This document shows positions 1 through 64,000 of a DNA stretch of 64,000 nt, piece after piece (positions within the stretch are counted from its first letter, which is position 1; the number at the start of each line of letters is the position of its first letter). Under the pieces are notes generated by a model. It ran no database searches. It was not told where the DNA came from and was given only the letters and a program-made list of their open reading frames with translations. A program made the position numbers and the translations under genes. Source of the stretch: Labia minor (Eukaryota; Arthropoda; Insecta; Dermaptera; Spongiphoridae); the NCBI GenBank assembly GCA_963082975.1, contig OY720348.1, positions 68,783,719 through 68,847,718 of the forward strand. The letters are read 5' to 3'.

Positions 1-179
1 AAGAAAAGAATATTAATATTGGTTTTTTAGGACTAAATTGTCTCCTTGTCGGATTGAAGTCTTGGTGAAGAGAGGTATTTTGCAACTCTTTTTGTTCAAC
101 TTAAAAATTTTTTTTGGGATTTCACAAAAAAAGAGGATGCATATTTTCGTCTCTAATTGAGTCATCCATCCACTCATTG

Positions 180-540
180 GATGATCCAGTGCCAGTGTGA
201 CAAAAGCTACCATTGAAATTTACTTTCCTAATAATGCATTTGTAATTAGCCTTACGATACCAATGGAATGGTTGCCCTCTTTAGAAACTGTCCAGACGAT
301 GGCTCACCCAAGTCAGTTGACAATCTTTGTTACAATGCTCCCTTCTTTGGGGCTATTATTTATTTATAACAGCGGGTATTAAATAAATTTCAAAAAGTGA
401 GGTTCGTTTGGAAGTCAAGTAGGTCACGACGTGTTATGCAAATGAGAGCGCGCGTCACCGGGACCCTCCGCTCGGATGTCACCATCCTGGATTTCTTTCC
501 TTTACCCGCTCGCATTGCTTTCTTCTCATATCAAAAATTC
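180..540. other. Complex non-coding island, candidate regulatory element
   Basis: This stretch is less A+T-rich than its surroundings, has no repeat structure and has no convincing reading frame. It contains the octamer ATGCAAAT (436-443), the classical POU/Oct-type binding site, followed by a GC-rich block (about 447-480). I saw no similar copy elsewhere in the window, so it behaves as single-copy sequence. A conserved enhancer is plausible but unproven. The first 180 bases are A+T-rich and show nothing recognisable. Confidence 0.35.
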
Positions 541-689
541 TGTGGAAAAAAAAATCAAACAGCTGCTTAATAGTTGAAAAGCAAAATCAAGTTGTCTCTT
601 CTTGCGATTAAGAAGACAATCCAACTCCGCAGAGTTGAAAAAAGATTGACACTTCTAAAAAAAAAAAGAGTTAACAAACCCCACCACCA

Positions 690-807
690 CCCCTCGATGA
701 GATTTTAATTAAGAGAATTTCATATTTCATCTCATCGATGGTTACATTCCGAATTTTGCGAACAAAATTGAAATTAATAAAATAAATAAATAAATGTATT
801 CATTGTA

Positions 808-838
<31 letters not shown>

Positions 839-1125
839 AAATTTATTTATTATATAAAACATAAATAAATTAATGAAAAAGATCATTTTCTTTCACCCCT
901 AAATTAAATTTTAAAAAAAATATAAAATTTTTTCTCATTGATGGTTAAACTCCAAAAAATAATTTATTTATTGTATAAAAACTAAATAAATAAATAAATT
1001 AAAAAGATCATTTTTTTTATCACTAAATGAAATTTTAATTAAAAGAATATAAAATTTCCTCTCATCGATATTTAAACTCCAAAATATATATTTATTTATT
1101 GTATAAAAAATAAATATATAAATTA
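690..1125. repeat. Tandem repeat, about three degenerate units with AAAT tracts
   Basis: A unit with a TTTTAATTAA-like stretch, a CTCATCGATG motif and a TTTATTTATTGTATAAAAA tail occurs three times (starting near 700, 905 and 1,025), each followed by (AAAT)n or (AAATA)n runs. The units differ in length because the tetranucleotide tracts vary. No coding potential is seen. Confidence 0.6.
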
Positions 1126-1159
1126 ATACGTATCATTATCACAGTGAATGGGAAGAAGA

Positions 1160-1740
1160 TTATTTCTTTACTATGATGAAAGATATGTAAATGTATCTGT
1201 TTTATTTGCAATGCAACAGTAAAAAATTACGAACAAGATTATCCACGTGGCACTGCGTTAAGAAAAGCAAAAGTGTAACAACTGAAGGCACAAATAACTG
1301 CACAACAAAATAGTTTTTTAAAATACAATACAAATTCGAAGGCAGCTACGATTGCTTCATTCAAAGTTGCTGAAACTTTGATTAAACACAACAAACCGTT
1401 TCAAGATGGGGAAATATGGAAAGGGGCATTCATTAAAAAGCTGGAGAATTGTTTCAGAATTTTAAAAATAAATCTGAAATAATGACATCAATCAAAAATA
1501 TGTCGTTATCGCGAAATACAGTTATGCGTAGAACAGAAGGAATGAGCCGAAATCTTGAAGACATTTTACATGAGAATATTAATAAATGCGTTTTATTATC
1601 ATTGCAGTTTGACGAATCTATGGACTATGGACGGTATTGCACAATTATGTGTTTTTATTCGAATGGTTTCGATGATATACTCATATGTTGGTTACAGAAG
1701 AATTATTAACTATTATTCCAATGCATTATGATGATAAAAA
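1160..1740 (+). pseudogene. hAT transposase N-terminal part, broken (BED-finger / GTF2IRD2-like type)
   Basis: Conceptual translation in shifting frames gives the N-terminal half of a hAT-superfamily transposase related to domesticated ZBED/SCAND3/GTF2IRD2-type proteins. The first frame (1,192-1,482) has the CxxC half of a BED finger (CFIC), an in-frame TAA at 1,276, then an ASFKVAETLIKHNKPF stretch typical of the family. After a frameshift near 1,445 the next frame (to 1,709) carries KSEIM, LSRNTVMRR and SLQFDES, matching the family blocks that end in the DEST-like catalytic motif. A further shift leads to EELLTIIP near 1,697-1,725. Stops and shifts make it non-functional. The C-terminal part is about 3.5 kb downstream (5,265-5,890), separated by inserted repeats. 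Motif assignment is from family knowledge. Confidence 0.75.
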
Positions 1741-1854
1741 GTTAAAAATCTATATTATATAAAATTAAATTTTTATTTGAATCTTTTCGAAAATTTATTA
1801 AACTTCATTTAAATTAATAGGAATAAATAAATTTACAATTAATTCTTGATTGAG

Positions 1855-1985
1855 GGATGATTTCGGTGGTGACGCCGATCAACGTCTTCGACTGGAAAGG
1901 GAATGCGATCACCGGCAGGCAGGCAGGCAGGCCAGGAGGGAGGGTGGGTGGGGGTGAGGGGAGGTGGCGGAGGGGTCAACATGGC
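1855..1985. other. GC-rich insert with G-quadruplex motif inside hAT copy 1
   Basis: A GC-rich block sits in A+T-rich transposon DNA. It begins with complex sequence (about 1,855-1,912), continues with a GCAG-type repeat and ends in a run of four G-tracts with single-base loops (GGGAGGGTGGGTGGGGG, 1,938-1,954), the pattern of a very stable parallel G-quadruplex. The same block recurs in copy 2 (motif 35,058-35,074). The complex part resembles the single-copy islands in the window and could be captured host DNA (inference). Confidence 0.6.
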
Positions 1986-2505
1986 GGCAAATCTTTTCAA
2001 TCTGTCAAAATACAATAATTAATATTTAATCAACGAAGCACCGTAAAATTATATAATAGTAGTGAAATGAATCTACGTTTCATAATGAATCGATTCGTAT
2101 AGGTTTTATCTGTTGTTAAGAGGCAAGATTTTTGTTGAACTGTAAAAATAAACCAATATTAAAATTAATTAAAAATTTCCATTTAATGATACAAAAAATC
2201 AATTTTATTTAGAATCTGGTCAATGGATTGGTCTTGCTCACCATTTACACGATTTAGACGAAAATTTTAATAAAATGAAAAACCTTGATTTGATTGGTTT
2301 TTCTAATTTTCCAAAGCGTACTATAAATATGAGTTCCAAATTTTTACTAATATGAAGCGTAGGAGAGGTGGGTCCTCTCAGAGGCACATAAGACATGTCT
2401 CACTCGTGAATATAAAGGGTTTTGCTAATCGGAGAATTGACGTAATCTGGATATATTTGAATTAACCCCCCGAACTGGGTTTATAGAAAAGAATCTACTC
2501 GCTAC
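1980..2505 (+). repeat. FE repeat, short copy (F part plus truncated E part)
   Basis: The F part begins at ATGGCGGC and runs to about 2,350 with the shared block AATAATTAATATTTAAT. It is followed by the start of E (GGTGGGTCCTCTCAGAGGCA). It matches 3,815-4,645 and 36,478-37,315, but E stops at the loop of a hairpin (CCCCCCGAA, 2,462-2,473) and joins directly to CTGGGTTTATAG, so about 280 bp including the right hairpin arm are missing. Other F copies are at 31,497 and 39,838, other E copies at 33,745 and 41,040. Element class unknown. Confidence 0.6.
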
Positions 2506-2785
2506 CCGGGATATTATTTTTAAATTTATTAAAAAATAATTTTAGATCATAATCATCCTAAATGTTAGTACATCTTTTATATACCATATATTTATATTTT
2601 TCTTATCCCGATAATTTATATACTTTTTATCCAAGGGCTTCCCTTTCTCAATACACCGTTTAGTCCTAGACTACTCTACTCTATCCAAATTTCGCCTCTA
2701 CCTCCCCCTCCTCTCATATCCATTCCATTCCAAAATGAAGTATTTATTTTAATTGAATGAAAAATAACAGCCCGTCCATTACAAT

Positions 2786-3182
2786 TTGGTACACCGATAT
2801 TATTCACAGTTTGTAGATTTCTATCAAAATTTCGTCAAAATCGGTTAACCGGAAGTGGTACTTTACCTACACTGGTTGCGTTTACCTTTCAAGTAAAGTA
2901 CCAGTTTGCTTCGAGATATTTGCTTCCTATTTTGTATGTACTACTTAAAAATATGAAAAAATTTCAGATACCAAATTTCATCATGATCTGACTACCGGAA
3001 GTGACATTTTACCTATACAAGTAGCGTTAGGTGTAAATTATAAATATATATAATAGTGTTAAACCATTTTACTTTATAATTTAAATTAATTAGTTTGTTT
3101 ATTTTTATTGTTGTTAAAACATAATAATAGCCTAATTACCTATTTATATGCGGGAAAGTCTAGGGGAGGACATTCCCGAATT
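2786..3182 (+). mobile_element. HINE-D element, 3' half
   Basis: This is the reverse complement of most of the HINE-D element at 6,469-7,550. It ends with the subterminal motif ATGCGGGAAAGT (3,148-3,159), then a slightly damaged terminal hairpin (GGGGAGGACATTCCC) followed by a T-run. The 5' half, including the microsatellite, is absent. An identical arrangement lies in hAT copy 2 at 35,463-35,868, so the insertion predates the duplication. Confidence 0.6.
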
Positions 3183-3314
3183 TTTTTAATAAATGATTGA
3201 CTAGATATTATAATAAGAAAGGTAATATTTTCAAAATTAGTGATAGAATCGATTTGAAATCTAAAAAGGGATGATTTGAAAAAATAAGATAAAATAAATA
3301 AATAAATATTAATG

Positions 3315-3357
<43 letters not shown>

Positions 3358-3814
3358 TTTCTTTTGTATTTTTATTATCTAAGAAATTAATTAATTAACA
3401 TAATACTAATAAAATTAATTATTATTCATAATAATTAATTTAAATAATATTATATTAACATTTATAATTATATTATTAAAAATTAAAAATCTAAAGAATA
3501 AAATTATAAAAAATAAACAAATTGAAAGATTTGAACTCAGACAAAAGAATTACTAGTCATCGCCCAATCCGGAGCGACTGTTTAATCAACTATTAAAAAC
3601 ATAAGAAAGAAATTCACTTGAAGGCTACGAAAATTCAGGCCATAAGCAATACATGGCAAAGACTTTATTCATTAAATATTGATTAAACAAAGAAAAATGA
3701 TCATGGAAATAGTTATAATACAAGAAATACAAGAATCAAAAATAAACTTGTATTGAGAGAAGAGATATGCAAAGAATAATCATTTAATATAATTAATCAA
3801 AAGATTCGACGTCA
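3183..3814. other. A+T-rich filler inside hAT copy 1, with TA microsatellite and a possible reversed tRNA-like head
   Basis: It contains a (TA)n tract (about 3,317-3,351) and a block near 3,530-3,590. In reverse complement this block has a B-box-like GAGTTCAAATC preceded by a GC-richer stretch, which could be the head of a minus-strand tRNA-derived SINE. The same sequence is in hAT copy 2 near 36,185-36,245. No other feature was recognised. Confidence 0.3.
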
Positions 3815-4925
3815 TCAACATGGCAGCCGAAATCACATTGCATCTGTCAAAATTCAATAATTAATATTTAATTAAGGAAGCATCATAAAATTATATAATG
3901 CTAGTGAAAATGAATCTACATTGAATAACGAGTATTTTGATATGCGTTTTATATATTGTTATCAGAAAATGTTTATTTCAAGTGGAGACATGATACCAAA
4001 TATAAATTAATTATAAATTTCATTTATATTTCACTAAAAATCCATTTTATTGAAAATCTGGCGAAAATTCTGTTGTATCTTTTAACTTTTATTCATTTTT
4101 TATGAAATTTTGTTATTAATTTGTATAAACTGAATCCAATTGAATAGAAGTGTTTCTGCTAATTTTCCAAATCGTTCTATAAATATGAGTTCCAAGTTTT
4201 TACTAATATGAAGCGTAGGAGAGGTGGGTCCTCTCAGAGGCACATAAGACATGTCTCACTCGTGAATATACAGGGTTTTGCTTATGGGAGAATTGACGTA
4301 ATCTGGATATATTTGAATAAACCCCCCTTCGGGGGGTTTATTCAAATATATATAGGAGACTCTAAAGAGTCTCCTATAATAAGACAAGAATTTCAATTTT
4401 TTTTCTTTTTAATGAAGCTATGCTAGGTATTCTCCTTCATCCAAATAAATTTGATTTTTTGAATGATCAGGGGAGGGGGGGGAATGGATGGAAAGGCGTC
4501 AATGGGTAAAGGACATGATTCCTCGAGGTAGATGAGGGATTTAGAAGAAATCATGAGCTCACGTGAGGGCAGGGACGCCAATCCCTGAAATAGAATTCTT
4601 TTCAACTGGGTTTATAGAAAAGAATCTACTCGCTACCCGGGATATTATTTTTAAATTTATTAAAAAATAATTTTAGATCATAATCATCCTATATGTTAGT
4701 ACATCTTTTATATATACCATATATTTATATATTTTTCTTATCCCGATAATTTATATACTTTTTATCCAAGGGCTTCCCTTTCTCAATACACCGCGTTTAG
4801 TCCTAGACTACTCTACTCTATCCAAATTTCGCCTCTACCTCCCCCTCCTCTCATATCCATTCCAAAATGAAGTATTTATTTTAATTGAAGTTATAAATTT
4901 AAATGAAAAATAACAGCCCTTCCAT
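3815..4925 (+). repeat. FE repeat, long copy with perfect hairpin
   Basis: F part 3,815-4,205, E part from 4,208. E contains a perfect inverted repeat with 21-base arms (4,307-4,327 and 4,331-4,351) and a TTC loop, followed by a second 9-base hairpin (4,355-4,363 / 4,366-4,374). It continues through GAGCTCACGTGAGGGCAGGG (near 4,556) to a C/T-rich tail (about 4,770-4,870). The corresponding copy at 36,871-37,315 carries the main hairpin with the loop inverted (GAA). No protein is encoded. Class unknown; the inverted repeats could mark a DNA transposon end. Confidence 0.6.
4307..4351. repeat. Perfect 21-base hairpin, loop TTC
   Basis: The arms read ATATATTTGAATAAACCCCCC and its exact reverse complement around a three-base loop TTC. 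Counterpart: 36,970-37,014 with loop GAA. Confidence 0.9.
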
Positions 4926-5264
4926 TTACAATTTATTTTTATTTATATTATTATAATAATTAAAACTAACATATCTTTCATATATCTAAGAACATCAATA
5001 ATATAACTTTCTATATTTTAGTATTTGACTACATAATTAATAATATATAATTTTTTCCCATTTTTTAACACTTTATTACAAACATATTATATATTTTAAT
5101 GATCAAAAATAATATATATATAAAATATATTTATTTATTACATAATAAATAGATAATTATATTATTATTATATAAGTCAGAAAAAGATATTTAAATAAAT
5201 TCAATTGAAATAAAACGATTGTGTCAAGATTCAACATTTTAATTCATACTTGTTCGTTCAATCA

Positions 5265-5890
5265 AATTGAAAGAGAACACAATGAACTGTTACTTCATAC
5301 TTCATGCTACATTTTCAGCAACATTTAGGGAACTTATGTGATTTAAAACACTTTCAAAATCTGGCAGATGAATCTAAAAATAATAAGACTGTTGCTTACG
5401 ACTGTTGCTTGCTGATGTTATTGGAATGCTTCTAAATGAGTTTGATAGAAGATTTCTCAAACTAAGTGAACTTGAAGATATTGCCTGTTTTTTATCTTAC
5501 CCATTTAATGACATCGACGTTGAAAGTCTTGCTCAGAAACTTCACAATTTTCTTAATACTACAAATATAGCAGAATTAGAAGAAGAAATACTAAATATTA
5601 AATGCGATATAAATCTAAAATCAATGGTTTCAGATAGCAATTTTTGGAAACTAATAAGCAAAGATAAATATCCAAATATTTGGACAATGGTTGCTCGTTT
5701 CAATTCCTTCTTTGGCTCCACATATTTATGTGAATCCGCATTTTCTTATATGAATGCGATCAAAACAAAACCTCGATCGCAAATAACGGATCTACATTTA
5801 GAGTCATGCTTAAGAATTGCTTTAAGTTCATATGAGCCAAATTTTGAGAAACTTGCTGCTCTTATGCAATGCCAGGTTTCATCCAAATAA
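5265..5890 (+). pseudogene. hAT transposase C-terminal part, copy 1 (dimerisation domain)
   Basis: The open frame from about 5,405 to 5,890 gives some 160 residues ending in the hAT C-terminal dimerisation domain: FWKLISKDKYPNIW, then FFGSTYLCESAFSYMNAIK, then RSQITDLHLESCLRIA. These are the hallmark blocks of GTF2IRD2/SCAND3/ZBED-like hAT transposases. There is no proper ATG; the upstream coding lies in another frame (HNELLLHTS near 5,280, then KNNKTVA), so a frameshift precedes it. Relative to copy 2 (38,313-38,798) about 225 bp upstream are deleted at the junction CTTATG/TGATTT near 5,336. Both copies share the frameshift. Not functional alone; role inferred from family motifs. Confidence 0.8.
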
Positions 5891-6319
5891 AAATTGTATG
5901 CTTAAAATTTGTTTTGTTCGTATTTATTTCTTAACATTGTATTTTTTAAAATTTTAACAAATATTGTTAGAATTCATAAAATAAAAAATATATCGTCGGC
6001 TTAGATTGAAAACCTGCTAACTCATATTCTTAAAACGCATAAATTGTTTGCTTGTCACGTGATTTCAATTAAATAGGTTCATAATAGCGGTGTTTCATAG
6101 CCAATGTAAGTTGTTTTTCTCTTTCTAATAGTGTGAAAATGTAATTTTTGACCAAAAGTGAAGGTTTGCAATTAAAATCGGCGATATAACTTCTTTAATT
6201 ATCTTCTAAAATTTTAAAATTATTTGCCCATATCCATAGTCGACCGGAGACTATATTTTATTCAAAAAGTAGCCCCTAAAAGCTAAAAGTTTGGCCCCAC
6301 CTGATAAAATGACAAAATA

Positions 6320-6455
6320 AGCTCGAAAAAAGGCGCGGAATATCAAAAAAAGCCAAAAAGGCGAAAAAGGCGTTTTTTTAAAAACTACCAGTGTGTTTGA
6401 TTTTTATGGATCGGTGGAGATCTATAAAAAAATCTTGTAAAGGCTCAAATTTTAT
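6320..6455 (+). repeat. Direct repeat a (pairs with 7,760-7,905)
   Basis: A purine-rich AAAAGG-type sequence followed by a CTACCAGTGTGTTTGATTTT block and GATCGGTGGAGATCTATAAA occurs here and again at 7,760-7,905, on both sides of the HINE-D element. It starts just outside the right end of hAT copy 1. No coding sense is seen. Confidence 0.6.
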
Positions 6456-6468
6456 ATATATAATAAGT

Positions 6469-7550
6469 GGGAGTGTCCTCCCCTAGACTTTCCCGCATAT
6501 AAATAGGTATAAAGAGTTGTGAATGAATATTTAGAATGTAATAAAGTGCTACTTCCGGTTAACTGATATTTTAAATGTAAAAAAAAACAGATATGGATAT
6601 AATATAAATATTTTTAATTTTATTTTATTTATAATATATAAGGGCTGGCTGTGACGTCATGAAGTGCTGGGTGACGTCATATAATTTTAAATTAAGAAAA
6701 AACTAATGAAGATGATTTTTCTCGAGGATAAAACCAATACAAAGTGCATAACACGTGGAGATATGCCTTCACGTGAAATTTGATATGAAAATAACCCTTC
6801 ACTTCCTCTCTTCGATCGGCAATACTAGCACTTCCGGTTTCCGGATTTGCACCAAAAGTTGATCCATTCATCATACTGATGCATTAAGTAAATATACCAA
6901 ATTTCATCAAAATCCGTTGAGCCGTTCAAGCTGTCAACATCTCTACGGACATACAGCGGACGGACGGACAGACATCATGCTAAAAATACTTTTTTCTGTT
7001 AAGAAAATGCATGATTCGTGGAGATATGTACCTAAAAATATCCACAGGTGAAATTTGGTGTGAAAACAATCCCTCCCTTACTATCGTCGGTCGGTAAAAA
7101 GGAAACGCTACTTGTATAGGTAAAATGTCACTTCCAGTAGTCAGATCATGATGAAATTTGGTATCTGAATTTTTTTCATATTTTTAAGTAGTACATACAA
7201 AATAGGAAGCAAATATCTCGAAGCAAACTGGTACTTTACTTGAAAGGTAAACGCAACCAGTGTAGGTAAAGTACCACTTCCGGTTAACCAATTTTGACGA
7301 AATTTTGATAGAAATCTACAAACTGTGAATAATATCGGTGTACCAAATTTCGAAGTCCTAGCTTGATTAGTTTTTGAGTAAATTTGCTTGCAGACATTAC
7401 ATACATACATACATAAACACACACAGACATAATTCCAAAAATGGTATTTTCCGACTCATGGAGGTCTAAAACGTCAAGATCTATCAAAATCTCGAAGTCG
7501 AAATTTTTGACGATTCCAATACTTCCCTTATACGAAGTATGCGGGAAAGT
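6469..7550 (-). mobile_element. HINE-D, full-length Helentron-like non-autonomous element
   Basis: On the minus strand the element starts with ACTTTCCCGCAT (complement of 7,539-7,550). It has an ACATAC/ACAC microsatellite (about 7,395-7,425) and ends with the reverse complement of the start motif (6,487-6,498) plus a terminal hairpin GGGAG-GACA-CTCCC (6,469-6,482). A 5' motif repeated inverted near the 3' end, followed by a hairpin, is the known plan of Helentron-derived HINE/DINE-1 elements. Its middle contains a HINE-C-like segment (about 6,590-7,098). No Rep/helicase coding is present, so movement would need an outside source. Class is inferred from structure. Confidence 0.6.
6590..7098 (-). 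mobile_element. HINE-C segment within HINE-D
   Basis: On the minus strand it starts at TTTTTACCGACCGACGATAG (near 7,080-7,098) and includes the CTCCACGAATCATGCA block, a GGAC-type microsatellite (about 6,955-6,972), the CCGGAAGTG box and two GTGACGTCA-like boxes. The HINE-C 3' subterminal repeat and hairpin are missing. It may be an insertion or an ancestral chimera; the flanks belong to HINE-D on both sides. Confidence 0.55.
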
Positions 7551-8300
7551 AAAAAAGGCAATGCCTCTCTATCACTTCGACTCTTTTTTTTAATTTCTAA
7601 AGGAAATTCAAAATTATATTATTATTTATTTAAAATGTCAAATTGTAAGAGTTGGATAGTTTATGAATTTGTCAAAAAAATTCCAAATATCTTTTTTTTT
7701 GCAAAAAAATGCAAAAAAGGTAAAAAAATTGCGAAAAATGATAAAAAAAAAACTCGAAAAAGGCGATTTATTTGGAAAAGGCGCGGAATACCAAAAAAGC
7801 CAAAAAGGCGAAAAAGGCTTTTTTTTTAAATCTACCAGTGTGTTTGATTTTTATAGATCGGTGGAGATCTATAAAAAAATCTTGAAAAGGCTCAAATTTT
7901 AAAAAAGGCAAATGCTTTTTTTTGCGCTCTCTAGTCATAAGGCATACATTTTTTAAAGAATCTGGTACTATCTATCTATCTATCTATCTATCTCTCTCTC
8001 TATATATATATGTAAGTATAATGTAAAAATAGAACCAAATAATATAATGGTATATTTGGAATATTTGGTTGTTATTTCGTTGTTCATGGTATAAATTTGC
8101 ATGATTTTCGCGTTGTCTGTTGTTCGTTTGTAGGTAAACATTGCTCCGTTGATTATAAATCGTGTCCGGTTCATTATTCTTCCCCCCATTGGTCTGTTTG
8201 TATTAGATTCCTTTTTGGAATACCGACAATAAACTCGAAATAAATTTTCGGTTTATGACTCGTTTGCTATCATCAACATGTTTTTTCATTTTTTTTTTTC
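7551..8300. other. Unassigned A+T-rich DNA with lysine-codon-rich repeat and TATC microsatellite
   Basis: 7,551-7,905 is A-rich sequence that includes the second copy of the direct repeat seen at 6,320-6,455. 7,967-8,010 is a (TATC)n/(TC)n/(TA)n microsatellite. The remainder shows no gene or known repeat. Long lysine/arginine-rich reading frames here come from the A-rich repeat and are not genes. Confidence 0.5.
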
Positions 8301-8480
8301 TTTCCTAGGATGGGAGCCGGTCGCATCGCCTTCAGGGTCATCGGTTCTTTGATGATTAATAAATTAGACAGTTTAAAACTTGCAGCCATCTCGGATAAAA
8401 TAAGTTATCATGTGAGCAGTGAATTCGTTCCGCGGAGGATGGCGGCGCGTTTCACCATCGGCTTTACATTAACATATGAA
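8300..8480. other. Complex non-coding island
   Basis: A GC-richer, non-repetitive block begins just after a pyrimidine tract and CTAG that mimics a splice acceptor (8,288-8,310). The frame that follows has no recognisable domain and runs into proline-coding low-complexity C/T-rich DNA (about 8,560-8,715), so I do not call it an exon. It could be a conserved element. Confidence 0.3.
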
Positions 8481-8794
8481 TCCACTCCAACCAAAAACTT
8501 GACCAATCTTTCTAAACCTAAACAACAAATTAAGTCGGCATGTTTTTGCTTATATATCTCTCCCCTCCCCCCACCCCTCCCGCATACACACATACACTCC
8601 CCGTCACCGCATCCCCTCCCCCACTCCAGGACCTGTTGCTGGACTCCATGTTGCAAAATCATCCACCCAAGTGTCTTATCGCCCCTAAATTCAATCCCAT
8701 CCCCTCCCCTCCACCCATAGACGATTAATAATCCAAATTCCGATTACTTTGTATTGATAATTTTGTCATCAAAAACAAAAACAAATCAAATAAG

Positions 8795-9425
8795 CTGGAG
8801 TGTCTTCCCTCGATCATCTCGCAAATGTGAATTTGATTAATTAACACATATTATATTTAAATTAAATTTAATTAATTATAAATTATAAATTAAACTTAAT
8901 AAATAAATAATATTTATTAAACCAGCGCGTGTCTGGCTCTTTGTTGATGGCACCACAACACGTGCTGGCGCGTGATTGGCAGTTTAAAAAATTAATTCCG
9001 GTTTCTTGTGTCCTAAAATAATATTTAAATTAAATTTATTAATTTTAAATTATAAATTAAAATTACTAAAAAAATATTAAACCAGCGTATGTTTGGCTCT
9101 TTGTTGATTGCACCACAGAACGTGTTGGCGGGTGATTGTCAGTTTAAAAAATTTAAAAAATTAATTCCGGTACTTTCAGCGATTCAATCAAGCTGAAATT
9201 CTATATATAGCAGTTTTATACAATTTTTAATCATGTGAAAAACTATCAAACATATCTCTTTATTTTTAAGGTCAGTTTAGGGAAACAAAATGAAAACGTG
9301 GTAGCTAATGACCGTCTTCCAAAGAGCTACATTTCTCAAAAGTTGAGAGAAAACAACGAATTTTAAATAATGCCCGTGTACCAAATTTCAATTATTCTAG
9401 CTCAAACCGTTTTGAAGTAGGTCTG
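8795..9425 (-). mobile_element. HINE-A element, 5'-truncated
   Basis: It begins with the HINE-A 3' end in reverse complement (CTGGAGTGTC...CATCTCGCA). It then has an A+T-rich stretch, the TTGTTGATGGCACCA block (present twice because of an internal duplication, near 8,942 and 9,101), the TTTCAGCGATTCAATC block and the GCTACATTTCTCAAAAG block. It stops in the CTCAAACCGTTTT block before the microsatellite. Non-coding. Confidence 0.65.
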
Positions 9426-9529
9426 ACCCCCCCCCCCCGCCAGTGAATTTAGTAATATTCCCAGACCTTCCCATAATCTTCTTAAAACAATATTTTAAGT
9501 AATTAAAGAATAATTATTTTTAAGCATTA

Positions 9530-9920
9530 ATCGACGGCTCTTTGTTGATGACACCAAGTCACGAGTTGGCGCGTGATGGGCAGTCAACGTGTTAAATAAT
9601 GTAAGAAATTATAGTTCCGGTACTTTCAGCAATTCAATCAAACTGAAATTCTATATATAGCAGTTTTATACGATTTTTAATCATGTGAAAAACTATCAAA
9701 CATCTATCTTTATTTTTAAGATCACTTCAGAGGAAAAAAAAATGAAAACGTGGTAGGTAATGACCCTCTTCCGAATGAGCTACATTTCTCAAAAGTTGAT
9801 CGAAAACTATAAATTTTGAATAATGCTCATGTACCAAATTTGATGATTCTAGCTCAAACCGTTTTTGTGTAATCTTGTCTACATACATACATACACACAC
9901 ACACACACAGATAGTAAAAA
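9530..9920 (-). mobile_element. HINE-A element, lacking the 3' end and part of the 5' end
   Basis: It runs from the TTGTTGATGACACCA block through TTTCAGCAATTCAATC and CTCAAACCG to an (AC)n microsatellite (about 9,893-9,909) and ends GATAGTAAAAA, the 5' terminus with its inner part deleted. A (CAA)n tract follows (about 9,930-9,952). Confidence 0.65.
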
Positions 9921-9954
9921 TATCAACAACAACAACAACAACCTAAGATTCTTA

Positions 9955-10850
9955 GTTACATCCAACCAACACAAAACAAGAAATTCAAAATGTTTTTAAA
10001 TATGCACGACACATAATTTGAAAATAAAATAAATTCAGTCAAAATAAACAAATTATAATGTCTATAAAATTCAACCAACTTTTTGCCTTTTAAAACAACA
10101 ACAACAACAACATTGATTTATCTTTTAACTCACAAGAATTTGATTTAAATTAAATTAAATTTCCTTTTTTTAAAAAAAAATAAAAATAAAATAAATCAAT
10201 TCAAAAAAAAAAAAGTAATAATCGAATTCATTTCTTAAATAAAAAGTTATTTGATAAATTTATAGTATAATATGTGGCATCGATTATAATTAAATCGATT
10301 ATGATTAATAAAATTAATTTATACTATTTAGTTATAGGTAAATTAAATTTATTTATATAATTTAATAATCCAAATAAAATATATTAATATTAATATTCAC
10401 TTTTTATCACACAGTTATATAAAATGAAAATTTACAAGTATTTTAAAATGAATTTGAAAATTATTTATGATTAATTTATTCATGTTTAAAAATTAATAAA
10501 TTATATGTCGTCAAATATTATTTTCTAATTCTTATTTATTATTACATGCTCAATGTTGACGTTAATATCGAAAATTTCTTATTTTTCTTTTTTTATTTCA
10601 TTTTATTTTAATTTATATATCCAATCCAAGAAAATATGTATATTTGTCGATTATTTATTAAAATAAAATTAGTATTATTTAATTATTTAATAACGTATTT
10701 TTCCTATTTAATAATTATAGTATTTATAGTTATTATGATTATATAAGGCAAGAAGTCATCTGATTGAAATGCTTTGTATTTAATTTAAGATAAAAATATT
10801 TATTTATTTTTTAAACTCACAATGCACTTATACAAAAGTTTGTTTTTTTT
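9955..10850. other. A+T-rich region without recognised features
   Basis: Only simple A+T-rich sequence and a short (CAA)n run (about 10,096-10,113) are seen. Confidence 0.6.
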
Positions 10851-10854
10851 TCAA

Positions 10855-10990
10855 TCAGAGAAGTTTTTTCAGCAATGTTCTTCGATAATGAATGTCTATT
10901 TGAACAACCAGAAATCGCTAAATCCGGCGAATATGGTGGTTGTGACACATTATCTAATTAATGAACCACTGCAGTGTGAAATGCTAACCA
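10855..10990 (-). pseudogene. Tc1/mariner-type transposase fragment
   Basis: On the minus strand the translation gives QPPYSPDLAIS in one frame and SDFWLF in the next. Together they are the well-known block around the third catalytic aspartate of mariner-type DD(34)D transposases, split by a frameshift. Continuation is poor (KNIAEKTS-like). It is a short, old relic next to an (AAT)n tract (11,029-11,050). Family assignment rests on this single block. Confidence 0.5.
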
Positions 10991-10999
10991 AGTATCCCG

Positions 11000-11875
11000 T
11001 AAATTCTAGCTTCAGCAAAACGACACTAATAATAATAATAATAATAATAATGAATAATATTTATTGTCTGGTTGAGCTAATTCTTTTTGCATAATATCAC
11101 GATAATCAATATTTGAAAGTTAATCATACTATATTTATATATATGAATAATTTATAATTTAATACAATGTATTTAGAAAAATTTACGTCCCGTAAGGGCG
11201 ATTTCAGAATAAAAATGACTTAAATTATCATAATATTATTATATTTGTATAAAATATTTTCAATGTTTTTTTCACCCTAATAATAATATTATTCTCCCTT
11301 TCAGTAATTCATAATTGTCATAAAGAATAAAGGAATTGCTTACAAAACATTATTTTTGTTTTATAACCAAAATTTTTTTGTAAATCACAAAAAAGGGTGA
11401 TTGTAAAGTGGTCTATTTATAAAATCTTATATAATATATATTATATATAATATTTAGCCAATTCCTCACTCAGGATAAAAGTTTTCAAAATGATACATCA
11501 ATCTGTCCCAGGAACACACAGAAGCTGCAAATTTCCTATACCTATGTATGATAAACTATTGAAAATATTTTTGTATAAAAGATGTTAAAATATTTTTTTT
11601 TTTTTTTCCAAAAAAATTTATGTACATTGTCTATTGATGTTGGTAGGGGAGTGTAAAAGGTAAACAATCCATCAACCCTTTTCTTTTCAAAACGGGGGTG
11701 AGTTTGACTGGCCAAGTGTGGGAAAAATAAATGAAAATCCATGGGGATTCACACACACAGAACAGATCGACAAGGGAGAAATTAAATCAATAAGGATCTA
11801 TGAATTTATTGAAATCTACACGTGTAGATTTTTAACCATTTCCAAAAGTATTTTTAATGTCAAAACTTATCAATA
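11000..11875. other. A+T-rich region, nothing recognised
   Basis: Contains an (AAT)n microsatellite and A+T-rich sequence. The stretch 11,460-11,760 is slightly more complex but has no recognisable gene or repeat. Confidence 0.5.
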
Positions 11876-11879
11876 ATAA

Positions 11880-12168
11880 TAATAATTAAGGGAATTTTTA
11901 TTTAAATACCACATTGTTTGTATAAATTATTTATTAAATTAAAATAACTGTACAACGTTTCAACTGCTTATTCTGCAGTCGTTTTCAAGTACCGTACGCT
12001 TGCTCCGACTCAATCCGCTTGCTCCGATTCAAACCGCTTGAATCGGAGCAAGCGTACGGTACTTGAAAACGACTACAGCATAATTAGTCGAAACGTTGTA
12101 CAGTTATTTTAATTTAATAAATAATTCATACAAACTTTTAATAAAAATCCCCTTAATAATTATAAAAA
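11880..12168. mobile_element. Foldback element with about 140-bp inverted arms
   Basis: The left arm (about 11,880-12,005) and right arm (about 12,040-12,168) are near-perfect reverse complements, including TACAACGTTTC, GTCGTTTTCAAGTACCGTAC and GCTTGCTCCGA. A short direct repeat (CCGCTTGCTCCGA) lies near the centre. Each arm carries a small stem followed by GAAAC, reminiscent of hammerhead-like motifs in Penelope-type elements, but without the CUGANGA core. No coding. Best described as a foldback MITE of unknown origin. Confidence 0.7.
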
Positions 12169-12187
12169 TAACCACAAAAGCTTTAAT

Positions 12188-12188
12188 A

Positions 12189-12226
<38 letters not shown>
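12188..12226 (+). repeat. (AAT)n microsatellite
   Basis: About thirteen AAT units, directly upstream of a tRNA-like SINE head. Confidence 0.9.
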
Positions 12227-12227
12227 G

Positions 12228-12455
12228 GAGGCAACTTGGCCGTGTGTGTATAGTGACAATTTTCTACACATGAAGTCGGCGTTCGATTCCAACTAAGATC
12301 AAAAATTTTCTAATAAATTCAATTTAACATCAGCTACCTCCCGCTACAGGAACTGACAAGCCTGTTTCTAAATAACCCTGCACCAGCAGGATTACCTCAA
12401 AAAATAAGCAACCACAAAGTGGGAGCTTTGCGTGATCCCAGATGGTCCAAACGCA

Positions 12456-12484
<29 letters not shown>
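12228..12484 (+). mobile_element. tRNA-derived SINE with (AAT)n tail
   Basis: The head (12,228-12,297) has an A-box-like ACTTGGCCGTGTGTG and a good B box GTTCGATTCC, the internal pol III promoter of a tRNA gene. The body (12,300-12,456) is unrelated to tRNA and the element ends in (AAT)n (about 12,457-12,484). The preceding (AAT)n at 12,188 may be the tail of another copy. Structure matches a tRNA-SINE; the body family is not recognised. Confidence 0.6.
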
Positions 12485-12486
<2 letters not shown>

Positions 12487-12489
12487 TGT

Positions 12490-13135
12490 ATATGGAATAA
12501 TTATACATAAAGATACATCCAAAATTTAAAGATTTGAAGTTTGACAAAAAAAAATAATCAGGTCGCATTTTTTAGCTCGCTTTGAATGTCTGTTTAAAGT
12601 TTCAACGTCAAAATGGAGCGTTGAGATTGTAGAGGGTTGAAACCCTTGACAGCTAAAGATCAAGAGTCACCTCTACCCCTAATTCCCTAATCCTGGTATG
12701 CGTCACTACCTTCAAGTGTCAGAGTTACACTCTAAAATCAGGACAAGGGCAGTGAGTAATTGCCACCCTAACGAATTTACCGAGATATACTATTCAATCA
12801 TTACTAACACCTGATTGTATACGAAATAGAAAATTTTATAGTATGAATTCTAGTCACTCTACAGTAAAGAATATGAAAAAATAATTTTGAAAAATGTATA
12901 AATAAATTTCTATTTATAGGAAATAAGTAATAAATAACTCGATAATATTTTTTATCATCTAAATGTAATTTTTTTTAATTTTTATATCATTTTGAATCTA
13001 TTTTCATCCTCTAATATAATGAATCACGCCTCATATTCATATAATACAATTCAAATGAAAATTATAATTATTTTATTGATTTTAATGAGTCTGTAATATT
13101 TTGATTAAAAATAATATGTGAATAATATATATATA
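12490..13135. other. Unassigned sequence
   Basis: 12,590-12,790 is moderately complex and contains no domain-coding frame; the rest is A+T-rich. Nothing specific recognised. Confidence 0.5.
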
Positions 13136-13139
13136 TATA

Positions 13140-13990
13140 CACCCTCCATTCCAAAAGAAACCGAACTTTTAAAAAAAACAAAAAATCAATGTACATTTTG
13201 AAACAAATCATTTTTATTAATCAATGTATTCCCCTTCTGCATCAATACACAAATTTGCACGCTCCAACAAGTTGTCAAACGACTTCTCCATGTCCTTTAT
13301 TGGAATGGTCTTTAGGACGTCGGTCGTCGCTTTCTCAATGGCTTCAATCGATGCGTGCCACTTCCCTTTCATCGCCAAATGCAGTTTAGGGAACAGATAG
13401 AAGTCGCACAGAGCCAGATCTGGTGAATAAAGCGAATGATGCAAAGGAATAACGTGATTTTTGACCAAAAATTCAGTTACAAGTCGCGAACGATGTGATG
13501 GTGCATTATCGTGAAAAAGAGTCCAACTGCCCATTTCTCGATATTCTGGCCGAATACGACGAATTCTTGCCAGCAAACGCTTCATGACGCCTAAGTAAAA
13601 CTCTCCAGTGACTGTCTGACCGGGTGGAACAAATTCTTTGTGGATAATTCCTTTTGAATCGTAAATATCCGGTTATTAGACGGCCTGATCTTTTGTCATC
13701 ATCCAGCGTCTCTCTACCCGATTTGAATCGCTCGAACCACTCGTAAACTTGCGTACGGGATAGACAATTATTGCATTTTGTAGCATTTGGTGCGTTTCAG
13801 TAAAAGCCTTACCAAGTTTAACACAAAAATCAATTGAAGCTCTTTGTTTGAAACTCATTTTCCGACCGATGTACAAAACACACTGACATTTGAAACGCAA
13901 TAACTTTTGTTCTATGCATTCAAATGTCATGAAATTTATACCAGTTGACAATGAGGGACTACGGGTAAAATATTACAACAGATTTTTGTG
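13140..13990 (-). pseudogene. mariner transposon, defective transposase (D,D34D type)
   Basis: The minus strand carries a mariner transposase in pieces. The N-terminal part starts at an ATG at 13,857 (MSFKQRASIDFCVKLGKAF, the helix-turn-helix start) and is interrupted near 13,680. The catalytic part (about 13,676-13,217) contains KGIIHKEFVPPGQTVT, GVMKRLLARIRR, FHDNAPSHRS and YSPDLALCDF, ending EGEYID. The distance from the D of HDN to the D of CDF is 34 residues, as in classic mariners. The central region with the first catalytic aspartate is deleted, and frames shift near 13,590. The left terminus may start at CACCCTCC (13,140) next to a TA repeat; no matching right inverted repeat was found. 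Confidence 0.85.
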
Positions 13991-14021
13991 TGTTCTTCGA
14001 TTTTTTACTTAAAAAAAAAAA

Positions 14022-14430
14022 AAGAATACTACAAGGAAGTTATGCAACGTTTGTGTGAAGCAATACGGCTTAAACGATAGGAATTATGGAAAAACAAATC
14101 ATCGATTCTGCATCACCAGCTCACACATCATTGTTTGTTCATGATTTTTTGGCCAAAAACAACACCGTAATCTTGCTTCAATCACCGTTTTCACCAGATT
14201 TGGCTCCCTGCTACTTTTTTCTATTCTCAAAACTAAAGAGACCAATGAAAGGAAAGCGTGTTGTCACAATTGATGAGATAATGTCGGAATCGAAGAACGA
14301 GCTGATGGCCATACCGAAAAGCGCATTTTAAAAATGCTTCAACGATTGGATTAAGCGCTGGCACATAAGTGCATTATATCTGAGGGGAATTACTTTGAAG
14401 GGGACAAAATGGATATGGATGAATAAATAA
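14022..14430 (+). pseudogene. mariner transposase 3' half, second subfamily
   Basis: The plus-strand translation begins YYKEVMQRLCEAIRLKR, stop, ELWKNKS. It shifts frame at the catalytic motif, continues SPAHTS, HDFLAKNN and FSPDLAPCYFFLF, then MKGKR and AIPKSAF, and after another stop gives HKCIISEGNYFEG near the end. The aspartate expected in HDNAP is lost by a small deletion, and the third catalytic aspartate in PCD is a tyrosine (PCYFF), so the enzyme is dead. A more decayed relative lies at 33,293-33,645. 5' half and termini not found. Confidence 0.85.
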
Positions 14431-14459
14431 ATACTTTTCAGAAATAATTCAAAATTCAC

Positions 14460-15195
14460 CTTTTCGTATATTCAAGTTTCGTTAATAAAAGTAATATTAG
14501 TAAGTAATTTTTTTTTTCAGAATTTAAAATTTTCGTTTTTATCATATAATAATGTTTTTAACATATAAATATTATATTTTGTGAAATAAATTAAAAAAAA
14601 AAGAATTGTATCGTGTTTGACCTTCTTTTTTTTGATAATCAATCAATATCTGGTCGATATTTTCCCCCATCAAAGTGTTTTCTTCATTTCTCAATTATTT
14701 TATAAAATATTTATTTCTTTATTTAACCAATAAAACATTAAATGTAAAAAGTATATTTTATAAATATCTGTTGGATATCAGTTTGTCTCTAATCATTCTT
14801 CATCGATTGAATTAGTTTTACGTTAGTTTTATTTTTTTTAATTACCAATCACTTCTTGGAAATTTGATTTTCGTTAAATGCATGCATACAATTAAATAGA
14901 TTCATTAGGTATTTTATGTGCTTGCCATTTTTGGAATTTTTCAACGTCTGCCAAAGACTCCTTTGAAATTGAAATACCCCTATTTTGAAATGAAAATAAA
15001 AAAAAAATCGCTCTACTACGAATAATTAAAACAGGTTTAATTAGTTTTTATTTTAATAGATTTCTACTCTAAAATTTGTCTAACATATCATATAATTTAT
15101 AAAAACTAAAAAGTAAAAAATAAAATTAAAATGTTAATTATTTCAATCTAAATTTCATACTACTATACATTACCATAACTATTAACATACTACAA
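14460..15195. other. A+T-rich region, nothing recognised
   Basis: A+T-rich, without repeats or coding signals that I can identify. Confidence 0.6.
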
Positions 15196-15320
15196 AAGAC
15201 AGTGCCTATCAAGTTGATTGCCGCCATTATTATTTGATCATCTCAAAGGATCCTCCCAACCTTTATCTTGATTATCTTAATCGGAGGTCGCTACTTTTTA
15301 TTTCATGTAGCTTCCCATTT
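15195..15320 (-). mobile_element. SINE fragment (body of the SINE at 16,198)
   Basis: It contains GCCTATCAAGTTG, CCAACCTTTATCTTGATTAT and a GTCGCTACTTTTT block. This is the reverse complement of the body of the SINE at 16,198-16,500. The tRNA-like head is missing. Confidence 0.55.
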
Positions 15321-16195
15321 TGAACCTCGACTATATTAATAAAACAAAATTTGAAAAACCATAATTAATTTAATTCAAATTGTAGTAAAAAGTCAAACAT
15401 AAGAGAAAAACTTTCTCTACTACATTTGAATGACTTCTTTTTATGATCTAAATATTTTTAACTCTATTATCACACACATCTATTTAAACAACTTCTTCTA
15501 AATACATAAATTTTAATTTTATTTTTTACTTTTTAGTTTTGTGAATTTTAAAGTTATTTTGTAAAATAATAAAAAAACAAAATTAAAATTTAATGTTTAT
15601 TTGTGAAGAGCATATTTAATTTAGAAAACAAAGATTAAAGTCACCTTGTAAATAACATAGCAGATAAATTCATAATTAAAATTAAAGTCATCAAAATTTT
15701 GAAAATCTTTAAAATTTAAATAGATATTTCTACTAATTAATTTTTTGGTGAATTAGATCAGGACTAACAATCAATTTTTAATCAATTTGATAATTGAAAG
15801 TTAATAAAATAAGAGTATTTTACCCAAATAGACAAAGCAATTGAAATAAATTATGGTAATAAAAAGAACGAAGAGAAGTTATAAGGAAAATAAAGGTATT
15901 TCATTGATAAGCAAACATTTCTTAATAATAATTATAATATATCTATAAAATATTTAAAAAAATTCAATTGAAAAACTAATAAATATATTTTAAATTTTTT
16001 AATAATTTTTAATAAATGTTTTATTTATTTATTCTAAAATGAATTCTAAAAAATTAAATCATATATCAATTTTTTTTATTAATAATTAGTGTCTATTTCT
16101 ACACTAACAAGAAATAATTATATCACTAACATTTGTGTTTTATTATTATTTTAATCTCGATATGTATAAAATAAAAAGTTGTATTTAATATAATT
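15320..16195. other. A+T-rich region, nothing recognised
   Basis: Simple A+T-rich DNA only. Confidence 0.6.
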
Positions 16196-16197
16196 GG

Positions 16198-16500
16198 AAG
16201 GCGCCACAGGGTAGGAGGCAACATCGTTAGCTCACACTCTCGTGGATCCGGATTCAAGTCTCGGGGGTATCAAGAGATTTTCTCTAGTTAGGGTCTATGG
16301 GGCGGAGTCAACTCAGCCTCCGGGATTAATATTGGGAAGCTACTTGATCAAAAGTAGCGCATCCGATCAAGAAAATCAAGGTAGAGGTTGATAGGACTCG
16401 TTCTACTGATCATAGGACACCTCATCATTTATATTACTGACTTGATAGGCGTTGTCCTTGTGTAGGATGAACAAAAGTCAGAGGTTTATTTTTATTTAAT
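16198..16500 (+). mobile_element. tRNA-derived SINE, near full length
   Basis: The head has an A-box-like CGTTAGCTCACACTCTCG (near 16,225) and a B-box-like GGATTCAAGTCTC (near 16,249), the spacing expected of a tRNA-derived pol III promoter. The body includes AGTAGCGCATCCGATCAAG and GTTCTACTGATCATAGGACA, shared with fragments at 15,195 (-), 49,600 (+) and 56,770 (-). It ends near TTATTTTTATTTAAT. Four members make this a genuine dispersed family. Confidence 0.65.
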
Positions 16501-17490
16501 ATTATTAGATCATATTTATTGAATATTTTATTTAATTTGAATATTTTATTTAATTTTTTATAAGAGATTCTCTTTACTTATCATTTTCAATGAATATCAA
16601 TTAAAGAAAGAAATTGTTTTTTAAAAATTATATATAATATATTGACAAAGAGATTTATAGATATATAGAATTTTTGTTGGCATAATAAGATACCAAATTA
16701 AACCAATTAAATGCGAAATAATATACAGAATCATTATTCACCGGAAAAAATTTCCCAATACATGAATTTCGCAAAATTTTTTAAGATCAAAAATACACAA
16801 TATATATATATATATAACATTTTTGCTAGTAAAATAAGATTAGAAATATATTATATAAATATAGAGAAATAATGTTTATGTAAAATAATTTTTTTTTTAT
16901 TTTATACATATAAAGTAGAGTAATTTTTATTTGGATATATAAAGATAATTAATTGAAACGAAACGAAGTTTAAAACCACACCTGTCCTCCCATATAATTT
17001 CATCTATATTTAAAATCTTCCTTGTGCCATTAAAACGTTCATTAAAAGATCCATAATAATTTAACCTTAATATATTTTTCTTGTACATTTTAATTAATGA
17101 AATGCCAACTTCAATAAATTCATTTTTTTATCAGTTATCCCTCCTTCTCATGTAGAAAAGACATAAAATCATTCTTTATAATTATAATTTAAAATATATT
17201 ATAATTATTATTTATTTATTTATGCAATCATTTTCAATGTTTTATAATTATTTCTATTTTATTAATAGATAAGAATTTCATAATAATCTTCAATGTGTGT
17301 GGGTTTTTTTTCATTTCAAAATTATTCATAAACCCACTCATATATAATAATATTGGATATATTCAATTTTATGAATATCATTTAATATTATTTGTTAATA
17401 ATTAAAAAAAGAAAGAAGTTTTGAAATGTTTATATTGAATTAACAATTATCCACCATAATTATATTATTAAATATTTATTTTACAATTAT
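16500..17490. other. A+T-rich region, nothing recognised
   Basis: A+T-rich DNA with a short (TA)n run near 16,800. Confidence 0.6.
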
Positions 17491-17494
17491 TTTG

Positions 17495-17920
17495 CCTTTT
17501 GTGTTATATGATTGTGAGGCATGGTCTATGACAATGGGAGACGAGAGTAGATTGAGAGAGTATTTGAGAATAGGATTCTTCGCAGCATTTATGGACCAAA
17601 GAAAGATGAGGTTTGTGGGGAATAACGGGAAATTGAATGATCTCTAGGCATCTAGTTAGGGTTATAAAATCGAGAAGCAGGAGCAGGGCACGTGGCTAGA
17701 ATGGGAGAGGAAAGAATGGCGATAAATATATTGGTGGGGACACCGATTGTAAATTATTCGCTAGGAAGACCAAGGACGCGGTGGGTGGGCAATGTAGAAA
17801 GTGACTTGAGAGAGATGGGAGAGGGTAGGAGTTGTGGATGGTTAAGGCTCAAGATAGGGACATCTGGAGAAATGTGTTTGCTGCAGTCAAGAAGATTCAA
17901 GTTCGTTAGAGGCACAGAGA
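17495..17920 (+). pseudogene. Non-LTR retrotransposon (LINE) ORF2 C-terminal end, frameshifted
   Basis: Translated pieces read LYDCEAWSM, RILRSIYGPKKDE, RVIKSRS, ARMGEERMAINILVGTP, LGRPRTRWVGNVESDLREMG and AQDRDIWRNVFAAVKKIQ before a stop at about 17,911. This order, an EAW..T block, an RILR.I.GP block, an ARM block and GRPR.RW followed by A.DR..WR, is the usual C-terminal tail after the reverse transcriptase of many non-LTR elements. At least three frame changes and several stops occur. The reverse transcriptase and endonuclease are absent (5' truncation is normal for LINEs). No clear poly(A) tail. Clade not assigned. Confidence 0.75.
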
Positions 17921-18154
17921 GGAGTAAGATGGACAGAAAATTTATTTTATCTTGTTATAATAGTACAAAATGTAACATTATAGAGTTTTTGAAAAGAAAA
18001 ATCAATTTTATTATTCATTATCTGGAGAATTCATATAATTTGAGACTATTTCATACCTGCCTAGTTTGCAAACTTTAGATTTCAAATAGACTAGGTCAAT
18101 TACTATGAGGTTACACTATGATTTTTCTTATATACTCCATTAAGTTGTAGTATC

Positions 18155-18495
18155 TGGTTCACCGAGCCGCCGCTCAAATAATTTAAATTTAAAAGAACAT
18201 AAATTAAAAAAAAAATAGTAATAAAATATACAAACTTTAAACGTACTTATTAATGCACTAAAAGACAAAAGTATGGCCTGTGGATATAATATAATATATA
18301 TTTCGTAATTTTATTTCAAGCTGTATACGCCTATTTGGACACACAATGGACGGACGGACAGACAGAAGGACAGACATCATGATAAAAATAGAATTTCTAA
18401 TAACAAAATGGATGATTTGTGGAAATATGTAAAAATCTCCACATGTGAAACTTGGTGTGAAAACAATACCTTCCCTTCCTATCGTCAGTCGATAA
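18155..18495 (-). mobile_element. HINE-B/C chimera
   Basis: The low-coordinate end is the HINE-B 3' terminus in reverse complement (GGTTCACCGAGCCGCCGCTC, 18,156-18,175). It is followed by the TATGGCCTGTGG block. It then passes into the HINE-C 5' half with the GGAC-type microsatellite (about 18,350-18,375), CTCCACATGTGAAA and CCTATCGTCAGTCGAT. This shows that B and C share a 5' half and differ in their 3' half. Non-coding. Confidence 0.6.
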
Positions 18496-18736
18496 AAATG
18501 TAATTTGTCGGTAGCAGCGCCATCTAACAATTATAAGAGTAAAAACACATAAGGATTCCGGAAGTCAAATTTGCGTGTCACCCATCTGGTTCCTATCAAA
18601 AAGACAAATATTTGCTTGTTATTTTAATTGTAAATCAAAATCCAAATTTAAAACGTTTATATCACAGACCATCTGATTTAATTTACTTATTATCTAGTAT
18701 TTATTTTATAATTGATAATACATCGATCAATTAAAA

Positions 18737-18782
18737 ATGGATCTTGATTCCCAAGAAGACACAAAATATCCAATATATATAG
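18737..18782 (+). CDS. Zinc-finger gene, exon 1 (coding part)
   Basis: The first coding exon starts with ATG at 18,737 in a good animal context (A at -3, G at +4) and encodes 15 residues (MDLDSQEDTKYPIYI) plus the first base of a glycine codon. The donor AG|GTTAGT follows at 18,783. Without splicing the frame ends at TAG within two codons. The intron is 18,783-18,952 (170 nt) and ends in a pyrimidine tract and TAG. The joint restores GGT (Gly16) in phase 1 and continues directly into a Zn-finger reading frame. The exon is predicted from sequence only. Confidence 0.75.
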
Positions 18783-18952
18783 GTTAGTTTTTATTTCTAT
18801 GTATGTTCATCTAAAGTAATGTTAATTGTCACTAAAACTATTTTTTTTTAATATTATTTGTGATGGTATGATTCCTTAAATTGAATTATAAAATAAAAGT
18901 TAGATATATAAAAATATAATCATTTAAAATAACTAAACAATTCTTTTTTTAG

Positions 18953-20184
18953 GTCCTCTCTATCCTTGTGTATATTGCCATACCAATTTTATAAGCGAGG
19001 AATTTTTATGTAAACATCTAAAAAAATGTTTTCATAAAAAAATATTTTCCATTTTCAAAAATGATCTAAAACTCAAAAAGGATACTAGAGACGAAAAATT
19101 TAAAGAAGAAATTGATTCAAACCATATTGATGATAGACGTTTTCAATGTAATTTTTGTGAAAAGAAATATAATCAGAAATCACATTTAAAAACACATTTA
19201 CTAATTCATACAGGAGAAAAACCTTTTGAATGTAAATATTGTGAAAAGAAATTTAATAAGAAATCAAATTTAAAAGTACATTTACTAATTCATACAGGAG
19301 AAAAACCTTTTGAATGTAATTATTGTCAAAAGAGATTTAGACAGAAATCTGATTTAACTAAACATTTAATAATTCATACAGGAGAAAAACCCTTTGAATG
19401 TAATTATTGTGAAAAGAAATTTAATCACAAATCACATTTAAAAACACATTTACTAATTCATACAGGAGAAAAACCCTTTGAGTGTAATTATTGTAAAAAG
19501 AAATTTATTCAGAAATCAACGTTAAATACACATTTATTAATTCATTCAGGAGAAAAACCGTTTGAATGTATTTATTGTAAAAAGAAATTTAATATTAAAT
19601 CAAATTTAGATCGACATTTATTAATTCATTCAGGAGAAAAATCTTTTGAATGTAATTATTGTGAAAAGAAATTTACTCTGAAAGCAAATTTAAAAGTACA
19701 TTTATTAATTCATACAGGAGAAAAACATTTTGAATGTAATTATTGTGAAAAGAAATTTAATATAAAATCAAATTTATATCAACATTTATTAATTCATACA
19801 GGAGAAAAACCTTTTGAATGTAATTATTGTGAAAAGAAATTTAATCACAAATCACATTTAAAAACACATTTACTAATTCATACAGGAGAAAAACATTTTG
19901 AATGTAATTATTGTGAAAAGAAATTTAATCAGAAATCAAATTTATATAAACATTTATTAATTCATACAGGAGAAAAACCCTTTGAATGTAATTATTGTGA
20001 AAAGAAATTTAATATAAAATCAAATTTATATCAACATTTATTAATTCATACAGGAGAAAAACCTTTTGAATGTAATTATTGTGAAAAGAAATTTAATCAT
20101 AAATCAAGTTTGAAAAAACATTTATTAATTCATTCAGGAAAAAACCTTTTGAATGTAATTATTGTAAAAAGAAATTTACTCTGA
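18953..20184 (+). CDS. Tandem C2H2 zinc-finger protein, exon 2
   Basis: This exon supplies residues 16-425. An atypical C2HC finger comes first (C21, C24, H37, C41), then a lysine-rich spacer (44-78). Twelve classical fingers of 28 residues follow (79-409), each F-x-C-x2-C-x12-H-x4-H joined by TGEKP-type linkers (variants SGEKP, SGEKS, TGEKH). Such arrays bind DNA and usually act as nuclear transcription factors; the target is unknown. Helix position 3 is mostly Asn or His, hinting at A/G-containing sites (inference). No KRAB, BTB or ZAD domain is visible, though the short N-terminal C2HC finger may have a comparable role. No ATG lies in frame in this exon, which supports splicing from 18,737. 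A one-base deletion in the linker after finger 12 (near 20,139) shifts the frame to TGA at 20,182; a further finger lies past it out of frame. AATAAA occurs near 20,304. Confidence 0.85.
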
Positions 20185-20660
20185 AAGCAAATTTAAAAAC
20201 ATTTATTAAAACATAATGTTTGAAAAATAGGCTTAATAATGAAATCAACATTTTTTTAAAATAAATTTTATATACTTTATAGCACAAATTGTAGCTTTAA
20301 TCAATAAAAATCTGATTTATTTAATTAGTATTTATATTTACTATCTTATTTCCTCTATTAATAAATACATTTTTACTAATTATCTATTACATTTAAGAAT
20401 CCTATCATTAATTTATTTATTATTTATTTATCCAAATCTAAAATATGTCTGATTCTTTCATTTTACTAATCTATAATTGTAAATAAAAAAGAAACTTTAT
20501 AAAAATCCTTATTTCAATTCTTTAACGAGAAAAGCATTTTGAATTTAATTTAATCATATTTAAATTGTCATTTACTAATTCATACAGGTAAAAAGTTTTT
20601 GGAGTGAAATTATTGTAAATAGAAAATTAATAATATTTAACATTTATTAATACATACTCG
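20185..20660 (+). pseudogene. Decayed extra zinc-finger units
   Basis: Up to about 20,215 an out-of-frame unit still reads PFECNYCKKKFTLKANLK but lacks its histidines. At 20,525-20,656 two more relics occur: GEKHFEFN-like, then HLLIHTGKK, a stop, NYCK. They align with the linker and cysteine parts of the finger repeat. They suggest that the array once extended further 3' and was lost by frameshift and decay. Between them (20,220-20,520) only A+T-rich DNA is seen. Confidence 0.6.
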
Positions 20661-21045
20661 GTTCTGAAGTTAGCTACAAATTTAGAATTTTACAATTTAA
20701 AATTTTTTTTTAGAATTTAAAATAAAAAAAAAATTTGAAATACAAATTGAAATATTCTAATTTTTAAATTTATATCCAATTTGATATTAATATTATTTTT
20801 TATTAATAAAAGAGAATTTATTAAACATAATAAACATAAAAAGAAACCTATGAAAATTATTTATTTGATACTAACTTCATTGTTTTTTAAATTATGTTTT
20901 GTAATTAATAAATATTGAATAACAAAATTTAAAAAAATATTACCACGATTTGTGAATAAAGTTATTAATTTTATATTTAAACATTATGTTTTGTTTTTTA
21001 AGTATTTGAAACAAAATTTCCTATAAATTATTATTATTAATCAAT
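20660..21045. other. A+T-rich region, nothing recognised
   Basis: Simple A+T-rich DNA. Confidence 0.6.
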
Positions 21046-21046
21046 C

Positions 21047-21123
21047 TCGTGCGGCTAGAAGCCGCCTGTCTCTCTAAGAAGAGTTTTATGCCGCCAGCAG
21101 CATATGATGCCGGGAACGGCTAG
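21047..21123. other. GC-rich patch with two hairpins
   Basis: A 75-bp GC-rich patch in A+T-rich DNA starts with hairpin GCGGCT-AGA-AGCCGC and ends with GCCG-GGAA-CGGC followed by CTAG and a T-run. A hairpin next to CTAG recalls a Helitron 3' end, but no start could be placed. Assignment is speculative. Confidence 0.35.
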
Positions 21124-21185
21124 TATTTTTAATAAAAGTTAAATTATTTTTCATTAACAGTTGCAAAAAAAAACACATTTTAATT

Positions 21186-21540
21186 TCCGACGATATGAAG
21201 GGAAAGGTTATTTTCACACCAAATTTCACATGAGGAGATTTTTTACATATTTCCACGAATCATGCACTTTGTATTGGTTTTATCCTCGGGAAAAATCATC
21301 TTGATTGGTTTTTTCTTAATTTAAAATTATATGACGTCACTCAGCCCTTCATGACGTCACAGCCAGCACCTCCTTATATATTATAAATAAAATTAAATTA
21401 AAAATATTTATGTTATGTCCACATCTGTTTTTTATTGCATTAATAGATACATTTAAATTATTTGAAATTCTTTCTGTAGCTGGAAATTAATTTATTTCAA
21501 ACCGTCGGTCGGTTTTGGGCCTGGCCACAGGTCAACTGAT
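21186..21540 (+). mobile_element. HINE-C element, internally deleted
   Basis: The 5' end is CCGACGATATGAAGGG; the microsatellite and CCGGAAGT part are deleted. The 3' end has the subterminal CGTCGGTCGGT, then GGGCCTGGCCACAGGTC, the terminal hairpin. Two GACGTCA boxes lie near 21,332 and 21,352. Confidence 0.65.
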
Positions 21541-21549
21541 TTTTAATGT

Positions 21550-22080
21550 TTCCATTTGAATTCTATATACAATTAAAAAACAAACTTGAATCTATTCCCA
21601 CTTATTATATCTTTTCTATTCTATTATTTGTGTTGGATTATATTAGATACAGAAATCAAATAAAAAAAACAAAAAAGAATTTATGGACAATTAAAAATAT
21701 CCATCTGGCAAATCTTGAAATATAGTACATTGAATGAATTACTTTTGTTTCATTTTTTTTATTCTTTGTCGGTGCTTTTCATTAAAACCATAGAATTGCA
21801 CTTGTAATGAGTGGTGTACTCCTATTTGAAAGGGCGTAATTGAAAAACTGAATATAATTTTAGCAGCTGGCTGATCTTTTTCGGTAGAATTGATTTGTTC
21901 CTTTCGTTAATTTCTCGAAAGCCTCGACTGGAGTTGTTCGTCTTCAATTAATTGTATCAATGGTGAGAAGCGGTGAAAAAAAAGAATAGCATCCAGTGCG
22001 CCTAATGAGGCCCTTTTCCTTAAGCCGCACATTCAAAACTGTTTGATTATGTTAATTTGTCCGTCAGAGAACAGAAAACA
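21550..22080. other. Unassigned sequence
   Basis: 21,600-22,080 is moderately complex, without domain-coding frames or recognised repeats; it grades into the island at 22,080. Confidence 0.4.
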
Positions 22081-22400
22081 AATTATAGATGTATAGCGTG
22101 TGTATTCTCTTGAGGTCTCAATTTACACTTTTGTGACGAGAATGCAAGTCATGACCAGACTGTAATTTGCCGGGCGTACAATGCCGCCATTGTATTCCCT
22201 GGCACGAGTTCTTTGCCGGCGACTGCCACCTTTCCGGTTGCGCCTCTTTTTGCATTTATCGGCAAACGAATGTCGGCTTTTCTTCTCACCACCCGACAAC
22301 CCAGAGATGACCAAGCAAGAAATTTGACTAAATTAAGAATCAATTGGAGAATCCCGATTAGCTGTTGACCAAGAATGATTAGACCGATTGTTTGAAATGT
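22080..22400. promoter_or_regulatory. Candidate conserved regulatory island with Sox-type palindrome
   Basis: A GC-rich, repeat-free block contains the perfect palindrome TACAATGCCGCCATTGTA (22,177-22,194): two inverted ACAAT/ATTGT Sox core sites four bases apart, a spacing known for SoxE dimers. Overlapping reading frames on the minus strand show no domain. The regulatory role is inference. Confidence 0.4.
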
Positions 22401-22698
22401 TCCAACAAAAAAAGAAATTCACTTATCATTGGTTCATAACTACCGATAAGATTATATAATTCTCGGCTAGTGGGTGGAACGAAGGGTCAATGAATTAGAA
22501 TCGTACTTTTAAGAAAGAAGACAAACAAAAGAAAGAAACCGTACAATTGAATTTCAAGTCTCTGATCACCGACTTTGTAATCTTCTACCTTCATTCTTAA
22601 CTCCCTCTGGATAGCAAATTAGGAACTAAATTATTCAAAATATGTACTGCTTCCATTTTAAGGATTGTTTATCTTATATAAGTTTAAGTACCCCCCCC

Positions 22699-23310
22699 CT
22701 GGTTCACCGAGCCGCGGTCCGGTACTTTAAAAAAATGATTCCCTATGAACTTTTGAATATTGAAGATTAAGATTATTATTTACATAAAATAAATTAACGA
22801 CAAAATATAGGAAACAATTTCAAATCATTTAAAAGAACATAAATTAAAAAAATCAGGATTGTCTCCATCCACTATCTCGCAATTTGTATTCGAATAATTA
22901 ACATATATGATATTTAAATTAAATTTAATTAATTAAATAAATAAATTTAATAAATAATTTAATAAATAATTAAATTAATAAATAATATATAACATATATG
23001 TTTATTTTTACGGTCACTTTAGAGGAAAAAAAATCAAAACGTTGTAGGTAATGACCCTCTTCTGGTTGAGCTACATTTCTTAAAAGTTGAGAGAAAACTA
23101 CAAATTTTGAATAATTCCCATGTATCAAATTTTATGATTCTAGCTCAAACCGTTTTTCCGTAATATTGTCTACATACATAAACACATACACACATTTTTC
23201 TCAACCTTAGTGAAAATGATTCAGGAACCTTCAAAACGTATAAAAACATCAAAATCTCAACATCGAAAATTTTCGTGATCGCAATACTATCTCTCGCGAG
23301 ATAGTAAAAA
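22699..23310 (-). mobile_element. HINE-B fragment joined to HINE-A element
   Basis: 22,699-22,850 is the HINE-B 3' part (GGTTCACCGAGCCGCGG). At 22,853 it abuts the HINE-A 3' end (GTCTCCATCCACTATCTCGC). HINE-A continues through GTAGGTAATGACCC, CTCAAACCGTTTTT and a short CA microsatellite to its 5' end, a palindrome ACTATCTC-TCGC-GAGATAGT (23,287-23,306). The B piece lost its 5' part at the junction. Confidence 0.65.
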
Positions 23311-23680
23311 TCAAATAATTTATTAAAATTAAAATGTATATAGGAGAGAACACTGTTTATATTTAAATTGAGTATTTTGGTAGGCAAATTGCAAGTTGTT
23401 GGCAAAGGAATGTTGCTGAGATAAGGAGAGGCAATTAATCATGTCCAAAATTAGGATGGATTATAATATTTTCAAAACGCAATAGAGAATACTTTGAAAT
23501 TTTCCTAAAACAAATCAGTTTACACAATCATACGGTACAAAATTTGTAACTCTGTTGGTTTTTTGCCTACCAGTGACGTCAGCATGTTATTTTCTCTATA
23601 GGTAATTGATCCTATAGATTAAATTTGGAATATTAAAGTATAGACCCTCTCTGAGTTTTTTTATTTTATCAATCAAAATA

Positions 23681-23722
<42 letters not shown>

Positions 23723-24130
23723 GGATCGCCTATTGAGAAAATTTACATGACAGGTTGACATAGTTGTCATGGAGGTGAGATTAGTGAGGGATGATGGATG
23801 CTACCCTGGGGATGCCAAATGCATCACTTGACCCTGGAGAGTAGCACGTCATAAGTTGAACCAATGGAATAGGAGTTCGATCATCTTTCCTTCCTTGCCC
23901 CAAGTGAAATGTCACCACAAACTACAGAAAACGGATTTAATTCTATTTTGATGTCAATAAATGAAATAGTGAAAGACCAACTAAAAATTTTTAAATTTCG
24001 CTTAAAAGATTTTTAAAACTTGAATTAAAATGACTAAATTATATTATTTTGGTATTTATTTTTATTTAAATTACTCAATTATTAATTACTACCATATTTT
24101 TAAGGGAAATATTTCCGACAATGAATATAA
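23310..24130. other. Unassigned region with TA microsatellite
   Basis: A (TA)n tract lies at about 23,684-23,719. The block 23,745-23,950 is complex, with no gene or repeat recognised. The remainder is A+T-rich. Confidence 0.5.
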
Positions 24131-24149
24131 AATTAATACTTTGGAAACT

Positions 24150-24950
24150 ATCAATTCCGGTTTCCGGATATATACCAAAATGTGAAATTTGGTGTGAAAA
24201 CAATAGCTTCCCTTTCTATCGCGTAGCGGTCGGTAATACTACTAGATAATCATACTAGATAATCAAATACTATGTCAAATACTATGTCAATCTGTCACTA
24301 ATACAAGATAATCAAAATGTTGCTCTTTAAAAAGCTTTATAAACCTTATTAAAGTCTTGAATTCTCTAAATTTAAATAATTAAATAAACAAGTTAATAAA
24401 TTTAGAAGTACATAATTAAATATATACCACTTCCGGTTTCCAGATATACACCAAAAGTTGATGAATTCGTACTACTGATGAATTTAGTAAATATAGGAAA
24501 TTTTATCAAAATCCATTTAGCTGCTCAAGCTCTACACGTATATACAGAGACACAATGAACAGATGGACAGATATAATGCTAAAAATAGTTTATTTCTGTT
24601 AACAAAGTGCATGATTCGTGGAGATATGTAAAAATCTCCTCATGTGAAATTTGGTCTGAAAATAACCCTTCCCTTCCTATCGTCGTTCGGTAATACTACC
24701 ACTTCCGGTTTCCGGATATACACCAAAAGTTGATGAATTCGTACTACTGATGAATTTAGTAAATATAGGAAATTTTATCAAAATCCGTTTAGCTGCTCAA
24801 GCTCTACGAGTATATACAGAGACACAATGGACAGATGGACAGATATAATGCTAAAAATAGTTTTTTTCTGTTAACAAAATGCATGATTCGTGGAGATATG
24901 TAAAAATTTGATGTGAAAACAATATCTTCCATTCCTAAAGTTGGTTGGGA
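24150..24950 (-). mobile_element. HINE-C 5' parts, three copies, two in tandem
   Basis: 24,150-24,240 is a short piece. 24,419-24,700 and 24,702-24,950 are near-identical tandem copies, each running from CTTCCGGTTTCC through GTTGATGAATTCGTACTACT, TATACAGAGACACAATG and GATTCGTGGAGATATG to the CGTCGGTCGG-like 5' end. None has the HINE-C 3' hairpin. Confidence 0.65.
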
Positions 24951-25119
24951 AAAACAATATATACATACAACACATTCAAAAAAAAACTTATGTTGTAGTT
25001 TTGTTTTTAATATTTATTTCAAAAACAATTTATTGATAATTTTTTTTTGTTTGTGTCGCACATGTTCAAAAGATTGTCGGCATACTTAAAATTTCAAATG
25101 GGTTGTGATTGATAGATGA

Positions 25120-25450
25120 ATGAATGAATGAGAATCGGGAATTTCTACTTAAACTGGAAACGAAAGAAAAAAACATTAGTGCATGGTAGGGGGTGGAAGC
25201 ATCCCTTGACAATGGACGACGTTGATTTGTCTCGCCCGATCTTTGGCCTCCGAATGAGTAGTCATGATGAGCATCCACCAGCCGACACCCTGCATAATTA
25301 TCCATCGGCCAAATGACCTTTGTTCCACTCATCAGTGAACATAAAAATTGATTTCACAGTCATTGTCCCGGACAATGAACTAATCATTTTTTAAATGCCC
25401 TTATTCGATGCCCTTTTTTACTGGATACCATCGTGGGAGAGAATCCATGA
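25120..25450. promoter_or_regulatory. Candidate conserved regulatory island with CATTGT/ACAATG palindrome
   Basis: A complex, repeat-free block with overlapping reading frames on both strands, none recognisable. It holds the perfect palindrome CATTGTCCCGGACAATG (25,361-25,377), again two inverted Sox-type cores, and CCTTTGTTC near 25,317. Role inferred from composition and sites only. Confidence 0.4.
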
Positions 25451-25720
25451 ATGAAGAAATCTGTCCCATAAAGGAACTAATTGACGATTATTATTTGAAA
25501 AGAAATGCAAGGAAACACAAAAAACAAAAATAAAAAACAAAACAAAAGAAAAAGAAAAACAAGACGGATCAAATGATCAAATAAGAAAGAAAAAAGAATT
25601 TATTAAGATATTACGCCTCTCATGAACAAAATAAATAAGTATTAATACAACAAACGAAAATTTCAAATGGGTGGTCTTAGGCACCTTTGAAAAACAAAAA
25701 AAAAAAAAAGAAAATAGTAT
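25450..25720. other. A-rich sequence, nothing recognised
   Basis: A-rich low-complexity DNA (about 25,500-25,720). Confidence 0.5.
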
Positions 25721-26209
25721 GACCTGTGGCCAGGCGCAGAACCGACCGACGGTTTGAAATAAATTAATTTACACCAATTTCAAATAATTGAAATGTATCT
25801 ATTAATACAATAAAAAACAGATATGGATATTACATAAAAAATTTTAATTTTATTTTATTTATAATATATAAGGAGGCGCTGGCTGTGACGTCATGAAGGG
25901 TTGAGTAACGTCTATTAATTTTAAATTAAGAAAAAACTAACAAAGATGATTTTTCTCGAGGATAAAACCAATACAAAGTGCATGATTCGTGGTGATATGT
26001 AAAAAATCTCCTCATGTGAAATTTGGTGTGAAAATAACCCTTCCCTTCCTCTCTTCGATCGGTAATACTACCACTTCCGGTTTCCGGATATACACCAAAA
26101 GTTGATCAATTCATCATACTGATGCATTAAGTAAAGATACCATATTTCATCAAAATCCGTTGAGCCGTTCAAGCTGTACATGTCTATCCCTTACTATAGT
26201 CGGTCGGTA
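25721..26209 (-). mobile_element. HINE-C element with both ends
   Basis: On the minus strand it runs from ACCGACCGAC (26,198-26,209) to CGTCGGTCGGT (complement of 25,743-25,753) and the slightly damaged terminal hairpin (25,721-25,736). Internal landmarks are CCGGAAGTGG, the CTCCACGAATCATGCA-type block and a GTGACGTCA box. The GGAC microsatellite is deleted. Confidence 0.7.
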
Positions 26210-26214
26210 AAAAA

Positions 26215-26800
26215 AGGAATATTATAAAACAAATCTAAGGTCAATTTTTAATTAAAACTGCTATTTAAAATATTAAAACATTTTTGAAATAAATAAAAAA
26301 ATTTTATTCATCGACGTGATTCAATTCCAAGGTATAGATTTTCTAAGCCGACTGAAACCAACTGCAGCCATTGCAAGAGAAATTTATATCCTGCTCAATA
26401 TATAAGTGAAATATTTTTCTTTCATATAAACTAAAATTAATTAATTAAATTTAATTAAGTAATTAATATTTAGGTGATTTGAATATTTTACAATATTAAC
26501 ATCAATTATCATCCACTACAAGTTAAAAAAAAAGTTTGAATTTGAATAGGTCTAAATATTCTCTTTAGATTTTTTTTTTGATTTACTAATAAAAAATTTT
26601 TTTATCAAAACTTAACTATGATTTAAATTTTTTTCTACAACCTGCATATACCTATATTGCAAATTTCATATTAAAATCAAATTTGTAGAATTTATTAAGT
26701 TAATTTCCACTTTATCAATTTATCGATAAGAGGTAAGTGAATTAGTATTTTTTGAATATATACTAATATGATAGTTCATAACGGAACCTAATATTCTAAT
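26215..26800. other. A+T-rich region, nothing recognised
   Basis: A+T-rich DNA; 26,300-26,410 is slightly more complex. Confidence 0.5.
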
Positions 26801-26801
26801 A

Positions 26802-27213
26802 CAATGAACGCTCTATATAAGCAACTTATTTGAACCAATTTCAATAAAAAAGTTTCTTATTGGGAAAAGTTGCTAAAAGGGAAAAAAGAAGCATAAAAAT
26901 ACTTATCGCCTGGAAAATATTTTTCCTTATTTCTTTTACTAACTAAATTGTATCAGAATAAATATATATATAAATAACTATTCTAATTAACAAAAATTAA
27001 CTTACAGGCAGCACAAATCACAAACTTATTCCAATAACAGAATGTTTTATAATTTGAGGTTATGTTGTTAAGAACAGCTGTCAACTCAAATATTTAGCTT
27101 TAATAAAATAAGTTGCTTATACAGAACAGCTGAACTAAAACAAGTTGCTTGTATAGAGGTTGATTATAAAGAATGTTGCTTATAGAGAGGTTGTTTATAT
27201 AGAGCGTTCATTG
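26802..27213. mobile_element. pogo-like MITE with TA target duplication
   Basis: Terminal inverted repeats of about 24 bases begin CAATGAACGCTCTATATAA (left 26,802; right complement ends 27,213) and are flanked by TA on both sides (26,800-26,801; 27,214-27,215). A CTCTATATAA-type terminus and TA target are typical of pogo/Tigger-type elements. Internal copies of the GTTGCTTATA motif occur. No transposase is encoded. Confidence 0.75.
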
Positions 27214-27219
27214 TACAAT

Positions 27220-27423
27220 AATATTGACATATTAGGGTGAATTGTCCCTATACATGAACAATAGTACCAGAACCCAATGTAACTCTTTTTTGAGAAATAA
27301 GGTGTGTGTATATGTGTTGAGAACTAGTATTTATACTTCTAATTTTGAAAAACTTTTATGTATATTAATAATAATAATTAATTTCATTATACATATTAAA
27401 ATATTTATTAGAAATATACATTG

Positions 27424-27464
<41 letters not shown>

Positions 27465-28640
27465 TATTTTCTAAATATTTTGTTTAATTGATTTTCAAAG
27501 AGATAAAAACTGATATACCCGCCCAAATGTTATATTAATGTCCCATTATTCTTATATTTTATATATTTTATTATATAAAAAATAAACTTTCATTTATCTT
27601 ATATACTCTTACATTTTATTTCTTGTTAAAGTGTTAGTATTCTTAAAAAAAATATTAAAATCTTATTTTTAAATAATATTAATAATGATAATAATACCAA
27701 AAATTTTCATTAAATAATAGCATAATTAAATACAAATTTTTAGATATTCTTTGATAGTTTTTGATAAAAAAATGTTTCTTTTGAAATATATATATATATT
27801 ATTTTTTTTTGAATTGATAAGTCTCTCTCTCTCATTTCTTTTACAATTAAAATATAAATAGATAATTCTTTTGTTTAGTTCAAAAGAAATTTTCTTATCT
27901 TTTTTTTTTTCCATAATCATATTAAAACGAAATACTTATTATACTGATACATCATAGAATCGTAATTTACAAGAAATGTGTTTAAATATTTAATAAAATA
28001 TATTTATAGAGCAACTATCAGTTAATTATGATTAGAAATAATGTTGACGCAGTATTTTATATATATATATATATATATATCTAAAATTATAAATTAATAA
28101 CAGCCGGCAGCACTTTCAAAGCACACTTAACTCCCTCTCCCTTTTTTTCATACAAATTTAAAGATTTCCAAAAGAACGTGAATTTTAACGTGCTTTAAAT
28201 TTTTTTAAATTTTAAGAAGTTCGAATTTATGGTTTAGCTCCTTCTCTGAGTTCCAAAACCGTTGCAAAGAAAGCACGTTCTGGCTAAATCCCAGGGGCGC
28301 CGTAACTTAAGGGGCGCCACGAACGTAAAGGTGACTAATTTTTAAACTAATTACAGGTTAACGAGAAGTTACTTCACATTCAGCGGTGAAGCTAAAATAA
28401 ATATAATTTATGGACAGCAGGCAGATTTAATTGAAATTTTGTACAATTTTTCTATTCTTATTAAAAAGAGTTTATTTTTATTTAATTATATATATATATA
28501 AATTAGTAAACAAAAAATAAAATAAAAATAATTTCAAATATAAATAACAGTAATATTTGGAAAAAGTAATTATTACATGAATCAACAAAATTTCAAATAA
28601 TTCTATACTGTTGGGGCAATCAACAATTGTTACAATAGGA
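27220..28640. other. A+T-rich region with TA microsatellites; unassigned complex block
   Basis: (TA)n tracts lie near 27,430-27,462 and 28,056-28,082. 28,090-28,390 is more complex, with two copies of GGGGCGCC (about 28,292 and 28,310), and is not identified. Confidence 0.5.
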
Positions 28641-28644
28641 TGTA

Positions 28645-30060
28645 AGATATGTGTTCTTATACGTTTCTACGTTTTGAAGGTCCCTGAGTCATTTTCAGTA
28701 AGGTTGAAAAAAATGTGTGTGTGTGTGTGTGTGGATGTAGACAAGATTACGCAAAAACGGTTTGAGCTAGAATAATGAAATTTGGTACGTGGGCATTATT
28801 CAAAATTCGTAATTGTCTATCAACTTTTCAGAAATGTAGCTCAACCCGAAGAGGACCATTACCTACCACGTTTTCATTTATTTTTCCTCTAAACCAGTGA
28901 TTATCAACCACTGTGCGGCGGCACTTTAGTGTGCCGCGAGATTACGAGGCTCTTAAACTTTTTTTTCTAAATTTTTTCAATTTGATTCTAAAAAAAAAGG
29001 TAAACCGTTTTTGGGACGACTTTTTTTTAATATATGGTAAACTTTGACACTTATCTTTTTCTTTGTGTGCAGCCAAATTTTTAAACCGTTAAAAGTGTGC
29101 CGCGGTAAAAAAAAGGTTGAGAATCACTGCTCTAAACTGTCCGTAAAAATAAAGATATATGCTTGATACTTGATTCACATGATTAAAAATTGTGTAAAAC
29201 TGCTAGATATAGAATTTCAGCTTGATTGAATCGCTGAAAGTACCAGAATTCATTTTTTAAATTTTTTAAACACATTGCCTGCTAATCACGCGCCAGCACG
29301 TGACGTGGGGTCATCAACAAAACGCCAAACAAATTTTTTAAATTTTTAAATTTTGACTTATAAATGAAGGTAAATTTAAATATTATATATGTTTTATTAT
29401 GTTATATATATTAATTAATTTAATTTAATAACAATTATACTGCAAAATTAATTAATTAATCCAAATTAATTATACTTAATTTATATAATTAATTAAATTT
29501 AATTTAAATATAATATATATGTTAATTAATCGAATTCAAATTTGCGAGATACTAGAGTGGAGACACTCCAGATTTTTTTTTATATTTATTGTTGATTTCT
29601 ATATATATTTATTTCTTTTAATTATAATAATTGAAGAAATTAATTAATTTAATTTAATAACAATAGTATACTGCAAAATTAATATTTTTTAATTAATTAA
29701 TTAATCCAAATTAATTATACTTAATTTATATAATTAATTAAATTTAATTTAAATATAATATATATGTTAATTAATCGAATTCAAATTTGCGAGATAGTCG
29801 ACTGGAGACACTCCAGATTTTTTTTTATATTTATTGTTGATTTCTATTTCTATTTATTTCTTTTAATTATAATAATTGAAGAAATTAATTAATTTAATTT
29901 AATAACAATAGTATAAGGCAAGATTAATTTTTTTTTAAAAATTAATTAATTAATCCAAATTAATTATACTTAATTTATATAAATAATTAAATTAATATAA
30001 TATATGTGTTAATTAATCGAATTCAAATTTGCGAGATAGTCGAGTGGAGACACTCCAGTT
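28645..30060 (+). mobile_element. HINE-A element with triplicated 3' end and nested hAT MITE
   Basis: It runs from a damaged 5' end through (GT)n (about 28,715-28,731), CGCAAAAACGGTTTGAGCT and the A+T-rich 3' half to GCGAGATACTAGAGTGGAGACACTCCAG-type ends. The last about 240 bp occur three times in tandem (GCGAGAT at 29,544, 29,789 and 30,031). The tandem unit includes downstream flank (TTCTTTTAATTATAATAATT). A hAT MITE is inserted at 28,895. Confidence 0.7.
28895..29129. mobile_element. hAT-type MITE with perfect 8-bp target duplication
   Basis: Ends are CAGTGATTATCAACC and its near-complement GGTTGAGAATCACTG. The 8-bp target duplication CTCTAAAC (28,887-28,894 and 29,130-29,137) is exact. 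The interior has GTGTGCCGCG and its complementary partner near each end. A second copy lies at 61,902. Confidence 0.9.
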
Positions 30061-30139
30061 TTATTTTATATTTATTTCTTTTAATTATAATAATTGAAGA
30101 GGATTGGATAATCGATTTAGAAAAGTTTTTCGAAATTTA

Positions 30140-30430
30140 AATTTTCCCTAATGAAGGTGTAAGTGAATGAATAAGCAATGAAGTGTCCGATGATCGATGA
30201 CACTTGAGCGCCGTTCTGTTTGATTCCAAGCGCGATGAAGAGGTTCCAGTTGGGTGGATTCGGGACATGGGATCGGACACATCTGAGGCGGCCGACGACT
30301 CAATCACGGAGGCAGCCGGCTGCCGCCATTGTTTGTTGTAATCAACAAGGCATTTTAATCCGAATCGAAAGCCATTATTAATCTGTTTGTGTGTGTTGTT
30401 TGGTTGCGTGCGATAATAAATGTTTCCAAG
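30140..30430. promoter_or_regulatory. Candidate conserved regulatory island
   Basis: Complex, GC-richer, repeat-free DNA with GCCGCCATTGTTTGTTG (near 30,320), a Sox/Fox-like cluster, and TAATAAATG-type A+T sites. Reading frames on the minus strand lack any domain and run into low-complexity C/T-rich DNA (30,470-30,525). Role inferred. Confidence 0.35.
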
Positions 30431-30639
30431 CAGAATAAATCTCTGTAACGAATTCGCCCTTGCCTCTCTTTCTCTCCCCCCCCCCGCTCCTTCCCTATCT
30501 CCACCACCACCTCTCCCCCCATCCACTGTGTATTTCAACACGTTTATTCATGTTGGACATAAATTATTACCAGGCCACAACTGCGATACATAAATAACCA
30601 TTTATATAAATGTTGTGTGAATGAAGATTTTAGTTTTCA

Positions 30640-30985
30640 AAATGCCAGTCGCCGGGTTGAAAGCGACCACATAATGCCCGGGACCATTAGCAGGGGCCCA
30701 GCGACAAAGCACCAATACCTATAAATAAGCTGTCGGATTCCGTGGCTTCGACCCCATTAGACGGCGGTTATGGTTTCATATTCCATTAACAAATCATCTA
30801 CGACTGCACCTTGCCAATGAAATTGGACCAAGTTATTATTTTTCCGGGGCCAATTTTCAATCTTGCTCGTATCAATTGGATACTAATTTCGTTAAGGGAC
30901 AATACCCAGTGTGGTCACGGTGTCATCTTCAGCGACACGAGTACAATCGTCCGCGTATCTACTCTCCTGTTTATTTACAAACTAC
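30640..30985. promoter_or_regulatory. Candidate conserved regulatory island
   Basis: Another complex block with no repeat or domain-coding frame, containing CGGGACCATTAGC, CTATAAATAAGCTG and CCTTGCCAATGAAATTGG. A short pyrimidine-rich low-complexity tract follows (31,040-31,115). Confidence 0.35.
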
Positions 30986-30999
30986 ACCCCTCCTCTCTT

Positions 31000-31490
31000 A
31001 TACAATAACCTCTCTATTAACTTGTAAACAGTCCAAAAGTGTCTTTTTCTTCTTTTTTTCTTTTTTTTTTTTTACTTTGAACTATTTTTCTTTTTCTTTT
31101 TTTTTTTTTTTTGCTTCATCGTTTTATTTGAAAAAGAAATATGTCATAAAAAAAAATTCGATTTGGTCCCTGGTAATCCAATTCGAATAGAAATCAAGAT
31201 TTTCACAAACAAAAATTTTTACAATAATCTTTGAGAGAGATGAGATTAAATTAAAGATGAGTAGGGTTTTTAGTTAAGATGAGTATGTTTTTATATAAAA
31301 AGAAATAAAAAAAAAATACTACTAAAAACGATAATATGATAAGTTCGATGAAAATAATATATTATATAAAAAGAAAAGTCACTTAATCCACTAAAAAAAT
31401 TGAAAATAATTCCTTTAATTTCCATTTTAAATCTTTTCATGTCAATTTATAAAAAAAAAGATCTCTTCTTAGACAATGAATAGATAAAAA
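31000..31490. other. Pyrimidine tract and A+T-rich DNA
   Basis: T/C-rich tract, then A+T-rich sequence. Nothing recognised. Confidence 0.6.
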
Positions 31491-31494
31491 ATAT

Positions 31495-31630
31495 TAATGG
31501 CGGATGATTTCTAATTCTTTCTGTCAAAATTTAAAAATTAATATTTAATTAAAGAAGCAACGTAAAATTATACAATACTTGTAAAAATGTATCTACATTT
31601 CTTAACAAATAATTTAATATATATCTTATC
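31495..31630 (+). repeat. F-type repeat fragment
   Basis: ATGGCGGATGATT, TCTGTCAAAAT and AATTAATATTTAATTAA match the F part of the FE repeat at 1,980, 3,815 and 36,478. Confidence 0.6.
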
Positions 31631-31683
31631 TTATTAAAAAATCATCTTTGTTAGTTATTTCTTAATTTAAAATAGGAATTTTA

Positions 31684-32012
31684 ATAATAAAAAACGCGGG
31701 ATAGCGGTTCCTTAAATACAAAATATTGTAAAAAAAATAAAATTAAAAATATTTATTTTAATAATATTTTGTAATCAAATTACGAAATATATATTATGTT
31801 ATATCCACAGGCCATACTTTTCTGCCTTTCAGTACATTAAGGGCTGTATGTTTAATGACTATTTTTTTTATTTACGTTCTTTTACATGATGAAATTGTTT
31901 AATATATTTTGTCATTTATGTATTTTAAATAATAATCTTAATCTTAAAGATTCATAGTTCATAAAGAATAAATTTTTTTAAAATACCGAGCCGCCGCTCG
32001 GTGAACCAGGTT
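31684..32012 (+). mobile_element. HINE-B element
   Basis: Contains CCACAGGCCATACTTTTC, the CATTTATGTATTTTAAATAAT block and the terminal hairpin ACCGAGC-CGCC-GCTCGGT (31,985-32,002). The 5' end is unclear. Confidence 0.65.
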
Positions 32013-32095
32013 CTTTTAATTGTACATAATAAACATAAATGTTAGAATGGCATTCAAGCAAAATGCTTATAAACCCCTTCGAATTCTCAATTTTT

Positions 32096-32740
32096 ACCGA
32101 CCGACGATAGTAAGGGAGGTATTGTTTTCACACCAAATTTCACATGTGGAGATTTTTACATATCTCCACGAATCATGCATTTCCTAAACAGAAAAAAGTA
32201 TTTTTAGCATGATGTCTGTCCGTCCGTCCGTCTGTCCGTCTGTCCGTCCGTATAGATGTGTACAGCCTGAACGGCTCAACCGATTTTGATGAAATTTGGT
32301 ATATTTACTTAATGCATCAGTGGGATGAATTGATCAACTTTTGGTGCAATTCCGGAAACCGGAAGTGGTAGTATTAGCTATCGACGATAGGAAGGGAAGG
32401 GTTATTTTCACACCAAATTTCACATGAGGAGATTTTTTTATATGCCACCACGAATTATGCACTTTGTATTGGTTTTATCCTCGAGAAAAATCATATTTAT
32501 TAGTTTTTTCTTGATTTAAAATTATATGACGTCATCCAGCCATTCATGACGTCACAGCCTGGTCTTGCATATATATTATAAATAAAATAAAATTAAAAAT
32601 GTTTATATTTATTATTTATGTATCCATATCTGTGTTTTATTACATTGATAGATATATTAAAATTATTTGAAATTGTTTCTGTAGCTGGAAATTAATTTAC
32701 TTCAAACCGTCGGTCGGTTCGGACCTGGCCACAGGTCAAC
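32096..32740 (+). mobile_element. HINE-C, best full-length copy
   Basis: It starts ACCGACCGACG (32,096-32,106) after a T-run. It contains CTCCACGAATCATGCA, a (CCGT/TCCG)n microsatellite (about 32,214-32,250), ACCGGAAGTGG, a second set of the CACATGAGGAG block and two TGACGTCA boxes. It ends with the exact inverted copy of the start, CGTCGGTCGGT (32,708-32,718), and terminal hairpin GACCTG-GCCA-CAGGTC (32,722-32,737). This copy defines the HINE architecture. It encodes no protein; mobilisation in trans by a Helentron is inferred. Confidence 0.75.
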
Positions 32741-32768
32741 TTATTCATTTTATAACAACGTCACTGGA

Positions 32769-32908
32769 CAAGCGGTTCTTAAACTGTCATACATGTACCA
32801 CTGGTGGTACCTAAAATACAGTTACTTTTAGTAACGAAATCTTTTTAGTGGTACATGATTTGATTCAAGTTCCTGTGGCACAAACTTAATCAAGTTTAAG
32901 AACCTCTA
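32769..32908. mobile_element. hAT-type MITE
   Basis: Inverted ends share GGTTCTTAAAC (near 32,773 and complement near 32,894-32,904). The interior contains GTACCACTGGTGGTAC. Target duplication not clear. Confidence 0.55.
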
Positions 32909-32909
32909 T

Positions 32910-33290
32910 TATTTAATTAATTACAAACTATTTATATATTTTCCTCCCCACTCCTCAGTCATAAGCTCTTTCTTTATTAACTTGTAATCAGTCAAAAAGT
33001 GTTTTTTCTTCTTCATCGCTTTTTGTTAAAATTTATTTGAAATAGTCATCGATTCAAAATGTACCATAAATAAAAATCGGTTAGGTTCCTGGTAATTCAA
33101 ATCAAAATTTCACTCAATAGTAATAAATAGTAATAAAGAATTTAGTATATATTTTAGATATACTTATCAAGAAATAAAAATTTCAAGTGTAAATATGAGA
33201 CCAAGTAAAACTTAATTGTATTTTTGGTTTAAAGTGAAATAAAAATCGGTTTTATTTAATTCTATTGAAGCCTTTTGTTTTATAGAGTAT
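32910..33290. other. A+T-rich region, nothing recognised
   Basis: A+T-rich; 32,940-33,030 is a T/C-rich stretch. Confidence 0.5.
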
Positions 33291-33292
33291 TT

Positions 33293-33645
33293 TATAAAAC
33301 ATCATTGCTTGCTCGTGATTTTTTGGCTAAAAAAAACACCGTAATCATGCCTCAACCACCGTATTCACCAGATTAACTCCCTGCGACTTTTTCCTATTCC
33401 CAAAACTGAAGAGACCAATGAAAGAAGCGTTTTGCCACAATTAATGAGATAAAGTCGGAATCGTAGAATGAGCTGATGGCCATACCGAAAAGCGCATTTC
33501 AAAAATGCTTCGACGATTGGAAGAAGCGCTGGCATAAGTGCATTATATCTGAGGGGAATTACTTTGAAGGGGACAAAATGGATATGGATGAATAAATAAA
33601 TGCTTTTCGAAATATTTCAAAATTCACTTTTCTTTTAAACAGTCC
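33293..33645 (+). pseudogene. mariner transposase 3' fragment (same subfamily as 14,022)
   Basis: The plus-strand translation contains RDFLAK, VIMPQPPYSPD, then a stop, NELMAIPKSAF, FDDWKKRWHKCIISEGNYFEG and DKMDMDE, with several stops and shifts. It is the closest relative of the fragment at 14,022, sharing even the downstream TCAAAATTCACTTTT end. The catalytic HDN region is absent. Confidence 0.8.
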
Positions 33646-33744
33646 TCGTATAAATATATAAATGTGTTCTTGTAATTGTCCAATGAATATAATAATTATA
33701 TATATATATATTATTTGCAAATCTTCTCTTATTAAAAAGCTTTA

Positions 33745-34150
33745 GAGAGGTGGGTCCTCTCAGAGACATATAAGATATGTCACTCGTCAATTACGATGGT
33801 TTGCATGTTAGAAAATGCGCGTAATATGCTCGTTCAGGTGAGGGAGAGTGAATTCCACAATATATATAGAAGACCGAGTCTCTTATATGATTGAAAATTA
33901 AATTTTTTCTTTTTAATCAAGTTATGATAGATATTCTCCTTCATCCAAATAAAATGGGGGTTTTCGGGACCAGGGAATAAAAAAGGAATAAATTCAAAGG
34001 AGGCAAAGGATTACGGATATAATTCCTCTATAAGAGAGGAAAATGGATAAATCATGAGCTCACGTGAGGGCAGGGACGCCACTCCCTGAAGTAGATTTCA
34101 TTTCTACTTTGTAAGATGAGAGAAAAGAATCCACCCGTTACCCAAAAGCT
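33745..34150 (+). repeat. E-type repeat, diverged copy
   Basis: It begins AGAGGTGGGTCCTCTCAGAG and ends GAGCTCACGTGAGGGCAGGG, then CCACTCCCTGAAGTAG and GAAAAGAATCCACCCGTTAC. It lacks the 21-base hairpin of the copies at 4,208 and 36,871, although a GAGTCTC remnant is near 33,872. Confidence 0.65.
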
Positions 34151-34550
34151 AACTTCTCTTCTTCAAATTCGGTTTTCAACTTTTGGTTTAAAGTAATTAG
34201 AAGAGAAAAAGTGTGTTTAGTAAGAGAATTTCTACCATATTTTCGTAACATTTTAATAAATAAATAAATTTTGTTTCTATGTTTGAAAATATATTTATTT
34301 TCACATATTTACCTATAAACATAATAAAATATTAAACAAATAATAAGTCATCTATTTTTTTTTATTTTTTGAGTCTTTTCAGTTCAATTTTTAATAAAAT
34401 CTTTGCTTTCAATAGAAAGGGTTCCCCTTTGGAAGAACCTTCCTAAAATTCCTTAGTCCTTTATTATTGAAAACTAATCATCATTTATTTTTCTAATAAA
34501 TAATATAAAAATAAATTCAATTTTTGTTGTTGTTATTGTTTTGTTTATAT
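34150..34550. other. A+T-rich region, nothing recognised
   Basis: A+T-rich DNA. Confidence 0.6.
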
Positions 34551-34819
34551 TTTTACTATCTCGCCAGATTGCGCGGTTACGATAATTTTCGATATTGAGA
34601 TTCTGATTGTTTTATACGTTTTGCAGGTTCCTGATTCATTTTCAATAAGGTTGAGAAAAATGTCTGTGTGTGTGTGTATGTTTGTAGAAAAGGTTTGAGC
34701 TAGAATAATGAAATTTTGTACACGGGCATTATTCAAAATTTGTAGTTTTCTATCAACTTCTTAGAAATGTAGCTCATTCGGAAGGGAACCATAACTTACC
34801 ACGTTTTCATTTTATTTTT
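34551..34819 (+). mobile_element. HINE-A, 5' half, interrupted by hAT copy 2
   Basis: It starts TTTTTACTATCTCGCCAGAT, has (GT)n near 34,667 and continues through GGTTTGAGCTAGAATAATG to CCACGTTTTCATTTTATTTTT. The hAT sequence begins at 34,820. The matching 3' half resumes at 39,239, about 110 bp of HINE-A being missing between. Confidence 0.75.
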
Positions 34820-36870
34820 AGAAGAATTAAAAACTATTATTCTAATGCAAGATGATGATAAAAAGTTAAAAATCTATATTTTATAAAATTAAATTTTTAT
34901 ATGAATCTTTTAGAAAATTTATTAAACTTCATTTAAATTAATAGGAATAAATAAATTTACAATTAATTCTTGATTGAGGGATGATTTCGGTGGTGACGCC
35001 GATCAACGTCTTCGACTGGAAAGGGAATGCGATCACAGGCAGGCAGGCAGGCCAGGAGGGAGGGTGGGTGGGGGTGAGGTGAAGTGGCGGAGGGGTCAAC
35101 ATGGCGGCAAATCTTTTTAATCTGTCAAAATACAATAATTAATATTTAATTAACCGTAAAATTATATAATAGTAGAGTACTCGCTACCCGGGATATTATT
35201 TTTAAATTTATTAAAAAATAATTTTAGATCATAATCATCCTATATGTTATTACATCTTTTATATACCATATATTTATATTTTTCTTATCCCGATAATTTA
35301 TATACTTTTTATCCAAGGGCTTCCCTTTCTCAATACACCGTTTAGTCCTAGACTACTCTACTCTATCCAAATTTCGCCTCTACCTCCCCCTCCTCTCATA
35401 TCCATTCCATTCCAAAATGAAGTATTTATTTTAATTGAATGAAAAATAACAGCCCGTCCATTACAATTTGGTACACCGATATTATTCACAGTTTGTAGAT
35501 TTCTATCAAAATTTCGTCAAAATCGGTTAACCGGAAGTGGTACTTTACCTACACTGGTTGCGTTTACCTTTCAAGTAAAGTACCAGTTTGCTTCGAGATA
35601 TTTGCTTCCTATTTTGTATGTAATACTTAAAAATATGAAAAAAATTCAGATACCAAATTTCATCATGATCTGACTACCGGAAGTGACATTTTACCTATAC
35701 AAGTAGCGTTAGGTGTAAATTATAAATATATATAATAGTGTTAAACCATTTTACTTTCTAATTTAAATTAATTAGTTTGTTTATTTTTATTGTTGTTAAA
35801 ACATAATAATAACCTAATTACCTATTTATATGCGGGAAAGTCTAGGGGAGGACACTCCCGAATTTTTTTAATAAATGATTGACTAGATATTATAATAAGA
35901 AAGGTAATATTTTCAAAATTAGTGATAGAATCGATTTGAAATCTAAAAAGGGATGATTTGAAAAAATAAGATAAAATAAATAAATAAATATTAATGTATA
36001 TGTATATATATATATATATATTAATTTTCTTTTGTATTTTTATTATCTAAGGAATTAATTAATTAACATAATACTAATAAAATTAATTAATATTCATAAT
36101 ATAATTAATTTAAATAATATTATATTAACATTTATAATTATATTATTAAAAATCTAAAGAATAAAATTATAAAAAATAAACAAATTGAAAGATTTGAACT
36201 CAGACAAAAGAATTACTAGTCATCGCCCAATCCGGAGCGACTGTTTAATCAACTATTAAAAACATAGGAAAGAAATTCACTTGAAGGCTACGAAAATTCA
36301 GGCCATAAGCAATACATGGCAAAGACTTTATTCATTAAATATTGATTAAACAAAGAAAAATGATCATGGAAATAGTTATAATATAAGAAATACAAGAATC
36401 AAAAATAAACTTGTATTGAGAGAAGAGATATGCAAAGAATAATCATTTAATATAATTAATCAAAAGATTCGACGTCATCAACATGGCAGCCGAAATCACA
36501 TTGCATCTGTCAAAATTCAATAATTAATATTTAATTAAGGAAGCATCATAAAATTATATAATGCTAGTGAAAATGAATCTACATTGAATAACGAGTATTT
36601 TGATATGCGTTTTATATATTGTTATCAGAAAATGTTTATTTCAAGTGGAGACATGATACCAAATATAAATTAATTATAATTTTCATTTATATTTCACTAA
36701 AAATCCATTTTATTGAAAATCTGGCGAAAATTCTGTTGTATCTTTTTACTTTTATTCATTTTTTATGAAATTTTGTTATTAATTTGTATAAACTGAATCC
36801 AATTGAATAGAAGTGTTTCTGCTAATTTTCCAAATCGTTCTATAAATATGAGTTCCAAGTTTCTACTAAT

Positions 36871-37315
36871 ATGAAGCCTAGGAGAGGTGGGTCCTCTCAG
36901 AGGCACATAAGACATGTCTCACTCGTGAATATACAGGGTTTTGCTAGTTGGAGAATTGACGTAACCTGGATATATTTGAATAAACCCCCCGAAGGGGGGT
37001 TTATTCAAATATATATGGGAGACTCTAAAGAGTCTCCTATAAGAGACAAGATTTCAATTTTTTTTCTTTTTAATGAAGCTATGCTAGGTATTCTCCTTCA
37101 TCCAAATAAATTTGATTTTTTGAATGATCAGGGGAGGGGGGGAGAGTAAGAGTAAGGGAATGGATGGAAAGGCGTCAATGGGTAAAGGACATGATTCCTC
37201 GAGGTAGATGAGGGATTTAGAAGAAATCATGAGCTCACGTGAGGGCAGGGATGCCAATCCCTGAAATAGAATTCTTTTCAACTGGGTTTATAGAAAAGAA
37301 TCTACTCGCTACCCG
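36871..37315 (+). repeat. E-type repeat in hAT copy 2, hairpin loop GAA
   Basis: As at 4,208-4,645, with perfect 21-base arms at 36,970-36,990 and 36,994-37,014 around loop GAA, the reverse complement of the TTC loop in copy 1. The second hairpin is also present. Confidence 0.7.
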
Positions 37316-37954
37316 GGATATTTTTTTTAAATTTATTAAAAAATAATTTTAGATCATAATCATCCTATATGTTATTACATCTTTTATATATACCATATAT
37401 TTATATTTTTCTTATCCCGATAATTTATATACTTTTTATCCAAGGGCTTCCCTTTCTCAATACACCGCGTTTAGTCCTAGACTACTCTACTCTATCCAAA
37501 TTTCGCCTCTACCTCCCCCTCCTCTCATATCCATTCCAAAATAAAGTATTTATTTTAATTGAAGTTATAAATTTAAATGAAAAATAACAGCCCTTCCATT
37601 TACAATTTATTTTTATTTATATTATTATAATAATTAAAACTAACATATCTTTCATATATCTAAGAACATAAATAAATATATTATTGATTTAAACTTTCTA
37701 TATTTTAGTATTTGACTACATAATTAATAATATATAATTTTTTCCCATTTTTTAACACTTTATTACAAACATATTATATATTTTAATGATCAAAAATAAT
37801 ATATATATAAAATATATTTATTTATTATATAATAAATAGATAATTATATTATTATTATATAAGTCAGAAAAAGATATTTAAATAAATTCAATTGAAATAA
37901 AACGATTGTGTCAAGATTCAACATTTTAATTCATACTTGTTTGTTCAATCAAAT

Positions 37955-38798
37955 TGAAAGAGAACACAATGAACTGTTACTTCATACTTCATGCTACATT
38001 TTCAGCAAGATTTAGAGAACTTATGCCACAAATAACCTCATATTTACAATCTAAAGGTGATTAATATCCGCAATTAAATGATCAAGAATGGCTTCTCGAT
38101 CTTGCTTTTTTCTGCGATGTTAATGAAAAATTAAACCAATTAAATCAGCAGCTACAGGGTAAAGGTACAACAATAATAGATATGATTGGCATTTTGAAGT
38201 CATTTAAGGAAAAATTAAATATGCTTGCAATGCAACTAAAGCGTCGTGATTTAAAACACTTTCGAAATCTGGCAGATGAATCTAAAAATAATAAGACTGT
38301 TGCTTACGACTGTTGCTTGCTGATGTTATTGGAATGCTTCTAAATGAGTTTGATAGAGGATTTCTCAAACTAAGTGAACTTGAAGATATTGCCTGTTTTT
38401 TATCTTACCCATTTAATGACATCGACGTTGAAAGTCTTGCTCAGAAACTTCACAATTTTCTTAATACTACAAATATAGCAGAATTAGAAGAAGAAATACT
38501 AAATATTAAATGCGATATAAATCTAAAATCAATGGTTTCAGATAGCAATTTTTGGAAACTAATAAGCAAAGATAAATATCCAAATATTTGGACAATGGTT
38601 GCTCGTTTCAATTCCTTCTTTGGCTCCACATATTTATGTAAATCCGCATTTTCTTATATGAATGCGATCAAAACAAAACCTCGATCGCAAATAACGGATC
38701 TACATTTAGAGTCATGCTTAAGAATTGCTTTAAGTTCATATGAGCCAAATTTTGAGAAACTTGCTGCTCTTATGCAATGCCAGGTTTCATCCAAATAA
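37955..38798 (+). pseudogene. hAT transposase C-terminal part, copy 2 (longer)
   Basis: The frame from 38,014 reads RELMPQITSYLQSKGD, stop, YPQLNDQEWLLDLAFFCDVN, then KLNQLNQQLQGKG and FKEKLNMLAMQLKRRDLKHF, the conserved W..DLAF...N.KLN.LN..LQG block of GTF2IRD2-like hAT transposases. A frameshift within a 13-bp imperfect duplication (CTGTTGCTTACGA / CTGTTGCTTGCTG, near 38,298-38,322) precedes the dimerisation domain frame (38,313-38,798). That frame ends as in copy 1 but has Gly16 for Arg and Lys110 for Glu in the STYLCES motif. Upstream, HNELLLHTS is visible near 37,975. Non-functional. Confidence 0.85.
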
Positions 38799-39238
38799 AC
38801 ATTGTATGCTTAAAATTTGTTTTGTTCGTATTTATTTCTTAACATTGTATTTTTTAAAATTTTAACAAATATTGTTAGAATTCATAAAATAAAAAATATA
38901 TCGTCGGCTTAGATTGAAAACCTGTTGAAAACTCATATTCAGCACATTTTGCATAACTTTTTTAAAAAGCATAAATTTTTTGCTTGTCAAGTGATTTCAA
39001 TTAAATAGGTTCATAATAGCGGTGTTTCATAGCCAATATAAGTTGTTTTTCTCTTTCTAATAGTGTCAAAATGTAATTATTGACCAAAAGTGAAGGTTTG
39101 CAATTAAAATCGGCGATATAATGACTTCTTTAATTATCTTCTAAAATTTTAAAATTATTTGCCCATATCCATAGTCGACCGGAGACTATATTTTATTCAA
39201 AAAGTAGCCCCTAAAAGCTAAAAGTTTGGCCACACCTG

Positions 39239-39480
39239 ATATATAGAATTTCAGCTTAATTGAATCGCTGAAAGTACCAGAATTAATTTTTTAACACTGC
39301 AAATCTCACGTGCCAACACGTGATGTGGTGCCATCAACAAAGTGCCAAACATACGCTGGTTTAATAAATATTATTTATTAATTTGAATTTATAATTAATT
39401 AAATTTAATTGAAATATAATATATTATGTTATTTAATCCAATTCAAATTGCGAGATAGTCGAGTGGAGACACTCCAGCTA
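39239..39480 (+). mobile_element. HINE-A, 3' half, downstream of hAT copy 2
   Basis: It resumes at ATATATAGAATTTCAGC, passes the GCCATCAACAAAG block, and ends GCGAGATAGTCGAGTGGAGA with ACTCCAG at about 39,478. Pairs with the 5' half at 34,551. Confidence 0.75.
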
Positions 39481-39837
39481 ATTTATTGTATTTAATTTTA
39501 TGAAATGTTGGTTTTTGAAAAAGAAACCTTTATAAAAAGAAAAATTTAAAAGGTAATATAGTTGGATAATATTACATCAGAAATTGGTGATGAGGACATG
39601 AAAAATAAATTTTTCCCCTTCAAGGTCACGAAACTATATTGTATTCATTGGAACACATTGTTAAACATTTATGAATAAAATAAAATCAATGATTTAATGG
39701 AAATTAATAGAAGAGAGAGAATAATTTAAAAAAAATAAGAATGATAATGAGATTATTTAGAATTTAATAAGAAAAATTTGTAATAGGAAAAGAATAATAA
39801 ATATAAACGAATGAAAGAATTGGATTTGTGGGGATCT

Positions 39838-39985
39838 GCCATCATGGCGGCGTATTATATTTTCTATCTGTTAAAAGTCATTCACTCATTTATATTTAAT
39901 TAAGGAACTATTGTAAAATTATATAATGCTGTAAAACTGAATTTCGATTGGAGTATTTTGATATATGCTTATTTTTTAAATGAAA
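39838..39985 (+). repeat. F-type repeat fragment
   Basis: ATCATGGCGGCG, TATTTAATTAAGGAA and GTAAAATTATATAATGCT match F of the FE repeat. The flanking 39,480-39,838 is purine/A+T-rich and otherwise unassigned. Confidence 0.6.
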
Positions 39986-40228
39986 TATTCAGATTTTATT
40001 TATTTATTTATTCATTTATTTGAATTAAAATCCATTTTATTTAAAATCTAAATTTAGTTAGTATTTTAAAAAAACTGTTATCAATTTTTATAAAGTGAAA
40101 AATATCGAATAAATGTGATTTTGAAAATCTTTAAAGAATATCATCAATTTATTCATCAAAATAAAAGAGTACAAAATTTTCTATCTTCTAAGAATGGTTA
40201 GAGAAATCTGTGATATATCCATATAAGA

Positions 40229-40495
40229 CAGTGCTTTCCAACCTTTCCGTATCGACGCCCCCCTTTTTTTAAAAAAAAATATTGCACCCCCTTAATTTTT
40301 GTAATAATCTAATTTCATAAATACTCACATAATATAGTAATTTATTTAATGGGCTACAAAATAACACATACACATTACACACACTCAATTAAGCAAAAAT
40401 ATATTAGAGATTATTATGGATTTTAGAAAAAAAAATTGGTTCTAACACATTCGCGCCCCCCAGGGAGGTCGCGCCCTACAGGTTGGAAAACATTG
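40229..40495. mobile_element. hAT-type MITE
   Basis: Inverted ends CAGTGCTTTCCAACC and CAATGTTTTCCAACC (complement). Inside are GCCCCCC runs near each end. A possible diverged 8-bp target duplication (ATATAAGA / ATACAACA) flanks it. Confidence 0.75.
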
Positions 40496-40499
40496 ATAC

Positions 40500-41040
40500 A
40501 ACATATATCTCTTCGTATACCTATACACCAATACCTTGCTTTGCTTCGTTTCATTTTGAGTTTTTTTTCGAAGTTGCGTTGTTGCTTAATTAGTACTAAT
40601 TTTCACTGTGCGACGTTAGATTATCGAGGTTGGATTATTTTGTGTTCGAGTCTTTAATTTTTTGTTTTTTTTTTTAATTTTTTTACATTTTCTTTTTGTT
40701 CTCTGGAAGAATATCCCAGGATCTACTTCAAGGTAATGTGAAAAATTAAACGAAAAATTAAATAATAATTACAAAACAATATTTAATAAAGTTTGCTAGT
40801 GAGATTATCGCAAATTTTGTAAATAATATTTTGTAATTTTATTTAATTAATTTATTATTATTCATTTTATTTATTAATTTTAATTTATTTTTAAATGAAT
40901 TATATATTGAATTGCTTGTTTCATCGAGATGAGTAAAATTCAATAATAATATTTTCAGCAAAAATTGAACCAAATTTTTGCCAAAGAAAGCCGACTTAAG
41001 ACAACAGTCATAAACAGAATAATTTTTTATCGTTACTAAT
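40500..41040. other. Unassigned A+T-rich DNA
   Basis: No gene or repeat recognised. Confidence 0.5.
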
Positions 41041-41590
41041 GAATCTATGAAAGATATTCTCCTTCCATCCATGTAAAATGTTTTTTTTTGGGGAGGGGGG
41101 AGGGTGAAAAGAGGGGAATAGTAAGATTGAAAGGAGACCAGAGGGTAAAGAATATAATTACTTCATGTAAGAGGTGGGAGCAGAAAAATTATATATAAAT
41201 TATATATATGTATTGGTAAAATAAGAAGTAAGGGAACGCATAGTTGGAACAAAAATAAGTCCTATTTTAAGCAAACTATTTTTTCCATTTAAGTTTTGGT
41301 TTTTTCTCTTATTCTTACTATACAAAATATTTACGAACACAAAAAAAAAAAAAAAAGAAATTCAAACAGTAGATTTAGGTGGGAATTGTCGGGACATGAA
41401 AAAGTACTGGAACGCGTTCCGGTTCTGAAAAAAGGTAAGGGAACGTCGTTCCCCCGCGTTCCCCTCCCAATACAACACTGAAAAAAATCATGAGCTCACG
41501 TGAGGGCAGGGACGCCACTCCCTGAAGTAGATTTCATTTCTACTTTGTAAGATGATAGAAAAGAATCCACCCGTTACCCAGAACGTTTGT
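41041..41590 (+). repeat. E-type repeat interrupted by a hAT MITE
   Basis: The left part (AAAGATATTCTCCTTCCATCC, 41,048-41,190) and right part (GAGCTCACGTGAGGGCAGGG from 41,492 to about 41,590) are continuous in other E copies. Here the MITE at about 41,207-41,480 splits them. Confidence 0.7.
41207..41480 (-). mobile_element. hAT-type MITE, relative of 62,252
   Basis: The interior and right end (CCCAATACAACACTG) are the reverse complement of the MITE at 62,252-62,520. The left end (ATGTATTGGTAAAATAAG) has lost its first bases in a (TA)-rich stretch. Confidence 0.7.
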
Positions 41591-41939
41591 TTCAATGGAT
41601 TAAAATTAATTATATATTTGAAGAAATTTAACCTCAAACTTAAAGTTTATTTTTTTTATCAAATAGCATAATTAATTATTTCTACCTTGTTTTGTTCAGG
41701 TTTGAAATGATTTTCAACTTTAGGAATAAATTAATTTTTAATTAATCTATATTTTAATAATCTAAATATATATTCGGACTATTTTCAAATTTCATTTCGA
41801 GAATTATGTTATTATGAAGAGATATGGAAGGATGGAAGGGGAGAGAGCAAATAAGTCAGTCATATCTTGACTTTAGAAATGACAAAAGGAAATGATAGAA
41901 TCCAAAAACATTTTATCGATCTTATTCTTTGTAGGTATT

Positions 41940-42480
41940 TGTAGATTGGTCTTTTGAGGTGGAAAGGTCAGGGAACTTTGTGCAAGCGATGGCGGTTGCA
42001 TTAATTGTCAGTTGTGTGGTTTGTACTGCTTCCGGGCAATTGGCCCCTTTGGGCTGTTTCTTGGGCCGCTGTCAAGTCACCTTGTCGGTTCGTTTTCTTA
42101 ATTTTGGTCGATTGGCCGGCAGCGGTGCCCTTTGGCTGCGTCCAAAAAAGGGAGCCTTCACAATGAAGCTACGATTTTCAATGGAAACGCAAGTCGGAAG
42201 GCAGTGAAGCGTGATTGCCGGGCGGCGAACAACTACCTTCTCTTTTGATTTTTCAGCTCCATCGTTGCTCTGTTTGGGAAACAGCTCAATTCAATCATTC
42301 GCCCCCGACAAAATATTTTACAACGATCTGTCAAAAACAAGCAAATTCATACCTTTAGTCACAAAAGATTCCCGTTTGAAATTATCAGCAATAATTCAGA
42401 ACGTAGCGTGTAATCCGATTAGCATCTTTTTCGATTACACAAACAACCGATTTATAAAAAGCACTTTATTCCAAATTAAA
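41940..42480. other. Complex island; a small ATG frame with signal-peptide-like start
   Basis: A GC-richer, repeat-free block. An ATG at 41,989 opens a 73-codon frame starting MAVALIVSCVVCTASG, which resembles a signal peptide, but the rest has no domain and the neighbouring 42,211-42,483 frame is not obviously part of a gene. It is more likely a conserved non-coding element with a chance frame. Confidence 0.25.
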
Positions 42481-42489
42481 TAAATGAAT

Positions 42490-43490
42490 ATATGTAAATA
42501 ACATCCATATAATTTGAATTATTTAATTAGTTAGTTATTTAATTTTCTTGTATATTTTAAGTTGCCTGACTGAAATTTGTTTATGTTATTATAATAATTT
42601 TTCTTTTCATAGAAAATTCATTCTAATATTATAAATGTTTTAATATTAAGTTTTGTTAAATTGTATTTCATTGATAAAACAAATAACTATAAAAATCGAT
42701 TTGCTTGTATTTAAGGTACATCGATTTGGATATTTAATTTAAAATCCTAATCTCCATCCATCTTATATATATATATTTATATCAATACATTTATTTTCTA
42801 TTTCAATATAAAACAAAGAATATACAAACGGATATCTATTTGCATATCAGTGAATTTTTACTAATATTTAGGAATAGATAATTTAAGAATGAATGCTTAA
42901 ACAATATAAATAATTAAAATAAAATAATTAGTAACTATCATAAATAGTATTATGTTTAAATATTTAAATAATTATATGTAAATTTAAATCCCACACTTGA
43001 CTGAAGTTAGGAATAATATCAACAATGTAAATAATAATTCTTAAATAAAAAAATTTGAAAGTTAAATTAATACTTAATTGTTTTCTATATAAATTTATTT
43101 TATTGTACAAAACACAAAAACAGCTTTAATTTCGATTTACTTTTCAGACAAAATTTTTAATTTTTATTGTATGATTATAGAAAATTATAATTCTTGTAAT
43201 ACTCTTTCAATTAAATCGACTTTTTCATATTAAAACATTTTAAATATATTATATATTAGGATGGTGTGTAAATAATATTTGCTAATTATAATTTAACTTA
43301 ATTAAAATAAATTTGAGTAAAAGTATCAGTAGGCTATTTTTATTACAAAATCGCAATGATGTATCGTTAGTTTTAGGGGGGGGGGGAATAATGAATTGTA
43401 ATTTAAAATATTTTTTCTCTCTCTATATCTTATCTTATTATACTAACAAAAATTGTAAATATATATGTAGATATATTTGTATTTTTGAAA
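42490..43490. other. A+T-rich region, nothing recognised
   Basis: A+T-rich DNA; a G-run of about 12 lies near 43,376-43,387. Confidence 0.6.
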
Positions 43491-43920
43491 TATTAAACCG
43501 CTCGAAGGATTTTTTTTTGAAATTCACACCATAGATAATTTTTATAAAGAAAAATTGATCTGTATTGCCTTCAGTCTGGGAAAAAATCATCTTTATTAGT
43601 TTTTTCTTAATTTAAAATAGAAAATTTAAATGACGTCAGCAACTACATCATACAGCGCTTCCTTAAATACAAAATATTATAAATATAAATAAAATCAAAT
43701 TACGAAATATATATTATGATATATCCACAGGCCATACTTTTCAATCTTTTAGTGTATTAATAGGTATGTTTATGTTTTATGACTATTTTGTTTTATTTTC
43801 TGTTCTTTTAAATTATTTAAACTGCGGCTCGGTGAACCCGGTATTATTATTATCAGCCAAACCCGATAATAAGGAATAATTTTTTTAAAGACCAAGCGGC
43901 GGCTCAGTGAAATGTTATAA
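43490..43920 (+). mobile_element. HINE-B element
   Basis: Contains ATTAAACCGCTCG (shared with 56,250), the ATCATCTTTATTAGTTTTT block, CCACAGGCCATACTTTTC and two partial copies of the GCGGCTCGGTGAA hairpin end (about 43,823 and 43,898). Confidence 0.6.
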
Positions 43921-44570
43921 AATTATTCCGGTACAAAAACTAATTCTTTTTCTTTTGAAGATTATAAAACGATGATTAACCGGTTAATCCCAATATTTTT
44001 ATTTTTCTATATGCGACTAATTTAATTAATGACAAACCTCGGTATAAATCTTGAGACCGAATCTTTTTATTGTTTGTTTAATTAAACATTCTTTTATGGT
44101 TTGCCAAATAAAGCGCAATCGCTGCCTGACTAGTCACAACTTTTTAATTTTTAATTAAAAAAATATATGGATAGAGGCGAACATAAATTTTTAAAATAGG
44201 AACGCTGTTGATATTAAAAGTGTATTAAATAATCTTTATATAACAAATATTTAAGTCTTGTTTTTTTGTTTTTTTTTTTATTATCTCTAATTAATAGGAG
44301 TGGAATTACTTCCCGAGGCTTTACCAAGATTGTCATTAAAAAGCTGACCGGGGAATAGTTTTAATAAATTTATTTAAATTTTTCAAGACCTCCGAATAAA
44401 CTAATTAACTTTTTTTTTTTTTTCTGAAAAGGTCCAACTTCTCCAGCATTCCATAGATTCGAGGCGGGCAAACCTTCTCTCTCTCTCCCCCCTCCCTTCT
44501 ATTTCTCCCCCCCCCCACCTCCTCCCCCCGCCTCTTCATTCTTCTTTATGAGAATGTTTTTATTTATTTG
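43920..44570. other. A+T-rich region ending in a pyrimidine tract
   Basis: 44,470-44,535 is C/T-rich low complexity. No gene recognised. Confidence 0.5.
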
Positions 44571-45020
44571 AATGCAGAGTAAAAAAGGGAAATGGATTGC
44601 CGCTGCCTTTTTCTGCAGACGTGGAAATGAATGCCAGCAAAACATTGCCCCTAATTAAATGATTTTTGAAAAACGTTTGGCTGAAAGATGGCTCGATTTG
44701 TCACAGCCGTTTTCTGGGCTTCGAATTCAACTTTTACCTGCGCCGGGTATTTTGGGCATCAATAGCCTCAAAAGCACCGCCATGATAAATTGCCCCCTTT
44801 CCAGATGAAGGGGGCCAAATCATCGACAAACACAACACCTTTGTACACCGGAGACTTGTCACCGACTTCGTGACCCGCAAATCCAAGAACTGGTCCTTAA
44901 TGGACCCCCGAGCTGTGATCTCGCCGCTCCACCACTGATATTAACATATCGGAGGGCTGACAAATTCATTAAGCGAACCGAAACGTCTCAATTATGAAAC
45001 GCCCTAGGATTTTTTTTATC
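44570..45020. promoter_or_regulatory. Candidate conserved regulatory island
   Basis: Long complex block without repeats or domain-coding frames. It contains CCCTAATTAAATG (44,649) and ACAAATTCATTAAGCG (homeodomain-type cores), AGATGAAGGGGGCC and GACTTGTCACCGACTTCG. One of the clearest islands. Role inferred. Confidence 0.4.
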
Positions 45021-45251
45021 CAATGGGGTTGAGGGCAGTGGAAGGGGATTTCATTAATAAAAATAAACATATATAAACCCATAATTACAACCAATAATAA
45101 TAACATATATATAATTAAACAATTTATTTTTATTTTAAATATTAATAATAAATAATAATAAATATTATATATAATTATACAATAATAAATAAATTTAAAA
45201 TATAAATATAAATCTCGTTTCAATTCTTAATGAATTTAATTATATTATATC

Positions 45252-45392
45252 CCCTCTTCAGTGATTTAGTGGTTAGCACGACAGTCTACCACACTGAATA
45301 TTGAGAAATTCAATAATTAATAATTTCTCTTTAAAGATTTGGGTAAGATCCTAAAGTATCAGGGTATATCCGCAAATAATAATAATATATTA
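45252..45392 (+). mobile_element. tRNA-like SINE head with (AAT) end
   Basis: A-box-like TTTAGTGGTTAGCACGAC is followed by GTCTACCACACTG and a weak B box (GAAATTCAATA). The element ends at AAATAATAATAATAT. Only the head is convincing. Confidence 0.45.
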
Positions 45393-45394
45393 TA

Positions 45395-46560
45395 TACTAA
45401 ATTCAAAAGAAAATATTTTATTTTAAAATTAAAACTAAATGACTTCAATAATAACCAAAGAACATGGAGCCTGATGATGGATTTGACTGAAAACAATTGT
45501 GATCATATCCCAATTGTTATTTATTTATTTATTATTGTGTTGATTTAGAATTGAAAATTATTTCTTAAATATTTCACAAAAAAATGTAAAACCATGTAAA
45601 ACCAAAATTATGGAGAATTAAAAAGGCAAAAAAAAAATGCATAGATAGAAAAATTTTATTAAAAGGAATACAAAACAATCTCCAAAATCATATTTGAATA
45701 TTAAAGAATAATTTTGAAAAAAAAAATCATGAATTGAACAAGATGTTCATACAAGAGATATTATTATTATGATTATTATATATCAATGTTATCTTTTCAA
45801 AAAAGAACAAGTTTTCTAAATGAATTTTTTTTTTCTTGTCAGATATTCAAAGAAAAATTAAGAGAAAATTATTTTTAAGATGCGGGTAGTGATTCAAAAA
45901 AAAAAAAAAAAAAAAAAAAAATTCCCTTCAGCCTATGAAATGATATTCTCAATAATACCCACAAATGATTTTGTTGATTATATCTCTTTTCAATTTTTTT
46001 TTCAAAATTGACCCTATTTTATGATTTATTAAATTCAACTAAATTACCCCTTAATTGAAGATATAAAATAGAATTTGTCTCTTTATTATTTAATTGAATT
46101 TAAAAAAAAAAAATAAAATAAAATAAAAATAAATTTTGAAGGGTAGTTGACTCCCCTGTCCACATCCCTTCCATCAGCCCCATTTCCCATCCAACCAACA
46201 GATTTCCGATTGTAACTAATTCCAGTTCCGAAATGCATATGTGGGGCTGCATTCAACCTCGAATTATCATTTAACTAATAATAAATTTGTATAAAATTTA
46301 GTAATATTCTTATAATATGTTGTGCAAATAAAAATGACCGTTTAAAAAGAAACTTGAATAATAATTTAGGTATCGTTTTCTTCTCTCTGCTCTGAATTTG
46401 CATAACACCCCTGAATTAGCATGTGCAAGAGCATATATGCATCTTTTATTACGCGATTAATAGAAACAATGTTTCTTATCTATAAATGTTGGATTACTTT
46501 TTTTTCTATAGAAAAAGGGTTAAAAAAAATAAAAAATAGGTTTTATAGGCTAATAGAGCT
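45395..46560. other. A+T-rich region with poly(A) tract; short complex block
   Basis: A poly(A) run lies at about 45,896-45,920. 46,140-46,270 is a C-rich complex block. Nothing identified. Confidence 0.5.
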
Positions 46561-46885
46561 AAATATTTGTTCAGATAACAATTCAGCACGAGGGGTTGGA
46601 TTGATTCAGGGATTAGCATCTGTGGGGTCTAAGCACCTTAAGCTCTTTTGGGGGATGCTAGGCCATCTGTCTTTTGTTCACTCGCCTGCGAAAACCCACC
46701 CCCAAATAACAGCTTCTACAAACCAACAATTCTTGTCAATAACATGACGAGAAAAACATTTGCCCGAGCCAATTTTAGCACTTGTCCTGTTTATATCAAA
46801 CAACGAATTACATCCACCTTCTTGCTGAACGGTTCATTCTACCCTCTGACTTTCCCCTACCACCCCTATAATAAATTACTAAATA
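46560..46885. promoter_or_regulatory. Candidate conserved island
   Basis: Complex block with GGATTGATTCAGGGATTAGC (near 46,598; GGATTA is an Otx/Bicoid-type core) and no recognisable coding. Role inferred. Confidence 0.3.
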
Positions 46886-46910
46886 CATAATCTATTTTAT
46901 TTTCATTTAT

Positions 46911-47665
46911 TGACTATTATTCTGTGATTTTAATGTTATTTTGATTAAAAATTAATTATTAATTAATATACTTAATTTAATTTAAATTTTTAGTTCCAAA
47001 TTACATATACCTATACTATGTTTCAATAGTATACATTTTGGAGTTATTTTGTCAAATGAAAATCAAAATTTGTCATCAATTTCAGAAATATTCACTAAAT
47101 TAAATAATATTTGGATTAATTATAATATTAAATAAATTATATATATATTATTGACTATTATTCTGTGATTTTAATGTTATTTTGATTAAAAATTAATTAT
47201 TAATTAATTTACTTAATTTAATTTCAATTTTTAATTCCACATACCTATACTATGTTTCAACAGTATACATTTGGGGTTATTTTGTCAAATGAAAATAAAA
47301 ATTTGTCATCAATTTCAGAAATATTCACTAAATTAAATAATATTTTGATTAATTATAATATTAAATAAATTATATATATATATATTATTGACTATTATTC
47401 TGTGATTTTAATGTTATTTTGATTAAAAATTAATTATTAATTAATTTACTTAATTTAATTTAAATTTTTAATTCCACATACCTATACTATGTTTCAACAG
47501 TAAACATTTGGGGTTATTTTGTCAAATGAAAATAAAAATTTGTCATCAATTTCAGAAATATTCACTAAATTAAATAATATTTTGATTAAAAATTAATTTT
47601 TAATTAATTTACTTAATTTAATTTAAATTTTTAATTCAAAATTACATATACCTATACTATGTACC
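46911..47665 (+). repeat. Tandem repeat, about 239-bp unit x 3.1
   Basis: Units start at TGACTATTATTCTGTG (46,911; 47,152; 47,389), with periods of 241 and 237 bp. They share CCTATACTATGTTTCAACAG and TTTGTCATCAATTTCAGAAA. A partial fourth unit begins near 47,580. The difference in period lies partly in a (TA)n tract. Confidence 0.9.
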
Positions 47666-47669
47666 AATA

Positions 47670-48408
47670 CAACTTATTTTTATATTTATACATATAAATA
47701 TATATAATTTAAATATTTATAGAGTTATTGTTTCTAAAAAAATAAATTAAATTCAAATTATTCCTAATTTTTTTTTTATGAATATTTATAAATACAGTAC
47801 TATCAAATAATCAATTAATTATAATATTAAATATCTTAATTAAATTAAAACTATTAATTTAATTATTAATACGATAATTGTTATTTCAAACAAAAACAAA
47901 AAAAAATTGTTTATGATTATTATGATGATAATGCTGATGATGATGATGTTGATGATTATTTTATTTATTTATTTATTTATTATTTTAACCATGTTTCTGT
48001 TGAATAAGAATGATCTTAAGAAAGTCAAGTTTATTCCCAAAAGATGATAATTAGCCATGGGTTCCGTTTTGAAAATTAAGGCCTTCATTAATGGTGAAGT
48101 CAATTTCAAAACATATTCACTCTGCAGCTGGATGGTCGTTATTTTTTATGTCCTACCCATCCAGCAACTTCAAAAACTAATAAATTATTCGATTCATTGG
48201 ATTTTGTCATATTTTGTTATTTTATTACTAATATATGTGTGCCAGTGTGGTTTCAAATTTAATTTCCTTTTAATTTTATAAATATATATATATATATAAA
48301 ATTTATTTTTTATTTTTCATTCATTGAATTTCAAATGAAAATATATGAAATCATTTTTCTATGTTTCGGCAAATTATTTTATAATAAAATCATATCTTTA
48401 TGATAGAA

Positions 48409-48420
<12 letters not shown>
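47670..48420. other. A+T-rich DNA with GAT-rich microsatellite and a short complex block
   Basis: (GATGAT)n-like sequence lies at 47,925-47,960. 48,040-48,170 is more complex and unassigned. A (TA)n tract lies at 48,408-48,440. Confidence 0.5.
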
Positions 48421-48441
<21 letters not shown>

Positions 48442-48442
<1 letters not shown>

Positions 48443-48897
48443 GAGGGTGGGGTGAAAAATTTCCGACCTGACCAAGAAAAACGATGTTTATAAATTTTTT
48501 TTTGCTTTATTTTTCAACATTCAAGATAGCTGAAACCTGTACGATGTCAGCTGAGTGTGTATGAAATATTTTGCACAACCCTTTGAACATGGAAAAGCTG
48601 TGTGCAACGTAGGTGCCGCGTTTGCTAACGTCAGACCAAAAACTGCTTCGAAAAACCATTTCTACCGACAATTTGGCGCTGTAGGCGTAATCCAAAACGA
48701 ATTTTGGCGTCGATTCATAATTGTTGATGAGACTTAAATTAGATTAATTAATTAATTAAGTTAAATACCTAAATTAGAACACCGTTATGAGAAATGTATC
48801 AGTGTTAATGGAGATTATGTTGAAAAATAAAGCAAAAAAAAAAATTTAAAAACATCGTTTTTCTTGGTCAGGTCGGAAACTTTTCACCCCACCCTTG
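48442..48897 (+). mobile_element. Deletion-derivative mariner with 48-bp inverted ends
   Basis: The inverted ends are nearly identical (CGAGGGTGGGGTGAAAAATT on the left) and are flanked by TA (48,440-48,441 and 48,898-48,899). Inside, frame pieces read MEKLCAT, stop, VPRLLTSDQKLLRK, then RRFIIVDET (the block with a mariner catalytic aspartate), and after a deletion RYEKCISVNGDYVEK with a stop. The element lacks most of the transposase, so it could move only with help from a full-length relative. Subfamily differs from those at 13,140 and 14,022. Confidence 0.85.
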
Positions 48898-49069
48898 TAT
48901 ATAAATGTATTCATCTTATAGATAAATAAATAAATTTGTAAAAAATAAAAATAAAAATTTATGGATCATTTTTTTAATTACATACTAAATATATTAGTTA
49001 ATCATTTTATTAGATTTTATTTTTATTGAATTTTATAAATCTAATTAGTATTATTAATTGAACTGACTA

Positions 49070-49460
49070 CATAATCCATGACCGGATAATTATAGCGCAT
49101 CATTACTACATATAATTGACATAAATAGAGCCATCATCCGGATAGCATTTGGTACAATACGTATTATTTGCACCCTGTGAGTTTTTGTGTTCAACGATGG
49201 ACATGATACTCTTTTGTTTAATGAGTGCCGGTGATTTATGGTTAGGTCAGCAAAAGAATGTTTTGTTTTTTTTTTGTTTTTTTTATTTTAAGTTCACAAA
49301 TTTGTGATATTGATGGTCAAGGAACTTCTTTAAGTTTTAACAATGGATGCTGGAAATGAATCATTGCCACACCATCCCTTTGTTTACAATATAATCAAGA
49401 AACAAAAAAATATAGATTTGTCATCATGTCACATTTGGGATTGTACTGATTTGGAAATGA
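49070..49460. promoter_or_regulatory. Candidate conserved island
   Basis: Two complex stretches (49,070-49,250; 49,310-49,450) around a T-run. They contain CATAATCCATGACC, TTTGCACCCTGTG and AACAATGGATGC. No coding. Role inferred. Confidence 0.3.
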
Positions 49461-49489
49461 ATGAGAAGGGTTTTTCGAATTCCCATAGA

Positions 49490-49970
49490 ATGCTATTAAA
49501 TAAATAAAAAAATTATTATTTTAAAAATCAATTTAAAAAGATATATATATATATATATATTGTTTTATTAAAACAGTACAATATTATATATAAATATATA
49601 CTATAAAAAGTAGCGGTCTTGGATCAAAAAAATCAAGATAAAGGTTGAAAAAAATCTGTTCTACTGATTATAGAACACCTTTACTCCGCTTGTAAGATGA
49701 AGGTTATTATTTAAAATAAATAAATGACAAAATAGAGGAAACAATTTCAAATTATTTAAAAGAAAATAAATTAAAAAAAATAGACATAAAACATACACCC
49801 CTTAAACGTACGTATTAATGCACTGAATGACAGAAAAGTATGGCCTGTGTATATAACATGATATATATTTGGTAATTAGATTACAAAATATTATTAAAAT
49901 AAATATTTTTAATTTTATTTTATTTATAATCTTTTGTATTTAAGGAAGCGCTGTCCGGCGTTGACCGGCG
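49490..49970. repeat. Inverted duplication, left arm (SINE fragment, TA tract, HINE-B)
   Basis: From ATGCTATTAAAT (49,490) through (TA)n, the SINE body (AGTAGCGGTCTTGGATC, 49,608-49,690) and a minus-strand HINE-B (49,690-49,968), the sequence matches 57,013-56,393 in reverse complement. A block corresponding to about 56,655-56,775 is missing here. Confidence 0.65.
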
Positions 49971-49978
49971 CCTTTTTT

Positions 49979-50368
49979 ACTATCTCGTAAGAGATCACGA
50001 AAATTTTCGATGTTGAGATTTTGATGTATTTATACGTTTTAAAGGTTCCTGAATCATTTTCACTAAGGTTAAGAAAAATGTCTGTGTGTGTTTGTGTATG
50101 TGTGTGTGTGTAGTCAAGATTACGCAAAAACGGTTTGAGCTAGAATGATGAAATTTGGTACATGAGCATTATTCAAAATTCGTAGTTTTCTATCAACTTT
50201 TGAGAAATGTAGCTCAACTGGAAGAGAGTCATTACTTACAACGTTTTGATTTTTACTATCTCGCCAGAGATAGTATTGCGATCACGAAAATTTTCGATGT
50301 TGAGATTTTGATGTTTTTATACGTTTTGAAGGTTCCTGAATCATTTTCACTAAGGTTGAGAAAAATGT

Positions 50369-50401
<33 letters not shown>

Positions 50402-50949
50402 GACAAGATTACGCAAAAACGGTTTGAGCTAGAATGATGAAATTTGGTACATGGACATTATTCAAAATTCATAGTTTTCTATCAACTTTTGAGAAATGAT
50501 ACGGAAAAAGATTACGGAAAAACGGTTTGAGCTAGAATGATGAAATTTGGTACATGAGCATTATTTAAAATTTATAGTTTTCTATCAACTTTTGAGAAAT
50601 GTAGCTCAACCGGAAGAGGGTCATTACCTACAACGTTTTGATTTTTTTTCCTCTAAAGTGACCGTAAAAATAAAGATATATGTTTGATAATTTTTCACAT
50701 GATTAATAATTGTATAAAACTACTATATATAGAATTTCAGCTTGATTGATTCGCTGAAATTACCAGAATTAATTTTTTAACACTGCAAATCTCACGCGCC
50801 AACACGTGACGTGGTGCCATCAACAAAAAGCCAAACATGCGCTGGTTTAATATTTATTATTTATAATTAATTAAATTTAATTTAAATATAATATATTATG
50901 TTATTTAATCCAATTCAAATTGCGAGATGGTCGAGTGGAGACACTCCAG
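49979..50949 (+). mobile_element. Two HINE-A elements in tandem
   Basis: The first (49,979-50,251) stops at the TTTTGATTTTT block. The second (50,254-50,949) is full length with 5' palindrome ACTATCTC-GCCA-GAGATAGT, (GT)n, an internal duplication of the GGTTTGAGCTAGAATGATG block (50,420 and 50,527), and the 3' end GCGAGATGGTCGAGTGGAGA with ACTCCAG. Non-coding. Confidence 0.7.
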
Positions 50950-51284
50950 CTAATTTTTATTATTAACATTTCTATTTTATATCCAACAAGGCTGCACCTA
51001 TACAGATCGATTTTTCTTTATAAATATTATCTATGGTGTGAATTTCAAAAAATCCTTATATATAGGTATATATATATATATACTATTATAATAAGATTAG
51101 ATATATATATAAATTATAAATTAATATAGTTATAATGTAACTATTCTATCTATTTATTGGTACTCAAAAGCTTTAGGCCACAATAAGCACACAATCTCAA
51201 TTGCTTTATATTTGCTTTCAGAATGTCAGTTTATTGAATATTAAACAAATTGGCAGTTGTTAACGCAAAATATTCAGAACTAAA

Positions 51285-51730
51285 CAATAAAAAAACTGTT
51301 AAGAATTGCAAATTTGATATTTTACTCTGTAGCCTGAAAATAATGGTGAAAATTTTGAAAATAGTAGTTATTCTAGATTCTTCTTTACATTCTATTTATA
51401 CGAGTACAAGCCCATTTGGCTATTATTATTATAAAACATACACCCCTTAAACGTACGTATTAATGCACCGAATGACAGAAAAGTATGCCCTGTGGATAGA
51501 ACATAATATATATTTCATAATTGGATTACAAAATATTATTAAAATAAATATTTTGAATTTTATTTTATTTGTATTCTTTAAAAAAACTGTTATCGAATTG
51601 CTAATTTGATATTTTAATCTGTATCCTGAAAATATGGTGCAAATTTTGAAAATAGTAGTTATTCTAAATTCTTCTTTACATTCTTTTTGGTTATTATTAT
51701 TATTATTATTATTATTTACGAATTTACAAT
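51285..51730. repeat. HINE-B fragment between direct repeats of about 145 bp
   Basis: The segments 51,285-51,440 and 51,583-51,725 are near-identical (GAAAATAGTAGTTATTCTA shared). Between them lies a minus-strand HINE-B piece with CACCCCTTAAACGTACG and AAAGTATGCCCTGTGG (51,425-51,582). Confidence 0.7.
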
Positions 51731-51734
51731 TCAA

Positions 51735-52330
51735 TGGTTTGAGGGAATCAAACAGAAGATATAGGCATCTGTCTCTTTATAAAGGTAACGAAAATTAAAT
51801 TTTTTGATTTCATTAAGATTTTGAATATTGTTTCAAGCAGTATTTCTCAAATTCATTTGAATTTACAGTATTATTTTAATTTTTCTTTTTTCATTAACTA
51901 TTCTGTTTATGTTTTCGAAATCAAAATTCATTGAATCTTATGGACAAGAAAAAAAAGTGATGAGACAAGGTTTTGTTTAATGACAGTGTACATGTGTTGT
52001 TTTAATTTTTTTTTTTTTTTTTTTTTAGGTGGACTTTTTTTTGTACTCATGTAGAATGTTGGACAGGTTATTGTTTGACTAGTTTGATATCTTGTAATTA
52101 ACAATTTTTTCTATATTCGTATATACTATCATGATATCTGAGTTAATCTCCAAATTGACACGAATAATCATTAACTTTCATGGTACATACTTTTGGACAA
52201 GTTGATGTTTTTTTTATTGTGAAACATGACAATTGATATCTCTTCATTCTAGTCGGTCTGGCATAAAATTTGAAATAGAAAATTAAATAGAATAAATATG
52301 GATCTATTTTTATTTAAATGGTGATATTTC
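51735..52330. other. A+T-rich DNA with T-tract
   Basis: T-run of about 20 near 52,008. No gene recognised. Confidence 0.5.
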
Positions 52331-52334
52331 AAAA

Positions 52335-52550
52335 CAAATACTGGCCAGCTGGAAGGGAAGCGGTCTTTTGTTAAAATTTGCAACGAGAGATGGATTAGGA
52401 ACGGGCGGCCGTGTGAAAAGGGACCGGGACTACGGCACTATGTAAATATTTTGCTAGTATGGAGCTTGGACAAAAGACTAACGGCAATCGGTGCAGTCCG
52501 CTACAATCAAGTAGTTTGTTTGCAAATATTTGGAAACCTACACCTACCTT
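52335..52550. promoter_or_regulatory. Candidate conserved island
   Basis: Complex GC-richer block with GGATTAGGAACGGGCGGCC and no coding domain, ending at a T-run (52,551-52,576). An (AAAT)n tract lies near 52,665-52,694. Role inferred. Confidence 0.3.
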
Positions 52551-52662
52551 TTTTTTTTTTTTTTTTTTTTTTTTTTGTTTTCATTAAATTCATTTTAGAA
52601 TTTGAAAAGGAAGCAAGGATTACAACAGCCAAAGATATCCAATTGAATAGTTTCCGTTTTGA

Positions 52663-52693
<31 letters not shown>

Positions 52694-52933
52694 ATATAAA
52701 ATATCCTTAGTAAAGCAAATACACAATTCGGGTCTCTGTGACATTAATGGCGGGAAGTGGATTTTTTCACTTTGTTAGAGCGACAAATTTTAGGGTATGG
52801 TTGGTTTAATAGGCTTATTACAACCTTTTGGGGATGGGCGGAGACTATTTTTTCAGGAAAATTATTTTTCATTTTAATTCTTTCTTTCTTTTTCATTAAA
52901 TTTATTATATGTTTTTTGTATAGTATGAATTTT

Positions 52934-53799
52934 TACTATCTAGTCATTGCGATCGAGATTTTTATGTTTTTATACGTTTCAAGGTTCCTGAATCATTTTC
53001 ACTACGGTTGAGAAAAAGGTCTCTGTGTGTGTGTGTGTGTATGTAGACAAGATTACACAAAAACGGTTTGAGTCATAAAATTTGGTACATGGGCATTATT
53101 CAAAATTTGTAGTTTTGAGAAATCAAGATCAACCGGAAGTGGGTCATTACCTACCAAGTTTTGATTTTTTCATCTAAAGTGACCGTAAAAATAAAGCTCT
53201 ATGTTTGATAGTTTTTAACATGATTAAAAAAAAAAAAATTGTATAAAACTACTATACATAGAATTTCAGCATGATTGAATCGCTGAAAGTACCGGAATTA
53301 ATTTTTTTGAATTTTAACTTAAAAAATGTAGGTAAAGGTTTTAAATTTATATTTAATATATGTAGACAAGATTACTCAAAAACGGTTTGAGCTAGAATCA
53401 TGAAATTTGGTATACGCGCATTAGTCAAAATTTGTAGTTTTCTATTAACTTTTGAGAAATGTAGCTCAACCGGAGAGGGTTCATTACCTACCACGTTTTG
53501 ATTTTTTTTCCTCTAAAGTGACCGTAAAAATAAAGATCTATGTTTGATAGTTTTACACATAATTAAAAATTGTATAAAACTGCTATATATAGAATTTCAG
53601 CTTGATTGAATCGCTGAAAGTACCAGAAATAACTTTTTAACACTGCAAATCACGCGCCAGCACGAGCGTGATGCTATCAACAAAGAACCAAACACGCGCT
53701 GGTTTAATAAATATTATTAATTAAATTTAATTGAAATATAATATATTATGTTATTTAATCCAATTCAAATTGCGAGATAGTCGAGTGAAGACACTCCAG
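52934..53799 (+). mobile_element. Two partial HINE-A elements in tandem
   Basis: The first (52,934-53,320) has a damaged 5' end and loses its 3' end. The second (53,362-53,799) starts at GTAGACAAGATTACTC and has the full 3' end with AGTCGAGTGAAGACACTCCAG-type hairpin. Confidence 0.7.
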
Positions 53800-54304
53800 C
53801 TTTTTTATATTATAATTTGGAATGTATGATTTTTGGCAGATGGACATGATTCTTGGATGTGGTTTTTGGCAGCAGCAACCACATTCCTCCACCCTTCCTA
53901 TAACTAGATAATGATTCCAATAAAGATGTGTCGCAGGAATTATTTAAGCCGGGAAGGACTCTTATTCATTAATTTTTAATGATTTATTAATAAATATACA
54001 ATACAATTATGGAAAATTAAGTTATAATTCTAATAAGAAATCAAAATATTTTTGAAAATATTATTAGTTAAATTTAGGTACTATCCTCAAAAATAATTTT
54101 AATGATCAATCTATTTGTATTAAATCTTTATATATATATATATATATAGTATTTTATTTATAAAAGAACCCTTATTTTATTTCATATATCAAAAATACAA
54201 TCAAATTATTTCATGAAAATTTGTTTAGATTCAATAGAATGGAAATATTTTTTTTTCTTTCAAAGGGTGAAATTAAGTGTGAAAACAATCCTGAATCAAA
54301 AAAA

Positions 54305-54335
<31 letters not shown>

Positions 54336-54540
54336 CCAACCAACCATTTCAAGATTTGAGTATTGAAAGAATTGATTTCTTAGCAATCTATAGAAGGGTT
54401 GTTTTTCTTTCCATTTTCATTTGCTTTGCCTGAATCCGAGAGGGGAGCAAGGAACGTTTCTGCTTTCAACTTTTTAAGAATAGATTATTATTAGTTGGTT
54501 ACATTTGCAAAGTGTTGGCTAATCAACCCTCCCCCCTGAC
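53800..54540. other. A+T-rich DNA with TA microsatellites
   Basis: (TA)n near 54,130 and 54,310-54,335. No gene recognised. Confidence 0.5.
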
Positions 54541-54579
54541 CCCACCCCTTCCCACCCATTCTGATTCGACAATTGGGCA

Positions 54580-55260
54580 TCCACTTTGAATGAACGAGGA
54601 TTGTTCTTTTCGGGAAACGAGATAATTTTAATTGTAAATATTTTCGCCCGCCTTTTTTTTTTTTTTGGAACCGTTTGAAAAGATTAAATCTTGTGATTAT
54701 TTAAGGCGGTCCGCTTGTAAAGCGATTTATTCAGGGGCTGGCATAAATTAGCAATGGTGAGCTTTCACAGCGAACCTGATGAGTTTATTGATAGAAATAT
54801 TTATCGAGATCTCAAGGGTTGCTTTCCATGGCATATGCTTTCAGAAGGGGAGTGGATTTTAGGGGAGAGTTCTTTATTCGGAGTTCCCGCTCCGTAAAGA
54901 CCAGTTAATCAGAAATTTGACACCCAAGTTTTCAGCGGTCGCAGAAACGCACAATTTAATCGTCATTTTAATAGCATGGAGGGTACGATGATGGTTATCA
55001 GTGGAGATTTGGAGCCAGATAAGCCGATAGGATGAGGAGGGCGGTGATGTGACCACAACAATCATCAGATAGCGGAACAAAAATCCATGTTAGCATTCTG
55101 AGGTTCTCGGTTGTCTGGAAGGGCAAATGAATCGTTGGGATTCAATTGGAAATGGATAGGCTTCCACTTTGCATTGGGAACCGTTTGAAATTACCAATCC
55201 ATATCAAACTGACATCATAGCTTTTGCTGGATTGTTATTTTGTTTTTGTTTGTTGAGAAG
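54580..55260. promoter_or_regulatory. Candidate conserved regulatory island, longest in the window
   Basis: About 650 bp of complex, repeat-free sequence. It contains GCATAAATTAGCAATGGTG, AGTTTATTGATAGAAATATT and GGGAACCGTTTGAAAT-type blocks, the last similar to GGAACCGTTTGAAAAG near 54,667. No domain-coding frame. Regulatory role inferred. Confidence 0.4.
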
Positions 55261-55411
55261 GATTACGATTTCTTAAAACCATCCCCAAATTTTGAAATGA
55301 AAGGAATAAGGAAAGTTGGAGTTGAATTTGAATTATAATAAGCAGTAATAATTATGAGAGATATTATGTAGTAGAGGTTCATAGTACTGTGAATTAAAGA
55401 AAAAAAATTAG

Positions 55412-56000
55412 CTGGAGGGTCTCCACTCGACTATCTCGCAATTTGATTTGGATTAAATAACATAATATATTATATTTAAATTAAATTGAATTAATTATAA
55501 ATTATAAATTAAAATTAATAAATAATATTTATTAAACCAGCGCATGTTTGGCCCTTTGTTGATGGCACCACGTCACGTGTTGGCGCGTGAGATTTGCAGT
55601 GTTAAAAAATTAATTCTGGTACTTTCAGCGATTCAATCAAGCTGAAATTCTATATATAGCATTTTTATACAATTTTTAATCATGTGAAAAATTATCAAAC
55701 ATATATGTTTATTTTTACGGTCACTTTAGAGGAAAAAAAAATCAAAACGTTGTAGGTAAGGACCCTCTTCCGGTTGAGCTACATTTCTCAGAAGTTGATA
55801 GAAAAATATGAATTTGGAATAATGCCCATGTACCAAATTTCATCATTCTAGCTCAAACCGTTTTTGCGTAATCTTGGTTACATACATACACACATTCACA
55901 CACACACAGACATTTTTCTCAACCTTAGTGAAAATGATTCAGGAACCTTCAAAACGTATAATCTTCTTAGGTATTATAGAAGTATGTCTCTGATTGAAAA
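55412..56000 (-). mobile_element. HINE-A element with alternative 5' end
   Basis: The 3' terminus (CTGGAGGGTCTCCACTCGAC) starts at 55,412. The element runs to CCTTCAAAACGTATAATCTT, then CTTAGGTATTATAGAAGTAT instead of the usual palindromic 5' end. The copy at 63,565 has exactly the same alternative end. Confidence 0.7.
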
Positions 56001-56127
56001 TATTTTTTAAAATAAATAAAATTTTGTATTAAAATTTTAGTACATATTATAAAATATTATTAGAAGGTAAATAATATTTTTATATGAAATCTTAGATATA
56101 GATAATCAAAGTAAAAGAGTTGAGATG

Positions 56128-56167
<40 letters not shown>

Positions 56168-56392
56168 GTATTATCTTATATCTTATATTATACTAGCAAA
56201 TATTGTATATTTACTAGTATACATATATATATATATATTTGTATATTTGAAATATTAAACCGCTCAAAAGATTTTTTAAAAAATTCCCACAATAGGAAAA
56301 TCGATCTGTTTTGGTTCCAGCCTCGGAAAAAATCATCTTTATTTAGTTTTTTCTTAATTTAAAATAGGAATTTTAATAATAAAAACATTGGC

Positions 56393-56926
56393 GCAGGGCA
56401 ACGCCGGATAGTGGTTCCTTAAATACAAAATATTGTAAATAAAATAAAATTAAAAATATTTTGTAATCTAATTACGAAATATTTATTATGTTATATCCAC
56501 AGGCCATACTTTTCCATCTTTCAGTGCATTAATACGTACGTTTAAGGGTTGTATGTTTTATGACTATTTTATTTTTAATTTATGTTCTTTTAAATGATTT
56601 GAAATTGTTTCCTCTATTTTATCATTTATTTATTTTAAATAATAACCTTCATCTTAAATATTCATTGTTCATAAGGAATAACTTTTTTAAAGTACCGAGT
56701 CTCAGCTACAGGATATATCTATAAAACCTCAGACTTTTTGTAAATTCTTAAAGGAGAGGGAAGGAGAGCGCCTATAAGTCTGTTGCCGGAAAGCGGAATA
56801 AAGGTGTTCTATAATCAGTAGAACAGATTTTTTTCAACCTTTATCTTGATTTTTTTGATCCAAGACCGCTACTTTTTAACTTCAATTAAGTATATATTTA
56901 TATATAATATTGTACTGTTTTAATAA

Positions 56927-56964
<38 letters not shown>

Positions 56965-57013
56965 TTTTAAATTGATTTTTAAAATAATAATTTTTTTATT
57001 TATTTAATAGCAT
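56393..57013. repeat. Inverted duplication, right arm (HINE-B, SINE fragment, TA tract)
   Basis: HINE-B (plus strand, 56,255-56,700, with CCACAGGCCATACTTTTC) is followed by the minus-strand SINE body (56,770-56,880), a (TA)n tract (56,930-56,962) and TTTAATAGCAT. The whole mirrors 49,490-49,970. Confidence 0.65.
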
Positions 57014-57419
57014 TAAGGGTAATATATATATATATATATATAGATATTATGCCCAATTTTTTACTAATTCTGTGTTTTAATTCAAATAACTCTCACCAAA
57101 TGAATTTTAATTTGAAATTAATATTGCGATTAATTATTTGACTGAGAAATCTGTTTAATGGATTAACTAGTGACTAATAAATAATAGCATTTTTACTCAT
57201 TCACAACCCCTATAATTAACAAATTCTCCAAAATAATTGCATAAGAATTGCTTACGAGGCGACATCGTTAATAGCAGGCAATTAAATCAACCTTGCTGGT
57301 GCGGGGGGAGGAGGGGGGAGGGGACTTTATATGTATCTACTTCAATGTATAACGTGCAAAGTTGTATTGCTATTGAAAAACAAACTTTTTGTTATTTAAC
57401 AAGAAAGATTGTCTGTCGA

Positions 57420-57720
57420 GTGGGGTGGAAGGAGGAAGGGGAGGGGGTAACCAACCGGGACAATAGGATGACCTCCTGTCCTTGGTACGGCCACCATTCA
57501 ATAGCTGCTCTCCTTTCGTTCCTAAACGGCTGCTCAATTTGCTTTTGTATTGTGCCACTCGGCTTATCTCCCAATCAAAACACAAAGCGACCAGGGGGCA
57601 TAATGGAACCGAAAATGATACAATCTTTAGAAACGGGCTCCATTGCTCGCCAATTTTGTTATTAGAAACGAGCAGACAAGACAATTCAATCGAAATCATT
57701 ATACATTTCCTTTAATTAAC
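57420..57720. promoter_or_regulatory. Candidate conserved island
   Basis: Complex block with overlapping frames on both strands, none recognisable. The overlap itself argues for compositional open frames and against a gene. Flanked by G-rich low-complexity DNA (57,300-57,322; 57,775-57,793). 57,020-57,420 is otherwise unassigned. Confidence 0.3.
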
Positions 57721-57878
57721 TCTTTAACTTTTTAGTAACCTTAATAAAATCGCCGTAAAAGGCAAGAGAAGATGGGGAGGGGGGGGGGGTGGAAAAATTA
57801 TAATTGTATGGAAGAATGGAACCATTCAACCTACTCCTCAACTTTTTAAAGAATTTTTAAGATTAAGGAATAATCATT

Positions 57879-58608
57879 ACTATCTCGCCAGAGATAGTAT
57901 TGCGATTACGAAAATTTTCAATTTCGAGATTTTGATGTTTTTTTACGTTTTCATGGTCCCTGAGTCATTTTCATTAAAGTTAAAAAAAATGTGTGTGTGT
58001 GTGTGTGTGTAGACAAGATTACGCAAAAACGGTTTGAGCTAGAGTCATAAAATTTGGTACATGGGCATTATTCAAAATTTGTAGTTTTCTATCTTTTGAG
58101 AAATGAAGCTCAACCGGAAGTGGGTCATTACCTACCAAGTTCTGATTTTTTTTTCCTCTAAAGTGACCGTAAAAATAAATATAGATGTTTGATAGTTTTT
58201 CAAAACATGATTAAAAATTGTATAAAACTGCTATATATAGAATTTCAGCTTGATTGAATCGCTGGAAAGTACAGGAATTAATTTTTTAACACGTTGACTG
58301 CCATCACGCACCAGCACGTGGGGTGGTGTCATCAACCAAGACCCAAACACACGGTGGTTTAATAAATATTATTTATTAATTTTAATTTATAATTGATTTA
58401 ATTAAATTTAATTTAAATATAATATATGTGTTAATTAATCCAATTCAAAGTTGCGAGATAGTCGAATGGAGCCCCTCCAGAGTTTTTAGAAAAATGTTTC
58501 ACAATCCTTTTTCAGAATTGTTTCAGTTAGAAAAATAAATATAGATGTTTGATAGTTTTTCAAAACACACATGATTAAAAATTGTATAAAACTGCTATAT
58601 ATAGAATT
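57879..58608 (+). mobile_element. HINE-A element plus duplicated internal fragment; left arm of an inverted repeat
   Basis: It runs from ACTATCTC-GCCA-GAGATAGT (57,879) through (GT)n to GCGAGATAGTCGAATGGAGC with CCTCCAG at 58,480. After 57 bp of flank (58,481-58,537) an internal HINE-A piece is repeated (58,531-58,608 matches 58,175-58,247). 58,018-58,537 is the reverse complement of 59,421-59,942. Confidence 0.75.
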
Positions 58609-58849
58609 TTTTTAATATGTAGACCCATGATATATTTTATTAATTAATTAAATTAATGGGAAACAACCGAGTTGTACAACTTCAAAAACTAGCGATGCTA
58701 TTTTGGACATTTGTCTGAAAAAGAGATTGATTTTTGATTTGTGTTGAAGGAGCTAAGAATTTGATTTTGTTTTGTTTTTGTTTTATTTGAAAATTGACGT
58801 GGAATCACTTTTTCCATTACAGTGTTATTTGACCCCCGTGGTTATCTTC

Positions 58850-59180
58850 AACTATGACATTACATTATTGTTTTGTCTTATTTTAGTAAACAAGCGAAGT
58901 GGATTTTTGTCATTGTCTTCCTTTCTACCCTCCTACGTCCTGTTGCAACATTCGAAATAGAGTTGAGCTAATAAATTACCAATGACTTGCTGTTGGGAAA
59001 AACAAGTGCTTTGTGATGGCGGGTTCCCAGAGATGTTGACCAGGGGCCCCATTCCCGGGGGCTCCATTGCCATAGAGTGCTAAGCAGCCTCCTTCGAAAT
59101 GTGATTGTTCCAACAGAAGACCAGCAGCCGTGGCTAATTGTCCCTAATAAAACTATTATTTTTTCTGATACATTCATGTT
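58850..59180. promoter_or_regulatory. Candidate conserved island in the spacer of an inverted repeat
   Basis: Complex repeat-free block with GGGGCCCCATTCCCGGGG and TGGCTAATTGTCCCTAAT. The minus-strand frame has no domain. Role inferred. Confidence 0.35.
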
Positions 59181-59420
59181 TTACGGGAATTGATGGTTAT
59201 TTTCTAAAAAAAAAAACAAAAAAAAAAAACAATTCGGATTGTCCATAGAGCAGTATAATTGACATTCACAACGTATAGAAAAAAGAATTTCCATCTGCAT
59301 AGAAACATTTATCCAAAAAAGAAAACTCCTTCATTTTTTCCTGTGTATATCATTTTATTTAAATTTTAAATAAGAAATTAATTGAATAAATGAGAATTTT
59401 AGGATTTAATAGATCTGTAA

Positions 59421-59942
59421 TATTTTTCTAACTGAAACAATTCTGAAAAAGGATTGTGAAACATTTTTCTAAAAAAATCTGGAGTGGGTCCATTCGACTA
59501 TCTCGCAACTTTGAATTGGATTAATTAACACATATATTATATTTAAATTAAATTTAATTAAATCAATTATAAATTAAAATTAATAAATAACATTTATTAA
59601 ACCACCGTGTGTTTGGGTCTTGGTTGATGACACCACCCCACGTGCTGGTGCATGATGGCAGTCAACGTGTTAAAAAATTAATTCCGGTACTTTCAAGCGA
59701 TTCAATCAAGCTGAAATTCTATATATAGCAGTTTTATACAATTTTTAATCATGTGAAAAATAATCAAACATCTATCTTTATTTTTACGGTCAGTTTAGAG
59801 GAAAAAAAATGAAAACGTGTTGGGTAATGAATGGTCCTCTTCCAAATGAGCTACATTTCTCAAAAGTTGATAGAAAACTACGAATTTTGAATAATGCTCG
59901 TGCACCAAATTTCATTATTTTAGTTCAAACCGTTTTTGCGTA
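59421..59942 (-). mobile_element. HINE-A element, right arm of an inverted repeat
   Basis: It shares with 58,018-58,537 the element body, rare variants (the same extra base in the CGATTC/ACTTTC region) and the non-element flank AGAATTGTTTCAGTTAGAAA in reverse complement. The 5' part beyond CGTTTTTGCGTAATC is absent. Confidence 0.75.
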
Positions 59943-59944
59943 AT

Positions 59945-60435
59945 CAATTAATTCATTTATAAATTTATGTATATAGTAAGATTATATGTACCTCTATAAT
60001 TACAATTTATAGGCGAGTGATTTAACAGCCATAGATAGTTATTCCATTAATTAAAGTGAATAATTAAAATAGTTATTAATTACCTAACAACGCAGATTCA
60101 GGTTACCTGGCGTCTTGTCATATTCACTAATCAATGCATACTAAATATTAAAAAAAGATTTATTTTTTTATTTTATTTATTATTATTATTATTTTTCCAA
60201 AGAAATTGCTTATCAATAGAAATTCCTTTCTCATTATCAGACATTACTATTATTTTTAACATTAATAATAAAAAATAATTATAAAAAATATGAAATAGAA
60301 TTTATTTTTAAAAGATAAAATCTCTTGTCTTTTGTTTATTATTTATAAAATTATTATTTTTTTTTTTTTTTTTTTTTTTTTTCAAAGAATTGGCCAAATT
60401 GCTTATCGCTTGAAGTTCAATGGAAAAATGGAAAA
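59945..60435. other. A+T-rich DNA with poly(T)
   Basis: T-run of about 25 near 60,357-60,382. Nothing recognised. Confidence 0.5.
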
Positions 60436-60439
60436 AAAT

Positions 60440-60685
60440 AATGGTCCTCTTCCGAATGAGCTACATTTCTACAAAAGTTGATAGAAAACTACGCATTTTG
60501 AATAATGCCCGTGTACCAAATTTCATTATTCTAGCTCAAACCTTTTTTGCGTAATCTTGTCTAGATACACACACACACACACAGACATTTTTCTCAACTT
60601 AGTGAAAACGACTCAGGGACCTTCAAAACGTATAAAAACATCAAAATCTCGACATCTAAAATTTTCATGATCGCAATAGTAAAAA
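60440..60685 (-). mobile_element. HINE-A, 5' part only
   Basis: From GGTCCTCTTCCGAATGAGCT through CTCAAACC and (AC)n (60,569-60,582) to GATCGCAATAGTAAAAA. The 3' half is missing. Confidence 0.65.
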
Positions 60686-60689
60686 CCAT

Positions 60690-61190
60690 CAATAACTATA
60701 AAGATTTAGTTTATATATATATATATATATATATAAAAATCATAAAAGTAAAATTATATAAATGTATTAAATATCACTAATATAAATTAGAGATCCTGAA
60801 ACCAGCCGAATACAGGATAATAGTAAATTAATATCCAGTCTGATACGGTATATTAAAAACAACAATAATTCAGTAAATATATACGTTTTTGTGATGTAAC
60901 TATTAAGAAAATGAGTTTTTAACTACGGCGGCTCATATAGCTTTAAAAGTTATTGACATTATTGGCTTTTACAACTAGTCGTCCATTTATGAAGCCACCT
61001 CCATCCAATTTACATCAGCTCCCAATTCCCTAATTTTACAAACGCACATTCAAAATATCATAAATGAATTTTGTATTATCTATATTTGTATATATTTGAA
61101 TATATAATGTAAAATCATTTAATAAAAAGTATAAAATAAAACGTTTTGTATAAAAATGAATTGAGTTCAATTCTCACCAAATTTATTGAT
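60690..61190. other. Unassigned A+T-rich DNA with TA microsatellite
   Basis: (TA)n near 60,714-60,735. 60,900-61,050 is slightly more complex. Confidence 0.5.
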
Positions 61191-61500
61191 TGTCGATAAT
61201 GTGAATTGAAAACAATTAGCAATGAGAAAAAACGAGCCGTTAAATCGATTCTCTTCTCGAAGGGTGTTTTCTTTTTCTTTTTGTTTTTTTGTTTTTTTTT
61301 TTGTCACCTGAACTCAAAGTGAAATCGGAGGAAGCGGATATGTGGGGTGGCTGTTTTCTCTGAGTCTGGGTCACTAAGCGTCAATAAATCCAAGTCGTTT
61401 CAAAAATCAATAAATCAAACCCGCGATTTGTTTCGGTATGATTGATGATGATGTAATTATGATAAATAATTAGTAGGATTTCAGAGCTGCCGGCTTCCAT
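61190..61500. promoter_or_regulatory. Candidate conserved island with Exd/Hox-like sites
   Basis: Complex block (broken by a T-run) containing TCAATAAATCC, TGATTGATGATGATG and TAATTATG close together (61,380-61,470); TGATTGAT is a Pbx/Exd-type core. Role inferred. Confidence 0.35.
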
Positions 61501-61721
61501 TTTTTTTTTTTTAATATAACATTTAGAAAATATAATATAATATTACAAATGGAAAAGGAAATGAAGAATGGTGCATTGAAATGTCATTTTGGGTGATTAA
61601 AAGGGTGGCTTCATCCAAAAAACGGCTTGGCTAGAAAAATTCATGAAATCGAGAAAAATTAATCAAGCGGCGTTCACTTTGAATTATCACCTTCCAAGTA
61701 TGGAGGATGAAATCATGCTAA

Positions 61722-61764
<43 letters not shown>

Positions 61765-61772
61765 CCTCTCTC
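61722..61772 (+). repeat. (CT)n microsatellite
   Basis: About 20 or more CT units with minor interruptions; long serine/leucine frames here are artefacts of it. Confidence 0.95.
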
Positions 61773-61901
61773 TTTCTACAAACGATCATTCCTCTACAAC
61801 ATTTGCAATTCTTGGATATTCTGATTTACATAAAAATATATAAAAAACAAAAAAAATTCTGAAGATATTATGAAAAAGGAAACGCATTCAATTCTCTAGA
61901 A

Positions 61902-62186
61902 CAGTGATTCTCAACCTTTTTTTTTACCGCGGCACACTTTTAACGGTTTATAAATTGGGCGGCACACAAAGAAAAAGATGAAAAAGTGTAAAAGTTTACC
62001 ATATTGAAAAAAAGTGGTCCCAAAAACGGTTTAACTTTTAAGAACCATATTGAAAAAATTTAGGAAGTTGGAAATGTTTAGGGTTTTTTTACCGCGGCAC
62101 ACTTTTAACGGTTTAAAAATTTGGCGGCACAAAAAGAAAAAAGATGAAAAAGTGTAAAAGTTTACCATATTGAAAAAAGTAGTCCC
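61902..62186 (+). mobile_element. hAT-type MITE, duplicated inside, right end missing
   Basis: It begins CAGTGATTCTCAACC like the MITE at 28,895. The block TACCGCGGCACACTTTTAAC to TTTACCATATTGAAAAA is present twice (61,924 and 62,090). The right terminal repeat is absent. Confidence 0.75.
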
Positions 62187-62251
62187 GAAAAAAATAGAAA
62201 TAGTTTAGAATAATTTATAAATTTAGTTTAAAAATGAACTTCAGTGAAACC

Positions 62252-62520
62252 CAGTGGTGTATTGGGAGGGGAACGCGGGGGAACGACGTTCCCTTACCTT
62301 TTTTCAGAACCGGAAAGTGTTCCAGTACTTTTTCATGTCCCGACAACTCTCACTTAAATCTACTGTTAGAATTTCTTTTTTTGTATTCGTTAATATTTTG
62401 TATAGTAAGAACAAGAAAAAATAAAAACTTATATGGAAAAAAATAGTATGCTGAAAATAGGACATTTTTTGCTCCCACTAAACGTTCCCCCTTACTTCTT
62501 ATTTTACCAATACATCACTG
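62252..62520. mobile_element. hAT-type MITE with near-perfect target duplication
   Basis: Ends CAGTGGTGTATTGG and CCAATACATCACTG (13 of 14 complementary). Flanks GTGAAACC / ATGAAACC match at 7 of 8 positions. Relative at 41,207. Confidence 0.85.
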
Positions 62521-62529
62521 ATGAAACCA

Positions 62530-63088
62530 TAGAGAAAAAGAATCGATATAACCAAAAAAAAAGTATATTTATATTATAATGAAAAATTTAAAAAATTCTG
62601 ATGATGATGATAAATAAAATGAATTTAAAATTATTAATTGGAAAAAACAAAAAAAAAAAAAAAAAAACAAAAACAAAAACAAAATGTATAGTATATTTTT
62701 TAAAAAGAAATTTATGTATTAAAAATAAAAATAGTTAATACCCCGACCTTTTAAATATTTTAAACGAGTGAATTAATGATAGAACATTTGAAAAATTTAT
62801 CAATATATATTAAAATATCCAAATTAATATTTCAATTCAGTGAAGAGAAAGAGATAAATCGAAAAAATAAATTTTTTTCAAAATGGACAATTTGAAAATT
62901 ATAGTTTCCTTCCAATTCATTTTTAGTATATTTCATTTTAAAATTAAAAATAAAATAAATAAAACTAAAACAATTGTTTTTTTGTCTTTATAACGTATTG
63001 ATTTGGATATTAATTTTGATAAAAGTAATTAATTAATTAATTTAATTAATCAGCTTAAAAACTCCCTAAAAAATTAATTCTATGCACA

Positions 63089-63127
<39 letters not shown>

Positions 63128-63195
63128 TTTTTCTAGTATAATAGACAAATAAATAGATATAGTTATAATTTCAAACATTATTTGAACATGTAAAA
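62530..63195. other. A+T-rich region with TA microsatellite
   Basis: (TA)n near 63,092-63,123. Nothing else recognised. Confidence 0.6.
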
Positions 63196-63197
63196 AA

Positions 63198-64000
63198 TCT
63201 GGAGTGTCTCCTCTTGGCTATCTCGCAAATTTGAATTGGATAATCAAGCTTTTTCTCAATTAAAATTATTTTCTAACCGATCATAGGATTTAAGGTTTTT
63301 AACATAATTTTCGCTGATAACATTTTATTGCAAAAAGGCTTTAAATTTATGATATAGCATTTGTTTTCAACTGCTTTTAGCTGCATTGAACTTTAATCAT
63401 AGTTTTGAAAAAAATTAAATACATTACCAGGTACTCAACGGGGACGTAGCAATGGATGTTCCCATTACATCTTTTATATGCGATGTTCAATGTGTTTACA
63501 ATTCAATTACATACATCGTATATTTAGATGGATAGTGTAATTTGAATATGTATTAAACACCTTAACACGCGCGTGATTGGCAATTAATGTGTTAAATAAT
63601 TTAAAAAATTAATTCCGGTACTTTCAGCGATTCAATCAAGCTGAGATTCTATATATAGCAGTTTTATACAATTATTAATCATGTGAAAAATGATCAAACA
63701 TATATCTTTATTTTTACGGTCACTTTAGAGGAAAAAAAATCAAAACGTTGTAGGTATTGATCCTCTTTTAAATGAGCTACATTTCTAAGGAGTTGATAGA
63801 AAACTACAAATTTTGAATAATGCCCGTATACCAAATTTCATTATTCTAGCTCAAACCGTTTTTGCGTCATCTTGTTTACATACATACACACATTCACACA
63901 CACACACAGACATTTTTCTCAACCTTAGTGAAAATGATTCAGGAACCTTCAAAACGTATAATCTTCTTAGGTATTATAGAAGTATTTCTCTGATTGAAAA
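63198..64000 (-). mobile_element. HINE-A element interrupted by unassigned DNA, running off the window
   Basis: 63,198-63,247 is a 3' end (CTGGAGTGTCTCC, GCTATCTCGCAA). After about 310 bp of unassigned sequence, HINE-A resumes at 63,565 (GCGCGTGATTGGCA) and runs to (AC)n and the alternative 5' end CTTAGGTATTATAGAAGTAT at the window edge, as at 55,960. Confidence 0.65.

Follow-up and report, generated by a model that had tools for sequence, protein, structure and literature searches.

Three repeat families with the layout of Helentron-derived interspersed elements in the genome of the earwig Labia minor

A group of short repeats raises the question of whether they belong to the non-autonomous elements derived from Helentrons (HINEs, DINE-1 type), and which proteins could move them. 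The window analysed here is a stretch of 64,000 nucleotides from Labia minor (C10:68783719-68847718) in an assembly of 604 Mb and 71 contigs. The G+C content of the window is 28%, and self-comparison revealed that it is dense in repeats. The original prediction had placed four families, HINE-A to HINE-D, in this class: A, C and D by a 5' motif that recurs inverted close to the 3' end, a terminal hairpin and an internal microsatellite, and HINE-B by the hairpin.

Layout and ends of families A, C and D

The predicted anatomy was borne out for A, C and D by motif search and by a blind scan. The subterminal inverted repeats, which in HINEs measure about 11-15 bp, are 11 bp long in C (21 aligned copies), 10 bp in A and 12 bp in D (motif search and blind scan); the 5' motif usually has a T directly before it, and a palindrome is present downstream of the 3' inverted motif in all three. 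With up to one mismatch, the A motif occurred 17 times in the window against 0.90 expected, a count reached by none of 100 shuffles, and the C motif 7 times against 0.06 expected. The D motif has 4 exact sites in the window; at up to two mismatches (6 against 3.5 expected, reached by 18 of 100 shuffles) it is not above chance. The blind scan covered 264 kb, that is the window and 100 kb on either side, and searched for TTT followed by a 10-mer that recurs as its reverse complement 100-2500 bp further along, with a hairpin within the next 32 nt. The 16 matches comprised seven of C (two of them having one 3' end in common), three of A, one of D, two pairing inverted C copies, two for one other site and a single further one, while ten Markov controls gave 0, 0, 1, 1, 0, 0, 0, 0, 1 and 0. 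The layout is far above chance in this 264 kb scan.

The ends of the elements were expected to coincide with the motifs, and for C they do so sharply in an alignment of 21 copies (the 20 best matches and the window copy). The element begins with ACCG after a T and ends with the palindrome and AACTTATT, which is intact in 20 of the 21 copies and is followed by mixed bases. In the 5' flank, TT at -2/-1 and T at -5 are invariant, and T is found at -4 in 19 copies and at -3 in 16. The alignment fixes the ends, therefore the full-length C element of the window spans 32096-32745 (plus strand); the interval 32096-32740, originally given for several families, does hold a C element, but C only, and its true end is 32745. 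The features of this element, all on the plus strand, are the 5' subterminal repeat ACCGACCGACG at 32096-32106, preceded by 5 T (motif search and 21-copy alignment), a GTCC/GTCT microsatellite at 32214-32251 (tandem-repeat search), a diverged second copy of the left block at 32374-32464 (82% to 32094-32182), the 3' subterminal inverted repeat CGTCGGTCGGT at 32708-32718 (motif search and alignment), which lies 27 bp inside the element end, and the palindrome GACCTG-GCCA-CAGGTC with the terminal AACTTATT at 32722-32745 (alignment and folding).

The genome search for C, in which 40 of 978 candidates were scored, gave 42 matches, and 38 of these, the window copy included, span query positions 1-644/645 at 93-100% identity. 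There are at least 38 near-full-length copies of C in the 604 Mb genome, a lower bound because of the number of candidates scored. The 21 aligned copies diverge by 0.6-2.9% (mean 1.7%) from their majority consensus, a sample that favours young copies because these were chosen as best matches. Further C sequences of the window are an element at 25714-26208 (minus strand, 3' end approximate), a 3' part at 21188-21541 (plus) and tandem pieces of the left part at 24425-24954 (minus; self-comparison). The predicted internal microsatellite is present in the C element at 32096, in A copies and in the D element at 7550, but the element at 25714-26208 has lost it through an internal deletion.

Two full-length copies of A lie on the plus strand, one at 57879-58480 with the 5' flank CATT and no T-run, the other at 50255-50955 with an internal block of about 103 bp doubled and with its end, CTAATT, taken by analogy with CTTATT. 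An A 5' part at 49979-50254 (plus) stands directly before the latter, and this pair sits in a T-run of a repeat designated X. Both ends are also present in a short copy at 22854-23305 (minus) and in a copy at 52935-53799 (plus) with a duplicated inner part and a degenerate 5' motif. A tandem series of A 3' ends, in units of about 245 bp, occupies 29410-30076 (plus). The halves of one further A element, at 34555-34819 and 39239-39477 (both plus), are separated by a hAT-related repeat at 34820-39241; this repeat, of about 4.5 kb, has a second copy at 1696-6306, the two being 94-97% alike in long blocks. Two A copies whose 5' flanks differ have 55 identical bases in their 3' flanks (58480-58537 and 59421-59479), explained perhaps by an inverted duplication or by read-through beyond the 3' end. 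Family D is represented by a full-length element at 6465-7550 (minus) and by a 3' part at 35465-35862 (plus), of which 2783-3180 (plus) is a duplicated copy.

At the 5' end of A, DNA folding backed a stem of 8 bp, with 2 and 0 of 200 shuffles folding as well. The 3' palindromes only modestly beat shuffles, 23 (A), 9 (C) and 8 (D) of 200 being as good, and those of A and D fold weakly and have competing folds. For A the alternative hairpin is GAGTG-GAGA-CACTC, and for D the hairpin originally quoted (GGGAG-GACA-CTCCC) was not upheld, as the best fold is another structure. An inverted repeat beside the 5' motif, a feature of DINE-1 (PMC2374699) though not of every HINE, is clear in A, partial in D by folding and not evident by eye in C.

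Target sites in T-runs

The flanks of the elements were rich in T. At least five T precede 10 of the 11 5' ends in the window (background 1.0-1.4%), and a run of at least four T occurs in the next 12 nt after 14 of 18 3' ends, some of which belong to duplicated copies (background 15%). TT stands before the motif in all 12 A 5' ends listed in the 264 kb, and at least five T in 10 of them; five of the 12 overlap the window set.

The left and right flanks of 35 elements (the 21 C copies and 14 A, C and D elements of the 264 kb) were joined and compared with the genome. A junction-spanning match was obtained for 11, and for 24 there was none. One C copy, L016, lies inside another C with TT on its left and TTTT on its right, and its site is T6 in 20 matching C sequences, one being its own inner C. 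The comparison of occupied with empty sites was clean or nearly so for L016, for C153324 (T6 against T6), for L023 (T5 against T5 in three of the four shown), for L028 (T8 against T8, with some upstream gaps), for C-43362 (T8 against T7) and for A108402 (T10 against T8-10 when CTAATT is taken as the A end). L025 also fits (T8 against 8-9). The matches of L022, L027 and C-47749 were weak or short, and that of L011 has a gap in the left arm. Among the 11 elements joined within the window alone, only the A pair at 49979-50955 gave an empty site: the copies of repeat X at 31.7 and 56.4 kb span the site uninterrupted, and the occupied site is richer in T than these empty copies.

The paralogous empty sites agree with the expected insertion between T and T for C and for one or two A sites, and no non-T bases were duplicated. 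The data support insertion of C and A in T-runs without duplication of non-T bases, a duplication of T alone being indistinguishable within a T-run; the same ambiguity is stated for HINEs in the published description (PMC4067079). For D, neither the joined flanks gave a clean empty site nor did a 127 bp repeat (6328-6454 and 7776-7901) around the element at 6465-7550, where the homology stops soon after the junction and is unconvincing. When the D copies at 3148 and 35830 were tried as D sequences lacking the inner C, their right side did not align and no clean junction resulted.

Rep proteins and the class of the elements

The window has 14 open frames of at least 110 aa, none of them wholly inside an A, C or D element; one, at 7470-7829, overlaps the D end. 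The elements are without coding capacity. No Rep or helicase was found in the window by Pfam in 10 of the 14 frames and in stretches read with X at stops, the latter scan covering the window outside 1-9913, 18148-20659, 49691-51149, 52931-60689 and 63201-64000 and, for 51150-52930, only the plus strand. The Pfam matches obtained were hAT, mariner-like and C2H2, with a few below threshold.

A profile search with PF14214 (Helitron_like_N) revealed 104 matching stretches in the genome. In the published description the motif GLPH is a sign of Helitrons and GSPH of Helentrons (PMC4067079). The 12 Rep loci returned first all have GLPH, and five further places, picked for long frames and partial profile matches, all have GSPH, with open frames of 1785, 1648, 1754, 2181 and 1489 aa; this typing covers 12 and 5 of the 104 matches. 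The GSPH places are C9:34498524, C2:71968315, C1:85855789, C1:47868109 and C2:66560054, and matches of similar score lie at C6:19230938 and C9:23424027. By these signatures, the genome holds predicted Rep frames of both the Helentron and the Helitron type. Six of the Helitron-type loci (L055-L060) are 99.9% mutually identical over 3.56 kb, with open frames of 1537-1652 aa, and therefore point to very recent spread of a canonical Helitron. Within the 3.5 kb covered at each of the 12 Helitron-type Rep loci, the motifs of A, C and D were absent at up to one mismatch, and no autonomous element carrying the ends of these families was seen. At C5:46739897-46792979, broken Rep matches of equal score recur at regular spacings of 9.8 kb and 5.7 kb, which suggests a defunct Helitron-like element arrayed in tandem.

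Canonical Helitrons begin with TC, end with CTRR and insert between A and T. Movement of A, C and D as non-autonomous derivatives of such elements by the GLPH-type Reps is quite unlikely, even though all 12 of the Rep loci returned first are of this type and the six almost identical ones were recently active, because C starts with ACC, ends with TTATT and sits in T-runs, and neither TC...CTRR ends nor A/T insertion were found; in the description of PMC4067079, moreover, subterminal inverted repeats are given for HINEs and not for canonical Helitrons. Even less probable, and indeed very hard to sustain, is that the families are MITEs, which are DNA elements that move by cut-and-paste, carry inverted repeats and duplicate a TT target, a reading once proposed for DINE-1 according to PMC2374699. 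The elements are short, non-coding and dispersed and do carry inverted repeats, T-runs make a duplication of T alone difficult to see, and the site of the A pair within repeat X is richer in T than its empty copies. Against these points, the 3' repeat of C is internal by 27 bp and followed by the palindrome, no duplication of non-T bases was seen, and the number of T is constant in C153324, L016 and L028 and in most comparisons of L023.

Families A, C and D are very probably non-autonomous Helentron-derived interspersed elements. The original assignment is largely supported by the motif-set ends of C, the T-run insertion of C and A and the Helentron-type Reps, and the anatomy, the dispersed copies and the lack of a long inner frame agree with it. 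In a rolling-circle mode of movement, a Rep/helicase(/endonuclease) protein encoded at some other genomic locus would cut beside the T-flanked 5' end and peel off one strand of the element. Replication would halt at the 3' subterminal repeat, the palindrome and the CTTATT-like end, the palindrome presumably acting as a stop signal, and the single strand would be joined into a T-run without copying of the target. Particular proteins may be paired with particular families.

The same anatomy and target behaviour are described for HINEs and DINE-1 (PMC4067079, PMC2374699, PMC7492417), and A, C and D look like further members of this known kind. The HINEs and Helentrons of mite, Culex and Drosophila (Thomas et al. 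2014, PMC4067079) are described with subterminal inverted repeats, a 3' palindrome, a T-rich unmodified target, a variable number of flanking T, no coding capacity and a Helentron-type Rep in the genome, as here; unlike them, the present families have motif letters other than those quoted there, their partner element is putative, and one family carries another. DINE-1 of Drosophila (Yang and Barbash 2008, PMC2374699) likewise has a GTCY-rich microsatellite in the left block, central repeats, a 3' subterminal repeat followed by a stem-loop and insertion at TT, but its 5' repeats are given as ATACCC or similar, whereas here they are ACTATCTCGC, ACCGACCGACG and ACTTTCCCGCAT. The Cg_HINE elements of the Pacific oyster (PMC7492417) are similar in having several families per genome, a tetranucleotide microsatellite (GTCY and others) and oligo-T targets without duplication; they were found, as reported there, through satellite-like central arrays, whereas tandem inner blocks occur here in some copies only. 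Because one genome combines three HINE families with Reps of both types, and at least one of the families has clean empty sites, the pairing of terminal signals with proteins becomes testable.

Kinship, composites and neighbouring repeats

The left blocks of A, C and D are alike in order, the microsatellite being followed by a stretch with GAAATTTGGTA or a close variant. The parts before and after the microsatellite were compared by local alignment against 500 dinucleotide shuffles, using A at 50255 and 57879, C at 32096 and 7095, and D. After the microsatellite, no shuffle reached the score for A50255 with C32096, C7095 or D, for A57879 with D or for C7095 with D; one did for C32096 with D, 11 for A57879 with C32096 and 43 for A57879 with C7095. 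Before it, the counts were 0 for A50255 with C32096 or D, for A57879 with D and for C32096 with D, 2 for C7095 with D, 6 for A57879 with C32096, 36 for A50255 with C7095 and 153 for A57879 with C7095. The kinship of the left block is therefore strong between A and D, good between C and D and uneven between A and C. Among the ends listed, CTTATT follows the palindrome in 9 of 10 for C, 7 of 33 for A (5 more have CTAATT) and 2 of 4 for D; the C copy at 25714, outside that listing, reads CTATT. Different terminal signals had been proposed for each family, which holds for the motifs and palindromes, but the left blocks are related and some ends have CTTATT in common.

A tentative explanation, for which the odds are somewhat unfavourable, is that the three families descend from a single old lineage in which the left block and the CTTATT-like end persisted. 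Subterminal repeat and palindrome would have changed in concert, so that each such pair suits a different Helentron protein of this genome, and D would have taken in C and spread as a composite of two HINEs. The D element at 6465-7550 contains a 3'-truncated C (about 6560-7095), and another full D, which lies upstream of the window at a distance of about 62 kb, holds a 3'-truncated C at identical inner junctions with different outer flanks. The composite thus occurs at two loci, and the 3' part at 35465-35862 has no C inside. We read this as D having probably taken in a C and afterwards moved as one unit; alternatively, a larger region may have been duplicated and have changed since. Such a composite illustrates how HINE families may turn mosaic. 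Beyond this and the pairing of signals with proteins, the finding on A, C and D is one of repeat annotation.

HINE-B could not be established as a further HINE and its identity is uncertain. A repeat at about 31693-32002 with the palindrome ACCGAGC-CGCC-GCTCGGT is the best candidate, and it was rejected as a full HINE as no subterminal inverted copy was detected. In two copies of this repeat, one at 18493 and one located 99.5 kb before the window, a C-like left block is joined to it behind a common upstream repeat, and these copies may be chimeras; a C-like left block joined to repeat X was mapped at 18315-18493 (minus). A repeat ending in GCCGACAAATTACATTTTT precedes the C-like 5' motif at six places in the 264 kb, including 18493 and 84255 (both minus); four of the six continue as C-like left block, and two diverge after about 25 bases.

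Exact motif patterns gave no matches in collections of viral contigs and genome contigs, and Rfam gave none. In a literature text search, 81 papers contained one or more of five motif strings, the titles of the 20 listed having no relation to transposons, and the core motif strings were absent. From this text search the families are not claimed as unpublished. The window also has a tandem array at 46907-47589 (237 bp unit, 2.9 copies, 95% matches), with no tie to the HINEs, and a C2H2 zinc-finger frame of 415 aa at 18937-20184 that has an 84 bp repeat unit in 12.8 copies.
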